Positions 1-37,613 of a stretch of DNA of 37,613 nucleotides are shown one piece after another. The first letter of the stretch is position 1; each line of letters starts with the position of its first letter. The stretch covers positions 1-37,613 of the IMG/VR virus record IMGVR_UViG_3300005264_001153. One strand, given 5' to 3'. The position numbers were made by a program, and so were the translations under genes. The notes under the pieces were generated by a model. It did not search any database. It worked only from the letters and a program-made list of their open reading frames with translations, and was not told where the DNA came from. The DNA is from a virus.

Positions 1-603
1 GATGAAAGACCTTCAACAGGTTTAAAAAACAAAGTTGTTGGTTGGCAATTTAGTAATGTAATAGAAATGATAGATCCTATTACATTTGAAAAAACTAAAA
101 AGCCAATGAAACCATTTATGGTTACACAATTACAAATTGCTTTCGAAAGAAATCAAATGATATTGTCGGAATTCGATGAAGTACTTCACAAACAATTAAT
201 TGATTATGAAGTAATAAGATTAGGAAAAGATAAACAACCTGTATTCTCTTCAAAAAATGAACATTTTATCGATGCTCTTGGATTAAGTTATTTAGCATTT
301 GTATTAAAATTTCCAGAATTAACAAAGACAATTAAAAAGCCTAAAACGTCTACAAAGATTGAGATGACAAGTGCTCAATTAGGGCAGGCTGGGCCCAAAA
401 AAATGTTACACGATATAAGCCAAGGCTTTACAAATCCTTGGGAATCTCAAAAAAACTCTTCTAAATTTGATCCAACAGACCTTCCTGGAGATAGACCTGT
501 TTGGCAAAAAGTATCTACAAACTATCGAAGTTCATCGTCATCAAGTGGCTGGGGAACAAGGTCAGCAGGAACTAATAGGAATGGTGGTAGGTCAATATGG
601 TAG
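1..603 (+). CDS. terL: Terminase large subunit, C-terminal part (5' truncated by window)
   Basis: The reading frame is open from base 1 and ends in TAG at 601-603, so about 200 C-terminal residues are visible and the true start lies outside the window. The visible part looks like the RNase H-fold nuclease domain of a packaging terminase: a segment with 'YEVIRLGKDKQPVFSS' followed by 'NEHFIDALGLSYLAF', the usual place of the last metal-binding aspartate (H-x-x-DAL). The enzyme pumps DNA into the prohead through the portal and cuts the concatemer. The last 70 or so residues are a low-complexity Ser/Gly/Asn-rich tail ending in RSIW. Position just upstream of portal, protease and capsid genes supports the call. 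The ATPase motifs are not in the window, so the assignment rests on the nuclease end and on context. Confidence 0.8.
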   Translation, partial: DERPSTGLKNKVVGWQFSNVIEMIDPITFEKTKKPMKPFMVTQLQIAFERNQMILSEFDEVLHKQLIDYEVIRLGKDKQPVFSSKNEHFIDALGLSYLAFVLKFPELTKTIKKPKTSTKIEMTSAQLGQAGPKKMLHDISQGFTNPWESQKNSSKFDPTDLPGDRPVWQKVSTNYRSSSSSSGWGTRSAGTNRNGGRSIW

Positions 604-606
604 TTC

Positions 607-624
607 ACGAATTATATAATTCGT
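607..624 (+). terminator. Perfect 18-base palindrome after terL, possible weak terminator
   Basis: ACGAATTATATAATTCGT is a perfect inverted repeat a few bases after the terL stop, followed by TTTCTATATA. It could be a weak Rho-independent terminator in tandem with the stronger one at 657-704, or a protein-binding site. The stem is almost all A/T, so a terminator role is uncertain. Confidence 0.4.
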
Positions 625-656
625 TTTCTATATAAATCCCTTCTCTTTTTTTCTTT

Positions 657-704
657 CTAGAATGTTAGAGTCCTCCCCCCCTTACTCTAACATTCTAGTT
701 TTAT
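657..704 (+). terminator. Rho-independent terminator after terL
   Basis: A perfect 14-bp stem (CTAGAATGTTAGAG at 657-670 with its complement at 685-698) encloses a 14-base pyrimidine-rich loop containing seven C residues, and is followed by TTTTATT. It should separate terL transcription from the portal/capsid operon. Confidence 0.8.
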
Positions 705-736
705 TCAAAAAACTATTTTAAAGGGGCTGAAAGCAG

Positions 737-1765
737 TTGAAAAAAAGTATTCTATACAAACCAAATTTTGATTATGAAAAGGAATATGAATCTGAAGGAA
801 CAACTATTAACACAAGTATTATTCCTAATAGTAACATACCAAATACGAATATGATAGATACAACAACAGACATAAACAACAAAGAAATATACACTGAAGA
901 CACTGATGTTGATAACTTGTTAAATCAAATACAAAACAATATAGATACATCAAAAGCTTCATTTGATTTATTGCCTAGTAATTCATCCGAATTATTGACA
1001 CCAATATTTGATAACATAGAACTATTTATACAAACTATTCCTAAAGATGAATATAGTACAAATGATTTAAATTACCCAACAGACCCTAAAATAATAATAA
1101 CAAAAGACTCTATTATAGATAACAATTCTGTTATAGATAATAATTCTATTACAGACATCTTTTCAGATACAATAACAAGAAATATAGAAGTTACTTATGA
1201 TAATGATATCGATACAATATTAAAAACGACTTTTAATAAAAATTTAGTCGATATTTTTTTAAATTATTCTAGGAATATTAACGACGTAACATTAAAGTAT
1301 ATGAGAACCATTTATATATATCTAAGTGACTTAACAGAAGAAGAAGTAAAAACATCATTAAGTAAATATACAAAAGCAACAAAAGATATAGAAAGTTTTG
1401 ATTTAAAACCATTATCTGATTTTATAATAAAGTCACAAATAGAAAAAGATCAAAAAGCTAGGTTGTTCAATAAAATAATTACGCCAACAGCTATAATTCA
1501 ATATTTAAGAGCATGTAAGATGTCTTTCGAATTAATGTTAAGATATTCAAAAGCTAATTTTGTTGAAGAATATGATTTGCTTGATACTTATCAAAATAAA
1601 ATAGTTAATAATTTAAAAGCAGAATATGCAGAAAAATATGAAAAAAGTTTATTGAATCTATATAAACACTTAAATACTATAGTAATATTTATTGATGAGT
1701 ATTTAAGTAAAAATGCAAAAGAAATTCAAGCCAAAACAAAACTAATAAAAGAGGGGGCCATATAA
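737..1765 (+). CDS. Unrecognised 342-aa protein between terminase and co-chaperonin
   Basis: Starts at TTG 737, chosen because AAGGGG at 721-726 lies at a good distance and no better start is nearby. I do not recognise the family. Residues 1-150 are polar, Asn/Thr/Asp/Ile-rich and probably disordered, with an imperfect 18-base tandem repeat (1112-1147) that encodes IIDNNS-VIDNNS. Residues 155-342 look like a compact all-helical domain ending in a Lys/Glu-rich helix. No signal peptide, membrane segment or catalytic motif is visible. It ends two bases before the GroES-like gene, so both are probably translated from one message with the portal. An accessory head-assembly role is only a guess from position. 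Confidence 0.7.
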   Translation: MKKSILYKPNFDYEKEYESEGTTINTSIIPNSNIPNTNMIDTTTDINNKEIYTEDTDVDNLLNQIQNNIDTSKASFDLLPSNSSELLTPIFDNIELFIQTIPKDEYSTNDLNYPTDPKIIITKDSIIDNNSVIDNNSITDIFSDTITRNIEVTYDNDIDTILKTTFNKNLVDIFLNYSRNINDVTLKYMRTIYIYLSDLTEEEVKTSLSKYTKATKDIESFDLKPLSDFIIKSQIEKDQKARLFNKIITPTAIIQYLRACKMSFELMLRYSKANFVEEYDLLDTYQNKIVNNLKAEYAEKYEKSLLNLYKHLNTIVIFIDEYLSKNAKEIQAKTKLIKEGAI

Positions 1766-1767
1766 TA

Positions 1768-2064
1768 ATGACGATAAAACCATCAAACGACAATATTGTA
1801 ATAAAGCCAGAAATTGAGGACACAAGCAAAACTAGTAGTGGAATAGTATTGGCTACAGCTAAAACAGTAGCAAGACCTACAAGAGGCCATATAGTTGCTA
1901 TTGGAAAAGGAAGAGTTCTTCAAAATGGCGATGTTTTACCTCCGAACCTAAAGGTAAATGACTATGTAATATTCAATCAATTTGCAGGTTCAGAGATTGT
2001 AGTTAATGAAGAAAAATATTTAATAGTAAAAGAAAATGATATCTTAGCGACTATAACTAAGTAA
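1768..2064 (+). CDS. Phage GroES-like co-chaperonin (Cpn10 family)
   Basis: At 98 residues this is the normal Cpn10 length and matches the family along its whole span. It has the N-terminal strand 'IKPSNDNIVIKPE', a flexible mobile loop at about residues 16-33 that keeps the hydrophobic IVL tripeptide (26-28) which docks on GroEL, the 'GHIVAIGKGR' strand (40-49), a roof-loop region, and the C-terminal 'YLIVKENDILATI'. A GroES-like cap would bind the host GroEL ring and help fold phage proteins, as T4 gp31 does for its capsid protein. The gene sits between an unknown gene and the portal, upstream of the capsid gene, which suggests the client is a head protein. GAGGGGG at 1751-1757 serves as ribosome binding site. 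Confidence 0.9.
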   Translation: MTIKPSNDNIVIKPEIEDTSKTSSGIVLATAKTVARPTRGHIVAIGKGRVLQNGDVLPPNLKVNDYVIFNQFAGSEIVVNEEKYLIVKENDILATITK

Positions 2065-2077
2065 AGACGGTGAGAAA

Positions 2078-4156
2078 ATGCAAATAGGAACTTTTAATTT
2101 CGGATTTAAACGAACAACAAATACTAATGAAGGTTCTACTACTAAAATGAATCAAAAAAACTATAAACAATTCCTAGTAAAAACAATCGGATTTATAGCA
2201 AATCAAGGAGCAGCTAGAAAAGAGTTTTCTCCACCAGAATTCAATTTAGAAGAAATCAAAACAGCATCTGAATCAGACTCATACATAAAAGCATCGTTTG
2301 TTAAATATGAGCAATTGATGTTTAAAGCAGGCTATGAATTAAAAGGAGATAACGATAAAGCAATTGAATATCTCAAAACTCGCTTTAGAATAATGAGTTT
2401 TTCAACAGGAAAACCAATCGATATTTTATGGCAAGAAGTTGGAAACGATTTGATAAAATATTCTAATGCCTTCCTTATTAAATCTAGAGTTGATAATATT
2501 ATGAACGGAGTAAAAGCAACAGGTGTGTTTAACAAGAAACCTGTTGGTGGATATTTCAGAGTCGATCCATCCACAATGGAAATACTCAGAGATAAAACTG
2601 GACAAATTTTAAAATACAAACAAGATACTGGAACAGATGAAAAATCTTTTGCTCCTACAGAAGTCATTCATATTTACATGGATAAAGATGCTAACAATGC
2701 ATTTGGAACTCCTCGAATAATAGCAGCACTAGAAGATGTGAAGCTATTGAGAAGAATAGAAGGAAATATTATTAGTTTAATTTACAGATTTTCAATACCT
2801 ATTTACCAATGGATTATCGGTCTGCCAGAAGCAGGTTTTCAAGCAACAGATAAAGAAATTGTGGAAGCTAAAAACGAAATAGAAAAAACGCCTATGGATG
2901 GTGTTATTATAACTAACGAAAAGACTCAGATAAAAGCTATTGGAGCAGAGGGACACGCTCTAAATGCATCTCAATATTTGAAATACTTTGAAGCAAGAGT
3001 TTTTTCTGCATTAAATATGTCTGAGTCACAAATGGGAAGAGGCGGATCAAAACAAGACGCTGATTCGATGGAAGCACAAGCTCATAATACTGTAAAGCAT
3101 TTTCAAAAGATACTAAGTATCTTCTTTGAAAATTTCATAATAAGTGAATTACTATTAGAGGGAGGATTTAATCCGATAATAAATGAAGACGACATTGTTA
3201 AATTTCAATTCAATGAGATTTCTTTAGAAACAAAAATAAAAGTTGAAAATCATGAAATGCTTAAATTCCAATCTAATATCAATACGTTTGAAGAAGTCCG
3301 AAGAGTAATGGGTAAGAAAGCAGATCCCGATGAATCCAGACTATATTTTAATATGGTAGATAACGCAAGTGCAATACAACAAATAGAAGCGAAAGAAAAA
3401 AGTTCAATCGAATTAGCTAAAGTTAAAACAGACAATTCTGAATCATCAGGTATTGATGGAAATGGTCAGAACACTTATAATACTAAAGTTAATAAAGATG
3501 CCGAGAGCAGAAATAGACCTACAAATCAGTATGGTACAGGCTCCGTAAAAGTAAAAGAATCTACTACAAGTAGGAAATCTTTTGATGTAGCTTATAATAA
3601 GTTTGAAATGCTACGTAATAACATAGTAGATACATCAAACAAGAACATAAGTTTAGATGATCTAATTACTTTAAATAAGCAAGAAATAATGAATCAAATC
3701 AAGACGCTAATACAAAATAATTCTCAATCAGGAGTAATTCACGCCTTATCTGAAATTGAAGAGATAAATCCATCGCTTCTTATTCCAAATGTAGATATAA
3801 ATCTATACCATTTTGAACAAGAAGCGAGCAAAACATTAGATAAACTTTATAAAGACATAAAGAAAAGGTTACAAGACAAAAGAGATGAAGAGTCGGTACA
3901 AACCGTCTTTGAAACTTTAGAATATAGATTAAGATATATGCTAGAATATGTTCTGCCTAAAACGTATTGGTATTCATTTTTAAAAACTGGAGCCAAGTGC
4001 AACATAAAAAAAGCATATATACAATTTAGTAGTGAAAAAGATGAAGAAAATCACCCAGACACTATTAATCCTAAATCCTTCAAGATCGAAGACATCCCAG
4101 CATACCATAGCTTTTGTAGTAGTAAAATAACATTCAAGGCAGGTGAAAAAGACTAA
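2078..4156 (+). CDS. Portal protein with possible MuF-like C-terminal extension
   Basis: A 692-residue protein with the portal pattern: 'PIDILWQEVGNDLIKYSNAF' (about 112-131), a beta-rich clip/stem stretch 'GGYFRVDPSTMEILRDK', 'PTEVIHIYMDK', 'AFGTPRIIAALEDVKLLRRI' and 'MSESQMGRGGSKQDADSMEA'. It would form the dodecameric vertex ring through which DNA enters and leaves. Residues of about 430-510 are polar linker. The last 190 residues form a separate helical domain ending in 'IPAYHSFCSSKITF' (673-686), with another Cys at about 646, which resembles the His/Cys end of MuF-type minor head proteins ('ppyHpnCrC'). The family usually encodes MuF as a separate gene after portal; none is seen here. 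The ribosome binding site (GGTGAG at 2069-2074) is weak and close. The stop overlaps the next start by one base. Confidence 0.87.
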   Translation: MQIGTFNFGFKRTTNTNEGSTTKMNQKNYKQFLVKTIGFIANQGAARKEFSPPEFNLEEIKTASESDSYIKASFVKYEQLMFKAGYELKGDNDKAIEYLKTRFRIMSFSTGKPIDILWQEVGNDLIKYSNAFLIKSRVDNIMNGVKATGVFNKKPVGGYFRVDPSTMEILRDKTGQILKYKQDTGTDEKSFAPTEVIHIYMDKDANNAFGTPRIIAALEDVKLLRRIEGNIISLIYRFSIPIYQWIIGLPEAGFQATDKEIVEAKNEIEKTPMDGVIITNEKTQIKAIGAEGHALNASQYLKYFEARVFSALNMSESQMGRGGSKQDADSMEAQAHNTVKHFQKILSIFFENFIISELLLEGGFNPIINEDDIVKFQFNEISLETKIKVENHEMLKFQSNINTFEEVRRVMGKKADPDESRLYFNMVDNASAIQQIEAKEKSSIELAKVKTDNSESSGIDGNGQNTYNTKVNKDAESRNRPTNQYGTGSVKVKESTTSRKSFDVAYNKFEMLRNNIVDTSNKNISLDDLITLNKQEIMNQIKTLIQNNSQSGVIHALSEIEEINPSLLIPNVDINLYHFEQEASKTLDKLYKDIKKRLQDKRDEESVQTVFETLEYRLRYMLEYVLPKTYWYSFLKTGAKCNIKKAYIQFSSEKDEENHPDTINPKSFKIEDIPAYHSFCSSKITFKAGEKD

Positions 4157-5448
4157 TGACTATGATGATTAGAGAATTTTTAGGAGACAAAGGACTTCAA
4201 GTTACTTTTAATGTTCAAGAAAATTCAAAAGGAAAATTTGATTTAAAAGAATCTTTAAAAGTCTTGAATGATAACCCTATATCTCCAGATTCAATAATGG
4301 TAGATATAGAAGGTATTCATGTTGGACCAACAAGAAACTATACATGGTATACAGAAAAAGCATTAAGAGAAAGCGTTCTGTCATGGACAAAGCCATATTT
4401 ACGACCATTAATAATGCACCATAATGAAAATGATGGAAAGATAATAGGAAGAATTCAAAATGCAGCCTACACAGATATAAATACTTTATCAGGAACCGGT
4501 GCTTTATTATTTACAACTAACATACCAGACAAAGACGGTATGGAGCAAGTTAAGGATGGAAGATTAAAAACAACTTCTATTGGAGCGATTGTTCATGATG
4601 CGACTTGTTCAGTATGCGGACATAATATTGCACAAGAAGGACCATGTGAGCATGAAAGAGGTCAGGTGTATGAAGGACAAACTTGTTATTGGGTAATAAA
4701 TAGTATGGAAGCAAAAGAATTATCTTATGTAATTGTTCCTTCAGACATTTATGCTCAAAATATTCGAATATATAATCCAGAAAAAAAATTAATAAATAAT
4801 GTAAAAGAAAATAATAAAAAAGGAGTGTTGGATATGAATGAAGGAATAAATCGAGCAGAAAAGGCCATTATTGATGAAGAGGTAAAAACAGAAAAACTTG
4901 ATGATACAAAAGCAACAGAGGCTCCTAAAAATCAAGAAGAGAAAGAAGATTATAAAAAACTTTACGAAGATACAAAAGCAAAACATGATAAAGTTGCTTC
5001 AAAATTAGAAGCTATTGTTGCAGAATTAAAACAAGCTCAAAACGAGTTAGCGACTAAGACAGGGGAACTAAAACAAGAAATTGAAACTAAAGAAGCCTTA
5101 GAAAATGATTTGTTTAATAACAAAAAACAACTTAAAGAAGCTGTTATTGACAAGATTATAATTATAAAAGAAAACTTAGGTAAAAAAACAAATGCAATTT
5201 CACTTCAAGAACGAAGTATTGAATCACTTAACGATACAGTATTAGATTTAAAAGAAGAACTTGGTAGTTCAAAAACCATACTAAATAATATAACTAAGAC
5301 AACAAATCCTACCTTACCTACAAACTTTCAAGAAAAAAAAGACGAAAATGTTAAAAACTCTAGTAACACAAGTAATATTGATTTGACAGAAGAGTTCAAC
5401 AACCTGTTTTCTTCAATAGTAGGAAGTAGATCAAAAAATAATTTTTAA
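4156..5448 (+). CDS. Prohead protease fused to scaffold (430 aa)
   Basis: Residues 1-205 look like a phage capsid-maturation serine protease: 'LRPLIMHHN' supplies the candidate catalytic His (88/89), and 'LKTTSIGAI' supplies the candidate Ser 141 in the usual T/S-S-I-G setting. Inserted after it is a probable zinc knuckle C151-x2-C154-x9-C164-x-H166. Residues 225-430 are a Lys/Glu-rich coiled coil typical of scaffold, with a Ser/Asn linker and a short 'EEFNNLFSSIVGSRSKNNF' tail, the kind of C-terminal segment that can contact capsid subunits. The protease trims head proteins and digests the scaffold. The ATG at 4156 overlaps the portal stop. A second in-frame start lies at 4834 (separate entry). 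Confidence 0.82.
   Translation: MTMMIREFLGDKGLQVTFNVQENSKGKFDLKESLKVLNDNPISPDSIMVDIEGIHVGPTRNYTWYTEKALRESVLSWTKPYLRPLIMHHNENDGKIIGRIQNAAYTDINTLSGTGALLFTTNIPDKDGMEQVKDGRLKTTSIGAIVHDATCSVCGHNIAQEGPCEHERGQVYEGQTCYWVINSMEAKELSYVIVPSDIYAQNIRIYNPEKKLINNVKENNKKGVLDMNEGINRAEKAIIDEEVKTEKLDDTKATEAPKNQEEKEDYKKLYEDTKAKHDKVASKLEAIVAELKQAQNELATKTGELKQEIETKEALENDLFNNKKQLKEAVIDKIIIIKENLGKKTNAISLQERSIESLNDTVLDLKEELGSSKTILNNITKTTNPTLPTNFQEKKDENVKNSSNTSNIDLTEEFNNLFSSIVGSRSKNNF
4834..5448 (+). CDS. Nested scaffold protein from an internal in-frame start (204 aa)
   Basis: Within the protease-scaffold gene and in the same frame, AAAAAAGGAG (AGGAG at 4821-4825) lies eight bases before ATG 4834, which is residue 227 of the long protein. 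Translation from here would give a 204-residue protein starting MNEGINRAEK that contains only the coiled-coil scaffold. This is the same logic as lambda C/Nu3, where a protease gene contains its scaffold as an independently started product. The site falls exactly at the domain border, which argues against chance. Expression is not shown by sequence alone. Confidence 0.65.
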   Translation: MNEGINRAEKAIIDEEVKTEKLDDTKATEAPKNQEEKEDYKKLYEDTKAKHDKVASKLEAIVAELKQAQNELATKTGELKQEIETKEALENDLFNNKKQLKEAVIDKIIIIKENLGKKTNAISLQERSIESLNDTVLDLKEELGSSKTILNNITKTTNPTLPTNFQEKKDENVKNSSNTSNIDLTEEFNNLFSSIVGSRSKNNF

Positions 5449-5478
5449 GTTCAAAAATAAAAAGGAGCGTGAATAATA

Positions 5479-7158
5479 ATGGCATTGCAACCAAGCACAT
5501 TTACAGGACAAGATAGACTCCAACCAGGAGCTAGAGGTCAAAAATTCGAAGCAAACGTACCTGGATATAGAAATTCAGGAGATAACAGAATTAATAGAAC
5601 TAACAACAAGTTAAATACAAATGCACATGATGTTCCTAATATCAAATATGAGTTTGATAGAAGACTTCCAGTATTATTTAAATATGGATTTGCATTTGGC
5701 TACAACCAAATAGTAATTCCTAAAGGAAGACTAGTAGCAGTAGACCCAAACATGGACCTAGTTGATTTTGATATGCATCATGCTCACAGTACTTTAACAT
5801 TAGCTAATGGAGGTGCCCCAGTAAAATTAAGAGCAGTGACTGATAAATACACTGATATCTCAACAGGAGCACAAGGATTAGTAAATGATGCATCTTTAGT
5901 GGCTGCTAATACAGGAGTAGAATGGATGCCTTTAAGAGGATTTGCTAAAGCTTATGCAGGTAAATCTTATAGAGCATTCCATGATAAAGATGGAGATTCA
6001 AATGATATATGTATTGGACCAGAAAAACAATTAACAAATGCAGCTTATCTTGTAGATGAAAATACAGGAAAGATAAAAAAAGGTACAATAATTACTAATG
6101 ATGTAAGACCAGGTAATGTTCCTACAGGAGTATTACAAAGAAACGAATACACTAGAGATGATGACGCATACAATGGGATTATGCCAGGAGCTGTTTTAAC
6201 AGACGCTATGATAGAAATGCCATGGTTCTCTCACAAAGATAAAGCAGAAGGAAATCCTTGGGGTTCAGCATATGGAATATTAAAACCAGGGATGTTAGTT
6301 AAATCAGACGAGAATGGAAGATTCGTACCTTCTCCATTATCTTTTGAGTCAGACTTAGAAACTATGACTATGATGGAAGCAGAGCTTGAAAGACAACAAG
6401 TCGTTGGACAAGTTTATGCTATAGACAACAGCTTAATTCCTGAAGGTTCAGCAAAATGGGCACAATGGGCATTAAGTGAAAGAATGAATTTTAATGAAAT
6501 TAATCCTAGTGTTTATGCTCAAAACAACAGGAATGGCGAAGATGCTATTAACAATTCTCCTTATAAATCTAATGGAGAGTATCCAGGATATCCTTATGAT
6601 AGAAATGCAAACGAACATGACTTGCATATGATATCTCAAAGAGGTTCTTATGACCCAAGAATGCAAGAGCAATATATCTATGATAATGGAATACCGGGCC
6701 TTACTGATGGTAAGAACGTTATCAATGCTATAAAAGCTCCATTTAAAGCTAATACTTTAAGATTGTTTACTTCTGACGAAAAAACAGCAGGACAAAAACA
6801 TGACTTAGATATTTATATAAGAACATTAGATGTTGATGTTAATAGTCTATGTATTGCAACGTCTGAGCCAGTTGGAACATGGGATGAATCAACACAAAAA
6901 TTCACAGGTACTACAAAAGCAGAAGTAGGAGCAACTTTCAATGGATTAACAATTAAATATGTTGATGAATTACAAGGATTGTTAACACTTGAAGTAACAG
7001 ATGAAAATGCGTTAGGAGAAGCTCCAGCTAATGCTACTGAAATACAGAGAGAGTTCCCTATTTGGGTTATTTATAAAAAAAGAGGACAATCAGGAGTTCC
7101 AACATTCTTAGATTGGGACGGAGTAGTAGGAAGCGTTAAAATATTATTAACTAAATAA
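5479..7158 (+). CDS. Abundant head structural protein, unrecognised family (559 aa)
   Basis: Begins at ATG 5479 after AAAGGAGCG. Residues 1-50 are polar and basic (GQDRLQPGARGQKFE...), and the rest is beta-rich with 'FAFGYNQIVIPKGRLVAVDP' near residues 71-90 and many Asn/Gly loops. There are no membrane segments or enzymatic motifs. It lies between scaffold and major capsid genes with a strong ribosome binding site and the same smooth, highly expressed codon pattern as the capsid gene, so an abundant head protein such as a capsid decoration or stabilisation protein is likely. That is inference from context; I cannot name the family. Confidence 0.6.
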   Translation: MALQPSTFTGQDRLQPGARGQKFEANVPGYRNSGDNRINRTNNKLNTNAHDVPNIKYEFDRRLPVLFKYGFAFGYNQIVIPKGRLVAVDPNMDLVDFDMHHAHSTLTLANGGAPVKLRAVTDKYTDISTGAQGLVNDASLVAANTGVEWMPLRGFAKAYAGKSYRAFHDKDGDSNDICIGPEKQLTNAAYLVDENTGKIKKGTIITNDVRPGNVPTGVLQRNEYTRDDDAYNGIMPGAVLTDAMIEMPWFSHKDKAEGNPWGSAYGILKPGMLVKSDENGRFVPSPLSFESDLETMTMMEAELERQQVVGQVYAIDNSLIPEGSAKWAQWALSERMNFNEINPSVYAQNNRNGEDAINNSPYKSNGEYPGYPYDRNANEHDLHMISQRGSYDPRMQEQYIYDNGIPGLTDGKNVINAIKAPFKANTLRLFTSDEKTAGQKHDLDIYIRTLDVDVNSLCIATSEPVGTWDESTQKFTGTTKAEVGATFNGLTIKYVDELQGLLTLEVTDENALGEAPANATEIQREFPIWVIYKKRGQSGVPTFLDWDGVVGSVKILLTK

Positions 7159-7163
7159 TAAAT

Positions 7164-7190
7164 AGAGAAGAAGAAAAACTTCTTCTCTTC
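7164..7190 (+). terminator. Hairpin between the 559-aa gene and the capsid gene
   Basis: AGAGAAGAAG at 7164-7173 pairs perfectly with CTTCTTCTCT at 7179-7188 across an AAAAA loop. Only a weak T-run (TTCCC) follows, so this is more likely an attenuator or an mRNA-stability hairpin than a full terminator. Confidence 0.45.
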
Positions 7191-7227
7191 CCTAAATAAA
7201 ATAAAAATGCCGAGGAGGAACAACATA

Positions 7228-8463
7228 ATGTTATATTTTAAAGAATCTTTAGATAGAATAGAAAGATTAAAAACCGCATCACAACAACAATTACAAGAAT
7301 TCAACGAAGGTAAGGCAGGGGTAAAACGCCCATCAATCCAACCTGAATCTTTTGACTTAATGGAAAAAATGACAAGAAATATATTCGGTGACTATAGTAA
7401 AGGAAGAACGAATATATCTGAAGCCTTAACTTCTACAGATGCAATTAGAATGATTCCTAAAGTAATAGAAGGTCAATTAAGAGAAGCAGCAGAACCTGAA
7501 TATCTTGGAACTAGATTTATGCAACATGTAAATGTAGATAGTGGAAACAGTACTGTGTATGTTATTCCAATAGTAGGAGAGATAGTAGCAGGCGAAGTAG
7601 GAGAAGGTTCTAGATACAATGAAGATTACGTAGACTTCAGTACTATCGAAAATAGTTCTTTAGAAATTAGAGTTAAAAAGATAGGTATTAAAGTTTCTAT
7701 CACAGAAGAAGCTATCTCGGATTCTAGTTGGGACATATTAGGAATAAATGTTCGTAAAATGGGTAAAGCAATGGCTAGATATAAAGAAGAATGGATATTC
7801 AACACATTTTCAGATCACGGACATATTATATTTGATAATAATTTGAGAGCACAGACTCCCGAAGCAGGAACAACAGGATTAGGTGCTGATGGTATTCATA
7901 ACAATACTTTATCTGTTGAAGATTTCTTAGATATGGTATTAGGATTAATGGGAAATGGATTCGTACCATCGGACGTAATAATGCACCCGTTAACATGGGT
8001 AGTATTTGCTAGAAATAGTATGATAGGAAACGGCTTAAGCTTTGGAGCATTTGGAGGACAAGGAGTACATCCAAATGGAGGAGTTCAAGGAACAGGTGGA
8101 TTTGCTGGTTTGAGTAATGATGGATCAGGTCAAAAATTCATAATGAAACCAGAGCAAGTTCAGAATAGATTACCAATGCCTTTAACTTTAAACTTCTCAC
8201 CATTTGTTCATTTTGACAAAGTATCTAAACAATTCGACATGTATTGCTTAGATAGAAATGAAGTTGGAGTTATAGCTCAAAAAGAAGGTCTTTCTACAGA
8301 AAATTGGACGGATCCAGAAAAAGATATAAGAGCATTAAAAGCTAAAGAAAGATACGGTATTGGTATGTTAAACAACGGAGCAGCAGTAACTGTAGCTAGA
8401 AACATCGCAGTAGACACATCTTATCCAAAAGCACCAACTATCAACATTAACACTAACAATTAA
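7228..8463 (+). CDS. Major capsid protein, HK97 fold (411 aa)
   Basis: I start this at ATG 7228 because GAGGAGG at 7212-7218 is a strong ribosome binding site nine bases upstream; the in-frame ATG at 7207 lies in front of that site and has none of its own. The protein has a helical Lys/Gln-rich N-terminal segment (1-60) that could be a cleavable delta-like domain. A central part follows with an E-loop-like strand pair ('TVYVIPIVGEIVAGEVGEGS', 'SLEIRVKKIGIKVSITEEAI'), a spine helix ('GINVRKMGKAMARYKEEWIF') and P/A-domain features ('PSDVIMHPLTWVVFARN'). It forms the capsid lattice, presumably after cleavage by the protease two genes upstream. The length is normal for a large-phage HK97-fold capsid protein. 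Confidence 0.85.
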   Translation: MLYFKESLDRIERLKTASQQQLQEFNEGKAGVKRPSIQPESFDLMEKMTRNIFGDYSKGRTNISEALTSTDAIRMIPKVIEGQLREAAEPEYLGTRFMQHVNVDSGNSTVYVIPIVGEIVAGEVGEGSRYNEDYVDFSTIENSSLEIRVKKIGIKVSITEEAISDSSWDILGINVRKMGKAMARYKEEWIFNTFSDHGHIIFDNNLRAQTPEAGTTGLGADGIHNNTLSVEDFLDMVLGLMGNGFVPSDVIMHPLTWVVFARNSMIGNGLSFGAFGGQGVHPNGGVQGTGGFAGLSNDGSGQKFIMKPEQVQNRLPMPLTLNFSPFVHFDKVSKQFDMYCLDRNEVGVIAQKEGLSTENWTDPEKDIRALKAKERYGIGMLNNGAAVTVARNIAVDTSYPKAPTININTNN

Positions 8464-8481
8464 AAAAGAAGGGGTGTTCTT

Positions 8482-8913
8482 ATGCAAATCTTAGGACGAG
8501 TAAGATTATCGCCTGGTCAAGCAGGTTTTTATGATACTCTTACAAATATATATTTGACTATTCCTTCTCCTGAAGGAGTTATAGTAGAAGGAATGAACTT
8601 AACAAATATCAAAAGATCACTTCGCTCTAAAAGACTTATATTGGTATCAGGCTCATTAGAGCCTAGTACTGATGTAATTGTTAAAGCTCCTGTAGAAGAA
8701 GTGAAAGAAGTTGAAGAAGTTGAAGAAGTTGAAGAAGTTGAAGAAGTTGAAGAAGTTGAAGAAGTTGAAGAAATAACTCTAGAACAATTCAATGAATTAA
8801 CTTGGAGACAACAAAAAGAAATAATAGAAAAAGAAAAAGTTAGCGAAGAAATTTTAGCAGCAGTATTAGAAGGAGAGTACTCAAACTCTGTAAAAAAAGC
8901 TGCTATTAAATAA
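8482..8913 (+). CDS. Small head-region protein with a Val-Glu-Glu repeat linker
   Basis: 143 residues from ATG 8482, with GGGGTG as ribosome binding site. Residues 1-62 form a compact beta-rich region ('MQILGRVRLSPGQAGF...'). Residues 71-97 are nine consecutive V-(E/K)-E triplets, seven of them encoded by identical 9-base units. Residues 98-143 are helical ('ITLEQFNELTWRQQKEIIEK'), similar in look to small SAP/HeH-type helical domains. The strongly acidic stretch should act as a rigid or extended spacer between two domains. Placement between the capsid gene and connector genes suggests a capsid surface or head-completion role. I do not recognise the family. Confidence 0.65.
   Translation: MQILGRVRLSPGQAGFYDTLTNIYLTIPSPEGVIVEGMNLTNIKRSLRSKRLILVSGSLEPSTDVIVKAPVEEVKEVEEVEEVEEVEEVEEVEEVEEITLEQFNELTWRQQKEIIEKEKVSEEILAAVLEGEYSNSVKKAAIK
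8710..8772 (+). repeat. Seven perfect tandem copies of a 9-base unit (GTTGAAGAA)
   Basis: The 9-base unit is repeated seven times without change inside the 143-aa gene and encodes Val-Glu-Glu each time. Slippage would change the linker by whole triplets of residues and never break the frame. Confidence 0.95.
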
Positions 8914-8932
8914 AAAGATGGTAGGTGGCAAA

Positions 8933-9700
8933 ATGTATCAAGACTTTAGAATAATATCAATAGATACTAGCTATGCACAAAAAACTATATATATAACTAC
9001 AAGTTTTGATATAGACGCTACCTCTGTTGATTCTTCGAATATACAAGTTTACGATAGAGTTACAAAACAAGAGGTAGGTCTTACGTGCAAAGTACAAGAA
9101 ACTCAATTAGTCATAGAACTAGCAGAGTGGCCAACACCAGAGATAGATTATATAGTTGCGATATCGGAAATTAAAAGTGTAATAGATGATGATTTAATAG
9201 CAATAGATAAGAATAAAGTTAGTTTTAAAAATGCTATAGCAAATACAGTACAAATAACTTCTCCAACATCTATGCAAATTTTATCGGATATAAATATTGA
9301 ATGGATAGAAAAATGTCCTTTACCAAACATTATTTTTTATGATAATTATAGAATTCAAATTTCTACGGAGAATGTTTTTTATAACATAATAAAAGATATC
9401 AATATTAAATCCCAATCAAATACACTTATCGAAGATTTAAGTTATGGACAATATTATGTTCGAATACGAGTAGAAGATAATGAAACAACTGGCTTATGGA
9501 GTGACATTACAACCTTTGTTTTTCAAGAAGCAAAACTAGAACCTATTCTTGACAACGATACTCCTATCTATATAGCTCCTATGGAAATCATATCATTTCC
9601 CTTATCAGGAGAAACTCCTTCATCAATATTAATAGAATTGAATACAGAAATTGATCCTTTAACCATAAACGACATTATTGTCATAAGGAGGGATGTTTAA
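8933..9700 (+). CDS. Ig-like/FN3-like structural protein (255 aa)
   Basis: I start at ATG 8933 because AGGTGG at 8923-8928 lies just upstream (short spacing), while the in-frame ATG at 8918 has no ribosome binding site. All of it is beta-sheet in appearance. Residues 1-97 resemble a bacterial SbsA-type Ig domain ('TTSFDIDATSVDSSNIQVYD' and 'WPTPEIDYIVAIS'). Residues of about 100-192 resemble a fibronectin type III domain ('LIEDLSYGQYYVRIRVED', 'GLWSDITTFVF'). The last 45 residues ('PMEIISFPLSGETPSS', 'ELNTEIDPLTINDIIVIR') look like the first half of another Ig domain, whose second half opens the next gene. Ig-like domains are common on phage head and neck proteins and often bind surface sugars. 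Confidence 0.6.
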   Translation: MYQDFRIISIDTSYAQKTIYITTSFDIDATSVDSSNIQVYDRVTKQEVGLTCKVQETQLVIELAEWPTPEIDYIVAISEIKSVIDDDLIAIDKNKVSFKNAIANTVQITSPTSMQILSDINIEWIEKCPLPNIIFYDNYRIQISTENVFYNIIKDINIKSQSNTLIEDLSYGQYYVRIRVEDNETTGLWSDITTFVFQEAKLEPILDNDTPIYIAPMEIISFPLSGETPSSILIELNTEIDPLTINDIIVIRRDV

Positions 9701-10329
9701 TGGTAGAAGAAGTTAAATATTCTATACAAGTTTTTGATAATTTTATAAAAATCATCCCTGATGATGGAATAAAAAATAATTCTACTTATGAAATAGTATT
9801 AAAAGGAATTAAAAGTTTGGATGCTACCCAAGAATTGAGTTCTACAAAAGTAAAGTTTTCTACTAAACTTTCCCCAGCATATGCTTCTTTATCATCGGTT
9901 CAATCCTTAATAGGAGAATGCCACGTAGCTGACGAAGTTCTTCTATATCATATAAGAGAAGCTTCTAAATTCGTAAACTATATAAAAGGAACAACAATAG
10001 CTGAAGGAGAAGATGTTCCCTTTGAAATAGAACAGTATGTAAAATATAAAGCTGCTCATGATGGATTATTAGTATTCTATATAAAAAAAGCCTCTGTTAG
10101 CGGAGAAAAAGGCTCTCTAGGAGATATATCCTACGAGGCGAATACAAAATTAGCAGACATTGTAATATTATTTAAATATTTAAAAATAGAATATTTAAGA
10201 TGGCAAGAAAACTTGCAAGATTATAACTTTGAAGGAAGAGGAAGAGCAAAACCATTGCATGCATTAAAAGGTGGAAACGCTCAATCTATAATGACAAATT
10301 TAAATCTAGACTTTTCAAGAGGTGTTTAA
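9700..10329 (+). CDS. Head-tail adaptor protein with an N-terminal half Ig domain (209 aa)
   Basis: ATG 9700 overlaps the preceding stop by one base (TAATG) and is served by AAGGAGG at 9685-9691. Residues 1-60 ('FIKIIPDDGIKNNSTYEIVL', 'TKVKFSTKL') read like the closing strands of an SbsA-type Ig domain whose opening strands end the previous protein. Residues of about 65-185 are helical ('SSVQSLIGECHVADEVLLYH', 'ANTKLADIVILFKYLKIEYL') and match the general build of phage adaptor proteins that sit under the portal. The tail is basic and Asn-rich. The adaptor role is inferred from helical pattern and order. Confidence 0.6.
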   Translation: MVEEVKYSIQVFDNFIKIIPDDGIKNNSTYEIVLKGIKSLDATQELSSTKVKFSTKLSPAYASLSSVQSLIGECHVADEVLLYHIREASKFVNYIKGTTIAEGEDVPFEIEQYVKYKAAHDGLLVFYIKKASVSGEKGSLGDISYEANTKLADIVILFKYLKIEYLRWQENLQDYNFEGRGRAKPLHALKGGNAQSIMTNLNLDFSRGV

Positions 10330-10330
10330 T

Positions 10331-10798
10331 ATGGAAAACTTTTTTAATTCATTTGAAAATCAAATATCATATATAATAGATTTATTTAATCATAGTTTTT
10401 TTATTGTCCAACAAAATTTTGACATTAGTTGTGACTGTATCGATTTTAACACCAAAGCACCAAATCCTAATTGTAAGAAATGCTTAGGAACTGGAAACAA
10501 AATAAAAATAAAAAAAGCTTTTGGAGTAAGACAAGATACAACAGTACCTTCTACCTTACGACCTTCTAATGCTTTCTTTGTTGCAAAGAATTATTATACT
10601 GATGTGAAACAAATAAAAATAGAAAAAGACAATATAATTATTGACGGAGACGAAGTTTTATATATTTATCAGATACAAAATCATAACAGCTACAAAGAAA
10701 AAAGGATATTTCAAAAAAGCTTAGCGGTAACAAAGAAAATGCATTCCGACATATTTTTAGAAAATTTCAACAGTATCATAGGTAGGAAAAAACAATGA
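10331..10798 (+). CDS. Probable head-closure/connector protein with a Cys4 cluster (155 aa)
   Basis: Started at ATG 10331 because AGAGGTG at 10318-10324 is well placed; the in-frame GTG at 10322 lies inside that site. After a short helical N-terminus comes a probable zinc site C34-x-C36-x11-C48-x2-C51 followed by GTG ('CKKCLGTGNKIKIK'), and then beta-rich sequence up to a basic end. Cysteine clusters of this 'CxC...CxxCxGtG' form occur in neck proteins of large Gram-positive phages. It lies between the adaptor-like gene and tail genes, so a head-tail joining role is likely. Its TGA stop overlaps the next ATG (ATGA), indicating coupled translation. Confidence 0.55.
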   Translation: MENFFNSFENQISYIIDLFNHSFFIVQQNFDISCDCIDFNTKAPNPNCKKCLGTGNKIKIKKAFGVRQDTTVPSTLRPSNAFFVAKNYYTDVKQIKIEKDNIIIDGDEVLYIYQIQNHNSYKEKRIFQKSLAVTKKMHSDIFLENFNSIIGRKKQ

Positions 10799-11838
10799 TT
10801 ATATTAGAAGATGCTAATTCAAAACAAATAGATTACAATCATATAGATAAAGAATCCAACATAGTCATATTAGGTCCAGCTACAACTGAACAATATAAAG
10901 GAATGTTAATGCAATTTTCTAATGATGAAGAAGTATATAAAGCATATGGCCCTTCGATTTTATATAATGCTTTTAAATACGCTAAATTAGAATCTATTAA
11001 AAGTATATTTTTAATAAACGCTCTAACTCCTCAAGATTACATTGAAGCTGCAAATAAATTACAGTATCATGATTTTGTTTTTGTCGTTCCTATTGGAATA
11101 AATTTTTCAGACATGTTTTACAATAAAGTTGAGAAAAAAAATATGTATTATTGCGAATATTTTTTAAATAGATTAAGCGATTCAAAATCAAGTATTGTTA
11201 TGACAGATGCTCATGCATCTTTATATTACAACATTGATCATTATATTGACGACATGATGAATAAGATCATTAAAGTTAGAATTAAAACAAAGACTTCTTT
11301 AATACATGGAAATAATTTATATTTTGTAGGCAATCTTTTAGAAGATCACCCTTATGCAAATTTAGTTCTTGCGACAACATTATTATCAACTAATCTTAAT
11401 GATTACCCTTCTTCAACAGAGTTCGGTCAAACAATATTCAATATAGATAATTTTGACATTTCCGAAGATGAATTTATTTATTTCAAAAATAATTTTTTAA
11501 TCGACACTTCTATTGAAAATTTTAAAAACTTTTATTTTAAAAACAATGCTGTGAAAATAGGCACTGTCGATAGGGTAATAAAGTATATAGAACGAAACTT
11601 AGACTTCTCTCAATATTATGGTCATATATATACTAGTCACATCAAACTCTCCTTATACAAATCTTTAAACAATTTTCTGCAACAATTAAAAGGAACAATC
11701 ATTGAAAGCTATCAAATCAATTCAATTCAAAATAGTAAAAAAAGCAATGAAGAAATAATAAAAGGCAGTTTGATTCTTGACTTCTCAATCATACCTTACA
11801 ATTCTTTAGAGTCTCATGTGATAGAAATGGAGGTGTAA
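10795..11838 (+). CDS. Short tail-sheath-like paralogue at the neck (347 aa)
   Basis: The N-terminus 'NIVILGPATTEQYKGML' and 'AYGPSILYNAFKYAKLESIK' follows the layout of sheath proteins ('iiGta..Gp..', then 'L..a...ga..i..v'). The last 90 residues match the sheath C-terminal domain: 'VDRVIKYIERNLDF', 'SLYKSLNNFLQQLKGTIIESY', a G-S-L-I-L-D-F strand, 'IIPYNSLESHVIEMEV'. The same order of elements ends the real sheath at 12512-15343. It is about one third of that length. It could cap the sheath at the neck, nucleate sheath assembly, or act as a collar subunit. The fold assignment is from pattern, the role from position between connector and tail-completion genes. Starts at ATG 10795 in an ATGA overlap. 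Confidence 0.6.
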   Translation: MIILEDANSKQIDYNHIDKESNIVILGPATTEQYKGMLMQFSNDEEVYKAYGPSILYNAFKYAKLESIKSIFLINALTPQDYIEAANKLQYHDFVFVVPIGINFSDMFYNKVEKKNMYYCEYFLNRLSDSKSSIVMTDAHASLYYNIDHYIDDMMNKIIKVRIKTKTSLIHGNNLYFVGNLLEDHPYANLVLATTLLSTNLNDYPSSTEFGQTIFNIDNFDISEDEFIYFKNNFLIDTSIENFKNFYFKNNAVKIGTVDRVIKYIERNLDFSQYYGHIYTSHIKLSLYKSLNNFLQQLKGTIIESYQINSIQNSKKSNEEIIKGSLILDFSIIPYNSLESHVIEMEV

Positions 11839-11842
11839 AAGA

Positions 11843-12481
11843 ATGAATAATCTTGATGAACTATTAAAACAAAAAGAGCAACGTTCTCGTGTTCATACCG
11901 CTTTAACACCAACAAACTCCACAGAAACACAAACTGCTAATAAGAATGCATCTCTATTTGATTTGATAAAAATGATTCAAAAAATAGTTGCTTTGACATT
12001 AAAAGAATCAAAAACAGAATTGATCCCTGACGATGGAAAAGAAATATTATTGCAAGAAATGGATTTTCATATCGACCATCCGTATATTACATATAAGACA
12101 ATTAGACGAGTATCAAAAGGAGAGAAAAAACCTCGTTTTAGAGAATCAATCAAAGGCGTTGGTAATGATGAAGGAAGAGTAGGTCAGATATATGGGCAGA
12201 AATTCGAAAGTTTAATTCAGTTCAATGTTATTGCTGAAACTTACAAAGAAGCAGAAGCAATAATGCAAGACTTTGAAGAGTCAATGTTTAGCTATACAGG
12301 CTTTTTTAAAAAGAATGGTATCAGTGAAATAATCTTTGATAGTCAATTAACCGATGACTCATATGATTCTTATAGAAAAACATTATCTATAAGAAACATC
12401 AGATATTATGTTGAGGTTGAAAAGCTGTATGTCTTATTTCAAGAGAAGATTAAAGCAGTTGAAATTTATTCACTGAACTAA
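11843..12481 (+). CDS. Tail completion/terminator protein (212 aa)
   Basis: ATG 11843 follows a strong GGAGGTG (11829-11835). Residues 1-40 are polar. Residues of about 60-212 show 'DFHIDHPYITYKTIRRVSKG', 'GQIYGQKFESLIQFNVIAET', 'AEAIMQDFEESMFSYTGFFK' and 'SEIIFDSQLTDDSYDSYRKT', a pattern I associate with tail-completion proteins encoded just before the sheath in SPO1/Twort-like and other large Gram-positive phages. The protein would cap the distal end of tube and sheath and bind the neck. Placement directly before the sheath gene agrees. Confidence 0.65.
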   Translation: MNNLDELLKQKEQRSRVHTALTPTNSTETQTANKNASLFDLIKMIQKIVALTLKESKTELIPDDGKEILLQEMDFHIDHPYITYKTIRRVSKGEKKPRFRESIKGVGNDEGRVGQIYGQKFESLIQFNVIAETYKEAEAIMQDFEESMFSYTGFFKKNGISEIIFDSQLTDDSYDSYRKTLSIRNIRYYVEVEKLYVLFQEKIKAVEIYSLN

Positions 12482-12511
12482 AGAATCAACAAAATAAAGG
12501 AGGTCGCTTAA

Positions 12512-15343
12512 ATGGGCATATTTGATAAAGATTTAGTTTTACCAGGAGCAACTACAGAGATAGTTCTAGAAGGAAATAAAACTTACGATACTAGCTTATT
12601 TGGAACAACAGACTCAATTGCTATTATAGGAACGGCATTCAACGGTCCTGTAGGAGTTCCAATCCCTATCTACGCACCAGAACAAGCAGAATACGTATTT
12701 GGAGGAACTTTCGATCCTTTGACAAGACAAGAAGCTACTCTTGTAGCATCTATACAAGATGCTTGGAATACTGGATGTAGAACTATTTATGCTGTTCGTA
12801 TGTCAGGAACATCAATTCACAAAGATTTTCAATTAGCTGTAGACACTACTTTAAAACTTAGAGTCTCAGGTATTTATCCATCGAATATGAATAAGGAAGT
12901 ATGTATGTTATTTAGTGACGAAATGAATGTCATGAAAATCAAGATATTTAAACCTGCTAAAAATGCTTCTTTAACAGAAAGAAAACAAGGATTAGTAGAG
13001 AGTGAAACAGACATACTTGCTTCTACTATAGAATTAACAAATGGACAAGGGTTAGATAAAAATTCTCCATTAATAGATTTAATAAATCTTGTTAATAAAG
13101 ATACTTCTAATAACGTTTTAACATTATCTATTGTTGATGCTGAAGGAAATGATGTAACATTAAACTCAATTGAAGCTAAAACTTTGTCGATAGGTGAAAT
13201 GTTTACCGGAGCTTATTTTATAGGAAGAGACAAAACAAAAGGCACTTCTAATACTGATTTATCATGGGAATTAGTAAATGAAAGCAACAAACCTTTTGAG
13301 AAGTTTGATAAATCATTAATAAAAAAATTAAAATTAAATACTGACATAAATCAAAGCTTACCTATTGTCGGCATAGATTTTGACTTTTTAAATATCCCCG
13401 GAAAATTAGATGAAGTTTTTGAAAAAGATTCTATTGATTATGAGGAAGTAGATATAACTAATTTCGAGATATATAAGAAGATGGGTTCTGGATTTGCTCA
13501 AACTGCTAAAATTGTTGAAAAGAAACCAGGTGTCTTTAGGAGAATTCCAACATCAACAGACGATGTTAATAGAATCATGTCTTTAGAAAATGGAATATAC
13601 CCTATGTTAGAAAATTTAAATACTAATTATAGAACTATAGTTGCTCCTGCGGATACAACTATAAAAGGAAAACTTCCTAAAAAAGAAGAATTCAAAGTAG
13701 CATTAGGTCAATTTCAATCTATATTGAATGATAATATAACTGTCATTGCAAAAACTGATAAATTAGATTTGTCAGCAGCCAAACAATACAAATTTGAATT
13801 TGAAGCTACTCAAACTAAAGTAGACCTAGAGGCAATTAGAAATAGTCTTTATACTGAAAAAGTTATAACAAAAATCCCAGGGCTAGCTGATTTAACAGAT
13901 TCGGACACAAAAAATAGTGTTAAATTAATGCCTAACGGAACATTATTCATATCTAAAGGAATTTTGTACAAAACTGAAGAAGGTATAGCGAAGGAATTAA
14001 ACATAGCTATAGAAAATCCTGAGTTAATAGACAAGCTTTTTATAGTTGAAGATGATATCGCTTCAAAATTATACAAAGGAGAAAGTGCTGATGCTGCAAT
14101 TACATTCAAAGCAGTTGAAGATAACACAACAGTAATCGATAAAGAATATTTGTTAGTTGAAAGTGATGGCATTGTAATAGTAACTAAAACATCTGACATT
14201 ACTCCAATAGGAGCTCTTTCAGATATTTTTGATAATGAAGATGAAGATGACCTTACATTAGTAAGTACTCAAAGCTTATATGGAATCGTCAACACAATAA
14301 GAATCAAATCTAATACTCTTGACTACACAACATTAGAAGAATTTGTTGACATATTAAACGAACATCAAGATTTAAAAAAATACTTCGTATTTGCAGTAGC
14401 CAAAGATGCTATTTCAAAACGTTATAATGACGTATATACAGAAGACGAAGATTCATTAATAGATAAAGCATCTAAAAAAGCAACAAGTTCACCATTTGAA
14501 GATAAGGTGATCACATATGATACAAACCTATATATTCCATACACAACTACAGATAACTTCGCAAGACAATTAGCACAACATTGTACTTACACAAGCCTGA
14601 AAACAGCACCAACTCATGGCGTGATTGGTATTAGCAAATTAATAAATGTAGGATTAGATACTATCGATACAACTGTTACTAAAATTTTAAACAAAGACTT
14701 TGATTTATATGCTAAGAAGAATAATGGAAAAAGCATGTTAAATGCTGAAAATTTACCTTATCCAATTGGCAAAGACCTATCAATAGTAGTATCTCAATAC
14801 ACTGTTTCTAAAAATGGATACACTTTTATATCGAATGGATCAACAGGATACGCAGGAATGGTTTCTGTTTTACCACTCGATCAATCATCTACAAATCAAC
14901 CAATAAAAGTGCCAACTCCTTCATTCGAACTTAATAAGACACAACTTCAAAAATTAACACAAAAAGGATTTGTTACTTTTAAACAAAGTTATACAAAAGA
15001 TTGGGTTGTTACAGATGGAACAACAATGGCTCCTTCAACTTCAATATATAGAAGATTATCAGCATCAAGAATTTCTTATTCTATTGAAGAAGTAATAAGA
15101 GCAGCAGTTGAACCATTCATTGGAAAGCAGAACCATTTAGCTAATAGAAACTCAATGCAAACAGCTATAAAATCTTCTTTAAATAAATTGGTAGGAAAAA
15201 TAATCGAAGCATATGATTTTTCAATGATTATTGATTATTCAAAAGAAAAATTAGGAATCATTGAAATCGATTACAATATCGTACCTATCTTTGAAATTAG
15301 AGAAGTCCGTAATAGAATATCTGTTTCAGACAACTTAAAATAA
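12512..15343 (+). CDS. Tail sheath protein, unusually long (943 aa)
   Basis: It has sheath hallmarks at both ends. The N-terminus has 'LPGATTEIVLEGN', 'SIAIIGTAFNGPVGVPIPIY', 'VASIQDAWNTGCRTIYAVRM'; the C-terminus has 'FVTFKQSYTKDWVVTDGTTM', 'RLSASRISYSIEEVIRAAVE' and 'KLGIIEIDYNIVPIFEIREV'. Typical sheaths have about 480-690 residues; here several hundred residues of acidic, beta-rich sequence are inserted between about 130 and 680 and probably project on the tail surface. Sheath subunits polymerise around the tube and contract to drive it into the cell. ATG 12512 follows AAAGGAGG. A hairpin after the stop may limit read-through into the tube gene. Confidence 0.9.
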   Translation: MGIFDKDLVLPGATTEIVLEGNKTYDTSLFGTTDSIAIIGTAFNGPVGVPIPIYAPEQAEYVFGGTFDPLTRQEATLVASIQDAWNTGCRTIYAVRMSGTSIHKDFQLAVDTTLKLRVSGIYPSNMNKEVCMLFSDEMNVMKIKIFKPAKNASLTERKQGLVESETDILASTIELTNGQGLDKNSPLIDLINLVNKDTSNNVLTLSIVDAEGNDVTLNSIEAKTLSIGEMFTGAYFIGRDKTKGTSNTDLSWELVNESNKPFEKFDKSLIKKLKLNTDINQSLPIVGIDFDFLNIPGKLDEVFEKDSIDYEEVDITNFEIYKKMGSGFAQTAKIVEKKPGVFRRIPTSTDDVNRIMSLENGIYPMLENLNTNYRTIVAPADTTIKGKLPKKEEFKVALGQFQSILNDNITVIAKTDKLDLSAAKQYKFEFEATQTKVDLEAIRNSLYTEKVITKIPGLADLTDSDTKNSVKLMPNGTLFISKGILYKTEEGIAKELNIAIENPELIDKLFIVEDDIASKLYKGESADAAITFKAVEDNTTVIDKEYLLVESDGIVIVTKTSDITPIGALSDIFDNEDEDDLTLVSTQSLYGIVNTIRIKSNTLDYTTLEEFVDILNEHQDLKKYFVFAVAKDAISKRYNDVYTEDEDSLIDKASKKATSSPFEDKVITYDTNLYIPYTTTDNFARQLAQHCTYTSLKTAPTHGVIGISKLINVGLDTIDTTVTKILNKDFDLYAKKNNGKSMLNAENLPYPIGKDLSIVVSQYTVSKNGYTFISNGSTGYAGMVSVLPLDQSSTNQPIKVPTPSFELNKTQLQKLTQKGFVTFKQSYTKDWVVTDGTTMAPSTSIYRRLSASRISYSIEEVIRAAVEPFIGKQNHLANRNSMQTAIKSSLNKLVGKIIEAYDFSMIIDYSKEKLGIIEIDYNIVPIFEIREVRNRISVSDNLK

Positions 15344-15362
15344 AATAGACAAGAGAAAAAAT

Positions 15363-15410
15363 ACATTGCTATTAAGCTGATAGTTTAATAGCAATGTCTC
15401 TCATTTATTT
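15363..15410 (+). terminator. Long hairpin between sheath and tail-tube genes
   Basis: ACATTGCTATTAAGCT at 15363-15378 pairs with 15382-15397 in a 16-bp stem (one G-U pair) around a GAT loop, followed by CTCTCATTTATTT. The T-run is interrupted, so partial termination or 3'-end protection of sheath mRNA is more likely than a complete stop. Confidence 0.6.
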
Positions 15411-15438
15411 AATACAATAAAAAGGAGTGAACTAGATT

Positions 15439-16104
15439 ATGGCAAATTCTGTAGAAAAATACACTAAAACATACACAACTTATAGTGGATGTGACATCGT
15501 TCCAACTTTTAATGGAGTGACGATAGGAGAGCTACAAGCAATTACGTACAGTGTATCTCGTGAAAAAGCTCCTGTATATACAATGGGGTCAGCTGAACCA
15601 CGTTCTTTCTCTAGAGGGAAAAGAGGTATTGCAGGAAATCTTGTTTTTACAATATTCGATAGAGATGCATTGCTAGATGAATTCTCAGATTATTTAAATT
15701 CTGAAGGTTCAACAGGCGTTCAAAAATTTGTAGCAAATACAGGTTCAGACGCAAGATTCAAATCTATAGAGGACTGGAACGAAGAAATGACAGGACTTAT
15801 TAGATCTGATGGTAGCGACACTTCTCCAAATGATTTAAACAACGTTAGTAAATTAATCACACATTCAAAAGCTAAATATGCTGATGAGATATTACCTTTT
15901 GACATCACAATAACTTTTGCAAATGAATATGGACAAAGAGCAGTATTAGTTATTTATGGTGTTGAGTTATTAAATGAAGGCTCAGGTTTTTCTATTGATT
16001 CAGTAACTACAGAGAAAGCTTATACTTTCGTCGCTAGAAGCATAGATAGTATGAAGAGTCTTAACGGAGACGGTCAAGACCACAAAGTTACAGCAACATT
16101 TTAA
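15439..16104 (+). CDS. Tail tube protein (221 aa)
   Basis: The sequence shows a typical tube-protein pattern: 'YTTYSGCDIVPTFNGVTIGE', 'QAITYSVSREKAPVYTMGSA', 'RSFSRGKRGIAGNLVFTIFD', then 'PFDITITFANEYGQRAVLVI', 'GVELLNEGSGFSID' and 'KAYTFVARSID'. It would stack as hexameric rings inside the sheath. The gene follows the sheath, has a strong ribosome binding site (AAAGGAGTG), and is closed off by a strong terminator, as expected for a very abundant product. It is the simplest of three neighbouring tube-fold proteins. Confidence 0.85.
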   Translation: MANSVEKYTKTYTTYSGCDIVPTFNGVTIGELQAITYSVSREKAPVYTMGSAEPRSFSRGKRGIAGNLVFTIFDRDALLDEFSDYLNSEGSTGVQKFVANTGSDARFKSIEDWNEEMTGLIRSDGSDTSPNDLNNVSKLITHSKAKYADEILPFDITITFANEYGQRAVLVIYGVELLNEGSGFSIDSVTTEKAYTFVARSIDSMKSLNGDGQDHKVTATF

Positions 16105-16117
16105 TCAATATCATACT

Positions 16118-16161
16118 AAAAATAAGCGAGAAGAGTATTCTTTTTCGCTTATTTTTTTTAA
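16118..16161 (+). terminator. Strong Rho-independent terminator after the tail tube gene
   Basis: AAAAATAAGCGA at 16118-16129 pairs with TCGCTTATTTTT at 16145-16156 (extendable inward by A-U and G-U pairs), and the T-run continues after the stem. It should stop most transcription after the abundant tube mRNA and let the downstream tail genes be expressed at lower level. Confidence 0.85.
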
Positions 16162-16180
16162 AAAGAAAGGGTGAATTGTT

Positions 16181-18655
16181 TTGAGCGATGTACAATATAA
16201 AAGTTTTTCAGGCACAGATATGGTAGCAACATGTCATTTGCCTACTCCAGATGGACAAGTAGCCACTCATTATTTAGCATCTTTACAATCTTTTTCTTAT
16301 TCTTGCCATACAAACCGAATCCCTATAAGAAATATTGGTTCTATAAATGTAAAAGATTATGTATCAGGACCAAGAACTATTGCAGGTTCGTTAATTTTTA
16401 CAGTTTTTAATAAACACTTTGCATATGAAATAATAGATAATATTAATTCTAATTATAAAACAAATGAATCTATTTTAGTTGATGAGTTACCTCCTTTTGA
16501 TGTTACAATTTCTCTAGCAAATGAATATGGAGCAGCTTCAAGATTAGCTGTGTATGGAATACAACTAGTCAATGAAGGACAAGTAATGTCTGTAAATGAC
16601 ATCTATACAGAAAATACCTATCAATACGTCGCTAGAAGTATTGAATATTTAAATGATTCAACAAAATATTCATTACCTAACAACACTTCAGAAGAAACAT
16701 TCTTAAATGAAGAAATTAACAACTCTCAAATAAGAAGTGAAGATGCAACTGATGCAATCAATGAAGTTGCAAAAACGCAGACGGAACTAAATAACACTAA
16801 TATAATACAATACAATGAGCTTTCAAAGTGTTCTCCAGCAATAGAATCAAGAGGAACTAATTATATAAAAGTATCAACAAATAAATTCGATATAAAAACA
16901 GTCGCATGTAAAAGTAGTATTGATAATGAAGTTATAAAGACTGAATTCAACAAATATGGAATAGCTACAATAACTAATTTAAAGCCAGATACACTATATA
17001 ATATTCAATTGCTTACAGAACAAAACGAGTTGTCTATGCCTATTTCGATAACCACATTAAAAGATAAATATTATTTATATAATAAATTAACTAATTTATT
17101 GTTTAATGATATGACTGTATTACCTCAAGATGAAAGCTTCTTTAATATAATAATAGAAGAAGCAAAACAACAAAATGAAGATAATATAATGAAGAATATT
17201 TTCACAATAAAGCAACAAAACTCTATCAAATTAGAAAATTCTATTGCTCGAAATGAAAATAAAATCATTACAGATACAATGGTTAAAATTAATAATTTAT
17301 GTGAAATATTGTTGCCATATGCTTTTAAAATTCAGATTGATGAATTAAATTTGTTAAATAAAGATAATATTATAAAAGTTCCTTCAATCGAAAGTATAGA
17401 CAAGCGAAAATTTCGTATTGACGATAAGACTGAAGAGATTACAATATATAAGTTCGAAACAGATTTAAAAGAAGAAGAAAGTATAGATATCTCTGATACT
17501 CAATCGAAAGTATTCTCTCTCAATAAAAATCAAGAAGGATTATATGCTTTTAAAACATTAGCTAAAGATAATGCCTCTTGCTTATTATACTGTTACACAT
17601 TAGATGCTACAAAAAAAAGAAAAGAGATAAATGAAATGAATTTATATAAAGCAGAAAAAACAGCAAAACTAGACAAGGTTTATAGTGATAATAAAACAAA
17701 CATAGATTTGTATAGTGAAAACACATTAGAAAAATCAGAAGCAATTTGGTATTTTTATTATGAAAGAAATAAAAATATTTTTCTCAACATGCCTATTATT
17801 GAAGAAACTAAATTTGATTCTTTTGATAACTATTTAATTATTCATTCTGATTTTAGTAATGATTTTAAAACTGTTCCTGACAAATTGTATCTGTGTTTTA
17901 CTTCGTCAACAGATGTCAACAATAAAGCACCTATTTATCGAAGAAAAATGCAAAGCATGGTATCGTCAATAAAATATTCAGAAAGAGATGTACTGTTTTT
18001 AGAACAAGACATATATATATTCTGGTATGAACTAAATGGAGAAAGAGTGTCTGATGTAGCTACTTTTAATATCAATAATTCAAAACAATTCGAAACATAT
18101 AATGAAAATGTTCGAACATGCATCTTAGATAGCTATGTAACTATGCTAAATCAATATATTAATAAAACTACAAACATAACAAAATTAAATAATATTTTTG
18201 AATTGTTGATTAATTTTGAATCATTAACACCTTACACAATGCCTGCGAAAATATTTAAATCTATTATGACGTCGAATAATATCTCTAATAAAGCAGACTT
18301 AATTTGCTCCGTTTTATATTCAGTAAATAAAGCGAACAAATATGACTCTAATGAACTAATCCATTTCAACGAACTGGAATCTAAAGAGAAATACGGACAT
18401 TTAACAACAATAAATGAAAAAGGTTCGTTAGTTTTTGATACTGAACAAAACGATATTATTATAAAAATATCGAGGATATTAAAGTCTGGAGAAATGCAAC
18501 AAGAATTAGTTAAGATTAATAATGAATCTACTATGATTGTTCCTATAGAAAAAGATAATCACTCTATAATTATTCAAACATTTGATATTAAGTCCATATT
18601 TAAAACCCAAACTTTCTTTTTCGATGTGGCAAATAGACAAATCAAATTAATATAA
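16181..18655 (+). CDS. Tail-tube paralogue with a large C-terminal extension (824 aa)
   Basis: Starts at TTG 16181 with AAAGGGTG upstream. Residues 1-160 repeat the tube-protein pattern of the preceding gene: 'YKSFSGTDMVATC', 'RTIAGSLIFTVFNKHF', 'PPFDVTISLANEYGAASRLA', 'GIQLVNEGQVMSVNDIYTEN', 'YQYVARSIEYL'. After a polar linker, residues of about 225-290 resemble an FN3 domain ('IATITNLKPDTLYNIQLLTE'). The remaining 500 residues are acidic mixed helix and strand with no family I can name. A tube fold plus long extension would suit a tube-initiator or hub-adaptor protein near the baseplate, or a low-copy ring with surface decoration. The role is inference; the paralogy is visible. Confidence 0.65.
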   Translation: MSDVQYKSFSGTDMVATCHLPTPDGQVATHYLASLQSFSYSCHTNRIPIRNIGSINVKDYVSGPRTIAGSLIFTVFNKHFAYEIIDNINSNYKTNESILVDELPPFDVTISLANEYGAASRLAVYGIQLVNEGQVMSVNDIYTENTYQYVARSIEYLNDSTKYSLPNNTSEETFLNEEINNSQIRSEDATDAINEVAKTQTELNNTNIIQYNELSKCSPAIESRGTNYIKVSTNKFDIKTVACKSSIDNEVIKTEFNKYGIATITNLKPDTLYNIQLLTEQNELSMPISITTLKDKYYLYNKLTNLLFNDMTVLPQDESFFNIIIEEAKQQNEDNIMKNIFTIKQQNSIKLENSIARNENKIITDTMVKINNLCEILLPYAFKIQIDELNLLNKDNIIKVPSIESIDKRKFRIDDKTEEITIYKFETDLKEEESIDISDTQSKVFSLNKNQEGLYAFKTLAKDNASCLLYCYTLDATKKRKEINEMNLYKAEKTAKLDKVYSDNKTNIDLYSENTLEKSEAIWYFYYERNKNIFLNMPIIEETKFDSFDNYLIIHSDFSNDFKTVPDKLYLCFTSSTDVNNKAPIYRRKMQSMVSSIKYSERDVLFLEQDIYIFWYELNGERVSDVATFNINNSKQFETYNENVRTCILDSYVTMLNQYINKTTNITKLNNIFELLINFESLTPYTMPAKIFKSIMTSNNISNKADLICSVLYSVNKANKYDSNELIHFNELESKEKYGHLTTINEKGSLVFDTEQNDIIIKISRILKSGEMQQELVKINNESTMIVPIEKDNHSIIIQTFDIKSIFKTQTFFFDVANRQIKLI

Positions 18656-18671
18656 AAAAGGATGTGACAAA

Positions 18672-19655
18672 GTGGATGCCTCTAAAACAGGAATACCTAT
18701 ACCTTACGAACAATATAACAACAAATTGAGAAATACTCCATTGTTTTACAACACCTATAGCAATCAATTAGATTCATTAAATACAAGATTTTTTTCAAGT
18801 GCAGATGCCGAGATATGGTTTAATGATGAAATTTTCATTGACGATGTTGTTCAAATCACATGGCAATTACAACAAAACGTCCAGCCTTTAATAGGATTTA
18901 ATTCGTATACTATTGACGAATATTCTGTTGGGTCTCGACTTGTAACAGGAACTTTCGCTGTCAACTTCACTAGAGCAAACTATTTAGAAGAAGTTCTAAA
19001 TAAATTACGAACACTAACTATGATTCAAACTGATTCAAAAGAATATAATGATAACGAATATTTAGACTCTACGAACACTCCTTTATGGAAAAAGAATTTC
19101 GACATAGTTGTATCTTATGGCGGAACAAAAACACAAAACGCAGTTGCTTCTACTTCAATGACATTGATTGATGTCCAAATAACAGGCTGTTCACAACAAA
19201 TTGATTCAAATGGCTCAGCGATAATTGAAAGCTATTCTTTTATGGCAAAAGATATTCAATACGCTCCTATTGATAAAATAGCAACAAATCAAGTTTTGCC
19301 TGAAATGACAGAAATAATTAATGTTATTGATAGTAGATATTACGAAGAAATAACAAGTTCTATAGCAACAGGCTATACTAAAAATATAACAAACAATATC
19401 ATAGAAATAAAGTTAACTAGTCCATATGAAATAACAAACGTAAAATGGAGTCCAATCATTAATACAAAAAAAGTATTTTATTCTATGAATAAAAATGAAG
19501 ATAAATGGACTTCAATAATACATGAAGAGATTAAAACAGACATACAAGCTTATATAAAAGCAACAGGAGCAACTACAGTAATATTGCAAGTTCAATTGCT
19601 TATAAATAATAAAGAAATCATACAAGAGATTAAAACGACAGTCGTCGCAAAATAA
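18672..19655 (+). CDS. Third tail-tube-fold protein (327 aa)
   Basis: Starts at GTG 18672 after AAAAAGGATG. Residues of about 40-215 follow the tube layout: 'AEIWFNDEIFIDDVVQITWQ', 'YTIDEYSVGSRLVTGTFAVN', 'FTRANYLEEVLNKL', 'FDIVVSYGG', 'MTLIDVQITGCSQQIDSNGS', 'ESYSFMAKDIQYAP'. Compared with the first tube protein it has an extra N-terminal 40 residues and a C-terminal domain of about 110 residues that looks beta-rich. It probably forms a specialised ring at one end of the tube. Location just before the tail-assembly chaperones fits a tail role. Confidence 0.65.
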   Translation: MDASKTGIPIPYEQYNNKLRNTPLFYNTYSNQLDSLNTRFFSSADAEIWFNDEIFIDDVVQITWQLQQNVQPLIGFNSYTIDEYSVGSRLVTGTFAVNFTRANYLEEVLNKLRTLTMIQTDSKEYNDNEYLDSTNTPLWKKNFDIVVSYGGTKTQNAVASTSMTLIDVQITGCSQQIDSNGSAIIESYSFMAKDIQYAPIDKIATNQVLPEMTEIINVIDSRYYEEITSSIATGYTKNITNNIIEIKLTSPYEITNVKWSPIINTKKVFYSMNKNEDKWTSIIHEEIKTDIQAYIKATGATTVILQVQLLINNKEIIQEIKTTVVAK

Positions 19656-19672
19656 TAAAGTTTCTTACGTTG

Positions 19673-19699
19673 TAATAATACTTTACTATAGTATTATTA
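19673..19699 (+). other. AT-rich hairpin upstream of the chaperone genes
   Basis: A 10-bp stem (19673-19682 with 19690-19699) with a 7-base loop lies just after the third tube-fold gene. There is no T-run, so it is more likely an mRNA-processing or stability element than a terminator. Confidence 0.4.
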
Positions 19700-19715
19700 A
19701 TATAGATAATTAAAA

Positions 19716-19758
19716 GGGAGGTGGACCGTTACAAAAATTTTTGTAACGGAAATATATG
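19716..19758 (+). promoter_or_regulatory. Shine-Dalgarno separated from its start codon by a perfect 24-base palindrome
   Basis: GGGAGGTGG (19716-19724), a near-perfect match to the 16S rRNA tail, is about 32 bases from the ATG at 19756, too far for normal initiation. Between them is a gapless palindrome at 19726-19749 (CCGTTACAAAAA and its complement). If it folds, the effective distance from the Shine-Dalgarno to ATG falls to about eight bases. In the ATG frame there is a TAA at 19744-19746, so no upstream start is possible. A 12-codon leader from GTG 19721 would end in TGA overlapping this ATG (ATGA), a second possible route by coupling. Confidence 0.75.
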
Positions 19759-20301
19759 AGACCAATACAAACAAGAGATTTTTCAGAAGCATCTAGAAAT
19801 GCATCAAAAGCAAGAGAAGGAACAGAGCAACGTATGGCAAAAGCAATGAATTATAATATTCAAGAAGATGAAGAAGATATTATACAAGAAGATATTATAC
19901 AAGAAGACGAAGAAGGTATAATCCAAGAAGATTTTATTCCAGAAGCACCAATTACACCAGAAGATTTAATTCCAGAAGATTTAATTACAGAAGAACCTTC
20001 TTATGAAAATAAAATTTCAGAATGGAAAATACTACACGGGAAAATATTTAAAAGCACAATAGATGGACAAGAGTATATATGGATGAAAATAAAAAGATCT
20101 GTCTATGTAGAAATAATGAACCATAAAGATGAAAGCGAAGATGCATTTTATAAAAGACAAGAATTAATAGCTCGCAAGTGCGTTTTATTCCCTGAAAATA
20201 TAGGAACATTAATAGAAACAAATGGAGGGTTAGCAACAACTCTTTCAGATGAAATTATTTTCAAATCTGGCTTTGATATTCAAAGTACAATAGAATTGTA
20301 A
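19756..20301 (+). CDS. Tail assembly chaperone 1 (181 aa)
   Basis: Residues 1-35 are basic and polar. Residues 36-80 are a very acidic Ile/Gln/Pro/Glu/Asp repeat region. Residues of about 85-181 form a domain with 'EWKILHGKIFKSTIDGQEYI', 'KIKRSVYVEIMNH', 'RQELIARKCVLFPENIG' and 'GGLATTLSDEIIFKSGFD'. That layout (short beta part, then 'C-x-(L/F)-(W/F)-P', then 'G...L...I...SGF') is the pattern of tail-assembly chaperones of large Gram-positive phages. They coat the tape-measure protein before tube assembly. The next gene has the same domain. Its unusual ribosome binding site is described separately. Confidence 0.65.
   Translation: MRPIQTRDFSEASRNASKAREGTEQRMAKAMNYNIQEDEEDIIQEDIIQEDEEGIIQEDFIPEAPITPEDLIPEDLITEEPSYENKISEWKILHGKIFKSTIDGQEYIWMKIKRSVYVEIMNHKDESEDAFYKRQELIARKCVLFPENIGTLIETNGGLATTLSDEIIFKSGFDIQSTIEL
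19876..19905 (+). repeat. Two tandem 15-base repeats in the acidic region of chaperone 1
   Basis: GATATTATACAAGAA occurs twice in direct succession and encodes DIIQE-DIIQE; diverged copies follow. The acidic spacer probably grew by slippage. Confidence 0.85.
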
Positions 20302-20314
20302 GAGTGGTGAAAAA

Positions 20315-21064
20315 ATGAGAATAAAAAAAGAAAAAACTAATATAGACAATATAACTGATATAGGTGAAATATATGAAATATTTCAAGAAGAATATCGTAA
20401 TGTGTTTTTTACTAAATTAGAAGATTACTTTTTTATCTATAGATCATTGAATAGAAAAGAACATAAAGCATTGATAGAAAATAAAGATTTTAGTGACATA
20501 GAAAAAGAAGATATTATATGCGAATCTTGCTTACTATGGCCAGAAAAATTCGACTTTGATAATTGTGAAGCAGGTGTTCCTACTCAACTTGCAAAAAAAA
20601 TTATAAAAGATTCTTTTTTAGCAAGTACAGATGATAGGGCATCTGTTATAACTTACTACCGAAACCAAATGTTTAATACTGATTACCAACTTAACTGTAT
20701 TATCAACGAAGCTTTTCCTCAATTTGATATAGAAGAAATTGAGGAATGGGACATAGAAAAAACTTCAAAGTATCTTTCCCGTGCTGAATGGAAGCTTCAA
20801 AATTTAAGAGGTATGAAAATGAATTATGATCCTTATGAAGCTACTCCTCCAAAAGAAAGCAAACCAGAAGTAGTTACAGAAGAATTAACAAGTACTTCTC
20901 AAAGTACTAAAAAGAAAGATAAACTAACGCCAGAAAAACTAGCAGAACTTCAAGCTAAATTCCCCGAAATCAATTGGGCCGATGATTCAGTTTCAAAAGA
21001 AGGAATATCAGCTATGAAAGGAAGTATCGATACAAAGGCAGTTGCATTAAGATCAGGACTGTAA
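20315..21064 (+). CDS. Tail assembly chaperone 2, paralogous to the preceding gene (249 aa)
   Basis: ATG 20315 follows GAGTGGTG. Residues of about 20-110 share the chaperone pattern with the gene before: 'KLEDYFFIYRSLNRKEHKAL', 'EDIICESCLLWPEKFDFDN' and 'AGVPTQLAKKIIKDSFL'. The middle is helical ('INEAFPQFDIEEIEEWD', 'YLSRAEWKLQNLRGM'), and the end is a polar Lys/Pro-rich linker plus a short 'LTPEKLAELQAKFPEINWAD' segment. Many phages make a short and a long chaperone from one gene by -1 frameshifting; here two separate genes with their own ribosome binding sites encode the two forms. It precedes a giant protein that may be its tape-measure client. Confidence 0.65.
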   Translation: MRIKKEKTNIDNITDIGEIYEIFQEEYRNVFFTKLEDYFFIYRSLNRKEHKALIENKDFSDIEKEDIICESCLLWPEKFDFDNCEAGVPTQLAKKIIKDSFLASTDDRASVITYYRNQMFNTDYQLNCIINEAFPQFDIEEIEEWDIEKTSKYLSRAEWKLQNLRGMKMNYDPYEATPPKESKPEVVTEELTSTSQSTKKKDKLTPEKLAELQAKFPEINWADDSVSKEGISAMKGSIDTKAVALRSGL

Positions 21065-21092
21065 TAGCTTAATAGAGAGGAGTTGACTAAGT

Positions 21093-24000
21093 GTGTCTAA
21101 TGGAAGAGAACAAGATTCTTCTAACTCTATAGGAGCTATAGGAGAGGCTGCTTTAGCTGTTGGGGCTGGAGTAGCCTTATTCTATAGAAGTGGAGGATCA
21201 CAACTACTAGAAAGAGGAGTAAGAAAAGCTGATAGATTCTTAGGAGCAATACAAAACGATGTTGCCGGACGAGCTATGAAAGAATTTGATGCGAAAGAAA
21301 TAAAGAGACTTTATGAAAAGCATGTTACTTCAGCAGATAGTTCTTGGAACAAACTAAGTAGTGAATTTGATGATAAAATCCAACTCTTGACTGGCAAAGA
21401 TGACCTTATAAGTGAAATCGTAAAAAGAACTCGACTCTTACGAAACCCCTCTCAAGTACTTGCTTCTGAATTTAATGCTACATTAAAAAATCAATTAAAA
21501 CAAGGTCTAACTGAAGCTTTCAACATTACTGACGAAAATACTCTAGGAAAACTACATTCTTTTGTTGATGATGGGTTTACAAATTTTTATGAAAAAGTAA
21601 TAAAATATTCAGATGGACAAAACTTACATTTTAATAAGGATTTTCAAGACAAACATTTTAGTGATAATTTATTTACTACTGAGCAACAGACAACAATGAT
21701 GCAAGCTTTAAACGACGTAATGAACATCAAAGCGAATAGAAAAAAACAATTCACTGAAAATAATATGATGTTAACTAATAATATCGCAAATACAATTATT
21801 ACCGATATAGAAGGATTAAAAAAACGTTTTGGAAAAAAGGGAGACAGAACTTTAACAGAACAAGCTTTAGGTTTTTCTAGAGTTACTTTACAAGAATTAG
21901 TGGACAATAAAGACAAAGTAATGAATTCAGAAGTCGTTACTAGAAATTCTGATGGAGACATGGTTATAGAAAACGCTATTGAAATAGCAAAAAAAGCAAT
22001 TGAAAGAAACCCTGATTTGGGAGACGTTTACGTCGGAAGCCATATAAGAAAAGATAATTCTGGTAGAATTATCTCTGTTACAAAAACTAAAGAATATAAA
22101 CAAAAAATAGCAGATAGTTTTGCAAATACCCTTCCTGGAAAGTTATTAAAAACTAGAGACGTATTAAATATAAAAGATGCTCCTTCCTTTCATTTTTCCC
22201 CATCAGGAACTATAGATCCTATATTAGCTGCCCATGAAAGAAAAATAGCAGGGATAAGTAATACAGAATCATCGACTTCTAAAATAAGCAATAGTTATGT
22301 ACGTATTCACGATAAAATGTATAGAATAAACGGTCAAGATTTAGAACATGTAAAGGAATTTGATAATTTGTACTTAGTTTCTGGAAAACATGGTTCACTA
22401 CCTAGATCTATTAAAATGTTAGCGGGAGATGCAAATGTAAAAAACAAAAAAGGTTTTCTTGGATGGGCCGATATAGGAACAACTGAAACACCTACAAAAG
22501 CTGCGGAGTTTCGTTCTATTTTTACAAAAACAAATGCAAATTCAGATTGGGGACGCAACTTAATTAATAATTTGCTTTATAAAGATATTCCAAGAAATCT
22601 TTCGCCTGATGAAGCATTCGATATATTTGAACAACTAAAAAAGACAAATAAATTTTTCAACGAAACAACAAGTCAATTAGATATGTCAACAATAAAACAA
22701 CTTAGAAAAGAAGCCTCTAATAATTCAAAGGAATATTTTAAAGCATTAGAAATGCAAGATAATGAAATGTTTAATTCTATAGCCAAGATGTGGAGCCAAA
22801 ATGATGGCTTTAAAAATGAAGATTTGAATGTACTCATAAAAAGATACATCTCTAATCCTCAAAAAGCTCTTGAATCTATTAGTATAATAAGTGATAAGGG
22901 AGTAGGCATATCAGAAACAAAGAGTCTTAATTTCTCTGATATGATAAGAAAAGAAGTTGCAAAAGAAGCTTTTATTAAAGAAATGGAAGGAACTAACGGA
23001 AAAAATTCCATAGTAAATCTATTTAATCGTGCAGGAATAAAAGGTAGAAAATTAGACGAAGCGAAATATCTTGCTAATTATACTGTTTTTCAAAATCAGA
23101 CATACCTACCTAATACTCCAGATAAAGGAGTTAGACATATCGAAAGTATATTCGATTCAATCGAAGCTGCAAGTAGGTTATTTAAGTCAGATATAGAAAG
23201 CGTATATGACAATACAGACGCCCTTTTCGTTAAACAGTTTCGACAAAATATGATTAAGATGTCTAAAGAGAAAGCACCTTTGTTGCAGAAAGGAATTCAA
23301 GCAGCGGAATTAGATATGATGGACGGATTTACTTACGGCAATCATATTCACTTGCAAAAATCTGTAAATATATTAGAAGCAATAAATAACAAAACAAAAA
23401 GAAAAGCTTTTTTTAAACAACTAACAGCAGGTAGAGATAATATGGCAGATGTTACAACTGCGACTATGGTTCCTTATTTTTCTGTTATGAGATTGATTCA
23501 ACCTCTAGACTCTGTTGGACTTGGTTTTTCAGTAAAAAACACAAGAAATGTTAAAGATGCAACTCTTAATATAATGCTAAAACGAGTCCTTCCTGTTGCA
23601 GGAGGATTAACAGCTTTAAGCTATATTGATTATAGAGCGAAAGCATATACTGGAACAGGATTAAAAGGAGCAACAGCGAATTCACTTGCTAGCTTAGATA
23701 TTGGAGCTAGAAAAGTGGCTAGTGCAACAGGGGTAGGTTATGTATTGGATCATGATAGAGATGTGAATCCTATGATGCAATACTGGTTTGGAAAAGATTA
23801 TCAAAATGGAGAAGAACGTAGACAATATTATGAAAATGGATATGCTCCTGTTCGACAAGGTAGATACTGGTCATTTGGATCAGCTTCAGAATTCAGAGGT
23901 GGAAAAATAAATTACTTTCAACCTAATATGTTAAAACGTGCTCATAGTGATTACTCTGATATAGGAATTTATGGCTCAACAAAAGATAAATGGGCACATT

Positions 24001-27000
24001 CTTGGATACCTACTCCAAGACATCCGTTTTCTACAATAAGAAGACTTGCTGATCCGTATTATTTAGAACGCAAACATTATCAGGATAGACCTTATGCTGT
24101 TACAGGTAAAGCTTTTCAAGAAGGAACTCCATGGGGAGCTGTCTTAAATCCTACTATCGGAAGCATAATAAAACCTGAAAGAAAAATGCATCAAAGAGAA
24201 TTACAAGGAACAACAATAGATGTAAGAGATTTAATAGCAAGACAAAACGAAATTCAAAAAAGTAGAGCAAGTAACAAAAGTGGATTAATACGTATAGATA
24301 ATACAGGTTTTACTCCTACCTCTTTTATTCCTGATCAAGCCCCTAATGATGGTCAAAGAATTGTTAACCTAAGTGCAAGTAATGGTCAAATGAAAGCAAA
24401 ACCTTCAGACCTAAACTATAATGCCCCTACAATGACCAATGAATTGTCAGAACAAATAATAATGAGTAACGCTACAAATGTATCAAGTAATGTTCAACAT
24501 GCTACTTATAATATGCCTATTATAGGAGAAGCTATTGAAAAAACATTATCTTTAAGAATGGCGACAAATAGTGTCCGAAGAGCCAACTCTGCAATTTATG
24601 AAAAAGCTAATTCTCAACCAGAAGGCATGATAACAGAAGATTCTATTTTTAGAACTAGAAATTATGCTGGAAGCAGTGTATTGCAAAATGCAGAAGCAGT
24701 TGCTGATTTACGAACTATAAGATCAGGACATAATTATCTAAGCGATGTTAGTTATTCATCAAAAGAGTTGTCAGGTATTTATGGATTTGCTTTTGAATCG
24801 TTATTTCCAAACAAACAAAAGTACACTATGCAAAATGCAGGAAGAATGAATTCTTATTCTCGACAGTTCTGGGACTCTTCAATTGGAGGACTTGGTGGAG
24901 AATTCATGGAAATTGCTAGACGTTTTTTCCCTCATGAGGACCATTCAATAACAAGAATCAATAATATACGAAACACTATGCCTAGTTGGATGCCAGAAAA
25001 ATTTAGATATGGAGATCCATATGAAGCAATCCCTAAAGGAGAAATGAGACTTCCAGGCGAAGGATATACTGATTTATATAAATTACATCCAGATCAATAC
25101 GGTACATATGGAGCTTTTGATAGAATGAAAATTCTAGGAGATATTGCACCATGGTCAAGAGAGTATAAATACTGGAGAGATATTGCAAACGATTCAATCA
25201 AAGATCCTTATTTGAAGAAACAAATGCAGGGAACTAAAGATAGAGTTATAAAGCAATCAAAACAACATGATTTTTATTCATATAGATTTTTAAATTCAAA
25301 AGTAAAAACAATAGATGCTATTGTAGACAAAGTAACTCAAGGTGGTTCATTTAATATCGTCGGAAGCAATGAAAAGTATAAATTGGCAGGAATATCAATA
25401 AAAGGAGATATCAATCAATACTTACAAAATGGAATGCATGTTAGACTAGAAATCGATAAAAATCAATATTCTGGAAAGAATCAAGATGGAAGCATAAATG
25501 CAAACGTAGAAACATTTGATGGAAAGTTCTCGACAAAACTAAATAAAAAAATATTAGACGATGAAATGGCAGTTCTTAGAAATGATAGCAGTGCGGCAGG
25601 AGTTCATGCTAGATTTTCAGACTTTCAAATATTGAGAGGTAAAATTTATGAAACAATAGCTCATGCTCAAATACCATATGTTCATGATAAATTTTTAAGA
25701 GTTAATAGCCCATTAGAATCATATAAAAACGAACAAGTTTATGGAACTAGTTATTCTAGTTGGGGCCATCCAATACAAAGTTTTGTTTTGCCATCTTTAT
25801 ATCGAGAGTGGGAAACAGGTTATGCAGGTCAAAAGATAGGATTAAGTTCTATGTTACTATCAAATTATTTATCAAAAGCTGGAGCTTCTCGAACAGCAAG
25901 AGCAGGAGCTAATATTTTGGTAGCCGCAACTAATCGTTCAGCAGTAGTTGGAGGAGTAATCGGAGGGCTATTAAAGATTGGTGATAAAAAATGGATTTCA
26001 AAAGGTGCAAAAGCAGGAGCTATCGCTGGCTTTGCAGGATACTCTATCACGAGATTAGAACATCCTGTAGAATCCGCTCTAAATTTTGGTAAATTAGGAG
26101 CGGTAATAGGAAAACAATTGTATCACGCCCCAGGAAAAGGAGCACTCGTAGGAGTAGTAGCTGGCCTTGCATTGTCAGGAACACAGAGTACTTATTTTGA
26201 TAAAAACAAAACATTTAAAAAATGGATACCTAAAGGCACTCGAAAAAAATGGGAAATAGAAGAATATTATGACAGATTAAAATATGTAAAATATACAGGG
26301 CTTTATAATAAAGCAGCTAGATTAGCAGAACGAAAAGAAGGCGTCGACATAAAACGTCTTGTAAATAAATACGAATATAGGCAAAAAAAAGACGAAAAAG
26401 AAAAAAGAAAGTTACTTTATGAAAAAAGCAGGATTGAACACAGTAATATAGAAGAGAGTAAGAAAGTTAATTTGCTTAGCACTATAGACTCGAAACTTCA
26501 ATCGCTAACTATAATTCCACAAACGCTTGAAGCAGGTGAATACACTAGGGCAGCATTAATTTACAAACAAGCAGCAGAAGCTACTGTGTATGGATTACAA
26601 GAAGACGCTTCTTGGGCTCAACTTTTTAGAGCTGTACCTAAAAATGAAAGAGACTACTTAATAGAATTTTCTAAAGAAAAAGACCCAAAAAAGCAAAAAG
26701 AAATATTAGAACTCATGTCTCCATATCAAAGAAAAGTACTACAAACAGCATGGAAACAAAAAACAGATAAACTTGAAAGTAATGCATCTTTTTTTGCTAA
26801 ACATAAAATACCAACTTTGAATTGGGGAGGTTGGAATCCTTCTGTTGATTTGGATAATGTAAAGATAAAAACTATTAAGAATGAAGGTATGATGTTATCT
26901 GACTTTGGTGTATACGAATCTCAAATGAATAAACCTGAAGTTATTTTAGCTCCAGAAATTGATGATTACGATGAAGGGAGTTCAGGATTAAAGCTACAAG

Positions 27001-27164
27001 CGAATCTAACCTCTGCTCTTCAAGGATATGGTCTTTTAGGTGTTAACGTTAGTGTAGAGCCTACAGTGGAGCCAGGCATACATATGATAACAGATATAGT
27101 TAGAACGACTCAGTACAAGTTAAAAGAAGCTTTAAATAGTTCTATAGGAAATATGTTTTTTTAG
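21093..27164 (+). CDS. Giant virion protein, tape-measure candidate (2023 aa)
   Basis: Starts at GTG 21093 after GAGAGGAG. It follows the two tail chaperones, the usual place of the tape-measure protein. Residues 14-32 are hydrophobic (AIGEAALAVGAGVALF). Residues 60-800 are mainly helical and charged, and another hydrophobic segment occurs near 830-850 (VLPVAGGLTALSYI). A Tyr/Trp/Pro/His-rich central part (about 890-1050, with 'HSWIPTPRHPFSTIRRLADP') is unlike ordinary coiled-coil tape measures. Residues of about 1400-1475 resemble a degenerate staphylococcal-nuclease barrel ('SFNIVGSNEKYKLAGISIKG', 'NGMHVRLEIDKNQYSG'). Residues of about 1605-1705 are Gly/Ala-rich hydrophobic repeats that could enter a membrane. 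It could set tail length and be ejected ahead of DNA. The exact family is unknown to me. Confidence 0.6.
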   Translation: MSNGREQDSSNSIGAIGEAALAVGAGVALFYRSGGSQLLERGVRKADRFLGAIQNDVAGRAMKEFDAKEIKRLYEKHVTSADSSWNKLSSEFDDKIQLLTGKDDLISEIVKRTRLLRNPSQVLASEFNATLKNQLKQGLTEAFNITDENTLGKLHSFVDDGFTNFYEKVIKYSDGQNLHFNKDFQDKHFSDNLFTTEQQTTMMQALNDVMNIKANRKKQFTENNMMLTNNIANTIITDIEGLKKRFGKKGDRTLTEQALGFSRVTLQELVDNKDKVMNSEVVTRNSDGDMVIENAIEIAKKAIERNPDLGDVYVGSHIRKDNSGRIISVTKTKEYKQKIADSFANTLPGKLLKTRDVLNIKDAPSFHFSPSGTIDPILAAHERKIAGISNTESSTSKISNSYVRIHDKMYRINGQDLEHVKEFDNLYLVSGKHGSLPRSIKMLAGDANVKNKKGFLGWADIGTTETPTKAAEFRSIFTKTNANSDWGRNLINNLLYKDIPRNLSPDEAFDIFEQLKKTNKFFNETTSQLDMSTIKQLRKEASNNSKEYFKALEMQDNEMFNSIAKMWSQNDGFKNEDLNVLIKRYISNPQKALESISIISDKGVGISETKSLNFSDMIRKEVAKEAFIKEMEGTNGKNSIVNLFNRAGIKGRKLDEAKYLANYTVFQNQTYLPNTPDKGVRHIESIFDSIEAASRLFKSDIESVYDNTDALFVKQFRQNMIKMSKEKAPLLQKGIQAAELDMMDGFTYGNHIHLQKSVNILEAINNKTKRKAFFKQLTAGRDNMADVTTATMVPYFSVMRLIQPLDSVGLGFSVKNTRNVKDATLNIMLKRVLPVAGGLTALSYIDYRAKAYTGTGLKGATANSLASLDIGARKVASATGVGYVLDHDRDVNPMMQYWFGKDYQNGEERRQYYENGYAPVRQGRYWSFGSASEFRGGKINYFQPNMLKRAHSDYSDIGIYGSTKDKWAHSWIPTPRHPFSTIRRLADPYYLERKHYQDRPYAVTGKAFQEGTPWGAVLNPTIGSIIKPERKMHQRELQGTTIDVRDLIARQNEIQKSRASNKSGLIRIDNTGFTPTSFIPDQAPNDGQRIVNLSASNGQMKAKPSDLNYNAPTMTNELSEQIIMSNATNVSSNVQHATYNMPIIGEAIEKTLSLRMATNSVRRANSAIYEKANSQPEGMITEDSIFRTRNYAGSSVLQNAEAVADLRTIRSGHNYLSDVSYSSKELSGIYGFAFESLFPNKQKYTMQNAGRMNSYSRQFWDSSIGGLGGEFMEIARRFFPHEDHSITRINNIRNTMPSWMPEKFRYGDPYEAIPKGEMRLPGEGYTDLYKLHPDQYGTYGAFDRMKILGDIAPWSREYKYWRDIANDSIKDPYLKKQMQGTKDRVIKQSKQHDFYSYRFLNSKVKTIDAIVDKVTQGGSFNIVGSNEKYKLAGISIKGDINQYLQNGMHVRLEIDKNQYSGKNQDGSINANVETFDGKFSTKLNKKILDDEMAVLRNDSSAAGVHARFSDFQILRGKIYETIAHAQIPYVHDKFLRVNSPLESYKNEQVYGTSYSSWGHPIQSFVLPSLYREWETGYAGQKIGLSSMLLSNYLSKAGASRTARAGANILVAATNRSAVVGGVIGGLLKIGDKKWISKGAKAGAIAGFAGYSITRLEHPVESALNFGKLGAVIGKQLYHAPGKGALVGVVAGLALSGTQSTYFDKNKTFKKWIPKGTRKKWEIEEYYDRLKYVKYTGLYNKAARLAERKEGVDIKRLVNKYEYRQKKDEKEKRKLLYEKSRIEHSNIEESKKVNLLSTIDSKLQSLTIIPQTLEAGEYTRAALIYKQAAEATVYGLQEDASWAQLFRAVPKNERDYLIEFSKEKDPKKQKEILELMSPYQRKVLQTAWKQKTDKLESNASFFAKHKIPTLNWGGWNPSVDLDNVKIKTIKNEGMMLSDFGVYESQMNKPEVILAPEIDDYDEGSSGLKLQANLTSALQGYGLLGVNVSVEPTVEPGIHMITDIVRTTQYKLKEALNSSIGNMFF

Positions 27165-27181
27165 GAAAGGTGGAATTAAAA

Positions 27182-28261
27182 ATGCAAACCGCAAAAAGAT
27201 ACAAAGATATGATAAGTTGGTTATTCATAATTCTTCTGATAATTCAAGTTTTTTTAATGACTAATATTTCAAATCTTAGTGAGAAATTTAAAAATGATTT
27301 TGAATTAGCTAAAGATATTGAAATAGCTACGAAAGAAACTTTAATAGAAGAAACTATTCGACCTCAAATGCGATTGATGTTATCAAGCACTAGACAAGCT
27401 TGGATAAATTATTTACAAATTCATCCTGAAGTTGAATTATTATTAAAGGATACAGAAGGCAGATATATCTATCAAAATGAAAACAACAAGATGATTCATT
27501 ATGATAGTTCAACAATGTTTCGAAAAGTTAGGGTAGACAATTGGTATGATATATACGACAGTACAACTTTGGCTCTTATTTGCGAAAAAGTACGCCCTCA
27601 ATGGAACAGAGAAACAATTATTAATATATTTAATATTATAGCTGTTCCAACAAAATCATTTGGACCAACTAGTAGTGTTTTAATATATGACGCATACAAT
27701 GGAGAAGTTTTAATAGACAACTCAAGAAGATATACTTCATCTAATAATAACATTCCTAACAATACTACCTACATGTCTTACTTGTATCTCTCTCCTAACA
27801 ATAAAAATCCTAAAGCAACAAAAAAAATTATTGAAAATGAAATAATGCAACGTTATGATTCAATCAGAGGAACGAATATAATATCATTTTTTTATGAGCC
27901 TATGGACATGGGAGACGAAGCAAGCGACTTTGAGAAATATCCATTAGGTCAATACAATAGAGAATTTCAAGAAAAAATAATATTACCATATGAATCGGTT
28001 TCGCTTGATAATGAAGCTATGCAAATTGCTATTTTATTAAGTGCAAAAGAATCAGAAATAATTCAAGGTTACGATAACGTATTAAAACAAAACGTTGATT
28101 TGCAAAATAGTTTACAAAAAACTATCGAGATAGGAATCCTAACTCCTATTCTGAGTGTAGCTATATCATTAATAACTATATTCCTTGCAATGTTTGGTTT
28201 GAATACTTACGCACACTTTTTTTACAAGAGAACACAACATTTTACGAAAGAAGGGGAATAA
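27182..28261 (+). CDS. Two-pass membrane protein with a Cache/PAS-like outside domain (359 aa)
   Basis: Started at ATG 27182, eight bases after AGGTGG (27168-27173); the in-frame GTG at 27170 lies inside that site. Hydrophobic segments at residues 11-27 (ISWLFIILLIIQVFLMT) and about 315-340 flank a large soluble region of roughly 285 residues. Its middle has 'LLLKDTEGRYIYQNENN' and 'SSVLIYDAYNGEVLIDNS', which resembles the Cache/PAS-type sensor domains of bacterial chemoreceptors and histidine kinases. No kinase, HAMP or methyl-accepting domain follows, only a 19-residue basic tail. It therefore looks like a sensor or receptor shell without output. Its place among virion genes suggests expression late in infection or a role at the host membrane. 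Confidence 0.55.
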   Translation: MQTAKRYKDMISWLFIILLIIQVFLMTNISNLSEKFKNDFELAKDIEIATKETLIEETIRPQMRLMLSSTRQAWINYLQIHPEVELLLKDTEGRYIYQNENNKMIHYDSSTMFRKVRVDNWYDIYDSTTLALICEKVRPQWNRETIINIFNIIAVPTKSFGPTSSVLIYDAYNGEVLIDNSRRYTSSNNNIPNNTTYMSYLYLSPNNKNPKATKKIIENEIMQRYDSIRGTNIISFFYEPMDMGDEASDFEKYPLGQYNREFQEKIILPYESVSLDNEAMQIAILLSAKESEIIQGYDNVLKQNVDLQNSLQKTIEIGILTPILSVAISLITIFLAMFGLNTYAHFFYKRTQHFTKEGE

Positions 28262-28279
28262 AAAAGGCGGTGAAGCAGT

Positions 28280-28624
28280 ATGAATTTTTTACTAGAGATG
28301 CTGCGACTATCTGTTATACAGATCATCATAGTTGCATATGCAGGAGCCTTGTTTGGAGAAATGAGCAAAGGAATAATTGCAAACGAACCTGTTCGTTTTA
28401 TAGAATATCTTATTTCTTGGATAAGTTCTGGCTTTAGTGGTGTAATGGTTGGATTGTTTTTAAAAGGCTTAATAAATGATATTTCTAATCCATACATCCC
28501 ATTAAGTGGAGCAGGTTATGCTGGTTATGCAGGGCGAAAATTTTCTTCTCAACTTATGAGAAAAGCCTTATTGTCTCTTATACAACAAAGCGAAAAATTT
28601 CTAAACGACAATAAAGATAATTAG
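28280..28624 (+). CDS. Small membrane protein, holin-like (114 aa)
   Basis: ATG 28280 follows AAGGCGGTGAAG. Two hydrophobic stretches are visible at about 8-28 (LRLSVIQIIIVAYAGALFGE) and 43-65 (YLISWISSGFSGVMVGLFLK), then 'PLSGAGYAGYAGRKFSSQLM' and a charged helical tail. Small size, two or three membrane passes, a Gly/Ala-rich 'aGyaGyaGrkf' segment and a polar C-terminus suit several phage holin families. No endolysin gene is in the window to support this. It directly follows the Cache-like membrane gene, so the two may instead work together as a membrane complex. Confidence 0.45.
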   Translation: MNFLLEMLRLSVIQIIIVAYAGALFGEMSKGIIANEPVRFIEYLISWISSGFSGVMVGLFLKGLINDISNPYIPLSGAGYAGYAGRKFSSQLMRKALLSLIQQSEKFLNDNKDN

Positions 28625-28626
28625 AT

Positions 28627-28655
28627 TTGACATTTATAGAAATATATAGTAAACT
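28627..28655 (+). promoter_or_regulatory. Sigma-70-type promoter upstream of the 70-aa gene
   Basis: TTGACA (28627-28632) is an exact -35 match and lies 17 bases from TAAACT (28650-28655, four of six -10 positions). The 70-aa gene starts 43 bases downstream of the -10 element. It is the clearest host-type promoter in the window. Confidence 0.6.
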
Positions 28656-28660
28656 ATATA
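28643..28660 (+). promoter_or_regulatory. Inverted repeat covering the -10 element, possible operator
   Basis: TATATAGT-AA-ACTATATA is a perfect 8+2+8 inverted repeat overlapping the proposed -10 hexamer. A dimeric repressor binding here would block the promoter. The sequence is very AT-rich, so chance is a real alternative. Confidence 0.4.
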
Positions 28661-28698
28661 CAGTTGAAATATTAAAAAAATAAAAGGGGGATTTAAAA

Positions 28699-28911
28699 AT
28701 GGATATATCTAAAAGAATGGATCAAGCGTTTGAAAAAAATGAACAAATAAATAAAGGGATAGCAGAGCATCAAGGGTACATACAAGAATTACAGCAAGAA
28801 GCATTAAAGTTACAAGGTGAATATAGATTACTCGTTGAAATGGGTCAAGCACAAGGGATACTCGATGAAAAAGGTCAAAAAATAGAGTCTGAGACTCCTA
28901 AAGAGAACTAA
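28699..28911 (+). CDS. Small coiled-coil protein (70 aa)
   Basis: ATG 28699 follows AAAAGGGGG. The product is almost wholly a charged amphipathic helix ('INKGIAEHQGYIQELQQEAL', 'LQGEYRLLVEMGQAQGI') with an acidic, Pro-containing end. No enzymatic, metal-binding or membrane feature is present. It sits alone between a promoter and a strong terminator, so it is probably transcribed as its own short message in addition to read-through. A coiled-coil scaffold, anti-repressor or small regulator are all possible; I cannot choose. Confidence 0.6.
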   Translation: MDISKRMDQAFEKNEQINKGIAEHQGYIQELQQEALKLQGEYRLLVEMGQAQGILDEKGQKIESETPKEN

Positions 28912-28956
28912 TAAAAAAGCTTACTACATTTGTCCTGTAGTAAGCTTTTTTATTAG
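28910..28956 (+). terminator. Strong, nearly symmetrical Rho-independent terminator
   Basis: A perfect 19-bp stem (28910-28928 with 28936-28954) around a 7-base loop has six A residues on the left and six T residues on the right of its GC-containing core (AGCTTACTACA). It would work in both directions and closes the 70-aa gene's transcript. Confidence 0.9.
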
Positions 28957-28990
28957 TATTATAGTATAAAAGAAAAAAGGGTGTGATAAA

Positions 28991-31021
28991 ATGTCTTTGT
29001 CTTCTCATGATATAAAAAATAGTGTTAAGAATAAAAAGAAAAAAGCAGGTTTTAATAGATCTGCAATTACACAAACATTAAAGAATCTAAATACTTCTAC
29101 ATACATAGAAACAGGTTATTCAGATGCTTTAAATAGTGTTTCTGAAAAAGCATCAAAAAAGGCAAATCTTCCAGGGTTGATTCCTTTATTAGAAGATATT
29201 AATAATCAAGCTTTTTTTCAAACATTGCATTCGTTTAGTGATATATCCCCAACTAGACAGACTGGTGAAGAATTGATGAAACGAGCAATACAAAAATCAG
29301 AAAATATAATAGTTAAAAAAATGCCTCTCAATGCGGATATCATATTTAAAAATTCTAGTTTGAATAATTCTACAAGCACACCTAGAATATTAAAAGCTGC
29401 TGAAAAATTTAAAGACATTCTTGATCAAGGCGGAAAATATTTGTCTTTTGATACAGAGACTTTAGCAGGACAAAATGGAGCAGGAATACAAGTATTAGAT
29501 ACTATAACAGAATACTCTTTCTCTCTTCATAACAGTTCAGGAGAAGTAATAGATGAAATCAGAAATATAGTAGGCTTTAATGAAAAGGAAGTAAACTATT
29601 GGCGAAACGAATTAGAACGAATTGGGCGTACAGGACCTTTGAATAGTAGAGACCAAGTAATTCTCGACAGATTTAGTTTAGTCGGACACAACAAAGTAAG
29701 CATAGAAGATATTGCAGGAGATGGTTCTCAATGGGCTTTTTCTAATATGCCTACTGAGAAAGAAGTTGCTAATACAAAATCTTCTCTTAAAGCTGCATAT
29801 CGAGGAGTAGACTCGACAGCTGAAAAAATAGGACTAGATAGTTCTCTTCATATAGATGTAACTAACGACACCCACTTAGATACATATTCATTAAAACGAT
29901 TTCTATCTGATACTCTCGGGAAAAATCACTTAGGTATCGACAATTCAAATTCAGACAAGGGTCTTAATACCTTAGAACACATAATGAAATCTACTCATCC
30001 CGAACTCTACGAAGGAAGACTTGCCCATATTGCATACGATGATGAACAGATAATGGCACAAGGATTTTTTCATGAAAATATAAAAGGTAGTAACGAAACC
30101 TTATTTGATAGAATGTTTACTCAACTTCAAACAATAATGAAAGACTCATCTGATTCTCCTACTCATAAATATAAAGGATCCAATGAACAGTTATTTTCTG
30201 TTAATTCTACTTATATGATAAATAACTTTAATAAAAAAGGCGGATTAGGATTTGTTTATGATCCAGTTTCTGCTACATACAAAACACTTAATGGATATGA
30301 AGCTGGAGAAAGTGGAATAAAAAAACAAAGCTTTAATCAAGTCGGACCAAAAAAAAGAGGGCTTTATACTCGGCAAGTCGTAGCTTTAGACACAGAAAAG
30401 CTAAAAACATATTTTCAACCAGACTCTCCAGAGTTTAAAACTTATGACAACATGGCTGTTAATGGTATGTATATGATAGTACATACACCTATTAATAGTA
30501 AGAAAGAAAGTGCCGAGACTTTAGGGGCAAAACAGATATTCACATTCCATGAAAGCTTAGACTCCGTAGCCTATATGTTAGGACAAGGTGAAGTTATCGG
30601 AGAATACAATAACAAAGCAAAAGATACAAGCATTAGATACTTAGAAGATTTTTCAGAAATAAAAAGTCACAATGTTAAAGTCGCAAAAGTAGATGCGAGT
30701 ACAGGTTCTGTAACTATGACGAAAGGAACAATTGATGATTTTGCTGAAATGAGTCGTCAAAAAATGTTTAATGATTCTGCTGCTAGATGGGTTAGAAATG
30801 TAGACTATAAAAAATATGGCAAATTAAAATCACAATATGCTGCTATAGACAATACAATAAAAAAAATAACTCCAGCTGAGTATTCCAAGAGAATAGCTCA
30901 AGGTCTACCGTTAATAGATACAACACAAGGAGAGTTGTTTGATGCTTTTAAATTCTATTCTTTTGGTTTAAAAGAGCATACAATTGCAACTGAATCGATT
31001 ATTAATAAGTACTCCAAGTAA
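28991..31021 (+). CDS. Protein with a DEDDh 3'-5' exonuclease domain (676 aa)
   Basis: ATG 28991 follows AAAAAGGGTGTG. Residues 1-140 are basic and polar. Residues of about 148-360 carry a DnaQ/RNase T-like nuclease pattern. Exo I is 'YLSFDTETLAG' (D154, E156). An Exo II-type element is 'LVGHNK' (H233, N234) with a candidate Asp at 240 (IED), followed by 'HLDTYSLKRFL'. Exo III is 'HIAYDD' (H346, D351; H-x-A-x-x-D). In this superfamily four acidic residues bind two metal ions and the His activates water for 3'-5' hydrolysis. The Exo II spacing is two residues longer than usual, so that Asp is less sure. Residues 370-676 are unassigned. The gene leads directly into the RNA-polymerase-like ORFs, suggesting one functional unit. 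Confidence 0.72.
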   Translation: MSLSSHDIKNSVKNKKKKAGFNRSAITQTLKNLNTSTYIETGYSDALNSVSEKASKKANLPGLIPLLEDINNQAFFQTLHSFSDISPTRQTGEELMKRAIQKSENIIVKKMPLNADIIFKNSSLNNSTSTPRILKAAEKFKDILDQGGKYLSFDTETLAGQNGAGIQVLDTITEYSFSLHNSSGEVIDEIRNIVGFNEKEVNYWRNELERIGRTGPLNSRDQVILDRFSLVGHNKVSIEDIAGDGSQWAFSNMPTEKEVANTKSSLKAAYRGVDSTAEKIGLDSSLHIDVTNDTHLDTYSLKRFLSDTLGKNHLGIDNSNSDKGLNTLEHIMKSTHPELYEGRLAHIAYDDEQIMAQGFFHENIKGSNETLFDRMFTQLQTIMKDSSDSPTHKYKGSNEQLFSVNSTYMINNFNKKGGLGFVYDPVSATYKTLNGYEAGESGIKKQSFNQVGPKKRGLYTRQVVALDTEKLKTYFQPDSPEFKTYDNMAVNGMYMIVHTPINSKKESAETLGAKQIFTFHESLDSVAYMLGQGEVIGEYNNKAKDTSIRYLEDFSEIKSHNVKVAKVDASTGSVTMTKGTIDDFAEMSRQKMFNDSAARWVRNVDYKKYGKLKSQYAAIDNTIKKITPAEYSKRIAQGLPLIDTTQGELFDAFKFYSFGLKEHTIATESIINKYSK

Positions 31022-31025
31022 GATA

Positions 31026-31673
31026 ATGAATAATAAAACTATTACAACACTCGAAGAAGATATGCAAGTTGTACAATTTGATATAAAAAATTTATTCACA
31101 AAGACTACTAAACAATCTGAAATTTCTAATGATATATTAACGGTTAACTACAAAAAAGGTTCTTTATTAAATAAACTAATGCAAACAAGATATGGGAATG
31201 AACAAACAGTAAAAAAGAATGGAGTTCATGGATTAGACACTCTTTCAAAGTTCGTACAACATATAGCTAATCAAGATGACTTCTCAGAGATAGCAGATAA
31301 ATTAACTCGTGATTATCTAGGAAAATATGGGATTATTAGATCTGGCGAAAGAGCTGATATTATCGGTGATAAATTACAAAGAACAATAGCCGCTCATATT
31401 GAAAACAAAAGAGGAACCGTTGACTCAACTTTTGGATTAATAGATAAATCTTTATTCTATCAAGATGTCTTATCAGAAAATGAATTATTAGCAAATGCAG
31501 ATACTGAACAAGTAAAAAAAATAGTACTTGATTCTATTGATAAAAATAAGAAAATGGAATATATTGACTTAGGCAAAAATAAGAACTTAAAGTCATCTTC
31601 CATTGATAAAATAGCTGAAAAACTAATAAATATAAATGAAGATGAATGGCAAAAATTTGTTGACAGGTGCTAA
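31026..31673 (+). CDS. 215-aa ORF linking exonuclease and polymerase ORFs
   Basis: I start at ATG 31026, four bases after the exonuclease stop. Unlike nearly every other gene here it has no visible Shine-Dalgarno sequence, so it needs re-initiation, or is really the continuation of the upstream protein. The product is helical and charged ('LDTLSKFVQHIANQDDFSEI', 'DYLGKYGIIRSGERADIIGD') with no motif I recognise. It ends in 'EWQKFVDRC', immediately after an A5 run (31651-31655). Removing one A would continue the sequence smoothly into the polymerase-like ORF. It may therefore be the middle of one long protein. Confidence 0.55.
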   Translation: MNNKTITTLEEDMQVVQFDIKNLFTKTTKQSEISNDILTVNYKKGSLLNKLMQTRYGNEQTVKKNGVHGLDTLSKFVQHIANQDDFSEIADKLTRDYLGKYGIIRSGERADIIGDKLQRTIAAHIENKRGTVDSTFGLIDKSLFYQDVLSENELLANADTEQVKKIVLDSIDKNKKMEYIDLGKNKNLKSSSIDKIAEKLININEDEWQKFVDRC

Positions 31674-31683
31674 GAGTGCAAAC

Positions 31684-34600
31684 ATGGATGTCTTGATAAC
31701 TGATGACTTAACTAATCCTATTAAAATAATAGAAAGAAATACAAAAGATTATACAAATGCCGTATTGCCTATGATTAGTAACACAGGCAATCAAATAGAA
31801 ATTAATATTGCTGGAACAAAATATGTGAGTACTGCTTTTGTAAATACAAAAAAAGTAACTAGAAATAAAAATTTTAATATTAAAGATATTTCTTCTACTG
31901 GGCTTATAGGAAAAGCTCATAGAGAATCTTTTGGATTCGAATCTAATATGAAACTTAGTATTGAAGAACAATCAAAATCTCTCTTAGAACGATTCCATTA
32001 TTCTGGAAAATCAATTGCAGGAAAAGTAGGAGAATATGGTAGGTTAATAGAACGAAATAATCCTGAGATATATTACGCTCAATTAGAATATGATATTAAT
32101 GAACTCATCACTATTCTTCCTGAAATCGAACGATACCAAGGAACTCATACAATGATTGATGATTTACAAAGGCAAGGGAAAATTTCACCTGAATTTTCAA
32201 AACATATAAAAAGCTTAACAGAAATGAAAAGTCCTAGGAAAAGAGTACAGAAAATTTCAAAGCTAATGTCAACAGAACGAAATGCATTTATGACTGATGG
32301 TGTAATACCTATCCTTCATTATATTAAAGAAAAATCAAACGACAAATATGTTCAACACTTTGCAGGAAATGCTGACATATCCGTAAAAGGAAGCAGAAAC
32401 AACAAAGGTAAAGTATCTGTAGGTGCAGTGGATCATGGTATAGGTAACTTATTCAACCTTCAATCAAAGCCGACAGTTAAACAACATTCGAACCGTGTAC
32501 TAATGGACAAAACAAAAGTAACGAAAGAATTAAGTAAATTGGGATTTTTAGGTAATGGAGTAGAATTAGAAGATGCAATAACATCAGAAGAGTATCAAGA
32601 TATAATGACTGATATAACTCAAAATATAGGAGAAACAAAACGAACAGCAACAAGTTCTCTTTCTGTTACACAACTAGTTATAGATGAAAGTAATGCTAAA
32701 ATGCTTTTTTCAAAAGAAGAACAAGCTTTCGATAAAGTTGCAAAAGAATTTGTAATGAAGAATCCTGCATATAACAAATTGTCTCCTAAAGAACGAGAGA
32801 AAGTAATTCTTGACATAAAACAAACTTTAAGAAATCAAGTTAAAGACATCAATTTACATGAACAAGGACTAGTTATGGATACTAGACTATATAGAACAGC
32901 TTTTAGCAATTCTAATTCTAGCTATAATATAGTAAAGTCCAAAGGAACAGATATATTAAAACAAAATGGTGTTAATTTTAATATAGACGAAAACAATCTT
33001 AAAAAAATAGATTTTTCTATAGATACAAAAGGTTTGGATTTTAAATATCAAAATGGGTTCTCTGTCAATAACAGAGAAGAAGTAATGGACTTAATAGGAA
33101 ACACAGGAAGAGTAACTACCTTTAATGCAAAACGAGATGGATTTGTACAAGGACGCTTTTATGATGCTAGAGGAATACAGTTAGATGAAAATGATGTTTC
33201 TAATATTATTAAAAAGAATTTTGGAAATAAAAAAGCTAGTTCAGAAGAAATAAGAAATTTCTTATTTAAAGAATTAGATTATAATATAATTCTTCAAAAT
33301 GCCAACGAACCTTTTGGAAGTAAGATTTTTCAAGGATATGGAGAAAAGGGAACTGTTAATAATCTTATCCCAGTTATTGGCGAACATAGTAATTTAATAA
33401 AAAAACAATTAGAACAACTAGGTCTAGAAAAATATGTAGGAACAAAAGCAACTAATGCGAGTCTAACGGAATTATATAAAAACATCGATGTATTATCATC
33501 GACAAAAGAAGAAGCAACTTCTTTAAAAAACATTATAGCTAATGAACAAAATTTAGCATCTAAAGTTATTTTTGATGAGATTCTAGGAAAAACAAATGCT
33601 AAAGTTATTATCAATCAAGCGACTGAAAAACATAATCATGGCTTTGATGCTCTTTTAAAAGTATTCAATGCTGTGAAAGACAGGCAAGGTTCAATTTTAG
33701 AAGAAGACATAGCAGCAGCTTTTCCTGAAATGAAAAGAGACGTCGATTATAAACTAGATAAAAAAACTGGGCAAGTCATTTTGACTAGTGATATAAATGA
33801 TTTTGGTTTAGATATCGATGCATTAAAAAAACATCTTTCAAATAAAAATATAAAAATCCCTGAGTTTAGATACAACGGAGAAGCTTTAGGTTCTATAATT
33901 AGAACCCCTTTAAATCAAGTTTATGATGATACCGCAGGTGGATATAAAGGTAGGAATAATCAAACACAATCACTAAGAAGTTTAAACAAAAAAGTAAAAG
34001 CTGTAGTTCAAAGGATAAAAGATAATCCCTCTAAAAATCCTAAAGTAGATAAAAAATTAATAAATAAGTATACAAAAAGTGCAAACAAAGAAGCTGCGAA
34101 TATAAAAGCAGGTTTGAGAGCTTCTAAAGACATTGAAAAAGGAATGCCTTATTCTCAACGAACTTACCTTGCCTTAAGTAGAGCAACTTATTCTCAAGGA
34201 ATAATAGATAGATTACAATCTTCTTTACCAACAGAAGATTTCGAAGAATTAGTACATAAAACAGATGTTATAAAAAAAGCGGAATCTGGAGGTTATCAAT
34301 TAGCCGATGGCTTTGAAAAAACATCTATTCTTGAACCTTTTATTGATACAATGAATAAGACTTTAATATATGGGCAAACAGGCGATTTAACCTTACAAGA
34401 TGTAGTCGATGCAGGGACTGAAAAATCTGCTTTTAGTATGATAGAAAAAGGAGCAAGTAACAATCTTGAAAGATACAAATATCTTGCAGATGCATACAAA
34501 GACAAAAATATTTCTGTAAAATACGCAGAAAGTGGATATATGTATGGGTCAGGAATATTAGCAAATGAATTTAATACTACGCCTAATGCTAATATAGAAA

Positions 34601-37101
34601 TGCTTACAGGAAATAAGACCTTTAATTTTAAAGAAGTTCAAATGAAAGATGTTGAATTGGACACTGGTGGAGTAGCAAATACACTTAAGAATTATAAAAA
34701 CAATATATATGAAACTCCTTCAGTTGTTGACTTAGGAGAAGAATTCGGAGATCAACGTTTTATTGCACTCGGAAGAACTGCCCAAGGTATCACTAATGAT
34801 TCATATGTCACTCCAAAGCATATGGATAAGTTAAGAGGAATCCAAGCCACATACAATCAATATACAAGTGAAAATGATCCGACTAAGAAAGAAATTCTCA
34901 AAGTAGACGTTCAAAAGAAACGTGCTAATTTAATAAAGCAACAAACTATTGACTATACAGGCAAAGATTCTGTTTTAACAAAAGCACTTTCGTCTGTAAG
35001 AATGAATCAATCTTTTAGAGGAAAAGCTGATGGTGTATATTTCACTCATTTTAATAATGCAGATAGTTTGTCAAAATCTGAATTAGCAGAAAAATTAACT
35101 CAAACAATGCCCGACTCTATGAGTAAGGCTAAAATAAACGGAAAATCTTTAATAGAACATTATGCAAATGGAGTTCATTATGACGCAGGTTTTATTTCAA
35201 CTTCGGCTTTTGAAAATATGGGATACTTCGATTATGATTTACTAAAAAGACGATTAGGTGATCAATTTAAACCAACAGACCATAAAGCGAATAAAGAAGC
35301 CATGATGCAAATTTTAGAAACGAAAGGAGATGTCATGATGACTTCTAGAACACCAGAAATTCAAGAAGGTTCTATAAAACCTACTAGGGTGTTCTTAAAT
35401 AGAAACTATGCTAACAATCAATCTAGTGTTGTTTCTTATTCTGCAAAAAGTATGAAGTTAGACCATGATGGAGACCAATTCTATGTTTCAACTATAACCA
35501 CTAGAGATGGTTATTCAGTACTAGATAGAGATCTGGGTAATCAAAAAAAGGATCTTAGCGAACTAGGACAATCTACAGATTTTTATATGGCAGATAGAGC
35601 AACAGGCTCCAATGTTTGGTTCGAACAAATGTCTCAAAACGAATTACAAAAAGACGTAGAAAGAGCACGAAAATCTGGACAATGGGACGAAATTGGTAAA
35701 GAATTTCGTGTCGATGGAAAACTATATTCTTCAAGGTTCAAAAATGGATATACTGATAATGAGATATTAGATGCCGGAAAAAGGATAGCTCCGTTTGTGG
35801 ATTCAGCACGAAACAATTTAAAGCCTGACCATAAACCAGAAGAACTTAATGCAGCAGTAGTTAATTTATTAAAAAAAGAAAAAAACTCAAATTTACTAAT
35901 TAAAGATTTTGCAGTAACAAAAGCTTATGAAAACATGCAAGTAGAAGCAACTGCTAAAACATTTGCAGGCTCAATCGGAGAAGTAAGTTCCACTACTTTT
36001 AGAGCAAAACATATCTTCAATGAAACTATGCAAGATAGAGCTTTTAAAGATGGAATGAATTTTGCAACAGCTAGTGATATCTTGCAAGAAGCAATGTATC
36101 ATGTAGAAGAACATGCGGTTATCTCTGCAAAAAAAATAGGCAATTCAGTTCCTGCGGATTCTATTAAAAACTTTTCTCTTCAAATGAACGGATTAATGAA
36201 TGGACAAAATGTACATGAAAACAAAGCAAAACTAAAAACTTGGATGACAGATTTGATTTCTTCTAAATTAGAAGATGGTGGAATTCAAACAATTCTTTCG
36301 AAAAATGAAAATTTTGCAGAAATACTTAGACAAAAAAATATAACAGCACCTAAAGAACAAGCAGAATATATAGTAGAAACATCTTTGGATATAATTGGTC
36401 AATACAGTAAAAATGAAGAAGCTACAAGGTTAGTATCTCAAACTGCAAAAATGTGGTCATCTATAGCAGGAGTTGATGCTAGTGTTGCTAATAATATGAG
36501 GGTAATGGAAAGTTCTGATATTATTAATCAATCATTAATGAAATTATCAGAACAAGGTATGACAAATAACACAATAGTAACAAAAGGTTCAGTTACTAAT
36601 TCCATAGAACTATTAGCTTCTCAGAATTTAAAACAATATGACGGAAGAGAATGGTTACGAAGAGAAGCAAGTTCCGCAGACAAGCTAAAGAAAACTATAG
36701 CAGCAACAAGTGACTTATTTACTAGCATGACAGCAAACACTAGTAATAAAAGTTTAGCTTTTGGAGCTATGGGAATAGCGGCTTCATTTTTAGTAGCTGG
36801 CTTTGTTGGAGGAAATCCAGCTCCTGCTCAAAATCAAGCAGAGTTCGTATCTGATGAGCAATATTATAATGTTCCATCACTACAAGATAATTCAATGTCT
36901 TATAGTAGTTCAGGGCAACAAGGATATGCTATTAATATTAATGCTCAAACAGCTAAAGGAAGAAATAATATAGAAGAAGCACTTCAGCAAGCCATGCAAC
37001 AAAGTTTACCTACAGACGTTAATATATCGATGAATATCAATGAAAACGATAGTAATATAGATAGTAGATACATTGAAAATCTTTTGGCAGGAGCTCTCTA
37101 G
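31684..37101 (+). CDS. Single-chain two-barrel RNA polymerase (beta/beta'-type catalytic motifs)
   Basis: About 1805 residues if started at ATG 31684 (weak AAGAGTG upstream; the frame is open from 31636 or earlier). Two signatures of cellular-type RNA polymerases are present in the right order. 'GSKIFQGYGEKG' has Lys 547 and Lys 555 eight apart, followed by 'TVNNLIPV', like the bacterial beta motif GDK...RHGNKG...P(V/I). 'LDHDGDQF' has D1260, D1262 and D1264 for the catalytic Mg, preceded 38 residues earlier by R1222 in 'SRTPEIQ', like beta' R425 in 'NRAPTLH' and NADFDGDQ. The Asn of NADFDGD is Lys here. Both barrels in one chain recall phage YonO and the crAss-like virion polymerase. A hydrophobic helix (about 1691-1711) and a polar tail follow. 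Probably an ejected or late polymerase. Confidence 0.85.
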   Translation: MDVLITDDLTNPIKIIERNTKDYTNAVLPMISNTGNQIEINIAGTKYVSTAFVNTKKVTRNKNFNIKDISSTGLIGKAHRESFGFESNMKLSIEEQSKSLLERFHYSGKSIAGKVGEYGRLIERNNPEIYYAQLEYDINELITILPEIERYQGTHTMIDDLQRQGKISPEFSKHIKSLTEMKSPRKRVQKISKLMSTERNAFMTDGVIPILHYIKEKSNDKYVQHFAGNADISVKGSRNNKGKVSVGAVDHGIGNLFNLQSKPTVKQHSNRVLMDKTKVTKELSKLGFLGNGVELEDAITSEEYQDIMTDITQNIGETKRTATSSLSVTQLVIDESNAKMLFSKEEQAFDKVAKEFVMKNPAYNKLSPKEREKVILDIKQTLRNQVKDINLHEQGLVMDTRLYRTAFSNSNSSYNIVKSKGTDILKQNGVNFNIDENNLKKIDFSIDTKGLDFKYQNGFSVNNREEVMDLIGNTGRVTTFNAKRDGFVQGRFYDARGIQLDENDVSNIIKKNFGNKKASSEEIRNFLFKELDYNIILQNANEPFGSKIFQGYGEKGTVNNLIPVIGEHSNLIKKQLEQLGLEKYVGTKATNASLTELYKNIDVLSSTKEEATSLKNIIANEQNLASKVIFDEILGKTNAKVIINQATEKHNHGFDALLKVFNAVKDRQGSILEEDIAAAFPEMKRDVDYKLDKKTGQVILTSDINDFGLDIDALKKHLSNKNIKIPEFRYNGEALGSIIRTPLNQVYDDTAGGYKGRNNQTQSLRSLNKKVKAVVQRIKDNPSKNPKVDKKLINKYTKSANKEAANIKAGLRASKDIEKGMPYSQRTYLALSRATYSQGIIDRLQSSLPTEDFEELVHKTDVIKKAESGGYQLADGFEKTSILEPFIDTMNKTLIYGQTGDLTLQDVVDAGTEKSAFSMIEKGASNNLERYKYLADAYKDKNISVKYAESGYMYGSGILANEFNTTPNANIEMLTGNKTFNFKEVQMKDVELDTGGVANTLKNYKNNIYETPSVVDLGEEFGDQRFIALGRTAQGITNDSYVTPKHMDKLRGIQATYNQYTSENDPTKKEILKVDVQKKRANLIKQQTIDYTGKDSVLTKALSSVRMNQSFRGKADGVYFTHFNNADSLSKSELAEKLTQTMPDSMSKAKINGKSLIEHYANGVHYDAGFISTSAFENMGYFDYDLLKRRLGDQFKPTDHKANKEAMMQILETKGDVMMTSRTPEIQEGSIKPTRVFLNRNYANNQSSVVSYSAKSMKLDHDGDQFYVSTITTRDGYSVLDRDLGNQKKDLSELGQSTDFYMADRATGSNVWFEQMSQNELQKDVERARKSGQWDEIGKEFRVDGKLYSSRFKNGYTDNEILDAGKRIAPFVDSARNNLKPDHKPEELNAAVVNLLKKEKNSNLLIKDFAVTKAYENMQVEATAKTFAGSIGEVSSTTFRAKHIFNETMQDRAFKDGMNFATASDILQEAMYHVEEHAVISAKKIGNSVPADSIKNFSLQMNGLMNGQNVHENKAKLKTWMTDLISSKLEDGGIQTILSKNENFAEILRQKNITAPKEQAEYIVETSLDIIGQYSKNEEATRLVSQTAKMWSSIAGVDASVANNMRVMESSDIINQSLMKLSEQGMTNNTIVTKGSVTNSIELLASQNLKQYDGREWLRREASSADKLKKTIAATSDLFTSMTANTSNKSLAFGAMGIAASFLVAGFVGGNPAPAQNQAEFVSDEQYYNVPSLQDNSMSYSSSGQQGYAININAQTAKGRNNIEEALQQAMQQSLPTDVNISMNINENDSNIDSRYIENLLAGAL

Positions 37102-37110
37102 TTCCTGCTA
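37085..37110 (+). other. Hairpin over the polymerase stop codon
   Basis: TGGCAGGAGCT (37085-37095) pairs with 37100-37110 (two G-U pairs) around CTCT. The stop codon lies in the stem and the next gene's Shine-Dalgarno begins two bases later. There is no T-run, so it may affect mRNA stability or re-initiation rather than terminate transcription. Confidence 0.4.
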
Positions 37111-37128
37111 AAAAAGGGGGTTATTTAT

Positions 37129-37613
37129 TTGGAATTAAAAGATTACAAACATGAAGATATTGTCAAAGAAAAAATAAAAGATAAGTCTTTAGTAGATATA
37201 GAGAATTTTTTGACTCCTAGTATGGGTGATTACTATGGAGAAGAATCAGATTTTAGTATATTAAGACAAGTTGAAAAATCGTTAAATGGAGAAGAAAAAA
37301 ATGGGAAAGCTGCATTGTTTTTTATAGAAAACCCTTATTCAACAAAACTAGGATATCATGAAGATGCAAAAGTTTTCGTTATAAAAGCTGAACCTGTTCT
37401 AACTAGAGAAGCAAAAGCTTTGAATGAATATGACGGTGATACTATACATTTCTATTTAGATAGTATATTAGATGGAGGAGAAGGGTTTGAAATTGGTGGG
37501 CAAAAATATTATAATTTCAGAGATTATGCCAATATCCATAGTAGTGACATAGATGAATATAATGGTGAAAATAGATATGGAATTTTAAGTCTTAGAACCT
37601 TAGGAGTAAATGC
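37129..37613 (+). CDS. Staphylococcal-nuclease-like protein, N-terminal part (3' cut by window)
   Basis: The frame opens at TTG 37129, eight bases after AAAAGGGGG, and is still open at the window end (161 residues visible). Residues 1-95 are charged and unassigned, with 'AALFFIENPYSTKLGYHED' and 'AKVFVIKAEPVLTREA'. At 101-111 'YDGDTIHFYLD' matches the DGDT metal-binding motif of staphylococcal nuclease (catalytic Asp 21 there, D104 here). At 155-161 'LRTLGVN' matches the 'vRLlGid' strand holding the catalytic Arg (R156). The loop between is longer than usual. The catalytic Glu, normally a few residues later, lies beyond the window. A nuclease acting on host or phage nucleic acid, possibly packaged with the preceding proteins, is the likely role. 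Confidence 0.6.
   Translation, partial: MELKDYKHEDIVKEKIKDKSLVDIENFLTPSMGDYYGEESDFSILRQVEKSLNGEEKNGKAALFFIENPYSTKLGYHEDAKVFVIKAEPVLTREAKALNEYDGDTIHFYLDSILDGGEGFEIGGQKYYNFRDYANIHSSDIDEYNGENRYGILSLRTLGVN

Follow-up and report, generated by a model that had tools for sequence, protein, structure and literature searches.

A putative single-chain, two-barrel RNA polymerase in the tape-measure slot of 0305phi8-36-type phages

Among the closest described systems is Thermus phage P23-45, in which the tail tape measure and a virion RNA polymerase (RNAP) are fused as gp96, and some of whose relatives have no RNAP part (PMC10770324). The nvRNAPs of phiKZ and P23-45 are non-virion phage two-barrel RNAPs (PMC10770324). 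For the gene order of the tail region, the reference is phage 0305phi8-36, where gp143 and gp144 form a two-gene tail chaperonin with internal homology between them, and are followed by one further gene, then gp146 and then the gp27-like hub gp147 (PMC2147016). The assignment of gp146 as tape measure was made from tail length, and its alignment to the nearest relative is confined to the final 60 residues (PMC2147016).

Here we describe a protein encoded at the corresponding place in a 37.6 kb virus record (the window, by which we mean the whole stretch of DNA that was analysed). Because of the motifs in its homologues, a match to the homologue HMM in register, a profile match to the phiKZ nvRNAP and Foldseek matches to beta' chains, it is highly probable that this protein is a highly diverged single-chain two-barrel RNAP. 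The initial annotation, which had proposed this from the DNA sequence, was thus right in substance.

Gene order and the tape-measure slot

The window carries, in order, the end of a terminase gene and genes for GroES, portal, protease, capsid, contractile sheath and tubes. Two small ORFs follow, then the gene of the 2023 aa tail protein, a holin-like and an exonuclease-like ORF, one ORF of 229 aa, the polymerase gene and the start of the next gene. The features around the slot are:

19756..20301, + strand: first tail chaperonin-like gene (gp143 equivalent); C-terminal half similar to the N-terminal half of the ORF that follows, E=5.5e-5
20315..21064, + strand: second tail chaperonin-like gene (gp144 equivalent); internal homology with the preceding ORF
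21093..27164, + strand: 2023 aa tail protein before the tape-measure slot (gp145 equivalent); tblastn to MTATph1, KLEB27-3 and ME3
28991..31021, + strand: exonuclease-like protein, 676 aa, with FDTETLAG and AHIAYDD motifs; from gene order and motifs
30984..31673, + strand: 229 aa ORF between exonuclease and polymerase
31636..37101, + strand: predicted single-chain two-barrel RNA polymerase-like protein, 1821 aa; from homologue HMM match and fold search
37129..37613, + strand: beginning of the following gene, truncated where the window stops and tentatively assigned to the hub slot; DGDT...RTLGVN, by eye

This arrangement repeats the 0305phi8-36 order, with the exonuclease-like and polymerase genes following the 2023 aa protein after small insertions, and the polymerase gene lies where 0305phi8-36 has its annotated 'tape measure'. 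Relatives of the portal and of the 2023 aa protein are found in Moorella phage MTATph1, Bacillus phage KLEB27-3 and Acinetobacter phage ME3, and the ME3 record links these phages to 0305phi8-36. The initial annotation had the polymerase gene run from 31684 to 37101. Its end stands; 31684, the next ATG after 31636, is a possible start (1805 aa), and the frame is open from 31636.

The last stretch of the window recalls, by eye and with no BLAST match, the SNase-like start of the hub genes of KLEB27-3, L013 and L014. These hub-slot genes (KLEB27-3 gp035, L004 36336-43316; L013 from 22449; L014 from 22965) begin with a staphylococcal-nuclease-like part (V-x-DGDT...IR...), and a second nuclease may therefore travel beside the polymerase. 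Towards the other end of the window, a phage GroES co-chaperonin gene (1768-2064; phrog_3188, E=5e-23) lies between the terminase and portal genes. A close relative of the window phage (L002/L012, IMGVR_UViG_3300005264_001197; 81-89% identity) is represented by a contig that stops just before the polymerase gene.

The DEDDh exonuclease is fused to the polymerase in the relatives, whereas in the window it is an adjacent gene. From gene order and motifs, we read the ORF at 28991-31021 as the separate-gene equivalent of the relatives' N-terminal DEDDh domain, which matched PolB-exonuclease chains in the PDB at 2.4e-5. To our knowledge, no other RNA polymerase carries a fused DEDDh exonuclease, and a literature search for such fusions found none. 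New in this work are the connection to an exonuclease, the tape-measure slot throughout a jumbo-type lineage and, within the protein, the shared hydrophobic segment and tail at the C-terminus. In MTATph1 (L003 30512-37868), CDS0027 encodes the exonuclease part and CDS0031 the C-terminal tail; between these separate genes lies a transposase gene, with no polymerase core.

Polymerase motifs and their conservation in homologues

On its own, the window protein gave no match in Pfam, PHROGs, PDB sequences or annotated phage records. Its features, numbered from the ATG at 31636, are:

33322..33354, + strand: putative beta-type barrel motif K563-IFQGYGE-K571-G-T573; read directly, fits K-x5-G-x-K-G-[TV]
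35347..35355, + strand: R1238-T-P1240, counterpart of the relatives' R-Y-P and of the E. coli beta' R425 region
35461..35475, + strand: D-H-D-G-D, aa 1276-1280, putative catalytic triad motif of the beta'-type barrel; from profile score
36121..36135, + strand: I-S-A-K-K motif after the triad, aa 1496-1500; fits the family's [LV]-I-S-[SA]-K
36754..36810, + strand: C-terminal hydrophobic segment, aa 1707-1725; the protein's most hydrophobic stretch
36874..37098, + strand: conserved C-terminal tail, aa 1747-1821; hhalign 47.6 versus a shuffle maximum of 26.9, and alignment

The motif readings of the initial annotation were accurate: the two lysines eight residues apart (codons 33322-33324 and 33346-33348) are K563 and K571, the D-x-D-G-D at 35461-35475 translates as D-H-D-G-D, and R-T-P precedes its first Asp by 38 residues. 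The distance from lysine to triad is 713 in the window protein versus 472-584 in the relatives.

The weight of these motifs differs greatly. As the loose pattern K-x7-K-G occurs in 65% of shuffled window proteins, the lysine pair alone is worthless, and 'two lysines eight apart' was dropped as stand-alone evidence. DxDGD occurs anywhere in 2.5% of the shuffles and is by itself not diagnostic, because a second window ORF (nt 5983) also carries a lone copy. The fuller cellular form, K-x5-G-x-K-G-[TV], is found in 0.8% of shuffles at any position and in 0.16% with the proper spacing to the triad. The ordered set, with K-x7-K-G well upstream and R-x-P 25-50 residues before DxDGD, is found in about 1e-4. 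The earlier statement that finding both motifs in order is hard to explain by chance thus holds.

The decisive control on the motifs is their conservation in homologues and, at the level of sequence, it holds. Scans of viral contigs with the whole window protein, its core or the motifs only gave no relatives; these were reached through the profile of the neighbouring tail protein and then through the family's own profiles. Ten distant homologues were obtained (KLEB27-3 gp034 and the proteins of L013, L014, L015, L017, L022, L023, L027, L029 and L030), L015 being an Oceanobacillus profundus contig; no further family member came from scanning 397 genomes in the order to which Oceanobacillus belongs. 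KLEB27-3 gp034 (2434 aa) occupies the same slot and is recorded as a 'structural protein'. The homologues fall into two groups with 17-19% identity between them, and 79 residues are invariant across all ten. It is possible that some relatives are already listed in the supplementary survey tables of PMC10770324.

Lack of motif conservation in homologues had been named beforehand as the observation that would count against the polymerase reading; all ten same-position homologues keep all motifs. Each has a beta'-type R-Y-P...D-x-D-G-D, with a beta-type K-x(4-5)-G-x-[KR]-x-T upstream. In KLEB27-3 numbering, the invariant residues are K1362, G1368 and T1372, with K or R between, in the beta-type motif; R1893-Y-P1895, D1933, D1935, G1936, D1937 and later K2096 in the beta'-type region; and D96, E98, D270, H351 and D356 in the exonuclease.

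How firmly the window protein can be tied to these homologues varies along its length. Outside the C-terminal tail, its comparison with KLEB27-3 or ME3 by single-sequence BLAST and hhalign was not significant. An HMM of the ten homologues, built with the window protein left out, placed it first among the window ORFs at E=8.6e-6, a value from a set of about 60 sequences and tempered by a large composition bias. The alignment was in register, with RTP over RYP and DHDGD over DxDGD, and the reversed window protein gave no match to this HMM. The beta' sub-profile scored 13.9 bits on the window protein, and none of 200 shuffles exceeded 4.7. The K563 site is not above chance with the beta-type sub-profile, and another beta-type register, around K631, is conceivable. 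In the window protein, MAFFT gave inconsistent placements of the beta-type motif, so no claim is built on that alignment. At the other end of the protein, the most hydrophobic stretch lies at the same place in all 11 proteins (115 residues from the C-terminus in the window protein and 116-133 in the ten homologues) and is followed by the conserved tail, the best conserved part of the family. Thus the window protein has the slot, motifs, hydrophobic segment and tail shared by the family defined here, the tape-measure-slot polymerases of 0305phi8-36-type phages. The slot equivalent in Acinetobacter phage ME3 (ME3_36, L005 23173-27984) carries D-H-D-Q-D and K-x9-K-G-T, and has diverged past sequence detection.

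Profile and fold searches point to RNAP beta' chains. Against 177,635 PDB sequences, the best match of the family core profile was the phiKZ nvRNAP, aligned at DFDGD (E=0.0096). The best place for PF00623 (RNA_pol_Rpb1_2) in the genomes of four relatives was this gene, with per-genome E values of 3e-5 to 4e-4 that fall short of the curated cut-off. The AlphaFold models are poor (mean pLDDT 49.8 for L022 and 35.7 for the window protein) and their detail is not to be read. With Foldseek, the best eight PDB matches of the L022 model were RNAP beta'/A subunits (AR9 at E=0.0099, phiKZ at 0.012), and lower among its best matches stood isolated double-psi-barrel domains, which we take NuoG and the p97/NSF N domains to be. 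The best 50 matches of the window model were all RNAP beta' chains (best E=0.019); in these PDB fold searches, no match for either model passed E 0.001. In a viral library, the L022 model matched, at 8e-5, a fragment of 802 residues from an ME3 protein, which is plausibly one half of the 1603 aa ME3_36. Structure prediction and fold search, among the checks initially proposed, therefore delivered specific matches to RNAP beta' chains, albeit from low-confidence models in which the beta barrel was not seen as a fold. A beta'-type barrel in the window protein is well supported by sequence profiles and fold searches. Since the models are poor, the beta-type barrel rests on motifs and not on a visible fold, and is probable from its motif and homologue conservation.

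Other polymerase-like genes came to light in these genomes. L032, L033 and L034 hold second, RdRP/YonO-like polymerase genes (PF05183, G-G-A-D-x-D-G-D) of about 1,160-1,180 codons, elsewhere in the genomes of three relatives (L029, L030 and L028). gp99 of 0305phi8-36 is like this polymerase (PMC2147016; PMC7824862) and lies in the right arm, outside the tail block (PMC2147016). The presence of this second polymerase in three relatives suggests a pair of virion and non-virion enzymes as in P23-45. Furthermore, a degenerate K-x-D-x-D-G-D-Q scan picked out a separate set of giant phage proteins (L006, L008, L010 and L011; about 2,700-4,800 aa in the stored stretches). These gave no family HMM match and were rejected as family members, and they had no match among PDB sequences. 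Three of them (L006, L010 and L011, the last an ORF of 4786 aa with the motif at nt 5112) have K-L-T-T-R-Y-G-S-K-G-V and then A-Q-K-L-D-Y-D-G-D-Q, that is, both putative barrel motifs on one chain, and the set is possibly another single-chain RNAP family.

Proposed role and alternative readings

We consider it likely that the window protein is a two-barrel DNA-dependent RNAP that is carried in the particle, ejected, held at the membrane and used to transcribe the first phage genes. The beta'-type barrel, with its RTP and DHDGD, would hold the catalytic magnesium, and the beta-type barrel would touch the RNA end and the incoming NTP through K563 and K571. The polymerase would be packaged in the particle, its gene lying between the tail chaperonin and tail protein genes and that of the baseplate hub, and would be ejected together with the DNA. 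The C-terminal hydrophobic segment could then keep it at the host membrane while it transcribes the first genes, and the adjacent or fused DEDDh exonuclease may enter with it and process nucleic acid. Taken singly, carriage in the virion is quite likely, given the gene position and the 'structural protein' record of KLEB27-3 gp034, and transcription of early phage genes is reasonably likely. The polymerase relationship is the part with sequence support; we infer the packaging and ejection steps, the choice of template and the targets of the exonuclease.

A two-barrel RNAP could also be made in the infected cell for later transcription, its place among tail genes reflecting operon position. The phiKZ and P23-45 nvRNAPs (PMC10770324) are precedents for such non-virion enzymes. 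We regard this as unlikely here, as the slot is kept in all homologues found, KLEB27-3 gp034 is recorded as structural, the conserved hydrophobic segment fits an ejected or tail protein, and three relatives have a separate RdRP-like polymerase. That the protein is a structural tail or tape-measure protein of polymerase descent, whose barrels are kept for structure and are no longer catalytic, seems decidedly improbable. It would agree with the extreme divergence of the family, the D-H-D-Q-D that replaces DxDGD in ME3_36, and the survival in MTATph1 of exonuclease and tail without the core. However, ME3 still has three Asp residues, and the Asp triad, RYP and beta-type Lys are invariant in ten highly diverged members, which points to catalytic constraint. 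Least probable by far is that the motifs arose by chance in an unrelated tail protein. The absence of any database match for the window protein alone, and the chance expectation for K-x7-K-G by itself, would fit that explanation, which is largely refuted by the homologues and opposed by the HMM and shuffle tests and the specificity of the fold searches.

A virion RNAP is thus the reading we prefer. A broader proposal is that the tape-measure-slot protein of 0305phi8-36-type phages is itself a virion RNAP that brings along a DEDDh exonuclease. Such a machine, ejected and anchored in the membrane, would couple DNA entry, transcription and nucleolytic processing, and its link between tail and polymerase would have arisen independently of P23-45; this we offer tentatively, as somewhat doubtful. 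If it is true, polymerases in this slot occur repeatedly among contractile-tailed phages, those of Bacillaceae included, and are more than an oddity of a single Thermus phage, and the annotation of the 0305phi8-36 tape measure needs re-examination. Since the hosts of the isolated phages KLEB27-3 and ME3 are known, direct tests of virion content, enzymatic activity and early promoters are feasible.

Comparison with known systems

By position, the window protein corresponds to 0305phi8-36 gp146, which lies one gene past a two-gene chaperonin and directly before a gp27-like hub. The last ~60 residues of gp146 are its alignable part, and in the window family, too, conservation is highest in the C-terminal tail; homology to gp146 is proposed by position only. 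The best profile and fold matches of the family's beta' region are the beta' subunits of the phiKZ and AR9 non-virion RNAPs; those enzymes are multisubunit, whereas the window protein has both motif sets on one chain. The single-chain two-barrel architecture and the DxDGD triad are features that it would share with YonO and the RNAi-type RdRPs (PF05183), gp99 included. Membership of that family was rejected: PF05183 did not match the window protein and picks a different gene in three relatives.

With P23-45 (PMC10770324), the likenesses are several. gp96 is, and the window protein would be, a single-chain two-barrel RNAP in a giant tail-region protein; the gene of the window protein occupies the slot of the 0305phi8-36 tape measure. 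P23-45 encodes a separate non-virion two-barrel RNAP, as three relatives here have a second polymerase, and MTATph1, lacking the polymerase core, resembles the P23-45 relatives without the RNAP part. In contrast to gp96, the window lineage is contractile-tailed, has a DEDDh exonuclease fused or adjacent and has a separate 2023 aa tail protein upstream. The crAss-like phi14:2 virion RNAP, gp66, is also a single chain of roughly similar size with both barrels and is presumed to be injected; it belongs to another phage lineage and gene context, with no detectable sequence similarity. A phmmer search of all PDB chains with the window protein gave no match up to E 10, which sets it apart by sequence from both gp96 and the crAss gp66 family (PDB 6VR4). 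The crAss-like logic invoked initially survives as a manner of working, with P23-45 gp96 as an at least equally near precedent. Thus, by the sequence criteria tested, the window protein stands outside both families and outside YonO/RdRP, and it would nevertheless work much as P23-45 gp96 and the crAss-like gp66 do.
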